The notes beneath the pieces are model-generated. The model did not search any database, was not told where the DNA came from, and was given only the letters and a program-made list of their open reading frames with translations. Below are positions 1 to 48,477 of a stretch of DNA of 48,477 bases, in pieces. Each line of letters begins with the position of its first letter. Within the stretch, counting starts at the first letter, position 1. The stretch spans positions 11,199,780-11,248,256 of the forward strand of contig NZ_KK037166.1 in assembly GCF_000568255.1 (NCBI RefSeq), given 5' to 3'. The position numbers and the translations under genes are program-made. The DNA is from Kutzneria sp. 744 (GTDB lineage Bacteria > Actinomycetota > Actinomycetes > Mycobacteriales > Pseudonocardiaceae).

Positions 1-1704
1 CGGCGCGCACCTCGTGCTGGTAGCCGGCCAGCACCATCGCGACCCCGGCCGCGCCGCCGTACACGTCCTGGCTGAGCGGCCGCACCGTCCAGCCGGTGTC
101 GTCCAGCACCGGCGCGATCCACGTCGCCGAACCGTCTTCGCCTCGGATCGCCGCCCGCACAAGCCGCTGCGTCAGCTCCGCGGCGAGCCTGCGACGGCGG
201 CGATCCAGGTCGTCGGTGCGGATCACCGTCGGCCGCATCGGCTTCTCGTCCGGCAGCCAGCCGTCGTTGAGGTAGGCGCTGACCAGGGCCGCCTTGATCA
301 CCTCACGTTCCACCTCGACGTCGCCGCGCCGGAAGCGGTCCAGGGCCTCGGCGACCTCGGGAACGGCCGTGTAGAAGGGGATGTCGCCGGCCAGCAGGTC
401 CTCGATCTCCGTCGGCGTCAGCACCTTCGCGGCACGCTCGGCCGCCGCCGGCTGGTCGTGCAGCGAGACCGGATGCCACAGCATGCGGCCGACCTCCGCG
501 TACTGCTCGGTGGCGCGCTTGACGATTCGCACCTCGCAGGCGTGGAACGGCTCCAGCAGCGGCCCCAGCCGCCCCTCGCGGTCCAGGGCGAGCAGCTGCC
601 TGGTCAGCTCGTCGAAGCCGGCCAGCACCTGCGGCCAGTGCTTGGACAGCGCCGGCTCCGGGCTGGGATGGTTGGCGGCGGAAGGGATTTCCGCCGGTGC
701 CAGGCCCACGTGGGCGGTGTCCGTGCCGACGCCGAGGACCACCGGCAGCTCCGTCTGTGGCTGCTGGTCCGGCAGCGAGCCGACAGCCGACGTGTCCACG
801 CCGCGCCAGCCCAGCGCCGTGCCCCGCCCCGGTAGCAGACCGGTCCGCAGCACCGAACCGCTGACCAGCGCCCGCGCCCGGTCGACGGCGATGCCGCCCA
901 ACGAGGGCTCGATCGGTTCGAGCGGGGTGAACAGAGTCTCGCAGTCCACGACGACCGGGACCGGTCCGCAGGCGATGAGGTTCTCCGCGTGCAGATCGCT
1001 GCCGCCGACCAGGCGGGAGATCGCCAGCCAGTGCCCGATGCCGCGATAGAACTGCGCAAGTTCGTCGTCGGCGCAGTATCGATGGGTCACGAACTCCGCC
1101 CAGCCGTAGCCGTCCCGTACCCGCACGTCCGGCACCCTGATCTTGACGTTCAGCGTGGCCAGCAGCGTCGACAAGGCCCGATCGACCGCCACCGAACGCG
1201 GCTTGTACACGGTGTTTCCGTTGGCGCAGCGCAGGATCGCCACCGTACGGCCGTGACGGTGGCTGTCGCCGGCCCCGAAGTCACCGCCAGCAGCTCACCC
1301 AGCGCCGGGTCGCGGTCGGCCGCGAACCGGGTGGCGAGCTCCAGCGCCGCCGCGCAGCGGTTGGCCACGATCACGTCGACCCGCGCCAGCAACGTCGGAT
1401 AGTGCTCGGTCAACGAGTCCCAGTACTCACGCCGTGCCGCCAGCGCAAGGAACTCCGCCCACCGCTGCGCCGGATCCGCACCCGTCAACCGGCCCGTCAC
1501 CCGCGCCGCGTTCAGCTCCAGCACGAGCGTGCGGGTCACCTTGCGCCGCACCGTTTCCAGCAGCGCCGCGGCCGCGCCCTCGTGCAGCGCCCCCGCCTCG
1601 GCGGGGGTGAGGCCGACGACACCGCGCAGCCCGGTTTCCAGGTCGTCCAGCGCCGGCCCGACCAGGCAGCCAAGACAATCGTCGAAATCGCCGGCCTCGG
1701 TCAT
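1..1704 (-). CDS. lanM: Class II lanthipeptide synthetase LanM (3' end outside window, apparent frameshift)
   Basis: LanM enzymes dehydrate Ser/Thr in a precursor peptide and then form (methyl)lanthionine rings. The reading starts at ATG 1704 with MTEAGDFDD and contains LELNAARVTGRLTG, typical of the N-terminal DUF4135 dehydratase. After about 1282 the homology continues in another frame: GDSHRHGRTVAIL, VYKPRS, GSDLHAENLIA and VVDCETLF are all recognisable dehydratase motifs. This frame stays open to the window edge, where VYGGAAGVAMVLAGY looks like the start of the LanC-like cyclase domain. The zinc ligands lie outside the window. One missing base in the GTG-AC context (minus strand, near 1282) would join the two frames as V-D-F-G-A-G-D. 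The gene starts 7 nt after the precursor stop, so translational coupling is likely. Family assignment is firm; whether the frameshift is real or a sequencing error is open. Confidence 0.88.
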
Positions 1705-1711
1705 CGCGGGC

Positions 1712-1894
1712 TCAGCAGCAGAGTCGGGTGCGCGACCCGGTGCAGGCCGTCCCACAGCCGTGCAGGGTGTCCGGCGGGATGCGGTTGGCCAGTTCCGACT
1801 CGGCGTGCTCGCCGCCGGTGTAGAGCGGGCCCGCCGGGTTGTCCGGCGCCTGGATGTCCGCTCGCCACTGTGCCACGAGATCTGTTGGCGACAT
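1712..1894 (-). CDS. lanA: Mersacidin-like class II lanthipeptide precursor
   Basis: This is a 60-residue peptide directly upstream of LanM, the usual place for its substrate. The ATG at 1894 has a good ribosome site (AAAGGGG, 6 nt upstream). The leader begins MSPTDLVAQW and has W10 and the NPAG motif at residues 19-22; both are hallmarks I know from mersacidin/actagardine-type leaders. The C-terminal part, GCGTACTGSRTRLCC (residues 46-60), holds four cysteines (47, 51, 59, 60) and several Ser/Thr (43, 49, 52, 54, 56), so up to four thioether rings are possible, ending in a Cys-Cys pair. The lipid II-binding CTxxxEC motif of mersacidin is absent, so an antibiotic action by that route cannot be assumed. 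The leader cleavage point is not obvious. Precursor role is an inference from leader, Cys pattern and position. Confidence 0.85.
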   Translation of the reverse strand: MSPTDLVAQWRADIQAPDNPAGPLYTGGEHAESELANRIPPDTLHGCGTACTGSRTRLCC

Positions 1895-1930
1895 CGGGTT
1901 CCCCTTTCGGTCGGGGTACGGGGGAAATCC

Positions 1931-1960
1931 ACGCTAGATCCGGTGTTTTCCCTGGTGACA
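1931..1960 (-). promoter_or_regulatory. Candidate promoter for the lanthipeptide genes
   Basis: On the minus strand, TGTCAC (1960-1955) and TAGCGT (1936-1931, fitting actinobacterial TANNNT) are separated by 18 nt. A transcript would start about 30 nt upstream of the precursor ATG. Prediction by eye only. Confidence 0.4.
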
Positions 1961-2094
1961 GTGCCGATCGAGGGAGGGTCACGCTGCCTTCGGAGGGAAG
2001 GGCAGGGTGGCGCCCCGGCCCCGCAAGGCGCGACCGGGCACCGCCGGCCGTCTTTCGCGCCGGCCGGGCCGGACCGTTCTGGCAGGGTGGGGGC

Positions 2095-4533
2095 ATGGAT
2101 CTCGACGAGCTGATCAAGCGCCTGGATCTGGACACCAAGGCCGGGCTGGTGGCGGGGCAGGACCGGTGGTCGCTGCCGGCGACGGCGCGGATCGGGCTGG
2201 CGTCGCTGGTGATGTCGGACGGGCCGATCGGCGTGCGGGGGACGAGGCAGACGCCGGACGACCCGTCGGTGGCGCTGCCGAGCCCGACGGCGCTGGCGGC
2301 GTGCTGGGATCCGGAGCTGGCGCGCGCCGTGGGGCGGCTGCTCGCGCAGGAGGCGAGGCGCAAGGGCGTGCATGTGCTGCTGGCGCCGACGGTGAACCTG
2401 CACCGGACGCCGCTGGGCGGGCGGCATTTCGAGTGCTACTCGGAGGATCCACTGCTGACCGGGCTTGTGGGGGCCGGGTACGTCAGCGGCGTGCAGGACG
2501 GGGGTGTGGCGACGACGGTGAAGCACTTCGTGGCCAACGACTCGGAGACGCAGCGCTACACGGTGGACGTGCAAGCCGATGAGCGGACGCTGCGGGAGCT
2601 GTACCTCGCGCCGTTCGAGATCATCGTGAAGCAGGCGAAGCCGTGGGGCGTGATGGCGGCCTACAACTCGGTCAACGGGGCGACGATGACCGAGCACGGC
2701 CCGCTGCAGAACGGAATCCTGCGCGACGAGTGGGGGTTCGACGGCTTCATCGTCTCGGACTGGACGGCGACCAGGCACACGGAGCGGGCCGCGAAGGGCG
2801 GGCTGGACGTGGCGATGCCGGGCCCGATCACGCCGTTCGGGCCTGACCTGGCGGCGGCGGTCCGCGACGGCCGGGTGCCGGAGGACGTGCTGGACGCGAT
2901 GGTCCGCCGGGTGCTGCTGCTGGCGGCGAGGGTGGGAATCCTGGACGGCGCGGAGCCGGCGGTGACGACGGTCCCGGAGCCGATCGACGGCGGCGCGCTG
3001 GCGCGGGAGGTGGCGGCGCGGTCGTTCGTGTTGCTGCACAACAAGGCGGATCTGCTACCGCTGGACGCAACGAAGGCGGGAATGCTTGCAGTGCTCGGCG
3101 GCGCGGCGAAGGACGCGAGGATCCTCGGCGGCGGCAGTGCGGTGGTGTTCCCGGAAGAGGTGATCTCGCCGCTGGACGGCCTCCGACGGGCCTTCCCGAA
3201 CGTGACGTACGAGCTCGGCGCGGACCCCCGCACGCAGCTGCCTCCGTTGGGGGACAACGCAGATCTCCGCTGGCGGGCGCTCGACGCGGACGGCGGCGAA
3301 GTCGCCACGGGGCCGCTGGAGAACGGCCAGATCCGGTGGATCGGCGAGGCGCCGGCCGGCGTGGACCCGAAGCGGGTGCGCTCGGTGGAGATCGCCGGCA
3401 GGTTCACGCCGTTCGAGACGGGCCGGCAGACCTTCAGCTTCATCGGCCTCGGCCAGGCCCGGCTGGAGATCGGCGGCACGGTGCTGTTCGAGCAATCGAC
3501 CATGCCGAGCGGCGACGACCCGTTCACGGCGATCCTGAACCCGCGGGAAGAGCGTTTCGACGTCGATCTGCCGGCGGGGCAACCGGTCGAGGTGAGCTTC
3601 CGCCTCACGCCGCTGGGCCTGGAGCGCGGCATCAACAAGTACGTGTGGATCGCCCTGACCCTCGGTCACAGCGGCCCCGAGTCCGACCCGGAACGGCGCA
3701 TCGAGAAGGCGGTCGCCGCCGCGAAGAACGCCGATGTGGCGGTGGTCGTGGTCGGGACGACGGACCAGAGCGAGAGCGAGGGTTTCGACCGCACGACGCT
3801 GGCGCTGCCGGGCCCGCAGGACGAGCTTGTACGTCGCGTCGCGGAGGCCAATCCCCGCACGATCGTGGTGGTGAACGCCGGTTCGCCGGTGGAGATGCCC
3901 TGGGCCGACGACGTGGCGGCGGTGCTGCTCACGTGGTTCCCGGGCCAGGCCGCCGGCGCGGCGCTGGCCGATGTCCTCAACGGCACCACCGAACCCGGCG
4001 GTCGGCTGCCGACGACATGGCCGAAGCGCACCGAGGATGCGCCGGTGCTGAACGTGACGCCGACCGACGGCACGCTCCGCTACGAGGAGGGCGTGTTCAT
4101 CGGCTACCGGGCCTGGCAGCGCGGCGACACCGAGCCGGCCTACTGGTTCGGCCACGGAATCGGCTACACGGATTGGGCGTACGAATCGGTGGAATTCGCA
4201 CCGTCCGATGAGGACCCCGACATTCTCGGCACGGCGACGGTCGTTGTCCGCAATGCCGGAAAGAGGCCCGGCCGCGAGGTTGTGCAGGCCTATCTGGCGC
4301 CGACCGAGCCCGATTCCGAGCGGCCGCACCGCTGGTTGGCCGGTTTCGCCTCCGTCACCGCCGAGCCCGGCCGCACGGCCACCGCGGTGATCACGGTCCC
4401 GCGCCGGTCGCGGCAGGTGTGGCGGGACGGCGGCTGGCGCGACGCCGCCGGCGGGCACCGGCTGGAGGTCGGACGCTCGGTGGCCGACCGGCGACTCACC
4501 GTTGATCTGAGCGCCGGTACAGTAGCCGGTTGA
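2095..4533 (+). CDS. GH3 family beta-glucosidase with PA14-like insertion
   Basis: This 812-residue glycoside hydrolase probably releases terminal beta-linked sugars from oligosaccharides or glycosylated metabolites. The N-terminal TIM barrel shows KHFVANDSE and the nucleophile aspartate D222 in GFIVSDWTA. A second alpha/beta domain follows (SFVLLHNKADLLPL). A segment around residues 385-520, including GRFTPFETGRQTFSFIGLG, resembles the PA14 carbohydrate-binding insert of some GH3 enzymes. The C-terminus (REVVQAYLAP) is the fibronectin-III-like domain. There is no signal peptide, so it is probably cytoplasmic. ATG 2095 was chosen over an upstream extension because homology begins at MDLDELIKRLDLDTKAGL and a GGGTGGGGGC run precedes it. 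It is divergent from the lanthipeptide precursor; a functional link is not shown. Exact substrate unknown. Confidence 0.93.
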   Translation: MDLDELIKRLDLDTKAGLVAGQDRWSLPATARIGLASLVMSDGPIGVRGTRQTPDDPSVALPSPTALAACWDPELARAVGRLLAQEARRKGVHVLLAPTVNLHRTPLGGRHFECYSEDPLLTGLVGAGYVSGVQDGGVATTVKHFVANDSETQRYTVDVQADERTLRELYLAPFEIIVKQAKPWGVMAAYNSVNGATMTEHGPLQNGILRDEWGFDGFIVSDWTATRHTERAAKGGLDVAMPGPITPFGPDLAAAVRDGRVPEDVLDAMVRRVLLLAARVGILDGAEPAVTTVPEPIDGGALAREVAARSFVLLHNKADLLPLDATKAGMLAVLGGAAKDARILGGGSAVVFPEEVISPLDGLRRAFPNVTYELGADPRTQLPPLGDNADLRWRALDADGGEVATGPLENGQIRWIGEAPAGVDPKRVRSVEIAGRFTPFETGRQTFSFIGLGQARLEIGGTVLFEQSTMPSGDDPFTAILNPREERFDVDLPAGQPVEVSFRLTPLGLERGINKYVWIALTLGHSGPESDPERRIEKAVAAAKNADVAVVVVGTTDQSESEGFDRTTLALPGPQDELVRRVAEANPRTIVVVNAGSPVEMPWADDVAAVLLTWFPGQAAGAALADVLNGTTEPGGRLPTTWPKRTEDAPVLNVTPTDGTLRYEEGVFIGYRAWQRGDTEPAYWFGHGIGYTDWAYESVEFAPSDEDPDILGTATVVVRNAGKRPGREVVQAYLAPTEPDSERPHRWLAGFASVTAEPGRTATAVITVPRRSRQVWRDGGWRDAAGGHRLEVGRSVADRRLTVDLSAGTVAG

Positions 4534-4573
4534 CAGTGGGTTGTGTGGTTGTGCGAGGTGAGAGTTGGTGGGT

Positions 4574-4957
4574 GTGGCCACAGGGCGCGTGCTGCGGTTC
4601 GACGACGTGCGGGGCTTCGGGTTCATCGCGCCGGATTCCGGTAGCGAGGACGTTTTTGTGCACGCGAACGACCTCAGCGAGGACAAGTCGGTGTTCAAGC
4701 CGGGCACCACGGTCGAATTCGAGATCGAGGAGGGCGACCGGGGCCTGAAGGCCGTCGACGTGCGGCGCACGGGCGGTCGCGGCGGCGGCCGGGGCTCGGG
4801 CTACAGCGGTGGAGGTGGTGGTGGCTCCGTGTCGGCGTTCGGCGCGGAGCTGACGGAGGCGTTGCTGGTCGAGGTGCCGGACCTGACCGGGGCGCAGATC
4901 CTGCGGATCCGCCAGACGGTGGCCGATGTGGCCCGGTCCCGCGGCGTCTCGCTCTAG
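4574..4957 (+). CDS. Cold-shock domain protein with C-terminal helical extension
   Basis: About 127 residues. The N-terminal half is a cold-shock/OB fold that binds single-stranded nucleic acid: GRVLRFDDVRGFGFIAPD carries the RNP1-like GFGFI element and DVFVHAND the RNP2-like one. A glycine-rich linker (RGGGRGSGYSGGGGGG) leads to a helical tail (TEALLVEVPDLTGAQILRIR) seen in a longer actinobacterial subfamily. Possible starts are TTG 4565, GTG 4568 and GTG 4574. I prefer 4574 because family members usually begin V/M-A-T-G and GAGGTGAG lies 12 nt upstream. Likely an RNA chaperone. A hairpin terminator follows. Confidence 0.9.
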   Translation: MATGRVLRFDDVRGFGFIAPDSGSEDVFVHANDLSEDKSVFKPGTTVEFEIEEGDRGLKAVDVRRTGGRGGGRGSGYSGGGGGGSVSAFGAELTEALLVEVPDLTGAQILRIRQTVADVARSRGVSL

Positions 4958-4963
4958 CGGAAG

Positions 4964-4990
4964 CGGGCGGCGGCCACGGCCGCCCGTTTT
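4964..4990 (+). terminator. Rho-independent terminator after the cold-shock gene
   Basis: A GC-rich hairpin with arms GGGCGGC and GCCGCCC begins 6 nt after the cold-shock stop codon and is followed by TTTT (4987-4990), a classic intrinsic terminator layout. Confidence 0.75.
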
Positions 4991-5056
4991 CCCGAGCCGC
5001 TCGTCCTGATCCCCGGCCATTTCTGGATCATTGGGGCAGGAAAATCCGGACTCCCC

Positions 5057-5086
5057 TTGCCGGTATCGGGTTAACACCGATAACTT
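5057..5086 (+). promoter_or_regulatory. Candidate P450 promoter with operator-like palindrome in its spacer
   Basis: TTGCCG (5057-5062) and TAACTT (5081-5086) are spaced 18 nt apart. The spacer carries TATCGG-GTTAACA-CCGATA (5064-5082), an inverted repeat with 6-bp arms around a central GTTAAC. A repressor bound there would block RNA polymerase. The regulator is not identifiable from the window. Confidence 0.45.
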
Positions 5087-5096
5087 CGCAGTGTTG

Positions 5097-5114
5097 CGTG
5101 ACAGCGCTGTCACG
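5097..5114. promoter_or_regulatory. 18-bp perfect palindrome upstream of the P450 gene
   Basis: CGTGACAGCGCTGTCACG is a perfect palindrome 36 nt before the TTG start, just past the predicted transcription start. It is a strong operator candidate for a dimeric regulator. A hairpin at the 5' end of the mRNA is the alternative. Confidence 0.5.
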
Positions 5115-5150
5115 CCCACTGGGGAATGCGCACACAAGGGGAGTGGGGCC

Positions 5151-6389
5151 TTGTCAGTCAGCACCGATTTGTCCGCGCGTGCCGTCGACCGCGCGAGGGG
5201 GTGCCCGTTCGCCGCCGCGGCCGGGCACGAGGAGACCGACCTGAACGGGCCCGTGGCGCGGGTGCGCACGCCCGCCGGCATCGACGCCTGGATGGTCAAC
5301 CGGTACGACGATGTCCGTGACGTGCTCAGCGACGCCACCCGGTTCAGCTCGGGTGCCGGCTCGATCAACCACATGCTGCCCCGGATGTGGCCGCCGCAGC
5401 CGATGGAGCCCGGCGACTTCAACCGCATGGACGGCGCGGAGCACCTGCGGTTCCGGCGTGCCTTCGGCATCGAGCTCGGCGCGGCCAAGCGGATCGACGG
5501 GTTACGGCCCGCGGTGCAGCGCATCGTCGACGAGCGGCTGGACGCCATCGCCGGCGCCGAGCAGCCCGTCGACCTGCACGAGCTGTTCTCCAAGCCGGTG
5601 ACGACCGCGGTCATCGCCGACCTGATGGACGTGCCCTACGAGGACCGCCAGCTGTTCCACGACTCGGCGTCCGCGGCCCTGGACATCAACATCGACGTGG
5701 AGACGGCGACCGCCGCGTTCGACAAGCTCAAGGCGTACGTGCGCAAGCTGCTGGTCGATCGCCGCGAGAACCCGGGCGACGACGCGCTCAGCCACATCAT
5801 CACCCGCAGCGAGGCCGGCGAGAAGCCGTTCACCGACGACGAGCTGGAGTCGATCGGGTTCGCCCTGATCTCCGCAGGCTTCGACGTCACGGCCGGCATG
5901 CTCACCTTCATCATGCTGACCCTGTTCGAGTTCCCGGACGAGATGGCCCGGCTGGTCGAGGACCCGTCGCTGGCGCCGACCGCCGTCGACGAGTTCGTCC
6001 GGTACCTGCCGGGCAACGTCGGCATCCTGCGCCAGGCCATCGTCGACACCGAGATCGCCGGCGTCCAGATCAAGGCGGGCGACTACGTGCTGGCCGGGAT
6101 CGGCGCCGGGTCGCACGACGCCGAGGTCTTCCCGGACCCCGAGAAGCTCGACCTGGCCCGCACGCCCAACTCGCACCTCAACTTCGGCCGTGGCCCGCAC
6201 GCCTGCGTCGGCCAGCAGCTGGCCCGGCTCGAACTGCGGGTGGCGCTGGAGACGGTGCTGCGGCGGGTGCCGTCGCTGCGGTGCGCGGTGCCGGTGTCCG
6301 AGGTGCCGCTGCGCGAGGACAACATCGTGCCCGGTCCCGCGCATCTACCCGTGGTGTTCGACGAAGTGCTGCCGGCGCAGGAGCAGTAG
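5151..6389 (+). CDS. Cytochrome P450
   Basis: A 412-residue bacterial class I P450 that inserts oxygen using electrons from a ferredoxin. The heme ligand is C352 in FGRGPHACVGQQLAR. The I-helix shows SAGFDVTAGM with the conserved acid/Thr pair in slightly unusual form (D-V-T rather than D/E-T-T). The K-helix ExxR is EFVR. The start is taken as TTG 5151 (LSVSTDLSARAVDR), preceded by AAGGGGAG at about 9 nt; an in-frame ATG at 5031 lies upstream of the predicted promoter and is less likely. The ferredoxin gene follows 10 nt downstream, so the two are surely co-transcribed. The substrate is unknown. The NRPS cluster is about 19 kb away, so involvement there is possible but unsupported. Confidence 0.95.
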   Translation: MSVSTDLSARAVDRARGCPFAAAAGHEETDLNGPVARVRTPAGIDAWMVNRYDDVRDVLSDATRFSSGAGSINHMLPRMWPPQPMEPGDFNRMDGAEHLRFRRAFGIELGAAKRIDGLRPAVQRIVDERLDAIAGAEQPVDLHELFSKPVTTAVIADLMDVPYEDRQLFHDSASAALDINIDVETATAAFDKLKAYVRKLLVDRRENPGDDALSHIITRSEAGEKPFTDDELESIGFALISAGFDVTAGMLTFIMLTLFEFPDEMARLVEDPSLAPTAVDEFVRYLPGNVGILRQAIVDTEIAGVQIKAGDYVLAGIGAGSHDAEVFPDPEKLDLARTPNSHLNFGRGPHACVGQQLARLELRVALETVLRRVPSLRCAVPVSEVPLREDNIVPGPAHLPVVFDEVLPAQEQ

Positions 6390-6399
6390 GAGACATCTC

Positions 6400-6603
6400 G
6401 TGATCCACATCGAGACCGACACCGACCTCTGCATCGCCTCGGGTGTGTGCGCACTGGCCGCGCCCGCGGTGTTCGACCAGGACGAGGACACCGGCCTGGT
6501 GGTGCTGCTGGACGCCGACCCGGCCGAGGAGCAGGCCGGCGCCGTGCGTGAGGCGGCCACCATGTGCCCCAACGCGGTCATCAGGCTGACCGAGCGCGCC
6601 TGA
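6400..6603 (+). CDS. Ferredoxin, [3Fe-4S] type, P450 redox partner
   Basis: A 67-residue ferredoxin starting at GTG 6400 behind AGGAGA, read as MIHIETDTDLCIASGVCALAA and so on. The ligand pattern C-x5-C early and MCPNAV late, with Ala where the fourth cysteine of a [4Fe-4S] site would sit, is that of P450-associated [3Fe-4S] ferredoxins. Its position immediately after the P450 makes electron transfer to that enzyme the obvious role. No reductase gene is in the window. Confidence 0.93.
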   Translation: MIHIETDTDLCIASGVCALAAPAVFDQDEDTGLVVLLDADPAEEQAGAVREAATMCPNAVIRLTERA

Positions 6604-7002
6604 GACAGGACAGGCTCCTATGTATTCTCAGCGGGGCGTATGTTGTTAGCAGGAGACCATCTGTAATCGAAAATTCAGATGTTCGCTGTAAGTGTGCGAC
6701 TAAGGAAATAAACCGTCGCACCGAAAGTGTAACTCCCAAGGGGCTTCAATGACCCACGGCCAGTGCCGCCTCGGTGGCGTGAGATGCTCCGCGCGTTTGT
6801 TCCTTCAGTCACCTTTCTATTCGGCGATTCCTCAGACGCCTACCGTGCTTAATTGCGGCTTCACGTGTGATCGCTATGATTACGATTGTAGCGAGGACTA
6901 GCGCCAAATTCATGGCTGTCCCGATCGTGCGATCACAAGGTGCCGTCGCCGACCCTGACCCATGATGCGCCCTGGTTGTCCATCGGCCGAGGTTCCGACC
7001 GA
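6604..7002. other. Intergenic region with a low-GC, TA-rich block
   Basis: From about 6612 to 6940 the sequence is close to 50% GC, rich in TA and without the strong codon pattern of its neighbours. This is very different from the surrounding DNA. It holds one short reading frame with a good ribosome site (6749-6901, listed separately). No terminator, tRNA or repeat is visible. The composition resembles the block at 26116-26502 that interrupts an NRPS domain, so gap filling during assembly should be considered. Confidence 0.5.
6749..6901 (+). CDS. Possible 50-residue Cys-rich small peptide (speculative)
   Basis: An ATG at 6749 sits 5 nt after AAGGGG and opens 50 codons ending at TAG 6899. 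The peptide begins MTHGQCRLGG and ends NCGFTCDRYDYDCSED, with five cysteines (6, 13, 36, 40, 47) and an acidic, tyrosine-rich tail. It lies 145 nt after the P450/ferredoxin pair, so a P450-modified peptide precursor could be imagined. Against this, third-position GC is only about 60%, the surrounding block looks random, and no dedicated maturation enzyme other than the P450 is next to it. I do not recognise a family. Confidence 0.22.
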   Translation: MTHGQCRLGGVRCSARLFLQSPFYSAIPQTPTVLNCGFTCDRYDYDCSED

Positions 7003-7215
7003 CTAGTGACGCGGGTCACCTCCGACGAGCTTGGTCAAACGACCGAACATGCGGGCCACCCTGGTGGTGGGCCGGGTGGGGCGGCACACGGGCTCGTACG
7101 TCCCGCAGTGCAGTCGCTCCGCGCCGGTGCTGGTGGTCGCGACCACGGTCGCGTGGCCACAGCCCGGGCACGGGGCGACGGTGCCATCCGGATCGGGAAT
7201 GCCTAATACACTCAC
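7003..7215 (-). CDS. Small zinc-ribbon-like hypothetical protein
   Basis: A 70-residue protein from GTG 7215 (MSVLGIPDPDGTVAPCPGCG). The CPGCG knuckle and two later cysteines (HCGTYEPVC) could coordinate zinc, and the C-terminal half is basic (TRPTTRVARMFGRLTKL). Codon use is typical of the genome (high third-position GC), which supports a real gene. GGAGG lies about 12 nt upstream of GTG 7215. The reading frame extends further upstream without obvious homology. Function unknown; a nucleic-acid-binding role is only a guess. Confidence 0.55.
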   Translation of the reverse strand: MSVLGIPDPDGTVAPCPGCGHATVVATTSTGAERLHCGTYEPVCRPTRPTTRVARMFGRLTKLVGGDPRH

Positions 7216-7391
7216 CAGGCGGCCTCCAGGACCAGTCTGTCCATGCCTCCAGTCTCCCATCCCGGCCGCTTCGGGTGGAGCGGACATCGCCTCCGGGCGC
7301 GTCGGACACCGCCGCCGGTTGCGCTGATCAGGCCCGATGGGCACGGCCCGAGCCCCTGCTCGGGCCGGGATTTGTGTGCTAGGCATGACGG

Positions 7392-8246
7392 ATGATCGAG
7401 GCGGGGACGGAAGTTCACGAGGCGGCGCGGGCGCGGGCGGACTCGGCGGCGGAGCAGGCCGGGGTGACGGTGCGGCTGGTGCACGAACTGCCGGAGCTGG
7501 AACAGGTTCGTGTGCTGCTCGACCTGGTGTGGCGGCCCGACCCGACGAACCCGCCGGCCACGCTGGAACTGCTGCGGGTCGTCTCGCACCTCGGCAGCTA
7601 CGTGGCGGCGGCGTATCGCGGCGACACGATGGTCGGCGCCACGATGGGGTTCTTCGGCCCGCCGGACACCCGAAGCCTGCACTCGCACATCACCGGCGTG
7701 CTGCCGGACGGCCAGGTTCGCGGCGTCGGGTTCGCGCTGAAGACGCACCAGCGCGCGTGGGCGCTGGACAATGGGCTGCGCATGATCGGCTGGACCTTCG
7801 ATCCGCTGGTGTCCCGAAACGCGCACTTCAACCTGGCCAAGCTGGGCGCGCGCTGCCATGTGTACCTGGAGTCCTTCTACGGCGACATGCCCGACGAGCT
7901 CAACGCCGGCGACGAGAGCGACCGCATCCTGCTGGAGTGGGATCTCGCGGACCCGGTCGTCACACGGGCGCTGGCCGGGCATCCGGTCGAGCGGGCGGCG
8001 GATGCGTTGGTGGCGTTGGACATTGACGGTGAGCAACGGCCGGTCCCGGGCGGGATCAAGGGCCGCTATGTGGAAGTCCGCATCCCGGCCGACATCTACG
8101 CCGTGCGCAAGGCGCGGCCCGAGGCCGCGCTGCGCTGGCGTCTGGCGGTGCGTGACGTGCTCGGCGGTCTGCTGGCCGACGGCGCCGTGATCACCGGGTT
8201 CAGCCGTGAGGGTGGATATCTGCTCGACCGCGGGGAGGACGCGTGA
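7392..8246 (+). CDS. GNAT-family N-acyltransferase, probably amino acid N-succinyltransferase
   Basis: A 284-residue protein with GNAT-like features (YVAAAYRGDTMVGATMGFFG, then VGFALKTHQRAWALDNGLR, resembling the acyl-CoA-binding region). Its stop overlaps the start of the NSAR/OSBS gene by 4 nt. Family knowledge: in several Gram-positives a GNAT succinyltransferase beside NSAR makes N-succinyl-D-amino acids, which the racemase converts to the L form for hydrolysis. This gives irreversible D-to-L conversion. The pairing here strongly suggests that role, although the third enzyme (an M20 desuccinylase) is not next door. The start is ATG 7392. Confidence 0.8.
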   Translation: MIEAGTEVHEAARARADSAAEQAGVTVRLVHELPELEQVRVLLDLVWRPDPTNPPATLELLRVVSHLGSYVAAAYRGDTMVGATMGFFGPPDTRSLHSHITGVLPDGQVRGVGFALKTHQRAWALDNGLRMIGWTFDPLVSRNAHFNLAKLGARCHVYLESFYGDMPDELNAGDESDRILLEWDLADPVVTRALAGHPVERAADALVALDIDGEQRPVPGGIKGRYVEVRIPADIYAVRKARPEAALRWRLAVRDVLGGLLADGAVITGFSREGGYLLDRGEDA

Positions 8247-9355
8247 AGATCGAGGGCCTTGAGCTGCGCTGGGCGACGCTGCCGCTGGTGGGCGCGTTCC
8301 GGACGTCGTTCGGCAGCGAGAGCACCCGGGACCTGTTGCTGCTGCGGCTGGTCACCGACCAGGGCGAGGGCTGGTCGGAGTGCGTGGCCATGGGCGCGCC
8401 GGTGTACTCGCCGGAATACGTGGACGCGGCCGCCCATGTGATCGAGCACGTGCTGTTCCCGGAGATCGCCGCGCTGTCCGATCCGGACGTTCACGCTGTT
8501 TCCCGCGCCATGCAACGGTTTCACGGCCACCAGATGGCCAAGGCCGCGCTGGAGACGGCATTTCTCGACGCCGAGCTGCGCTCCCTCGACCTGTCGCTGG
8601 CCCGCTACCTCGGCGGTGCGGCCGACCGCGTGGCCTCCGGCGTGTCGGTCGGCATCATGGACACCATCCCGCAGCTGCTCGACGCCGTGGCCGGCTATCT
8701 CGACCAGGGCTACGTGCGGATCAAGCTGAAGATCGAGCCCGGCTGGGACGTGGAGCCCGTGCGCGCGGTCCGGGAACGCTTCGGCGACGAGGTGCCGCTC
8801 CAGGTCGACGCCAACACCGCCTACACCGTCGGCGACGCGCGGCAGCTGGCCAAGCTCGACCCGTTCGACCTCCTGCTGATCGAGCAGCCGCTGCCCGAGG
8901 ACGACCTGCTCGGGCATGCCCAGCTGGCCCGGCTGGTGCGCACGCCGATCTGCCTGGACGAGTCCATCACCTCGGCCAAGGTCGCGGCCGACGCCATCAG
9001 CCTCGGCGCCTGCGCCATCGTGAACATCAAACCGGGACGGGTCGGCGGCTATCTGGAGTCCCGCCGCGTGCACGACGTCTGCCAGGCCCACGGCGTGCCG
9101 GTGTGGTGCGGCGGGATGCTGGAGACCGGGATCGGGCGGGCGGCCAACCTGGCGCTGGCCTCGCTGCCCGGGTTCACCCTGCCCGGTGACACCTCGGCGT
9201 CCGACCGCTACTACCACCGGGACGTCACCGAGCCGTTCACACTCGAGAACGGGCACGTCCGCGTGCCGACCGGGCCGGGAATCGGCGTCACCCCCGTACC
9301 CGAGATTCTGCACGACCTGACGACCGACACCCGTTGGTTGCCGGCAAACGGGTGA
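8243..9355 (+). CDS. menC: N-succinylamino acid racemase / o-succinylbenzoate synthase (enolase superfamily)
   Basis: A 370-residue muconate-lactonizing-subgroup enolase-superfamily enzyme starting at GTG 8243, inside the end of the GNAT gene. Catalytic and metal residues are visible: K161 and K163 in RIKLKIEPGW, D189 (QVDANTAY), E214 (LLIEQPL), D239 (CLDES) and K263 (VNIKPGRVGG). These numbers agree with what I recall for the promiscuous Amycolatopsis NSAR/OSBS. OSBS serves menaquinone synthesis and NSAR racemises N-succinyl amino acids; sequence alone does not separate them. The overlapping acyltransferase, and the absence of other men genes nearby, favour the racemase role. Confidence 0.93.
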   Translation: MKIEGLELRWATLPLVGAFRTSFGSESTRDLLLLRLVTDQGEGWSECVAMGAPVYSPEYVDAAAHVIEHVLFPEIAALSDPDVHAVSRAMQRFHGHQMAKAALETAFLDAELRSLDLSLARYLGGAADRVASGVSVGIMDTIPQLLDAVAGYLDQGYVRIKLKIEPGWDVEPVRAVRERFGDEVPLQVDANTAYTVGDARQLAKLDPFDLLLIEQPLPEDDLLGHAQLARLVRTPICLDESITSAKVAADAISLGACAIVNIKPGRVGGYLESRRVHDVCQAHGVPVWCGGMLETGIGRAANLALASLPGFTLPGDTSASDRYYHRDVTEPFTLENGHVRVPTGPGIGVTPVPEILHDLTTDTRWLPANG

Positions 9356-9505
9356 AGGAATCGTTTTAATTGTTCTAGACCTCCGGTGACCCGGCGGATT
9401 CATCAATGTATACCTCGGTGTGTGCTGGGTCTCTCCGCCTTGCGTCACTGAATCGAATCTGCTCAGATAATGAGGTACCGTCGCCTTGTCTCTGGGGGCA
9501 AGAAA

Positions 9506-9922
9506 ATGCAGTACCTTCGCCGGATCGGCGTGCTCGCCGCTTCCGCCGCCGTCGCCATTGCCCTCTCCACCGGGGCAGCGCAGGCCAACCCGCCGTCGCT
9601 GTCGGACGTCGTCACGGACACCACCCTGTCCGCCACGACCTTCGTTCCGGGCCAGCAGGTCCACGCGACCTGGCACTTCAACACCGCGTACGCGCCACAG
9701 GTGACCGCCGTCCAACTGTGGCTCGCGCACTCCACGGGGATGGGCCACGCGCCCAACACGCTCATCAAGACGAGCGTGGATCCGAAATCCGGAGCCGTCG
9801 ACTTCACGGTGCCCAATGTGACGCCGAGCAAGCCGGGCAACATCTGGATTTTCGACATCGTCTGGCTCAACGGGAACGGTCAGCAGACCGAACTGTCGCT
9901 GACGAACGTCACCGTGGCGTGA
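9506..9922 (+). CDS. Small secreted protein of unknown function
   Basis: 138 residues. ATG 9506 follows GGGGGCAAGAAA. The N-terminus MQYLRRIGVLAASAAVAIAL followed by STGAAQA is a clear Sec signal peptide with likely cleavage after AQA (about residue 28). The mature part of about 110 residues is beta-rich (TWHFNTAYAPQVTAVQLWL, NIWIFDIVWLNGNGQ) and may be an Ig-like extracellular fold. It has no cysteine, no sortase motif and no lipobox, so it is probably released. It is monocistronic, with a hairpin just after the stop. No family recognised. Confidence 0.85.
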   Translation: MQYLRRIGVLAASAAVAIALSTGAAQANPPSLSDVVTDTTLSATTFVPGQQVHATWHFNTAYAPQVTAVQLWLAHSTGMGHAPNTLIKTSVDPKSGAVDFTVPNVTPSKPGNIWIFDIVWLNGNGQQTELSLTNVTVA

Positions 9923-9925
9923 GAT

Positions 9926-9963
9926 GACCGGGTCGGGCGCCCCGTCGCCGCGCCCGCCCGGTC
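9926..9963 (+). terminator. GC-rich hairpin terminator after the secreted-protein gene
   Basis: Arms GACCGGGTCGGGCGC and GCGCCCGCCCGGTC pair with one bulge, beginning 4 nt after the stop codon. A pyrimidine-rich stretch (ATTCTTCCCTTT) follows shortly after. Confidence 0.6.
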
Positions 9964-10063
9964 GCCGACATTCTTCCCTTTGTTCGACGCCCGGGTTGGT
10001 TCAGGCGATTTACATTGCCGGGGCGCTCGGTGTGAATAATTGTTGACGAGCAGTGGCGCGACA

Positions 10064-10095
10064 CGAGGCCGCGGGGCCCACGCCCCGCGGCCTCG
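10064..10095. repeat. Perfect 14-bp hairpin in the 9.9-10.4 kb intergenic region
   Basis: CGAGGCCGCGGGGC and its exact complement enclose the loop CCAC. No T-tract follows. It may be a secondary terminator or an mRNA-stabilising structure. DNA from about 10128 to 10275 is of lower GC and shows no gene. Confidence 0.55.
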
Positions 10096-10277
10096 CCGCG
10101 TGTCCGGGCCTCGTCATGCAGGGAATAGCGCGAGACTTTTGGGCTTGCATTTCTGCCCCTGGCGGCCTACCAGGTGGGCACTAACATGTGCTTTATAACA
10201 GGATTAAGCCTACTATCCATGCTATTCTCTTGGAGCGTGATTAGGGGCGGTCGTGTGCAGAGTACTGGTTTAACTAT

Positions 10278-10329
10278 CAGGGAAGGACGCCTTACCCCGC
10301 GCTGGATGCGGGTAAGGCGTCCTTCCCTG
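10278..10329. repeat. Perfect 19-bp inverted repeat (long hairpin)
   Basis: Arms at 10278-10296 and 10311-10329 are exactly complementary (CAGGGAAGGACGCCTTACC and its reverse complement), with a 14-nt centre. There is no T-run. It sits 90 nt before the next gene, and its GGGAAGGA motif echoes the TTCCCTA repeats further down. It could be a terminator insulating the downstream operon. Confidence 0.6.
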
Positions 10330-10361
10330 CATCCGGGGCGGCCCTCGGTTAGGTCGCAAAC

Positions 10362-10411
10362 TTCCCTATTGTTCCCTAATCAGTTGCCGATAGGGAGCGA
10401 TGCGGTAGTCT
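10362..10411 (+). promoter_or_regulatory. Promoter and repeat-type operator for a leaderless HTH gene
   Basis: TTGCCG (10384-10389) and TAGTCT (10406-10411) are 16 nt apart and would place the transcription start at or next to GTG 10419, giving a leaderless mRNA. TTCCCTA occurs at 10362-10368 and 10372-10378 (10-bp period), and the inverted form TAGGGA(G) at 10391-10397 overlaps the promoter. Such helical spacing suits cooperative binding by a MerR/excisionase-type protein such as the one encoded immediately downstream. Confidence 0.45.
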
Positions 10412-10418
10412 GGCGTCT

Positions 10419-10838
10419 GTGTCCCAGGAGATGTACTCGGTCGAGCAGGTCGCGGACCTGCTGGGCCTGCATGTGCGCACGGTTCGCAACTACGTCCGTG
10501 AGGGCCGCCTGAAGGCGGTGCGGATCGGCAAGCAGTACCGGATCGCCCGCGAGGACCTCGACGCCTTCACCGGCGCGGAGTCCAAGGTCCGGCGCACCCG
10601 GCACGTCGAGGTGTCGAGCATCGTCGAGATCGACGCGATCAGCCGTGAGGACGCGAGCCGCATCGCGATGGGGGCGGTCGGGGCCGCGAACACCCGCGGC
10701 TACCAGGAGCAGCCCCTGCGCATCGAGTCGGCGTACGACGAGGCGCGCGGCCGGCTGAAGCTCATCGTCCTGGGGGACCTGACCACCACCGCGGAACTGC
10801 TGCGGTGGATCGCGTTGCTCGCCGAGGGGGAGTCGTGA
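10419..10838 (+). CDS. Helix-turn-helix (excisionase/MerR-like) DNA-binding protein
   Basis: 139 residues. The N-terminal winged helix-turn-helix, YSVEQVADLLGLHVRTVRNY followed by VREGRLKAVRIGKQYRI, is of the excisionase/BldC-like type: recognition helix, then a basic wing. Residues 60-139 form a second alpha/beta domain of unknown role (HVEVSSIVEIDAISREDASR), perhaps a dimerisation or ligand-sensing part. Translation is probably leaderless from GTG 10419. The gene overlaps the hydrolase downstream by 4 nt and heads a four-gene operon, so local regulation, including of itself, is the best guess. Confidence 0.87.
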   Translation: MSQEMYSVEQVADLLGLHVRTVRNYVREGRLKAVRIGKQYRIAREDLDAFTGAESKVRRTRHVEVSSIVEIDAISREDASRIAMGAVGAANTRGYQEQPLRIESAYDEARGRLKLIVLGDLTTTAELLRWIALLAEGES

Positions 10839-11635
10839 CCGCAACGATCTACAAGACCGACGCCGGGGCCCAGCAGATCCGTCGCCAGTACGAGGAGTGG
10901 CTGGCCCACTGGCCGGTCCCGGCCGACCGGCGCACGGTGGCGACCCGCCACGGCGACACCTTCGTGCTGGTGTCCGGGAACGAGACCGGCCCGCCGGTCG
11001 TGCTGCTGCACGGCTCGGGCGGCAACGCCCTGACCTGGATGCCGCTGGTGGGACACCTGGCCGACCGGTTCCGCTTCCACGCCGTGGACGTGATCGGGGA
11101 GCCGGGTCTGAGCGCGCCGTCGCGGCCGCCCTTGGGCTCTCCGGCCTACGCCGAGTGGCTGGACGACGTGCTGGCGGGTCTGGGCCTGACCGAGGTGCAG
11201 GTGGTCGCCGTGTCGCTGGGCGGCTGGTTCGCCATCGACTACGCCACGCGGCGGCCGGGGCGCGTCAGCCGCATGGTGCTGACGGTGCCGGGCGGCATCG
11301 GCCGCCAGCGGTTCGGCAATATGGCGGCGTTCCTCCTCGGTCAGATGTTGGGTCGCAAGCAGCCGGAGCCCAAGTCGGCGCCGGAGAAGTACGTGCGCAT
11401 GGTGTTCCAGCACTTCCGGCCGCGGCTGCTGATGCCGATCTTCTCGGCGGCCCGGCTGCGCCGGCTGACCATGCCGCTGCTGGTGATCGTCGGCGACAGC
11501 GACGAGCTGCTGGACTCCCGGGCCACGCAGCGGCGGCTGAGGTCGACGACCGACGCCACCGTGGTGATGTTGCCCGGCGCCGGGCACATGCTGCCGGACC
11601 AGACGGAGCGGATCGGGGGATTCCTCCATGGCTGA
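10835..11635 (+). CDS. Alpha/beta hydrolase
   Basis: A 266-residue serine hydrolase. GTG 10835 overlaps the preceding stop. The oxyanion region is VVLLHGSGGN (about residues 55-64), the nucleophile is S127 in VVAVSLGGW, the acid is probably D in VIVGDSDELL, and the histidine is in PGAGHMLPDQ near the C-terminus. There is no signal peptide. The fold suits ester, lactone or C-C substrates; the actual one cannot be read from the sequence. It overlaps the DUF4180 gene by 8 nt, so the two proteins are made together. Confidence 0.9.
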   Translation: MTATIYKTDAGAQQIRRQYEEWLAHWPVPADRRTVATRHGDTFVLVSGNETGPPVVLLHGSGGNALTWMPLVGHLADRFRFHAVDVIGEPGLSAPSRPPLGSPAYAEWLDDVLAGLGLTEVQVVAVSLGGWFAIDYATRRPGRVSRMVLTVPGGIGRQRFGNMAAFLLGQMLGRKQPEPKSAPEKYVRMVFQHFRPRLLMPIFSAARLRRLTMPLLVIVGDSDELLDSRATQRRLRSTTDATVVMLPGAGHMLPDQTERIGGFLHG

Positions 11636-11990
11636 CACGCTGACCGACATCAGTGGCACGAAGGCGTACGTGCTGGACGCGGACGGCCCGAAGCTGTCAA
11701 GCGAGCAGGACGCGGTCGACATCATCGGGCAGCTGTGGGGACAGTCGGTGACGCTGGTGGTCATTCCGGTGGAGCGGTTCGCCGACGGCGTCTTCGACCT
11801 GCGCACAACCCTGTTGGGGCACTTCACGCAGAAGGTCATCGGCTACGGCCAGCGCCTCGCCATCGTCGGCGACCTGGGCGAACACCTCGCCGTCAGCGAG
11901 CCGCTGCGGGCGTACGTGCGGGAGTCCAATCGGGGCCGCCGCCTGTGGTTCCTGGCCGACACAAATGAGTTGGCCGCCCGCCTGGCGTGA
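11628..11990 (+). CDS. DUF4180 domain protein
   Basis: 120 residues that match the DUF4180 pattern from memory: VTLVVIPVERFADGVFDLRT, RLAIVGDLGEHLAVSEPLRA, VRESNRGRRLWFL. The family is widespread, often found near regulators, and has no established function. ATG 11628 lies inside the end of the hydrolase gene. A serine hydrolase gene follows 13 nt later. Confidence 0.85.
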   Translation: MADTLTDISGTKAYVLDADGPKLSSEQDAVDIIGQLWGQSVTLVVIPVERFADGVFDLRTTLLGHFTQKVIGYGQRLAIVGDLGEHLAVSEPLRAYVRESNRGRRLWFLADTNELAARLA

Positions 11991-12003
11991 CTATCCTGAC
12001 CGG

Positions 12004-12987
12004 ATGAGCGAACTGGGGCCCGAGGTCGACCGCGTCGCCACCGCGACGGACTTCTCCGGCGTGGTGCGGCTGGACGAGGCTGGCGCGACGGTGTTCGAGC
12101 GGGCCTACGGCATGGCGCATCGCGGGCTGCGTGTACCGAACACTGTGGACACTCGGTTCGCGATCGCCAGCGGCACCAAGTCGTTAACGGCCCTGGTGGT
12201 GATGTCTCTGATCGAGGACGGCACCCTCGACCTGTCGACGACGGCACGGTCCGCGCTGGGCGCGGACCTGCCGTTGATCGACGACGCGGTGACGGTGGAG
12301 CAGCTGCTCTCCCACCGCTCCGGCATCGGCGACTACTACAGCGAGGACGGCGACAAGGATCCGGTGCTGTCCGTGCCGGCGCAAAACCTGGTCACCACCG
12401 AGGATTATGTGCCCGTCCTCGACGGCTACCCGATGAAGTTCCCGCCGGGCACGGACTTCGTCTACAACAACGGCGCTTTTGTCGTGCTGGCGGTGATTGC
12501 CGAGCGCGCCAGCGGCGTGCCGTTCCACGAGCTGGTGGCGCGGCGGGTGTGCGCCCCGGCCGGCATGACGGACACGGCCTTCCTGCGCAGCGACGAGCCG
12601 GACGCCCGGATGGCGCTCGGCTACCTGGAGACGGAAGGCTTGCGCACCAACGTCTTCGACCTACCGGTGCGGGGCAACGGCGATGGCGGCATCTACACCA
12701 CGCTGTCCGACGTCCACGCGCTGTGGCGGGCCTTCTTCGCCGGCCGGATCGTCGCGTCGAAGTGGGTGGACGAGATGCTGCGGCCACGCAGCGCGCAGCC
12801 CGATTCTCCGCACCGCCGCTACGGTCTGGGCTTCTGGCTGCACCCGACGTCCGATGTCGTGATCATGTCGGGCGGCGACCCGGGTGTCTCGTTCTGGTCG
12901 GAATGCGAACCGTCCGGCGCGTTCACCCGCACCGTCATTGCCAACATCACGGTCGGCCGGCGGCCGATCATCCGCCTGTTCGGTTGA
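12004..12987 (+). CDS. Serine hydrolase, beta-lactamase/class C PBP-like
   Basis: 327 residues of the beta-lactamase-like transpeptidase fold. The SxxK motif is S56-G-T-K59 in FAIASGTKSL, the second motif is Y154-N-N, and LLSHRSGIGDYY is the typical following loop. There is no signal peptide, so a cytoplasmic esterase or peptidase role is more likely than cell-wall work or antibiotic resistance. It is the last gene of the HTH/hydrolase/DUF4180 operon. Confidence 0.88.
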   Translation: MSELGPEVDRVATATDFSGVVRLDEAGATVFERAYGMAHRGLRVPNTVDTRFAIASGTKSLTALVVMSLIEDGTLDLSTTARSALGADLPLIDDAVTVEQLLSHRSGIGDYYSEDGDKDPVLSVPAQNLVTTEDYVPVLDGYPMKFPPGTDFVYNNGAFVVLAVIAERASGVPFHELVARRVCAPAGMTDTAFLRSDEPDARMALGYLETEGLRTNVFDLPVRGNGDGGIYTTLSDVHALWRAFFAGRIVASKWVDEMLRPRSAQPDSPHRRYGLGFWLHPTSDVVIMSGGDPGVSFWSECEPSGAFTRTVIANITVGRRPIIRLFG

Positions 12988-13035
12988 CTCCATTGGAGGT
13001 GTCGGCGGCGCCGGGCCGCTGGCTAGCATTCGCGA

Positions 13036-13839
13036 GTGGACGCCAGCACGCTTGAGTCGGATGCATGGCGCGGGTCGCCCGAGCGCCGCCGGCAGCGGCG
13101 AGGCGGCTGGCTGACCGTGTTGGTGGCGGTGGCCGTCGGCGTGGCGTCCTTTGTGCTCTACCGGAACTACCGGATCACGCTCGGCTTCGAGCAGGTGCTG
13201 CCGGGGCAGATTCCCTACCTGGCGCTGGCGGTCGCCACGGCTGTGCTGTTCGGCCTGTTGGCGCTGTTCGTCAACTTGGCCTATCGCGATGCGCTGCAAC
13301 GGGAGCACGCCGACCGCTGGCAGGTGGAGGAGACGCGCCGGCGGTTGGAGCGGGCCGAGGAGGCCGCCGACAAGCGCGGGCCGCTCGAACTGACGGCCCT
13401 GTGGGCGCTCACCCAGCGCCGTCTGGACTACTACCACGCGCTGGCGACTTCCCAGGCGGAGCGCAGCTTTCGCCATGCGCAGCGGGCGGTGGTCGTCGGC
13501 TTCGCAGTGCTGGTCGTCGCGGTTGCGGTGGTGGCGTCGACCGGCTCCACGGTGATCGTCATCGCCGCCGGCTCGATCGGCGTGGTCGGGGCGGCGCTGG
13601 CGGCCTACCTGGGCCGGTCCTTCCTGCGGGCGCAGGAGTCCACGTCCGAACGGCTACGGCTGTACTTCTCGCAGCCCTTCGCCTTCTCCCGTCAGCTGTC
13701 GGCCGAACGGCTACTGATATTGCTCGACTCGGAGGATCGCGCGGCGGCGGTCCGGGACCTGATCCGCGCGATCATGGAGCTGCCGCTGGCCCCGGTCGAC
13801 CCGATCAGGAAGGGCCGTCACTCGACGGGCCCGCTGTGA
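13036..13839 (+). CDS. Four-helix membrane protein (TRADD-N-associated-type transmembrane domain)
   Basis: 267 residues from GTG 13036. There are two N-terminal membrane segments (about 25-43 and 58-85), a coiled-coil-prone charged region (HADRWQVEETRRRLERAEEA), then ALWALTQRRLDYYHALATSQ followed by two more segments (about 152-195). The stretch from LTALW through the second hairpin resembles a transmembrane domain described with TRADD-N modules in bacterial conflict-type proteins; this is from memory and needs a profile search. The cytoplasmic C-terminus ends RAIMELPLAPVDP. A 53-nt palindrome overlaps the stop codon. Confidence 0.7.
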   Translation: MDASTLESDAWRGSPERRRQRRGGWLTVLVAVAVGVASFVLYRNYRITLGFEQVLPGQIPYLALAVATAVLFGLLALFVNLAYRDALQREHADRWQVEETRRRLERAEEAADKRGPLELTALWALTQRRLDYYHALATSQAERSFRHAQRAVVVGFAVLVVAVAVVASTGSTVIVIAAGSIGVVGAALAAYLGRSFLRAQESTSERLRLYFSQPFAFSRQLSAERLLILLDSEDRAAAVRDLIRAIMELPLAPVDPIRKGRHSTGPL

Positions 13840-13885
13840 AGGGGGCTTTCCCGCACTCCGAGTGCGGGAAAGCCCCCTTCACAGC
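13833..13885. terminator. Bidirectional terminator: 26-bp perfect inverted repeat
   Basis: Two exactly complementary 26-nt arms flank a single central C (13859). The repeat contains the stop codons of both converging genes (TGA at 13837-13839 on plus, TGA at 13881-13879 on minus). In RNA it forms a very stable hairpin in both directions, which suits termination of convergent transcripts. Confidence 0.75.
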
Positions 13886-14559
13886 GTCGGCATCGCCGTG
13901 ACCGGCGCCTTGGCGTAGCCGTTGACCACCACGTCGTCCAGGCGGGTGGGCTCGCCGCTCAGGGCGAGGGCCGGGAACCGTTGGCGCAGCTTGGTGATCG
14001 CCTCGTCGACCAGGTCCTCGTGGTCGCCCAGGGTGAGGTGGCCGGTGGTGTTGCGGCCGAAGTCGAGCTCGTCGGGCCGGTCGAACATGATCGGGTCGCG
14101 GTTGGCCGAGCCGATCAGCACGGCGACCGTCTCGCCGGCCTCGATGTCGATGCCGGCCAAGGTGATCGTGTCCGTCGCGGTGCGCAGCGCCATACCGTAG
14201 GGGCCGTCGTGCCGTGACAGCTCGGCCACGTTCACCCCGACCTGGTCGGGGTGCCGGAGCAGGTCGACGACGGCGTTGACGAGGAGATGCGCGACCACAT
14301 TGTCGCCGACGATCGGCTGGGCGAAATCCCGCAGCAGGTCGAAGTCGCCGTCCAGGCCGGCCAGCACGGCGTCGACGTCACCGGGCGCCGGCTCGGTCGG
14401 CGACGACCGGAGCGCCTCGAAGGCGTCGGCGTAGCGGCTGATCAGCCACACCCGCCGCCCGTCGGGCAGCACCGCCTCGCAGATCGGCGCCTGCGACCGC
14501 AACCACCGATGCATGGTGTGCCGGTCCTGGATGTACTTGTCGTCGAGCATCACGGCCAC
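13879..14559 (-). CDS. Reduced cytochrome P450-like protein lacking the heme cysteine
   Basis: 226 residues with recognisable P450 pieces: WLISRYADAFEALRSSP (N-terminal sheet and helix), AQPIVGDNVVAHLLVNAVVD, and GIDIEAGETVAVLIGSANRDPIMF (the K'-to-meander strand). The heme loop is degenerate: where FGxGxHxCxG is expected it reads LTLGDHEDLV, with no cysteine. The I-helix oxygen-binding region is shortened. A P450 reaction is therefore impossible by known chemistry. Options are a decayed gene or a helper protein; heme-less P450 homologues such as EryCII and DesVIII act as glycosyltransferase partners, but they are full length. The frame is intact, the codon use normal, and it sits 8 nt after the preceding P450, so it is the last gene of the lipid operon. 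Confidence 0.72.
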   Translation of the reverse strand: MAVMLDDKYIQDRHTMHRWLRSQAPICEAVLPDGRRVWLISRYADAFEALRSSPTEPAPGDVDAVLAGLDGDFDLLRDFAQPIVGDNVVAHLLVNAVVDLLRHPDQVGVNVAELSRHDGPYGMALRTATDTITLAGIDIEAGETVAVLIGSANRDPIMFDRPDELDFGRNTTGHLTLGDHEDLVDEAITKLRQRFPALALSGEPTRLDDVVVNGYAKAPVTAMPTL

Positions 14560-14567
14560 GACGCATT

Positions 14568-17500
14568 CTAGGTGATCAGCAGCGCCAGCCGATCGAGGCC
14601 CCGCAGCGCGGGGTCCGGCCGGAAGACGGGCTCCTCGGCCAGCCGCAACGACGGGAACCGCGCGGCCAGCGCGGGGAACAGCACCTGGCCCTCGACCCGG
14701 GCCAGCGCCGCCCCGAGGCAGTAGTGCGCGCCGGCGCCGAACGTGAGATGCCCGGCGGCGTCGGGCCGGCGCAGGTCCAGGCGGTCCGGGTCGGGGTAGC
14801 GACCGGGATCGCGGTTGGCCGCGCCCAGCACGGGAAACACCAGCTCACCGGCGGTGATCCGCTTGCCGGCCAGCTCAAGGTCGACGGTCGCCCGCTGCGG
14901 CGTGATGATCGGCGCGGGACTGTCGTAGCGGAGCAGCTCCTCGGCCGCGGTCCGGGCGACCGACGGGTCATCGCGCAGGAGCTCGTACTGATCGGGGTTG
15001 CGGAGCAACGCCAGCACGCTGTTGCCGATGTAGTGGGCCGTGGTCTCCAGCCCGGCGTTGATCACCGAGATGACCGTGGTGGCCATCTCGGGGTCGGAGA
15101 CCATGCCGCCGATGTACTTGGTCAGCTCGTCGGCGGCGGCCATGGCCCGGTACGCGGTGCTGACCGGATCCTCGCCGAACTGGGCCTGCCCCAGCACGGC
15201 CATGACCTCGCGGCCCCACTCTGCCACCTGCGGCTGATCACAGCGCGGCACGCCCACGAGGTCCATCACCACGCGGCCGGGCAACGGATACGCCACCTCG
15301 GACATGAACTCCACCGGTCCCGGGCGGTCGATACCGTCCAGCATCTCGGCCACGGCCTTCTCCACGTCGCCACGCAGCGCCTCCACCGCCCGGCCCGTGA
15401 AGCTGCCGGCCATCAGCCGCCGCATCCGCTCGTGCCGCTCGTGGTTGCTGAACGGGAGGCTGGCGTCCAGCCACTCGATGAACGGCCTCAGCTCGGCCAG
15501 CGTCTCCTCGGGCAGCCGCGGCAGGAGCGTGGCGGTGGACGGCCGGATCACCGACGGATCCCGCAGCAGTTGGAACACTTCGGCGTGCCGGGTCAGTACC
15601 CAGCCGTCCACGCCTCGTCCCGGTACACCGGAGCCAGGTCGCGCAGCAGGTGGTAGAAGGGGTACGGGTCCTGGAGGAAGTCCGGGTCCATCGGGTTGAG
15701 GTGGATGCTGGCCTCGACCCGTGCCTGCTGCGGCGGTCGCGGCGCGGGGATGGCGGCGATGCAGGACCGGATCGCCGCGGCCAGCGCGGTGAGGTCCGGC
15801 GGTGCGAAGGCCCGTGAAGTGGTTGCCGGGCACCGTGATCACCGACAAGCTTTGCAGCGCGACGCTTTCCCAGCCGTTGGCCGGATCATCCAGGCGCAGC
15901 GCGATGTGCCGGTCGTCGAACAGCACTTGTGGGAAGCCGCCGTCGGCCTTGATCAACGTCACGGCGAGGTCGGACGGCCCTGGCTCATAGCGCACCACGG
16001 CTTCGAGCTGGGCTTGGTAGACCCGCATGATGGCGGCGATGTGCTCGTCCGCCGGTCCGCTCGCGCCGAGGAAGCGGGCCAGCTCGCGGCGCTGCTCGGC
16101 GGGGGAGAGGGACTGGTCGACCCGGCGCCTCGGCGCGTCGGCACCGCGGAAGGCGAGGCTGCGCATCCGCCACAGCTCCTCGATGATCGCCACGTCATCG
16201 GCCGGCGGCTCGGGCTGGCCGGGCTCGGCCAGGTAGGTGTCGATCAGGATCACCTGCGCGACCTCGTCGCCGTGTTTCCTGAGTACGCAAGCGACCTCGT
16301 ACGCGACGAGGCCGCCGAACGAGTGCCCGCCGATGAGGTAAGGCCCGTGCGGCTGGATCGCCTTGATCTCGTCGACGTAGCGGGCGGCCAGCGCCGGCAC
16401 CTCGTCCAGTGGCTCGTCGACGCCGTCGAAACCGGGGCTCTGCAAGGCATAGAACGTCTGCTGCGGCCCGATCGCCCGGGCCAGCGGCAGCAGGTAGTAG
16501 GCCGCGCCGACCGCGCCGCCGATGCAGAAGAACGGACGCGGCGGTGTCAATGCCAACGCCAGGCTCTCCGGGCCGGCGACCTCGTCGCCGTGCTCGTCGA
16601 GGTGCCGGCCGACAGCGTCCAAAGTGGGCAGTTCGAGCAGCAGCGAATGCGGCACCCGATAGCCGAGGTGGGACGACAGATCGGCCAGCACGGTCGCCAT
16701 CTGGAGCGACTCCAGGCCCAGCGTGGCAATCGGGGCATGTGGGTCGACCGGGCGCTTGATCTCGGCCGATACGCGCCGGGCCAACCAGTTCGTGAGGTCG
16801 TTGCCGAAGTGGCGGGCGACGAAGTCCAGGGCATAGTCGAGGTTGCACTCGACCAGTTCGAAGGCCGGCAGGCTGCCCACGTGGTAGGTCCGGTGCCGGC
16901 CCTGGATCTCCTCGATCCGGTCGTAGATCCCGTCGGCGAGGTCGGCGCACCCGAAGTGCGGCATGTACTTCCACTGGCGGTCCCAGAACACCTCGTCGGC
17001 GTCGGCCGGCCCGTAGGAGTAGCGGGCGCAGACCTCGCTGTCGGCGTATCGGTGGTGGAAAGACGTGTCGCCGTACAGCGTGAAGGCCATCCGTGGTTGG
17101 TCCGGGGCCGTGCAGAACGTCGTGCGGTAGTCCTGATATCGCACCCGGGAGGCGAGATCCTGTTCGTCCTCGCGAGCGTCCAGCACCGGCAGCAGCTGAT
17201 CCAGCGGCACGGTCAATACCAGATCGTCGAACCGCAGCGTCTCCCCGTCGACGGTCACCAGCACCCGGTTGCCGTGTCGTCGGATCGAGGAAATGCTTGC
17301 CTCGCAACGAACATCGGCCAGCTCGGCGGCGACGCGTTCCCACACCTGGCCGAACCCGCCGGCGATGGTGAACGGCCACTGACGACCCAGCACCGATGTG
17401 CCCCGGTCTGACAGCAGTCCGGTCATCTCGGCGTACTTGACCAGGTACAACGCCGGCAGATCGCCGTCGAGACGACCGTATCCGGAGGAGGTGTAGCCCA

Positions 17501-17912
17501 GTTCGAACGTCGCCGCGAACTCCGGCAGCAGGGAAAGCCACTCCCGCACCGGCATCGCCAACGCCCTGGCCGAGTGGGCCAGCCCGGCCTTCGCGATGTC
17601 CGGGAAGTGCTCCGCCTTGAGGGCGTCATACCGCCGCCGCGCGTCCTTGCTCAGGAAGGGGCTCCGTGTCACCGGAGTGATGTCCTCAATGGACAGACCG
17701 AGCTCGGTGACCAGCGCCGCCACCCGCTTGTACGTCAGCGTGCACACGTGCCCGCCGACGTCGAAGACATGTCCGTCCAACGTCACCGAAGCGCACTTGC
17801 CACCGACGTTCTCCGCCGCCTCCAACACCGTCACGGAATGGCCGAGACGTTCCAGCTCCCGGGCGACGGTCAGACCGCTGACTCCCGCCCCGACCACACA
17901 AACACGCCTCAC
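14568..17912 (-). CDS. Fatty-acid-isomerase-like flavoprotein / carrier / thioesterase / P450 multidomain frame
   Basis: The open frame is 1114 codons. Residues 1-385: FAD amine-oxidase fold (VGAGVSGLTVARELERLG, VGGKC, LVLTVPLDQLL, GRHRTYHVGS) closest, from memory, to the polyunsaturated fatty acid double-bond isomerase of Cutibacterium acnes. Residues 385-455: carrier domain with phosphopantetheine serine S402 in LGLESLQM. Residues 470-715: thioesterase with nucleophile S531 (GGHSFGGL) and histidine in PGNHF. Residues 780-1114: P450 with heme ligand C1065 (FGAGAHYCLG) and AGLETT in the I-helix. Between about 15812 and 15616 the true coding homology shifts frame (thioesterase tail, then NPMDPDFLQDPYPFYHLLRD) and shifts back, so there are two compensating indels. 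The P450 may be a separate gene starting at that ATG. GTG 17912 overlaps the FAAL stop by 4 nt. Confidence 0.8.
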   Translation of the reverse strand: MRRVCVVGAGVSGLTVARELERLGHSVTVLEAAENVGGKCASVTLDGHVFDVGGHVCTLTYKRVAALVTELGLSIEDITPVTRSPFLSKDARRRYDALKAEHFPDIAKAGLAHSARALAMPVREWLSLLPEFAATFELGYTSSGYGRLDGDLPALYLVKYAEMTGLLSDRGTSVLGRQWPFTIAGGFGQVWERVAAELADVRCEASISSIRRHGNRVLVTVDGETLRFDDLVLTVPLDQLLPVLDAREDEQDLASRVRYQDYRTTFCTAPDQPRMAFTLYGDTSFHHRYADSEVCARYSYGPADADEVFWDRQWKYMPHFGCADLADGIYDRIEEIQGRHRTYHVGSLPAFELVECNLDYALDFVARHFGNDLTNWLARRVSAEIKRPVDPHAPIATLGLESLQMATVLADLSSHLGYRVPHSLLLELPTLDAVGRHLDEHGDEVAGPESLALALTPPRPFFCIGGAVGAAYYLLPLARAIGPQQTFYALQSPGFDGVDEPLDEVPALAARYVDEIKAIQPHGPYLIGGHSFGGLVAYEVACVLRKHGDEVAQVILIDTYLAEPGQPEPPADDVAIIEELWRMRSLAFRGADAPRRRVDQSLSPAEQRRELARFLGASGPADEHIAAIMRVYQAQLEAVVRYEPGPSDLAVTLIKADGGFPQVLFDDRHIALRLDDPANGWESVALQSLSVITVPGNHFTGLRTAGPHRAGRGDPVLHRRHPRAATAAAGTGRGQHPPQPDGPGLPPGPVPLLPPAARPGSGVPGRGVDGWVLTRHAEVFQLLRDPSVIRPSTATLLPRLPEETLAELRPFIEWLDASLPFSNHERHERMRRLMAGSFTGRAVEALRGDVEKAVAEMLDGIDRPGPVEFMSEVAYPLPGRVVMDLVGVPRCDQPQVAEWGREVMAVLGQAQFGEDPVSTAYRAMAAADELTKYIGGMVSDPEMATTVISVINAGLETTAHYIGNSVLALLRNPDQYELLRDDPSVARTAAEELLRYDSPAPIITPQRATVDLELAGKRITAGELVFPVLGAANRDPGRYPDPDRLDLRRPDAAGHLTFGAGAHYCLGAALARVEGQVLFPALAARFPSLRLAEEPVFRPDPALRGLDRLALLIT

Positions 17913-19621
17913 GCGGGCACGCCCTCCCGGGACAGGAACGCCTCACGGCACGCACCGCGCCGGATCTTGCCGCTGGTTGTCTTGCGCACCAAGCCCTGCG
18001 GCCCGACCACCACCCGGGCACAGGCCAGTTGGTGATCACGCTGCACGCGCTCGGTCACGGCCTCGATGATCGCCTGCTCGTCGGCCCGGCGGTCCCGCGT
18101 CTCCACCAGCACGACCAGCCGCTCGCCTTCTTCTGCCGGCACCGAGAACGCCGCCACGCCGCCGGGCCGGATCGCCGGGTGGCAGTCCCGCACGCTCGCC
18201 TCGATGTCCTCCGGGTGCAGGTTGCGGCCGCGCACGATGATCAGGTCCTTCAGCCGCCCGGTCACAAAAAGCTCGTCCCCGTGCAGGAAACCGAGGTCCC
18301 CGGTGCGCAGGTAGTCGGTCGGGTCCTCGCCGCCGGCCACCCGGGCCCGGAACGTGGTCCTGGTCTGCTCGGGCCGGCCGTAGTAGCCCAGCGCCTTGGT
18401 CGCCGAGCTGACCCAGATCTCCCCGACCCGGCACGGCGGCAGCACCTCGCGCGTGTCCGGGTCCACGATCCGCAGCCGGGCGTCGAACTTGGTCAGCCGC
18501 CCGCAACCGACCAGCGTCGTCGCCATGCGGTCGGGCAGCGCCGGCACCGCGCGGCCGGCCTCCAGGCTGACCCGGTCCAGGCGCAGCGTGCCGCGACCAC
18601 CCATGGTGACGCTGACGGTGTGCTCGGCCAGCCCGTAGGCGGCGTAGAAGGCGTCCCGGTGCAGCCCGGACGGCTCGAAGGCGTCCAGGAACGCGGTCAC
18701 GGTCTCCGGGCGGATCGGCTCCGCCGCCGACATGAAGACCCGGACCGAGCTCAGGTCCCAGGCCGCCCGTTGTTCGACAGTCGTCTTGCGCACCGCGAGG
18801 TCGAAGGCGAAGTTGGGGGCCGCGGTGTGCGTGGCCCGCACCCGGGACATCACCTCGAACCACACGGCCGGGCGACGCAGGAAGGCCAGCGGCGAGAGCA
18901 GCCGGCTGTGCGCGTTGCCGCTCAGCGTCGACATGATCACGCTGATCAGCCCGAAGTCGTGGTACTGCGGCAGCCAGAACACGCCGCGGGCCCGCTCGCC
19001 CAGGCCGAGGTCGACGGCGTTGGCGGTGACCTCGCCGATCAGGTTGCCGTGCGTGATGACCACTCCGCGTGGCGATCCCGTTGAGCCGGACGTGTACTGC
19101 AACAGCGCCGGTTCGTCGGGATCGGACGGCGAACGCCACTCGACCGGAGCAGTGGCCGGGCGGCAGTTGTCGGTGTGCCGCCACGTGATGCGCGGCCAGC
19201 TCGGCTTCGTCCGGTCGAACACGCCGGCGACCACGCCGATGCTACGGGCCCGGTCGTATGCCTTGACCGTGAGGACCGCACGCGGCCGGCAGTCGTCCAG
19301 CACGGCGGCGAACGCCGGCAGCGTCTGCCGCAGGCGGAACGGGTCCGGCGGGTACACCGGCACCGGAACCACGCCGGCGATCAGGCATCCGACCAGGGCG
19401 ATCACGAACTCCGGGCCCGGCGGGTACACCAGCACCGCGCGGTCGCCGACCTGGAAACCCCAGCGCCGCAGGGACTCCGCGACCGCCTCGGCCCTGGTGA
19501 CGACCTCGGCCGCGGTCAACGAGGTCCGGTCGGCGCCCTCGTCGTCCACGAAGGTCAACAGCGCCTTGTCCGGGGCGAGCGCGCGCAACGACGCCAGTAC
19601 CGAGTTCTCCAAGCCAGCCAC
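17909..19621 (-). CDS. Fatty acyl-AMP ligase (FAAL)
   Basis: An adenylate-forming enzyme of 570 residues from GTG 19621; the frame stays open to 19708 but homology begins near ENSVLASLRALAPDKALLTF. Motifs: YTSGSTGSPRGVVITHGNL (P-loop), FWLPQYHDFGLI, FMSAAEPIRPETV, YGLAEHT, YLRTGDLGF and KDLIIVRGRNLHPEDIE. WLPQYHDFGLI is characteristic of FAAL/FACL members that act on long-chain acids. FAALs make acyl-adenylates and hand the acyl group to a carrier protein rather than to CoA. The carrier domain of the next gene, whose start overlaps this stop by 4 nt, is the obvious acceptor. Confidence 0.92.
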   Translation of the reverse strand: MAGLENSVLASLRALAPDKALLTFVDDEGADRTSLTAAEVVTRAEAVAESLRRWGFQVGDRAVLVYPPGPEFVIALVGCLIAGVVPVPVYPPDPFRLRQTLPAFAAVLDDCRPRAVLTVKAYDRARSIGVVAGVFDRTKPSWPRITWRHTDNCRPATAPVEWRSPSDPDEPALLQYTSGSTGSPRGVVITHGNLIGEVTANAVDLGLGERARGVFWLPQYHDFGLISVIMSTLSGNAHSRLLSPLAFLRRPAVWFEVMSRVRATHTAAPNFAFDLAVRKTTVEQRAAWDLSSVRVFMSAAEPIRPETVTAFLDAFEPSGLHRDAFYAAYGLAEHTVSVTMGGRGTLRLDRVSLEAGRAVPALPDRMATTLVGCGRLTKFDARLRIVDPDTREVLPPCRVGEIWVSSATKALGYYGRPEQTRTTFRARVAGGEDPTDYLRTGDLGFLHGDELFVTGRLKDLIIVRGRNLHPEDIEASVRDCHPAIRPGGVAAFSVPAEEGERLVVLVETRDRRADEQAIIEAVTERVQRDHQLACARVVVGPQGLVRKTTSGKIRRGACREAFLSREGVPA

Positions 19622-19804
19622 CGTCCTCGCGCACCGTCCGCGACCGCTCGCCCGCTGATCGCGCCCCCGTCTCCGCACACCGTGCGGCAGGTGTCGTCCG
19701 GCGCGCAAGCACCCCGACGGGTCGTGTCGCCGAAAGCTACATCTCTACTGTTGGTGTGCTCGACGGACGTCCACTGTGGAACAAATGGGGGTGAGGTGGC
19801 GCGA

Positions 19805-20089
19805 ATGGTCGAGGATCTGTCGCGCAACGATCTGGCCGCGCTGCCGGACGCGCGCCCGGCCAGCGCCCGGGAGCTCATGGCGGCGATCGCCGACGCGGCC
19901 AGGATGGCCTGCGCGCTGACCGACCTGCTGACCACGCTGCGTGAGCCGACCCGACGGCTGGCCGGGGCCGGCGCGGCGGCCTCGGTGGAGGTGGCGCGGA
20001 GACGGTCGGAGGAGGCGCTCCTCGAACTGGAGATCGCCCTGGGTGACGTGCGGGCGGCCGGTGGTCGTACGATACGTCCGAACGGGTGA
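19805..20089 (+). CDS. Small helical hypothetical protein
   Basis: 94 residues from ATG 19805 (MVEDLSRNDLAALPDARPAS), preceded by GGGGGTGAGG; GTG 19796 is an alternative start. The protein is rich in Ala, Arg and Glu, predicted mostly helical, with no cysteine and no membrane segment. High third-position GC supports coding. It is divergent from the FAAL gene and 88 nt ahead of the response regulator. Function unknown. Confidence 0.6.
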   Translation: MVEDLSRNDLAALPDARPASARELMAAIADAARMACALTDLLTTLREPTRRLAGAGAAASVEVARRRSEEALLELEIALGDVRAAGGRTIRPNG

Positions 20090-20177
20090 GCACACTGGCG
20101 GTCCGGTCCGTCCGGGACGACCGTTGGTCCTCAGCTGGCCGCCGCTCAAGGTTGCGTGGTGACTAAGGTTGCGAGAC

Positions 20178-21011
20178 ATGAGTCCAGCGTCGTGTCCGGA
20201 GTGCGACGGGCCGTCGGCCCGGCCGCTGCGAGTGCTGGCCGTGGACGACGAGCTGCCGGTGCTCGAGGAGATCGTCTACCTGCTCGGCGCGGACCCGCGC
20301 GTGGGCACGGCCGAGGGCGCGCAGGACTCCACCGACGCGCTGCGCCTGCTGCACCGCGCCGCTGACGCGGACCGCCCGGTCGACGCCGTTTTCCTGGACA
20401 TCAAGATGCCCGGCCTCAACGGTATGGAGCTGGCCCGGGTGCTGACCCGGTTCGCCAGCCCGCCGGCGCTGGTCTTCGTCACCGCGGACGACAAGTCGGC
20501 GGTCGAGGCGTTCGAGCTCAAGGCCCTCGACTACGTGCTCAAGCCGATCCGCCCGCAGCGGCTGGCCGAGGCCGTGCACCGGGTGGCGCACAAGGTGATC
20601 GCCAGTTCCGTGCACGTGCCGGCCCAGCAGGCGGCCGAGCCGCCGTCGGTCACTCCGGACGACGTGATACCGGTGGAGCTGGGCGGCATCACGCGGTTCC
20701 TGCGGCTGGCCGACGTCCGCTATGCCGAGGCGCAGGGCGACTACGCGCGGCTGCACACCGCGAACGGCAGCTACCTGGTCCGCACGCCGCTGACCGGGCT
20801 GGAGGAGCGCTGGCGTGAGGCCGGCTTCGTGCGCATCCACCGCAGCCACCTGATCGCCCTGGCCCACGTCGAGGAGCTGCGGCTGGACGGCGGGCAACTG
20901 TCGGTGAAGATCGGCGGCGCGATGCTGACCGTGAGCCGCCGGCACACCCCGCAGCTGCGGGACCTGCTGGTCAAGCGGGCCCGGCCGCACGCGGTGCGGG
21001 CGGGCAAGTGA
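20178..21011 (+). CDS. LytTR-family response regulator
   Basis: 277 residues. The receiver domain (about 17-135) has the acidic pair in AVDDE, phospho-acceptor D74 in VFLDIKMPG, T in VFVTADD and K in LDYVLKPIRP. A linker leads to a LytTR DNA-binding domain (about 165-270: RFLRLADVRYAEAQGDYARL, FVRIHRSHLI). ATG 20178 is preferred to TTG 20169. It is in one operon with the symporter genes and the LytS-type kinase at 23113-24288, its likely partner. Probable role: switching symporter expression in response to a carboxylate. Confidence 0.93.
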   Translation: MSPASCPECDGPSARPLRVLAVDDELPVLEEIVYLLGADPRVGTAEGAQDSTDALRLLHRAADADRPVDAVFLDIKMPGLNGMELARVLTRFASPPALVFVTADDKSAVEAFELKALDYVLKPIRPQRLAEAVHRVAHKVIASSVHVPAQQAAEPPSVTPDDVIPVELGGITRFLRLADVRYAEAQGDYARLHTANGSYLVRTPLTGLEERWREAGFVRIHRSHLIALAHVEELRLDGGQLSVKIGGAMLTVSRRHTPQLRDLLVKRARPHAVRAGK

Positions 21012-21385
21012 ACGCGGAACGGCCGCGGCGGGTCGTCGTCACGAGCCCGTGGACGCGGGCGACGCGGCGGTCGCGGTCGTATCCGATCGTGCGGGAGATC
21101 GACGAGCAGTCCGAGGTCGGCGCCCTGTACATGCGGTCGCTGATGCGGACCCAGCTGCGGCTCGGGCTGCTGGTCGTGCTGCTGGTGTGCGGGCCGCTGG
21201 CCGCGCTGCCGGTGCTGTTCAGCGTGGTTCCGCTGACGAAGACGGTGGTGGTGCTGGGTTTGCCGCTGCCGTGGCTGGTGCTCGGACTGGCGGTGTACCC
21301 GGTCGTGGTGGCGGCCGCCTGCTACTACGTGTGGCGGGTGGAGCGCACCGAACGGGATTTCGCCGATCTCGTCGAGCAGTCCTGA
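21008..21385 (+). CDS. DUF485-type small membrane protein
   Basis: 125 residues from GTG 21008 (overlapping the regulator stop). A hydrophilic N-terminus with conserved-looking EIDEQSEVGALYMRSLMRTQ is followed by two membrane helices (about 50-72 and 80-106) and a short charged tail (WRVERTERDFADLVEQ). DUF485 proteins are routinely encoded just before acetate/solute symporters and are thought to be accessory subunits. The symporter follows 3 nt later. Confidence 0.85.
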   Translation: MNAERPRRVVVTSPWTRATRRSRSYPIVREIDEQSEVGALYMRSLMRTQLRLGLLVVLLVCGPLAALPVLFSVVPLTKTVVVLGLPLPWLVLGLAVYPVVVAAACYYVWRVERTERDFADLVEQS

Positions 21386-21388
21386 CCG

Positions 21389-23116
21389 GTGAGCAGCACT
21401 TATTCCGCGGTCTTCGTGGCGCTCGTCCTCGCCGCCGCGCTGCTGATCGGCGGATACGGCCTGCGGGTCTCCCGCACCACGTCGGACTTCTTCGTGGCCT
21501 CGCGCACCGTGTCGCCATGGTGGAACGCCTCGGCCATCGGCGGGGAGTACCTGTCGGCGGCGTCGTTCCTCGGCGTCGCCGGACTGATCTTCGCGTACGG
21601 GCCGGACATGCTGTGGTACCCGATCGGTTACACCGTGGGGTATCTGGTGCTGCTGGCGTTGGTGGCGGCGCCGCTGCGGCGGTCGGGGGCGTACACCGTG
21701 CCGGACTTCGCCGAGGCCCGGCTTGAGTCGCGGCGGGTGCGGCGGATGGCCAGTGTGCTGTCGGTCGGCATCGGGTGGCTGTACCTCGTGCCGCAGCTGC
21801 AGGGCGCGGGCTTGGCGTTGACGACCGTGACCGGCGCGCCGGGGTGGCTCGGGGCGTTGCTGGTGGCGGTGGTGGTCGCGGTGAACGTGATGGCCGGGGG
21901 GATGCGGAGCATCACGTTCGTGCAGGCCGTGCAGTACTGGCTGAAGCTCTCCGCGTTGGCGATTCCGGTGATCTTTCTGGTGTTGGCGTGGCGGGATGCC
22001 GGCGCGCCGTCGTTGGACGGGTCGGTGCCGGCGGTGTTTGCCAACGACACCAAGGTGACCGTGCAGACCACTGTGGACGTTGAGGTGTCGTCCCGGGTGT
22101 CGGTGGTTGTCGACGGTGTGGTGGATGGCCGGACGTATGCCGGCACGTCGGTGTCGCTGGCGCCGGGGCCGCACCGGATCGCGGCCGGGGCCGCGCTGGA
22201 CTTCCCGGCCAAGTCCGTTGTGCCGCAGGTCAAGGGCATTCCCGCCGACACGAACGCCCTGTGGGCGCAGCCGTTGGGCGGAGAGGGGCACGGCAATCCG
22301 TTCTACGTCACGTACTCGCTGATCATCGCGACCTTCCTCGGCACCATGGGCCTGCCGCACGTCGTGGTTCGCTTCTACACCAACCCGAACGGCCGGCAGG
22401 CTCGTCGGACGACCGTGGTCGTGCTGGCCCTGCTCGGCATTTTCTACGTGCTGCCGCCGGCCTACGCGGCGTTGGGGCGGATCTACACGCCGGAACTGTT
22501 GCTCACCGGGCAGACCGACGCGGTCGTGCTGGTGCTGCCGTCGCGGCTCGTGGGTGGAACGCTGGGGGAGCTGCTCGGCGCCCTGGTGGCCGGTGGGGCG
22601 TTCGCGGCGTTCCTGTCGACGTCATCGGGATTGACGCTGTCGGTGGCCGGCGTGCTGTCGCAGGACGTGTTGCTGCTGCGGGGACTTCGCGGGTTCCGGG
22701 TGGCGGCGTTCTTCGCGGCCATCGTGCCGTTCGGGGCGGCCCTGCTGGTGTCCGGGATGTCGTTGGCCGATGTCGTGGGATTGGCCTTCGCGGTGGCCGC
22801 GTCGTCGTTCTGTCCGTTGCTGCTGCTGGGGATCTGGTGGCGGCGGCTCACACCGTTCGGGGCGGTGGCAGGCATGATCGCCGGCGGGGGACTGGCGCTG
22901 GTGGCCGGGCTGGTGACCCTGTTGGTGCCGCCCGGCGCCGGGCTGGTGTACGACCTGCTCAGCCGGCCGGCGGCGTGGAGTGTGCCGTTGGGCTTCGCGG
23001 TGATGATCGTGGGATCGTTGCTGACGCCCCGGACCGTGCCCGCGTCGGTGAACCGCACGATGGTGCGGTTGCACGCCCCGGAGGCGCTCGGTCTCGCTCA
23101 GGAGGAGACGCCGTGA
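21389..23116 (+). CDS. Sodium:solute symporter (SSS family, ActP-like)
   Basis: 575 residues from GTG 21389, with about 13 hydrophobic helices. SSS signatures include TSDFFVASRTVSPWWNASAI, GGEYLSAASFLGVAGLI and the FAAFLSTSSGLTLSVAGVLS region. Relatives import acetate, pyruvate or other short carboxylates with sodium. Residues about 210-300 form a long hydrophilic, beta-rich loop (DVEVSSRVSVVVDGVVDGRT) between helices, as in actinobacterial ActP-like members. It overlaps the kinase gene by 4 nt, which suggests the kinase senses the same solute or its flux. Confidence 0.92.
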   Translation: MSSTYSAVFVALVLAAALLIGGYGLRVSRTTSDFFVASRTVSPWWNASAIGGEYLSAASFLGVAGLIFAYGPDMLWYPIGYTVGYLVLLALVAAPLRRSGAYTVPDFAEARLESRRVRRMASVLSVGIGWLYLVPQLQGAGLALTTVTGAPGWLGALLVAVVVAVNVMAGGMRSITFVQAVQYWLKLSALAIPVIFLVLAWRDAGAPSLDGSVPAVFANDTKVTVQTTVDVEVSSRVSVVVDGVVDGRTYAGTSVSLAPGPHRIAAGAALDFPAKSVVPQVKGIPADTNALWAQPLGGEGHGNPFYVTYSLIIATFLGTMGLPHVVVRFYTNPNGRQARRTTVVVLALLGIFYVLPPAYAALGRIYTPELLLTGQTDAVVLVLPSRLVGGTLGELLGALVAGGAFAAFLSTSSGLTLSVAGVLSQDVLLLRGLRGFRVAAFFAAIVPFGAALLVSGMSLADVVGLAFAVAASSFCPLLLLGIWWRRLTPFGAVAGMIAGGGLALVAGLVTLLVPPGAGLVYDLLSRPAAWSVPLGFAVMIVGSLLTPRTVPASVNRTMVRLHAPEALGLAQEETP

Positions 23117-24288
23117 CGACCGCTGTGCTGGCGGGGCTGCTGTGCGTGATGACCCTGGCCGTGCTGGTTCTGTTGTGGCGCCTGCGCAATGCCCTGCGGG
23201 AGTCCGGCAACGCCGTCGACCGGGCCACGTACGAGACCCTGCACACCGCTTGGTCGGCCGCGCCGCCGCTGCGGGCCGGTCTCGTGCCCGAGGCCGCTCG
23301 TCGTTCCGCGCCGCATCTGCGGGCCCTGTTGGACACTCCGGCGTTGGCGTTGACCGACGGCGAGCGGGTGTTGGCGTGGGACGGCATAGCTGAGCAACAC
23401 TCGGCCGACGTGCTGGAGATCATCTCCCCGGCCCTGACGCACGGCCGTTCGCACGTGGCCCGCGTGTCGTGCTCGGATGCCGAGTGCCCGCTTCGGTTCG
23501 CTGTCATGGTTCCGTTGCATGTGGACGGTCGTATCGGCGGTGTGCTGCTGGCCTACGCCGAGGAGGCGTCGGCCGGACTGGTCCGTGCCGCCAACGAGGT
23601 CGCCCGGTGGGCCGGCGGGCAGCTGGAGCTGGCCGAGCTCGACCGGTCCAAGCAGCGGCTCATCGAGGCCGAGGTGCGGGCCCTGCGGGCGCAGATCTCC
23701 CCGCACTTCATCTTCAACTCGCTGACGGCCATCGCCTCCTACGTCCGGACCAACCCCGAGCGGGCCCGCACCCTGCTGCTCGACTTCGCGGAGTTCACCC
23801 GCTACTCGTTCCGGCGGCACGGCGAGTACACGACCCTGGCCGAGGAGCTCCGTTCCATCGACCAGTACCTGTCGTTGGAACGTGCTCGCTTCGGCGAACG
23901 CCTCCAGGTCACTCTGCGGATCGCGCCCGAGGTCCTGCCCGTCGCCGTGCCGTTCCTGTGCATGCAGCCGCTGGTGGAGAACGCAGTGCGGCACGGCATG
24001 GAGGGCAAGGTCGGCCCCGGCCACATCAGCATCCAGGCCGCCGACGCCGGGGCCGAGGCCCACATCAGCATCGAGGACGACGGCGTCGGCATGGATCCCG
24101 AGCGCCTGCGGCGCACCCTGGCCGGCGAGCCCGACGAGCAGACCGGCATCGCCCTGGGCAACATCGACGAGCGCCTCCGCCAGGTCTACGGCGACGAGTA
24201 CGGCCTGGTCGTGGAGACCGCCGTCGGCGCCGGCACCAAGATCCACCTCCGCGTCCCCAAATACCGCCCCGGCATCCACGCCGACTAA
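23113..24288 (+). CDS. LytS-type sensor histidine kinase
   Basis: 391 residues. It has one N-terminal membrane helix (5-23), then a GAF-like sensor segment (about 55-170: LALTDGERVLAWDGI, PLHVDGRIGGVLLAYAEE), the His_kinase domain with H198 in RAQISPHFIFNSL, and an ATPase domain (PLVENAVRHG, EDDGVGMD, GIALGNIDERL). With a single helix and a cytoplasmic sensor it may read an internal metabolite or interact with the symporter. Its cognate regulator is the LytTR protein at the head of the operon. Confidence 0.93.
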   Translation: MTTAVLAGLLCVMTLAVLVLLWRLRNALRESGNAVDRATYETLHTAWSAAPPLRAGLVPEAARRSAPHLRALLDTPALALTDGERVLAWDGIAEQHSADVLEIISPALTHGRSHVARVSCSDAECPLRFAVMVPLHVDGRIGGVLLAYAEEASAGLVRAANEVARWAGGQLELAELDRSKQRLIEAEVRALRAQISPHFIFNSLTAIASYVRTNPERARTLLLDFAEFTRYSFRRHGEYTTLAEELRSIDQYLSLERARFGERLQVTLRIAPEVLPVAVPFLCMQPLVENAVRHGMEGKVGPGHISIQAADAGAEAHISIEDDGVGMDPERLRRTLAGEPDEQTGIALGNIDERLRQVYGDEYGLVVETAVGAGTKIHLRVPKYRPGIHAD

Positions 24289-24314
24289 CCGGCACCACCG
24301 GCGTGTCGCACCCC

Positions 24315-24372
24315 CGCGAGTCCCGCCCAGCGTCACACCGAAACCCGCGCTCCGACACACCGCGAGTCCCGC
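24315..24372. repeat. Short direct repeat between convergent genes
   Basis: CGCGAGTCCCGC occurs at 24315-24326 and 24361-24372, 46 bp apart, in the gap between the kinase and the convergent small gene. No clear terminator hairpin is seen here. Confidence 0.4.
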
Positions 24373-24414
24373 TGTCAGGCAGCCATGTGTCGAGTTCCGG
24401 CGGCTGCCCTTTGC

Positions 24415-24681
24415 TCAGGCGGCCGCCCTCCCGCCAGGCGGTGGCCCCGCCGAGGCCAACGCCCTTTCACCTGATGGTGTGAGCCTGGCCGGCATCCAGG
24501 CGGCGCCGGAGCCGTCGGCGACGACGAGGCCGGCGTGCACGAGGTCGTGGGCCATGGCCTGGTCGCAGCACGGCAGGCCGTCGACGCGAAGATCGGGTTC
24601 GCTGCTGGCGGTGAGCTCGGCGCGGCCGGCGGCGACGGCGCGGAGCATGGCGATCGCCCGGTGCGGCAGTGGAGTGGTCAT
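24415..24681 (-). CDS. Small hypothetical actinobacterial protein
   Basis: 88 residues from ATG 24681, with GAAAGGGG placed 7 nt upstream. The sequence MTTPLPHRAIAMLRAVAAGR is followed by DGLPCCDQAMAHDLVHAGLV and LTPSGERAL, suggesting a small winged-helix-like protein with a Cys-Cys pair (predicted from the helix/turn pattern; not confirmed). Codon use is normal. It converges with the kinase gene and is divergent from the NRPS region. A regulatory role is only a guess. Confidence 0.7.
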   Translation of the reverse strand: MTTPLPHRAIAMLRAVAAGRAELTASSEPDLRVDGLPCCDQAMAHDLVHAGLVVADGSGAAWMPARLTPSGERALASAGPPPGGRAAA

Positions 24682-25587
24682 CGGTGGACCCCTTTCCCGT
24701 TCGGATGCCCGGTACACGGCCGACGCCGCCGCGGGGTTCACGGGAGACCGAAGGTTTACCCCTGAGTCTTTGCCCACGATCAACCGCACATGTCCCGAAC
24801 CCGTTCCCGACCGCGAATAGTTGCGGCGTGAAGTAACGGTCGTCGTGACCGGAATGAGTTGTTCGTGATTGGGGTGTGGCTCCGCCGTCATAAATTTCGT
24901 GCCAATGCGATGCACATCACGCTAAGGGCGGGTTCGTGACTTCCTGCACGTGCATACTTCCTACCGACGGGTAGGAAATGTAGGATTTACCTGATGTCAA
25001 GTCGGATGACCTTGTGCTAGGGGTCTGAACAGAACGCGGTGTGTGAGCGAATCCCCGGACGGGTTACCTCAAGCGGGTTAGGGGTCGGCGGGAGGTTGGG
25101 ACGACTTCTGCTCCACGTCGGTGTCACACGATTTAAACCACTCTGATGGAGCAATCTGCCACGCCTGAGTGAAGTTCGATGATTCCGATGGAGTTCCCAC
25201 GTGCGTGTTCCGGCTCCGGAACTAAACACCCGGGGATACTCCATTCGGCGGTAGAATTGGCGAGAATCATTGGGCACCGTTGCGTACGGATCTCGATGGT
25301 TGTGGTGGCCCCAACTGTCGAGCCCATCGATCGCGGTCCGGTGACGACGGGACCCGGTTGTCCATTCCCGTAGCACGCAGGCGAAGGGGAATCGCCGCGA
25401 GAACGGCGTGCGCGCGGACGGACCCGGGCGGTGTCGGCGGCGCGCCGTGAATTGCGCTCACCCTTCGGGCAGGAACGCGCCTGAGAGCAGGCGGCTGCTG
25501 CCCGCCCGTGAGGACGACCAGTGCCGTGACCGGCTCTGGCGATGCCACCTACCCGTTTTGACCCGTGCTCGAAAGGTGCCCTGATCG
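24682..25587. other. Long intergenic region upstream of the NRPS genes
   Basis: About 900 nt without a convincing gene. It holds an 8-bp inverted repeat (24958-24977), the direct repeat GTAGGA at 24971-24976 and 24980-24985, and a good -10-like TAGAAT (25252-25257) without a clear -35. Several minus-strand frames here lack codon bias and homology. It probably carries the control region of the NRPS operon. Confidence 0.55.
24958..24977. promoter_or_regulatory. Operator-like inverted repeat
   Basis: TTCCTACC-GACG-GGTAGGAA is a perfect 8-bp inverted repeat with a 4-bp centre, about 610 nt upstream of the NRPS start and 277 nt upstream of the small minus-strand gene. It looks like a dimeric regulator site. 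Confidence 0.4.
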
Positions 25588-26310
25588 ATGTCGGTCCCAC
25601 CGGAGTGGAACGCCACTGACCGGCCTTTGCCCGCCCGCACCCTGGCCCAGCTGGTCGAGGCGCAGGTCGCGCGCACTCCCGGCGCGCCCGCGCTGCTGGG
25701 AGCGGACGGCACGGTCAGCTACGCCGAGCTCGACGCCCGGGCCAACCGGCTGGCGCGCCTGCTCGCGGCGCACGGCGCGGCGCCGGAGCGAATCGTCGCG
25801 CTGGCCCTGCCCCGCTCGGCCGACCTGGTCGCGGCGCAGCTGGCGGTGGCCAAGACCGGGGCGGCCTTCCTGCCGGTGGACCCGGACTACCCGAAAGAGC
25901 GAATTTCGCTCATGTTCGACGACGCGGATCCGGTGCTCGTTGTCACCCGGCGCGCACTGGCCGACCGCCTGCCGGCCGCTGTGCCGACGATCAGCATGGA
26001 CACGCCCGACCTGCTGGACGACCATGACGACCGGCCACTCGACCGTCCACAGTGCACCGACCACGCGGCGTACGTGATTTTCACGTCCGGGTCCACCGGG
26101 CGGCCCAAGGGTGTAGGAAGTACGTCAGGTGGGGGCACGGGACCATCTATCCATCCGATAAATCCAGCGGAATCTAGCGTGCTTCACCAGAGGGGTGTAC
26201 GGAGTCGGGATTTGCTAGCCACTGAGGAACAATGTAGCGTACCACGCGGTCCAATTCAAAGCAGTGCTACCATTGGTCCAGAGCGGGCGGTTCCCACTCT
26301 CCCATACTGA
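25588..26310 (+). CDS. NRPS, start of module 1 adenylation domain (interrupted)
   Basis: ATG 25588 follows GAAAGGTG. The first 176 codons are the N-terminal part of an adenylation domain: TLAQLVEAQVARTPGAPALL, LSYAEL-type core ([17 protein letters not shown]), VAKTGAAFLPVDPDYP and the P-loop [12 protein letters not shown]. Immediately after that (26116) the sequence turns into low-GC DNA unrelated to the family and the frame stops at 26310. The rest of the domain resumes near 26503. No condensation domain precedes it, so this is a loading module whose amino acid keeps a free amine. About 65 residues of the domain (A3 to A5 region) are missing. Confidence 0.8.
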   Translation: MSVPPEWNATDRPLPARTLAQLVEAQVARTPGAPALLGADGTVSYAELDARANRLARLLAAHGAAPERIVALALPRSADLVAAQLAVAKTGAAFLPVDPDYPKERISLMFDDADPVLVVTRRALADRLPAAVPTISMDTPDLLDDHDDRPLDRPQCTDHAAYVIFTSGSTGRPKGVGSTSGGGTGPSIHPINPAESSVLHQRGVRSRDLLATEEQCSVPRGPIQSSATIGPERAVPTLPY

Positions 26311-26502
26311 CCCTGCTTCGCCCATCGCCTCCGCGTCACCTCGTTGTAGTAACAGCTGTACAGGTGGTATGTCATGTATCCACTATCGATCGATTTCGCC
26401 CCTGATGCGTTCTCCCGGACGCGAGAGTCTCGCTTGATCCTCTCGTAATGGGTCCGTGCGCCGGTAAGTTCGGTACTCCATAAAGGAAATAGGCGAAAAA
26501 AC
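26116..26502. other. Foreign low-GC block interrupting adenylation domain A1
   Basis: About 387 nt of roughly 50% GC with many TA steps and no codon structure replace about 195 nt of expected adenylation-domain DNA. The block has no inverted-repeat ends, no transposase, no clear target duplication and no tRNA. It is either gap-filling/misassembly or a genuine replacement. The paralogous domain A5 (41.8-42.2 kb) shows what should be here. Confidence 0.75.
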
Positions 26503-29500
26503 GACGTCCTCCGCACGGAGCGCATCACGCACGCGCTGATCCCGCCGGTGGCGCTCGCGACCGTGCCGGACACCAAGCTGCCCGACTTCCGTACGCTGAT
26601 CGTCGGCGGCGACGCCTGCACCGCCGACCTGGTCCGCCGTTGGGCCCCCGGCCGCCGCATGATCAACTCCTACGGCCCGACCGAGTCGACGGTCGTCGCC
26701 ACCTGGAGCGACCCGCTGACCCCGGGCGGCACCCCGCCCATCGGCCGCCCGATCTGGAACACCCGGGCCCACGTCCTGGACGCCGACCTCCGCGCGGTCG
26801 GTGTCGGCGTCACCGGGGAGCTGTACGTCGAAGGTATCGGACTGGCCCGCGGCTACCTTGAGCGTCCGGGCCTGACGGCTTCGCGCTTCGTCGCCAGCCC
26901 CACCGCGCCCGGCGCCCGCATGTACCGCACCGGCGACCTGGTTCGCTGGACGTCTGGGGGCGTGCTGGAGTTCGTCGGCCGCGCCGACCACCAGGTGAAG
27001 ATCCGCGGCTTCCGCGTGGAGTTGGGCGAGATCGAGACGGCGTTGCGCCGGCACCCGCACGTCCGTGACGCGGTGGTGATCGCCCGCGAGGACCGGCCCG
27101 GCGTGAAGCGCCTCGTTGGGTACGTCTTAAGCAGCACCGACGCCGACCTGCGCGCGCACCTGGCGACGTCGCTGCCGGACTACATGGTGCCGGCGGCAAT
27201 CATGTGCCTGGACCGCTTCCCGTTGGGCCCCAATGGGAAGCTCGACCGCAAGGCCCTGCCGGAGCCGGACTGGTCGGCCACGCGCCGCAGCCAGCACGTG
27301 GCTCCGCGCACCGAGGCCGAGACCGTGTTGGCCGGGCTGTTGGGAGAGCTGCTCGGCGTCACTGAGGTCGGTGTCCACGACGACTTCTTCGAGCTGGGCG
27401 GCGATTCGATCCTCGGCGCGAAACTGCTGGCCCGCATCCGCACCAGCTTCGACGTCGACCTCTCGCCGCGCGTGGTGTTCGATGCCCGCACAGTCGCCGG
27501 CATCGCCGAGCTGCTGCCGCCCCAGGCCCGCGCCGCCGAGAACCGGATCCGCCGGGCGCCGCGCACCGGGCCGGTGCCGATTTCTCCGGCGCAGCGCCGG
27601 TTGTGGCTGATGAACGACCTGACCGCCGGCGACACGGAGTACAACTCCGGCATCGGCCTCCGGCTTCGGGGCCCGCTCGACCGGGAAGCCCTGCAGGCTG
27701 CCCTGAACACCTTGGTGGCGCGGCACGAGTCCCTGCGCACGACGTTCGACACCGTCGACGGCGAGATCGTGCAGGTGATCCACGAGACTGGATCGGTTCC
27801 CCTGCGCCGGATCGACGACATCGAGGACGAGCTGGAGCGCCCGTTCGACCTGCGTGAGGGCCCGTTGACCCGGGCCGGTCTGCTCGAACTCGGTGCCGAT
27901 GACCATGTGTTGTTGTTGTGTCAGCACCACATCGTCACTGACGGCTGGTCGGTCGGCGTGCTCGTCGACGAGCTGGTCACCCTCTACGCCGGTGGCGAGC
28001 TGCCCACCCCGACCATCCAGTACGCGGATTTCGCGCTGTGGCAACGGGGACGGCTCACCGGGCGGCTGCGGGAGCGGCAGCTGGCGTACTGGCGGCGCAA
28101 GCTGGCCGGCCTGGCCCTGCTGGAGCTGCCGACCGACCGCCCCCGACCGCAGGTCCGGACCACCGCGGGCGCGATCCGCCGCTACGACCTGCCGGCCGAT
28201 CTGGTCCGGCGGCTGTCGGAGATCGGCCAGGACCACGGCGCCACGCTGTTCATGACCTTGACCGCGGCCGTGCAACTTCTGTTGGCCCGCCACAGCAACC
28301 AGCAGGACGTCGCCATCGGCACGGTCGTCTCCGGCCGTGACCACGCCGAGCTGGAGCCGGTCACCGGCTTCTTCGTGAACACCCTGGTGCTGCGCTCGTG
28401 GGTGGAACCGGCGCAGAGCTTCCCCGACTTCCTGGCCGGTGCCAAGGAAACCGTGCTGGAGGCGTTCGCCTACGCCGATCTGCCGTTCGACCAGGTGGTG
28501 GCCGACCTCCAGCCGGTGCGCGACCCGAGCCGGAACCCCTTGGCGCAGGCCCTGATCATTCTCCAGAACGACATGGTGCCGGCCCGCACGGCCGGAGCAC
28601 TGCGCATCGACGAGCACGACCTGCCGCGCCCGCGGGCCCGCTTCGATCTGGTCTTCGAGTTCGTGCCGCGCGACGGCGGCCTCGTCGCGGCGATCGAGCA
28701 CAACACCGATCTGTTCGATGCCAGCACGATCGACCGCATCGCCGGCCACCTTCGCGTGTTGCTGAACGGCATCGCCGCCGACCCGGACCGCACGGTGGGG
28801 GAGTTGCCGCTGCTGAACGACGTCGAGCGCCGGCAGGTGCTGACTGAGTGGCAGGGCCCGGCCGTCGACGTGCCGGCGGTGACGCTGCCGGATCTGTTCG
28901 AGCAGCAGGCTGAGCGGACGCCCGAGGCCGTCGCGGTGCTCTGCGAGGGCCACGAGCTGACCTACCGTGAGCTGAACGAGCGGGCGAATGGCCTGGCCCG
29001 AAGTCTGATCGCGGAAGGTGCCGGCCCGGAGCGGCTGGTGGCGATCTCCATGCCACGCTCGGAGCAGATGATCGTCGCGGTGCTGGCCGTGCTGAAGTCC
29101 GGCGCCGCCTACCTCCCGGTGGACCCGAAGTACCCGGCCGAGCGCCGGCAGCTGATGATCGCCGACGCCGAGCCGGTCGTGGTGCTGACGGAGATCGGCG
29201 AACTGCCGGCGCAGACGGAGAACCTCGATCGCCCGGGCCTGATCCCGGCACATCCGGCGTACGTCATCTACACCTCGGGCTCGACCGGCCGCCCCAAGGG
29301 TGTTGTCGTCACGCACGCCACCGCGGTCGACCTGATGGCCTGGGCGGCCAAGGACTTCGGGCCCGACGGTCTGTCCACTGTGGTCGCCTCTACCTCGCTC
29401 AACTTCGACGTCTCGGTGTTCGAGATCCTCTGCCCGCTGATGGTCGGCGGGCGCATCGAGGTTGTCCGGGACGTCCTGGCCCTCGGCGAACGTCCCGACG

Positions 29501-30518
29501 CCGACTGGACGGCGAGCCTGGTCAGCGGCGTGCCGTCGGCGTTCGCGCAGCTGCTGACCCAGGGCGCGGTGTCCGTGACGCCGGACCATGTCGTGTTAGC
29601 CGGCGAGGCCCTGACGGCGAAGGCCGTGCGGGACGTCCGGGCAGTGCTGCCCGGCGTGAAGATCGCCAACATCTACGGCCCGACCGAGGCCACCGTCTAC
29701 GCGACTGCTTGGTACGACAGCATCAGCCGGCATCGGGGCGACGACCGGAACCCGCCCATCGGCCGGCCGATCGCCAACACCAGGGCGTACGTGCTGGACT
29801 CGGCCTTCCGCCCGGTGCCGCCGGGCGTGACCGGGCAGTTGTGCCTGGGTGGCAACGGACTGGCCCGCGGCTACCTCAACCGCGGGGGCCTGACCGCGGA
29901 CCGCTTCGTCGCCGACCCGTTCGGGCCGTCCGGCAGCCGGATGTACCTCACCGGCGACCTCGTGCGCTGGACCGCCGACGGCGAGCTGGACTACCTGGGC
30001 CGCGCCGACCACCAGGTGAAGATCCGCGGCTTCCGCATCGAGCTCGGTGAGATCGAGAACGCCCTGCGCGCCCACCCCGACGTCGCCGACGCGGTTGTGG
30101 TCGTCCGTGAGGACAACGGGCACAGGCGCCTCGTCGGCTACGTCATCGGCGGCGACGAGGCCGACCTGCGGGTGCACCTGGCCCGGTCGCTGCCCGAGCA
30201 CATGGTGCCGGCCGGCTTCGTGTGGCTGGACAAGTTCCCGCTCAACCCCAACGGGAAGCTCGACCGGGCGGCGCTGCCGGCCCCGGACTGGGAGTCCCAC
30301 GGCACCGACTACGTGGCCCCGCGCACCGACGCGGAGCGGATGTTGGCCGAGGTCTGGGCCGAGGTGCTGGGCGTCGCCCGCGTCGGCGTGCTGGACAACT
30401 TCTTCGAGTTGGGCGGCGACTCGATCCTGAGCATCCAGGTCGTGTCCAAGGCGGCCAGGGCCGGGCTCAAGGTGTCGTCGCGGGACATCTTCCTCAACCA
30501 GACCATCGCCGGGCTGGC

Positions 30519-30534
30519 GACAACAGTTGTTGTC
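30519..30534. repeat. Palindrome GACAAC-N4-GTTGTC (copy 1, T2-E2 linker)
   Basis: GACAACAGTTGTTGTC lies inside the NRPS frame, where it encodes the end of A-T-T-V-V-V using ACA and GTT codons that are otherwise avoided here. Identical to copy 3. Confidence 0.5.
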
Positions 30535-31910
30535 AGTGAACTCGTCGAGCGTGGCCCGGCGCTGGGCGAGGTGCCGCTGACCCCGGTCCAGCGGTGGTTC
30601 CTCGACACCAACCCGGCTACGCCCGGGCACTTCACGCAGAGCGCTGTGGTTCGTTTCGACGAGCCCATCGACGCCACGAAGCTGTCCGTCGCCCTCCAAG
30701 CCCTGGTCGACCAGCACGACATGCTGCGGGCACGGTTCACCGACCGTCAGGTCATTCCGGCCACGGAGCCCGTCACCGTGCTCGGCGACGCGGATCCGGT
30801 GTTCGATCTGACGCAGGGCCCGCTGATCAGGGCCGCGATCACCGGCGACCGCCAGGTCACGCTGTACGTGCACCACCTGGTCGTCGACGGCGTGTCCTGG
30901 CGGATCCTGACCGAGGACCTGATCACCGCCTACCGCGGCGGGGACCTCGGTCCGCGCACGACGTCGTTCCAGGAGTGGGCGCACAAGCTCAGCAACCACG
31001 CGTTCGGCGACGAGGAGCACTGGCAGGCGATCGAGGACGTGCCGATCCCGGTCGACGGCGACGGCCCGGACACCGTTGCCGACACGTGCGAGGTCAGCGT
31101 GCGGCTCGACGCCGCCGAGACCCGGGCGCTGTTGCAGGACGTGCCCGGTGTGTATCGCACGCAGGTCAACGACGTGCTGCTGGCGGCCGTCGGCCGGGTG
31201 TTGTCGGAGTGGACCGGCAGCCCGCGTGTCGTGGTGGATCTGGAGGGCCACGGCCGCGAGGACCTGTTCCCCGGCGTGGACATCTCCCGCACGGTTGGTT
31301 GGTTCACGTCGATCTTCCCGGTGTCGCTGGAGATCGCCGGCGACTGGGCCCGGGACCTCAAGGCCGTCAAGGAACAGCTGCGGTCGGTGCCGCACAAGGG
31401 CGTCTCCTACGGGGCGCTGCGCTACCTCGCCGGGAGCGTGCCGGAGATCGAGCCGGCGGTCAGCTTCAACTACCTCGGGCAGTTCGACGGTGAAATGGCG
31501 CTGCACGAGGACCCTGCCGCGCCGCGACGGCACCTGCTGGATGTGGTGGGGCGTGTCGAGAACGGCTGCCTGGAGTTCACGGTTTTCCACGGTGCACGGC
31601 ATTCGCGGGCGACCATCGAGGGGCTGGCTGCTGCGCTGCGCACGGCGCTGTTGGAGATCATCGAGCACTGCGCGCAGCCGGGCGTCGGCGGCCGCACGCC
31701 GTCGGACTTCCCGCTCGCCGGCCTTGACCAGTCCACCGTGGACCGCCTGGTCGGCGACGGGCGCACCGTCGAGGACATCTATCCGCTGACGCCGACGCAG
31801 GCCGGCATGGTGTTCCACCGGCTGGTCGAGAACGGCCAGGGCGCCTACTCCAGCAGGTCACCTTCACCGTCGACGCTCGGCCCGACGAGCTGGCGGCGGC
31901 CTGGCAAACG

Positions 31911-43088
<11,178 letters not shown>

Positions 43089-43102
43089 AGGGACACAAGA
43101 CA

Positions 43103-43303
43103 GTGCGCGACGACATCGACTACCAGGTGCTGGTCAACGACGAGGAGCAGTACTCGCTGTGGCCGCTGGCCAACGAGGTCCCGGCCGGCTGGCGGCCGAC
43201 CGGCTTCCAGGGCGGCAAGCAGGAGTGCATGGACCACGTCGACCAGGTGTGGACCGACATGCGTCCGCGCAGCCTGCGGGAGTGGATGACCGCCAATCAA
43301 TAA
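43103..43303 (+). CDS. mbtH: MbtH-like NRPS accessory protein
   Basis: 66 residues from GTG 43103, behind GAAGGGA; the upstream GTG 43085 would only add six residues. The MbtH signature is complete: N-D-E-E-Q-YSLWP, VPAGW, WTDMRPRSLREWM. MbtH proteins bind adenylation domains and are often needed for their solubility and activity. It begins 14 nt after the NRPS stop, so it is in the same transcript and likely serves these A domains. Confidence 0.97.
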   Translation: MRDDIDYQVLVNDEEQYSLWPLANEVPAGWRPTGFQGGKQECMDHVDQVWTDMRPRSLREWMTANQ

Positions 43304-43369
43304 CACTATTACTTCAGGGAAGACTGAAAACAAGCCCGTGGTCAGAAACACCAACTGGGGAGGCATGCC

Positions 43370-44611
43370 GTGACCTCGACGGTCCGGTCCGATGTAGACA
43401 GATCGACGCTGGCGGTGACGCTGCGGGATCTCATGGCCAGGCACGATGTGCCGGCGGCGCAGCTGTCCGTGCACACCGGCGGTGAGACGATCACCGTCGG
43501 CGCGGCCGGCAAGTATCCGATCGGGTCGATCACCAAGCCGTTCACCGCGACGCTGGCCATGCTGCTGGTCGCGGACGGCGACCTCGACCTGGAGGACCGG
43601 CTCGGCGAGCACCTGGGGGATCTGGGTCCACGGGTCGGGCGGCTGACCGTGCGGCAGCTGCTCAGCCACACCAGCGGCCTGCCGGCGGCCCTGGGCGGCG
43701 AGACCTCCTCGGCCCGCCAGTACTTACGGGCCTGCCGGGACGCGGAACTGGTGCTGCGGCCCGGACTCGGCTTCTCCTACTCCAACGTCGGCTACGTGCT
43801 GCTGTCCCGGCTGGTGGAGGAGATCACCGGGATGGACTGGTGGGAGGCGGTCGAGGCGCTGCTGCTCACCCCGCTGGGGATCGAGCCGGCGTTCACCGTG
43901 GAGCACGGCGGAAAGCGATCCGTAGGGACCTTCATGGCCGGACACGCCGGTCGTGGCATCGAGGTCGAGCAGACCCTGCAGGAGATCGAGGCCGGCGCCG
44001 GGGCGCTGGCGCTGAGCGCCGAGGACCTCGTGACCTTCGGGCTCATGCACGTGACCGGCGACGGTCCGCTGACCCCGCAGCTGCTTCGCACGATGCGCCG
44101 GCAGGTGCCGGGCGTCGTCCCGTTCGGACTGGCCAACGGCTGGGGCCTCGGCCTCGCGGTGTTCGACGGCTGGGTCGGCCACGACGGCACCGCCGACGGC
44201 ACGTCCTGCCACCTGCGCATCGACCCCACCGGCGGCCAGGTCGTCGCGCTGACCACCAACGCCGTTTCCGGTGCGGCACTGTGGATGGATCTTGTCGGCC
44301 GGCTCCGCGCGCTCGGCCTCGACGTGGCCGACTACGACCTGTCCCACCGCCGTGACGAGATGCCGATGCCGGCCGGGCTGACCGGCAGCTACGCCAACGG
44401 CGACATGGAGTACTTCGTCGACGCCGGCGACGGCGTGCTGCGCGTCGGCGGCGAGCTGTACCCGGAGCTGACGGTGCATGCCGACTGGGCCTTTTCCGTG
44501 CTGGAGCCCGAGTCTGGACGCCGCGTGCTCGGCGGCCGCTTCCTGCGCGACCCGTCGACGGGCCTGGTCAGCGGCCTGCAGACCGGCGGCCGCGTGGCCG
44601 CCCGCCGCTGA
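43370..44611 (+). CDS. Penicillin-binding-protein-like serine hydrolase, candidate stand-alone NRPS cyclase
   Basis: 413 residues from GTG 43370 with GGGGAGG upstream. Motifs of the beta-lactamase/class C PBP fold: S53-I-T-K56 (SxxK), Y137-S-N139 (YxN) and GHDGTADG (third motif), plus [12 protein letters not shown] and a C-terminal lipocalin-like domain ([19 protein letters not shown]). There is no signal peptide or membrane segment, so it works in the cytoplasm, unlike real PBPs. Family knowledge: SurE-type PBP-like thioesterases release and cyclise peptides ending in D residues when the NRPS lacks its own thioesterase. Its place between two NRPS genes rich in E domains fits. Self-resistance or peptide trimming are alternatives. 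Confidence 0.88.
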
Positions 44612-44652
44612 GCGACCACTGTCTCGACCACCTCTGGAGAGAAACGGACATC

Positions 44653-47600
44653 ATGACGACATCGAGGCAGAGCCGCATCGACGCGCTGCCGGCGGAACTG
44701 CGCGAGCAGCTCAGGCGACGACTCGCCGGGCGGGCGAAGGCGTCCGACGGCATCCCGCGCGCCGATCGGACCTCGGCGCTGCCGCTGTCGTACGCCCAGC
44801 AGCGCCTGTGGTTCCTCGACGAGCTGCGGCCGGGGGAGTCGGAGTACAACAGCGCCGTCGCGCTGCGGCTGTCCGGCGACCTCGACGTGCCGGCGCTGAC
44901 CGCCGCGATCGCCGCGCTGGTCGCCCGGCACGAGTCGTTGCGTACCACGGTGTCCGTTGTGGACGGCGTCGCGGTGCAGGCCATCGCCGAGGCCGTCGAC
45001 GTCCCGCTGCGTGTGGTCGAGGAGCCTGCGGAGCTGGACCAGGTGCTGGCCGACGAGTACTCGCGGCCGTTCGACCTGCGGAAAAGCCCGCTGCTGCGGG
45101 CACTTCTGGTCCGGCTGGCCGCCGGCGACCACGTGCTGCTGCTGACCGCGCACCACGTGATCACCGATGGCGCCTCGATGGGTATCATGATCGACGAGTT
45201 GGGTCGCCTGTACGGCGGCGCAACCCTGGCCGAGCCCACGGCTCAGTACGCGGACTACGCCGTGTGGCAGCGTGGCCGCTCGCTGGACAAGCACCTGGAG
45301 CACTGGACCTCGCAGCTGGCCGGTGTGGAGCCGCTGGAGTTCCCGACCGACCGGCCGCGCCCGGCGGTGCGGACCTCGGCCGGCGCCGTGCACGACTTCC
45401 GGCTGCCGGCAGCGGTTTCCCAGCGGCTGTCGGAGCTGGCCCGCGAGCACGACACCACGCTGTACACCGTGCTGGTGGCGGCCTGTCAGATCCTGCTGGC
45501 CCGATACACCGGCCGACCGGACATCGCCGTCGGCTCGGTGGTGAACGTCCGCAACCGGCCCGAGCTGGAGCGGATGGTCGGCTTTTTCGTCAACACCGTG
45601 GTGCTGCGGTCCACAGTGGACGACGAGGTGTCCTTCGGCGACTTCCTGGCGCAGGTCAGGACGACCGTGCTGACGTCGTTGGAGCACGCCGAGGCGCCGT
45701 TCGACAAGGTCGTGGAGGCCTTGCGGCTGGAGCGGGATCCCAGTCGGAACCCGTTGTTCGACGTGCTGGTGCTGCTGCACGGGTCGGCCGGAAGCCAGCC
45801 CGAGTTCGGCGCCCTCGCGGTGGAACCGGTCGACGTGACCCGGCGGTCCGCGACCTTCGACCTCAGCTTCGAGTTCCAGGACACCGGCGACGGCCTGGTT
45901 GGATCCGTGGAGTACAGCACCGACCTGTTCGACGCGGACACGGTGTCACGGATGGCCGGGCACCTTTCCACGCTGCTGATGGAGATCACTTCGGTCCGGC
46001 GGGTCGGTGACCTGCCCCTGCTGGCCGCGGACGAGCGGTCACGGCTGCTTGTCGAGGCCAACGACACCGCTCTGGACGTGACGGCCTCCACCATTGTCGA
46101 GGTCTTCGAGGAGACGGTGGCCAAGGCGCCGACCGCCCGCGCGCTGGTGTTCCAGGACACAGAATTCACCTACGCCGAGCTCAACGCCCGCGTGAACCGC
46201 TTGGCCCACCGCCTGATCGCGTCGGGCGCGGGACCGGAGCGGGTCGTTGCCCTTGCGCTGCCCCGTTCGGCCGAACTGGTCATCGCGATGCTGGCGGTGT
46301 TCAAGGCGGGCGCGGTGTACCTGCCGGTGGACCGCGGACTGCCCAAGGACCGTGTTGATCTGCTGCTTCGCGACGCCGGCACCACACTTGTGGTGGTCGA
46401 ACCGGGCGACACCACCACACCTGTGGTGGGTGGCCGAGTGGTGCTTTCGGACGCGGCCGGCATGCCGGAGACCAATCCGGACTGTCCGGTGCGGACGGAC
46501 AGCACCGCCTACATCATCTACACCTCCGGCTCCACCGGCACCCCCAAGGGCGTCGCGGTCGAGCACCGCAACCTGGTGAACCTGCTGTTCAACCACCGCA
46601 ACGACTTCGCCGCCGGCCGTCGGCTGCGGGTGGCGACCACCGCCGTGTTCTCCTTCGACACCTCCCTCGAAGGCCCGGTGCTGCTGGCCGACGGCCATGA
46701 GCTGCACGTGATCGACGACGAGACCCGGATGGACGCCGACGCCCTCGTGGACTATGTGGCGGGCAACGGGATCGACTTCCTCGACCTCACCCCGACCTAC
46801 CTGCGGCAACTCCTGCCGGCCGGCCTGCTGACCGATCCGCGCCACCGCCCGGCCGTGCTGATGCTCGGCGGCGAGGCCCTCAGCGACGAGCTCTGGCGGG
46901 AACTCGCGGCCGTCGACGGAACCACCGCGCACAACTTCTACGGCCCCACCGAGTGCACGGTCGACGCGTTGTCCTGCGTCGTCGCTGGTGATCAGTCCTC
47001 TTTGGGCCGTCCGCTGCGGAACATGCAGGCCTATGTCCTGGACGGCTACCTGCGACCGGTGCCGACCGGCGTGGTGGGGGAGCTGTGCCTGGCCGGCGCG
47101 CAGGTCGCCCGCGGCTACCTGAACCGGCCCGGCCTGACCGCCGATCGCTTCGTGGCCAATCCCTTCGGTGACGGCCGGCTGTACCGGACCGGTGACCTGG
47201 TGCGTCGGCGGGCCGACGGGCGTCTGGAGTACATCGGTCGGGCCGACGACCAGGTCAAGATCCGGGGCTTCCGCATCGAGCCGGGCGAGGTCGAGGCCGC
47301 GCTGCTCCGGCTGCCCGAGGTCGACGCGGCCGCGGTCGTCGTGCGGGACAACAGACTCGTCGGCTACGTGGTGGGGGACACCTCGTCCCTGCGGGAACGA
47401 CTTCGCGAATCGCTGCCGGACTACATGGTGCCGGCGGTGTTCGTGCAGCTGGACGAGCTGCCGGTCAGCAGCACCGGCAAGCTCGACCGGAAGGCCTTGC
47501 CGGCGCCCGTGGCGCAGACCGCGGAGTGGGTCGCGCCGCGCACGGACAACGAGCGGCTGCTGGCCGAGATCTGGGCCGGCGTGCTCGGCAGCGACCGGAT

Positions 47601-48477
47601 CGGCGTGCGGGACAACTTCTTCGCGCTGGGCGGCGACTCCATCCTCAGCATCCAGGTGGTGTCCCGCGCTCGGGCCGCCGGGCTGAGGCTGACCTCGCGG
47701 GACCTGTTCACTCACCAGACGATCGCCGACCTGGCGCTGGTGGTCCGGACCGAAGCCGAGGTCGCGGCGCCGGTCATCGCCGGCCCCGCGCCGCTGACGC
47801 CGATCCAGCACTGGTTCTTCGAGACGTACGGGCCGCTGAACCACTTCACGATGTCGATGCTGCTGGAGCTGCCGGCCGACGTGGACCGGGCTCGGCTGTC
47901 GGCCGCGATCGACACCGTGATCGCCCATCACGAGGCCCTGCACACCCGTTTCACCTGCGACGACGGCGTTTGGCGGCAGGAGCCGGCGGCCGCGCCGACC
48001 GGGATCCTCGAGGACGGCACGGAGGTCAGCCGCGACGGCCTGGACATCACCACCGGCCGCATGGTGAAGGCGATCTTCATCCCAGGCGAGACCCCCTTGC
48101 TGTTCCTGGCGATCCACCACCTCGTCGTGGACGGCGTCTCGCTGCGGCTGCTGCTCGGCGACATCGAGGCCGCCTACGACGGCTCGGCGCCGGAGCCGAC
48201 CGGCACCGCGTTCACCCAGTGGGCGCACCGGCTCAACGGGCACACCTTCGACGAGGATCTGCCGTACTGGCAGCAGATCACCGATGGCGAGCCGCTGCCG
48301 ACCGACCACATCGGCGAGAACACCTCCGGCTCGACCCGGACGATGACCGTCAGCCTCGGCCGCGAGGAGACGGACGCGCTGCTGCACAAGGTCCCGGACG
48401 TCTATCGCACGCAGGTCAACGACGTGCTGCTGAGTGCACTCGGTCAGGCGCTGGCCGACTGGACCGGCCGCGACGAC
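44653..48477 (+). CDS. NRPS: C6-A6-T6-E6..., runs off the window
   Basis: ATG 44653 follows GGAGAGAAA; 1275 codons are in the window and the frame is still open at the edge. A short N-terminal docking-like helix ([20 protein letters not shown]) precedes C6 (44770-46030; [25 protein letters not shown] type, matching the L residue delivered by T5). A6 spans 46100-47500, with specificity residues DTEDMGFVDK by eye; the acidic E and D in the pocket suggest a basic amino acid (Lys/Orn/Arg type). T6 has Ser at 47638 in [15 protein letters not shown], and E6 begins at 47780 (HHLVVDGVS). The last visible motif is [16 protein letters not shown] of E6. Confidence 0.95.
46381..46429. repeat. Two related ACCACA..TGTGGT palindromes in A6
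   Basis: ACCACA-CT-TGTGGT (46381-46394) and CCACCACA-CC-TGTGGTGG (46412-46429) encode T-T-L-V-V and T-T-T-P-V-V. These are the same Thr/Val amino acid pattern as the GACAAC palindromes, with different arms. Confidence 0.45.

Follow-up and report, generated by a model that had tools for sequence, protein, structure and literature searches.

Organization of the operon

A small minus-strand operon of Kutzneria sp. 744, a soil bacterium, probably encodes a compact fatty-acid tailoring line that is, by descent, one half of a polyunsaturated fatty acid (PUFA) synthase-linked cluster of the Pseudonocardiaceae. The operon lies in the window (the whole stretch of DNA that was analyzed, 48,477 nucleotides) and encodes a fatty acyl-AMP ligase (FAAL), then a protein in which FAD, carrier, thioesterase, and cytochrome P450 domains are fused, then a heme-less P450 homologue of 226 residues (Table 1). 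The stop codon of the FAAL gene (17909-17911) runs into the GTG start of the fusion frame at 17912, confirming the minus-strand operon with a 4-nt overlap that had been described in a first-pass annotation. Pfam recognizes Amino_oxidase/NAD_binding_8, PP-binding, Thioesterase, and p450, in this order, in the fusion frame. The four domains and their order thus stand as first annotated; the single frame does not, since the window copy is out of register at the thioesterase/P450 joint, which leaves ~67 of the 1,114 residues out of register as sequenced. Over that stretch, the neighboring frame reads as the expected thioesterase end and P450 start.

Table 1. Features of the operon and its flank (window positions; PAI, polyunsaturated fatty acid isomerase)
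Feature	Position	Strand	Remarks
Heme-less P450 homologue, 226 aa, 8 nt past the fusion	13879..14559	-	p450 E 4.4e-4; TIGR04515
Fusion frame, FAD - carrier - thioesterase - P450	14568..17912	-	1114 aa as sequenced; Pfam
Cytochrome P450 domain	14571..15611	-	Pfam p450 1.2e-20
Out-of-register stretch, thioesterase/P450 joint, two compensating frame changes	about 15611..15813	-	window copy
Thioesterase, residues 460-702, nucleophile S531 (GHSFGG), His in GNHF at 696	15807..16535	-	Pfam Thioesterase 4.4e-26
Acyl carrier domain, residues 376-438, phosphopantetheine site S402	16599..16787	-	Pfam PP-binding 3.5e-8
FAD domain, PAI-like, residues 1-370	16803..17912	-	GAGVSG at 8, GGKC at 37
FAAL	17909..19708	-	Pfam AMP-binding E 2.9e-64
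LytTR response regulator, small membrane protein, sodium:solute symporter, sensor kinase	20169..24288	+	divergent, outside operon

Domains and motifs

The ligase was confirmed as an acyl-AMP ligase by its Pfam AMP-binding match and by its matches in the PDB. The best of these is 7r7e (E = 1.5e-105), 3kxw matches at E = 4.8e-94, and 11 PDB sequences in all match at E ≤ 1e-60. These 11 are labeled FadD23, FadD32, acyl-CoA synthase, polyketide synthase, or saframycin Mx1 synthetase B, and we take those with the last three labels to be FAAL structures. The best NCBIfam models are fatty-acid--AMP ligases, matched below their cutoffs (PRK05850, 392 bits against a cutoff of 775). By its NCBIfam and PDB matches, the enzyme is nearer to FAALs than to CoA ligases. 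Because homology to solved FAALs starts at about residue 37 to 44, its true start is probably within the first 45 codons. The carrier that this FAAL would load is encoded in the next, overlapping gene.

The FAD domain had been likened at first pass to the isomerase of Cutibacterium acnes, and three kinds of search bore this out. The top PDB match by phmmer is PAI of Cutibacterium (Propionibacterium) acnes (2b9w; E = 1.1e-27; runner-up, 4.1e-12). PAI is also the top match of a 27-sequence flavin profile, over its full length (E = 1.7e-55; runner-up, 7.4e-23), and of an AlphaFold2 model of the domain in Foldseek (TM 0.84, E = 6.5e-27; next, TM 0.71, E = 1.1e-19). PAI is the nearest solved structure found for the flavin domain by sequence, profile, and predicted fold. 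Because it is best by all three measures, the domain does not fall firmly into the monoamine oxidase or protoporphyrinogen oxidase families, the outcome named beforehand as contrary to the likeness, and we rejected either identity.

The flavin domain shares with PAI the fold, a full-length sequence relation, and the GxGxxG and GGKC stretches. PAI is a lone protein that works on free fatty acids; unlike PAI, the Kutzneria domain shares a polypeptide with a carrier, and it differs at the columns of R88, F168, and F193, presumably active-site residues of PAI. In the flavin alignment, none of the 27 rows has phenylalanine at the F168 column (A or S) or the F193 column (D, S, P, R, G, N, or a gap). 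The R88 column holds M, S, P, Q, or R, with arginine in 1 of 27 rows and one column earlier in 4 of 27. Since these columns are not kept, the residues do not support isomerization; the resemblance to PAI behind the earlier reading of isomerization or desaturation stands, while the isomerization itself gains nothing from them.

In the translation, S402 (LGLESL), S531 (GHSFGG), and C1065 (FGAGAHYCLG) are all as first annotated. A check of motif columns took in 23 loci besides the window. The phosphopantetheine serine is present in 23 of 24 rows, with locus L096 being without the carrier domain, and the type I thioesterase motif G[HY]S[FA]GG and its histidine are present in all 23 other loci as well as in the window. 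The fused P450 has every motif looked for, namely, the I-helix AGLETT (953), ExxR (EELLR, 991), and the heme motif with C1065.

The third protein is P450-like and heme-less, as had been annotated. Its Pfam p450 match reaches 19.6 bits against a cutoff of 22.8, and its best NCBIfam match is TIGR04515 (78 bits, E = 7.5e-22), below that model's cutoff of 343. It has an ExxR-like stretch; its sole cysteine, Cys27, lies outside the heme region, and the heme cysteine is absent. TIGR04515 describes P450-derived glycosyltransferase activators, which are heme-less P450 homologues. The small protein departs from these in score, in length (226 residues against a 386-position model), and in belonging to an operon without a glycosyltransferase. 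An orthologue of about 227 to 230 residues, 75 to 85% identical, occurs in all four operon-bearing congeners; the frame in L022 has an earlier possible start. Fold prediction from a five-row alignment gave a pLDDT of 41. That the small protein arose from the fused P450 by recent duplication is unsupported, since four other P450 places in the genome match it better (best E = 3.5e-16; fused P450, 3.0e-12).

Relatives and linkage to PUFA synthase-type genes

The flavin profile was found in 26 of 390 Pseudonocardiaceae genomes, at 29 places, and in an even sample of the phylum it was found in 1 of 396 genomes, which is the window genome (G000) itself. A separate search gave 19 flavin-family loci in Streptomyces. 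We fetched 20 further regions of the same family and, because a simple gene caller missed real genes, such as the L085 fusion, took the architecture counts from tblastn, except for the L089 remnant. FAAL is present in 19 of the 20 regions. Ten carry PUFA synthase-type genes (PfaD with PfaA in seven, the PfaC type in three), three carry a shortened polyketide synthase (PKS) remnant, and seven carry neither. Such PKS remnants occur in Lentzea, and in Crossiella the flavin gene alone is left. Very long open reading frames in L097 and L099, with no Pfam match, were taken as wrong-frame artifacts.

An allene oxide synthase (AOS)-like domain of catalase fold precedes the flavin domain in 11 of the 20 regions. 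The one relative's domain tested matches the coral catalase-type AOS (1u5u, 3dy5) at E = 3.4e-27, and all 11 domains have His, Asn, and Tyr at the columns that we take to be catalytic in AOS. In contrast to the coral enzyme, the relatives' domain is bacterial and joined to a flavin-carrier-thioesterase unit; the window operon lacks it. Three relatives outside the Kutzneria-Lentzea branch have both the P450 and the AOS-like domain. From the whole of that branch the AOS-like domain is absent, and it was therefore lost early or never present there.

No PfaA, PfaC, or PfaD was found by tblastn within window positions 8001-30000. PfaD is absent from four of the five operon-bearing Kutzneria genomes, G000 included. 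In Kutzneria G006, PfaD lies away from the operon (11.49 Mb versus 3.28 Mb). The linked PfaD and PfaA copies (seven rows each) form clades with support of 100/100 and 99/99, respectively, that exclude the unlinked Kutzneria copies; their branching agrees with the flavin tree. That tree omits L028, L029, L032, and L035 (judged by length to be the same contigs as L083, L085, L086, and L089), lets L026 and L027 stand for L023 and L024, and also leaves out L100, which is too short, and L047, L048, L050, L051, and L052. Most likely, the Kutzneria operon descends in stripped-down form from a PUFA synthase-linked cluster, with acids loaded via the FAAL. Loss of the Pfa genes in Kutzneria, rather than gain elsewhere, is the direction that we infer from the flavin tree, which is midpoint rooted and joins Kutzneria, Crossiella, and Lentzea weakly (85/61). 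The seven relatives' regions that are likewise without Pfa genes count against such a loss. The first-pass picture of a self-contained line with no ketosynthase fits the window neighborhood, but half of the relatives' regions carry PUFA synthase-type genes, so a larger lipid cluster, with the operon as its tailoring half, is the better reading.

Conservation and frame integrity

The operon is kept in five of seven Kutzneria genomes and so is not a chance arrangement. The four-domain fusion also occurs in all four operon-bearing congeners and in Lentzea. Across the five genomes, the operon is under purifying selection, with a mean dN/dS per part of 0.14 to 0.38 (FAAL, 0.22; flavin domain, 0.24; carrier, 0.28; thioesterase, 0.14; fused P450, 0.28; heme-less protein, 0.38). 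In the divergent neighbor set, Pfam recognizes LytTR, Response_reg, and SSF; the small membrane protein is presumably DUF485-type, and the sensor kinase was named from reading its sequence. This set adjoins the operon in all five Kutzneria genomes and in Lentzea L029 and L032, and it adjoins the lone FAD gene in Crossiella; in Lentzea L035, only the regulator is within reach.

The thioesterase/P450 joint is open in all four operon-bearing congeners, where the fusion is one frame of about 1,110 to 1,120 residues, and a programmed frameshift there was therefore rejected for Kutzneria. A split near the P450 start is also seen in the frame of Lentzea indica (L035/L089, one draft contig). Frame breaks relative to a congener also occur in the nonribosomal peptide synthetase (NRPS) of this window, and genome completeness is put at 95.19%; the window frame breaks fit sequencing error as well as decay. 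It is unlikely that the operon is a decaying relic of a lost PUFA-type cluster, productless in this strain, with the frame changes, the truncation of the heme-less P450, and the missing synthase as stages of decay. Such a relic would account for the two frame changes, the missing heme cysteine, the PKS remnants in Lentzea, and the solitary flavin gene in Crossiella, but it sits poorly with the dN/dS of every part, with open congener frames, with a heme-less protein that keeps its length and identity, and with frame breaks that sequencing error explains equally well.

Substrate and neighboring pathways

Streptomyces homologues of the flavin domain, about half identical, lie among PhyH-type oxygenase, SDR, and IolG-like genes with no lipid genes there, and the flavin family may therefore act on substrates other than lipids. 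We nevertheless consider it quite unlikely that the Kutzneria domain oxidizes or dehydrogenates a non-lipid substrate bound to the carrier (an amine, amide, or sugar-like acid) and that the ligase activates that acid. Beyond these sugar- or inositol-like oxidoreductase neighborhoods, the domain belongs to the amine oxidase superfamily in Pfam, and LkcE, of the same fold, ranks sixth in Foldseek; but PAI outranks every amine oxidase by a wide margin, the ligase is of the FAAL type, and many relatives are linked to PUFA synthase-type and AOS-like genes. LkcE is described as an amide oxidase in the accessible part of PMC6162330.

Very unlikely is a lipopeptide pathway in which the operon supplies the neighboring NRPS (25588-48477 and beyond) with an acyl starter or tail: the NRPS lies ~14 kb from the flavin gene (between matched stretches) in all four operon-bearing congeners, at 80 to 86% identity, and FAALs are described as key in polyketide and nonribosomal peptide assembly (PMC11837247, accessible part), but the first NRPS domain is adenylation rather than acyl-accepting condensation, a thioesterase is already part of the fusion, genes for a regulator, a symporter, and a kinase stand in between, and NRPS relatives (51 to 58% identical), which may not be orthologues, occur in G004 without the operon (58%), in G238 at 5.8 Mb from the flavin gene, and in G240 and G285 on other contigs.

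Discussion

For the fatty-acid tailoring line that we favor, we infer carrier-bound acyl editing, and with it the substrate, the order of steps, the flavin reaction, and the role of the heme-less protein. The FAAL would activate a fatty acid, probably an unsaturated one, by forming the acyl-AMP and would pass the acyl group to the carrier domain of the fusion. On the carrier-bound chain, the PAI-like flavin domain may move or introduce a double bond by hydride chemistry, the fused P450 would oxygenate the chain, and the thioesterase would free the finished product. The heme-less P450 homologue probably serves as a partner without catalytic activity. With Pfa-type genes no longer adjacent in Kutzneria, the FAAL would bring acids from elsewhere.

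A broader and rather doubtful possibility is that the wider family does in bacteria, by way of an assembly line, what oxylipin pathways do in animals and plants. A Pfa-type synthase would make a polyunsaturated acid, which the FAAL would reload on the carrier; the catalase-type AOS, the PAI-type flavin domain, and, in some members, the P450 would modify the bound chain; and the thioesterase would release an oxidized, perhaps cyclopentenone-like, lipid. The Kutzneria-Lentzea branch would then run with the P450 and without the AOS.

No pathway of matching architecture was found in the open-license papers searched, which leaves the first-pass statement that none had been described uncontradicted. 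Polyyne and alkyne clusters (jamABC; caryoynencin and protegencin) likewise have a FAAL, a carrier, and a thioesterase, and they load a fatty acid on the carrier, edit it, and release it, according to the accessible part of PMC8406139. The same part gives such clusters three fatty acid desaturases and, in most cases, a rubredoxin, and it describes 10 actinobacterial genomes in which the thioesterase and rubredoxin genes are replaced by a P450 gene. The Kutzneria operon differs; no desaturase domain was found by Pfam (E ≤ 0.01) in its three proteins. The Pfa-type secondary lipid synthase clusters of PMC3098273 include, in its accessible part, several from actinobacteria without a known product, and the terms "amine oxidase" and "catalase" are absent from its main text. 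Relatives of the operon adjoin PfaA/PfaC/PfaD-type genes of this kind, but the window operon does not.

Taken with its relatives, many of which adjoin PUFA synthase-type genes, the operon points to a family of bacterial lipid pathways not described before. If this is correct, a flavin route would join the known means of editing carrier-bound fatty acids, such as the desaturases of polyyne clusters, and PUFA synthase-type genes, FAALs, and AOS-like heme proteins would be linked in actinobacteria. The carrier-fused, isomerase-like domain would also be a testable system for PAI-type hydride chemistry on thioester-bound chains.

Organization and conservation of the operon

The first-pass annotation described a fatty acid editing operon in which a fatty acyl-AMP ligase (FAAL) gene precedes a frame fusing an isomerase-like FAD domain to a carrier, a thioesterase (TE) and a P450. 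This operon is real and conserved, although the fusion frame as described is out of register over a short stretch in the window copy (see the table). The motifs GNHF, AGLETT, ExxR and FGAGAHYCLG are present in the frame, rereading bore out the residues S402, S531 and C1065, and the ligase is of the FAAL type.

Positions of the operon genes and of other features discussed in the text
Feature	Sequence	Positions	Strand	Remarks
FAAL	Window	17909-19708	minus	4-nt overlap with fusion frame
Fusion frame, 1114 aa (FAD, carrier, TE and P450 domains)	Window	14568-17912	minus	
P450 homologue (heme-less), 226 aa	Window	13879-14559	minus	8 nt beyond fusion frame
FAAL 5' piece	Window	~19637-19708		First 24 codons of longest FAAL frame, upstream of likely start
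Out-of-register stretch of fusion frame	Window	~15611-15813		Neighboring frame reads like the TE end and P450 start known from relatives
Another P450 gene	Window	5091-6389		Normal P450 match
Extra NRPS bases (~190) versus congener G002	Window	26110-26493		Inside first adenylation domain
NRPS frame change versus congener G002	Window	near 31840		
Fusion, likewise split in two frames	L035 (Lentzea indica, draft genome)	4727-8349		Split near P450 start
Unlinked KS-AT	L102	9795-16508		
KS match	Source genome	G000:C1:6372334		

Among seven Kutzneria genomes (the 11.6-Mb source genome and six congeners, Kutzneria sp. CA-103260 and K. buriramensis among them), the operon was found in five and not in G003 or G004. 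The heme-less protein is kept in all five, at 75-85% identity to the window copy. Mean pairwise dN/dS values, from simple pairwise counts, were 0.22 for the FAAL, 0.24 for the FAD domain, 0.28 for both the carrier and the P450, 0.14 for the TE and 0.38 for the heme-less protein, compared with 0.10 for a neighboring LytTR gene; every part of the operon is under constraint. The FAAL 5' piece matches at 96-100% in two of four congeners and at 82% in a third, separately from the remaining match, which suggests conserved control DNA.

The flavin domain and its relatives

By single-sequence search, the leading match of the flavin domain was the polyunsaturated fatty acid isomerase (PAI) of Cutibacterium acnes, which also led a profile search over its full length (1.7e-55 versus 7.4e-23 for the next match) and a fold comparison using a predicted model of mean pLDDT 84 (TM 0.84 versus 0.71). 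The domain is thus nearest to an isomerase by sequence, profile and fold, but it differs at the columns of PAI R88, F168 and F193, which we take to be substrate-fixing and covering residues. In an alignment of 27 rows, the R88 column holds M, S, P, Q or R (R in one row), the F168 column A or S, and the F193 column D, S, P, R, G, N or a gap; four rows have R one column ahead of R88. These differences count against simple transfer of PAI function. A missing carboxylate-binding arginine would be as consistent with a thioester-bound substrate as with a PAI function that has been lost.

A pattern scan of one genome per species (84,980 species) yielded 27 loci, distributed among Kutzneria (2), Lentzea (4), Crossiella (2) and Streptomyces (19). 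Lentzea shares the four-domain fusion, with an FAAL at three of the four loci. At the two Crossiella loci, and at L025, a member of their group in the flavin tree, the flavin gene is alone and adjoins the same LytTR, small membrane protein, symporter and kinase genes as the Kutzneria operon, as if the remaining operon parts had been lost. Crossiella and its group (L025, L046, L049 and L106) have the flavin gene without other operon parts, next to LytTR and symporter genes.

At the 19 Streptomyces loci there was no match to the FAAL, carrier or TE, and no P450 match above 45 bits. The standalone flavin relatives there belong to a group of LacI, PhyH-type oxygenase, SDR, IolG-like and flavin genes (L030, L031, L033, L034, L036-L045, L047, L048 and L050-L052). 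The PhyH-type gene is present at 19, the SDR at 16 and the IolG-like dehydrogenase at 18 of the 19, by labels that derive from family searches of L030 only. Because this neighborhood leaves room for it, the flavin domain may still take a non-lipid substrate.

Linkage to PUFA-synthase-type genes

The flavin profile (E<=1e-50) matched 26 of 390 family genomes at 29 places. Twenty were surveyed in fetched regions of 8-17 kb, a span outside which genes would escape the counts; the other nine are the five Kutzneria operons, L025 and three places in genomes G238-G240, of which G238 was examined separately. An FAAL was found in 19 of the 20 regions, an allene oxide synthase (AOS)-like domain in 11, PfaD and PfaA types in 7, the PfaC type in 3, and short ACP-KR-DH remnants of PfaA in 3 (L086 and L100 by tblastn, L089 by gene cluster); in 7 regions we found neither a Pfa-type gene nor a remnant. 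PfaD of L093 scored 630 bits against TIGR02814 (cut-off, 449), PfaA of L092 and L093 scored 1204 and, just below the cut-off of 1010, 1006 bits against TIGR02813, and L087 has FabA-like domains; other assignments rest on similarity to these proteins.

PfaD (E<=1e-60) occurs in 12/26 flavin genomes versus 85/364 others; in 9 of the 26 it lies no more than 20 kb from the flavin gene. Linked PfaD and PfaA (7 rows each) form clades (100/100 and 99/99) apart from the unlinked Kutzneria copies, a small set of 2 and 3 rows, respectively. A five-row group (L091, L092 / L093, L094, L095) branches the same way in the Pfa and flavin trees.

Eleven relatives (L084, L087, L088, L091-L095 and L097-L099) have a catalase-fold stretch ahead of the flavin-carrier-TE unit similar to that of L099, whose match to 1u5u, the allene oxide synthase of coral (E, 3.4e-27), ranks above those to catalases (best, 9.1e-7). 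His, Asn and Tyr at what we take to be the catalytic columns are kept in all 11, and 8 have Pfa-type genes in the fetched region. The domain was not found in the window operon or in the Lentzea copies grouping with it in the flavin tree, and may have been lost from the Kutzneria line or never present; one Lentzea genome holds a third copy, L084, which has the domain and groups elsewhere.

Neither the window nor the fetched congener regions showed a Pfa-type gene close to the operon, and PfaD was not found in four of five operon-bearing Kutzneria genomes; therefore, the FAAL acids would come from elsewhere, presumably primary metabolism, uptake or an unlinked KS-AT/KS gene pair. This pair, whose KS-AT is 42-45% identical to linked PfaA, occurs in all seven Kutzneria genomes and, because these include the two species without the operon, is no dedicated partner.

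Integrity of the operon and the nearby NRPS

Decay of the operon is possible for the source strain and not likely for the genus: in all four operon-bearing congeners the fusion protein is one open frame of ~1110-1120 aa, so intact copies exist. The window NRPS also differs from that of congener G002, and its longest frame is 3725 aa, against 5761-5782 aa in congeners; sequencing error at the TE/P450 joint is therefore likely. A lipopeptide role, in which the operon would serve this NRPS ~14 kb from the flavin gene and kept in 4/4 congeners, is weakened because the NRPS starts with an adenylation domain, G004 has an NRPS relative without the operon, and the best relative in G238, G240 and G285 lies 5.8 Mb off or on another contig.

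Proposed function

We infer a step order and chemistry in which the FAAL would load an acid onto carrier S402, the flavin domain would use hydride transfer to alter the chain held there, the P450 would oxygenate it, and the S531 thioesterase would release the product. As described in PMC8406139, polyyne clusters likewise combine an FAAL, a carrier and a thioesterase but use fatty acid desaturases; those of 10 actinobacterial genomes have a P450 gene instead of thioesterase and rubredoxin. The available text of an FAAL review (PMC11837247) lacks the terms flavin, FAD-dependent, P450 and isomerase, and that of a Pfa survey (PMC3098273), which places Actinosynnema mirum among carriers of an uncharacterized type, lacks amine oxidase and catalase. 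We found no paper on this combination of parts in the open-licence literature; a subscription paper could exist. The operon is best filed as carrier-bound fatty acid tailoring, in a new form, and its probable ancestor is a member of a PUFA-synthase-linked family of clusters not yet described.
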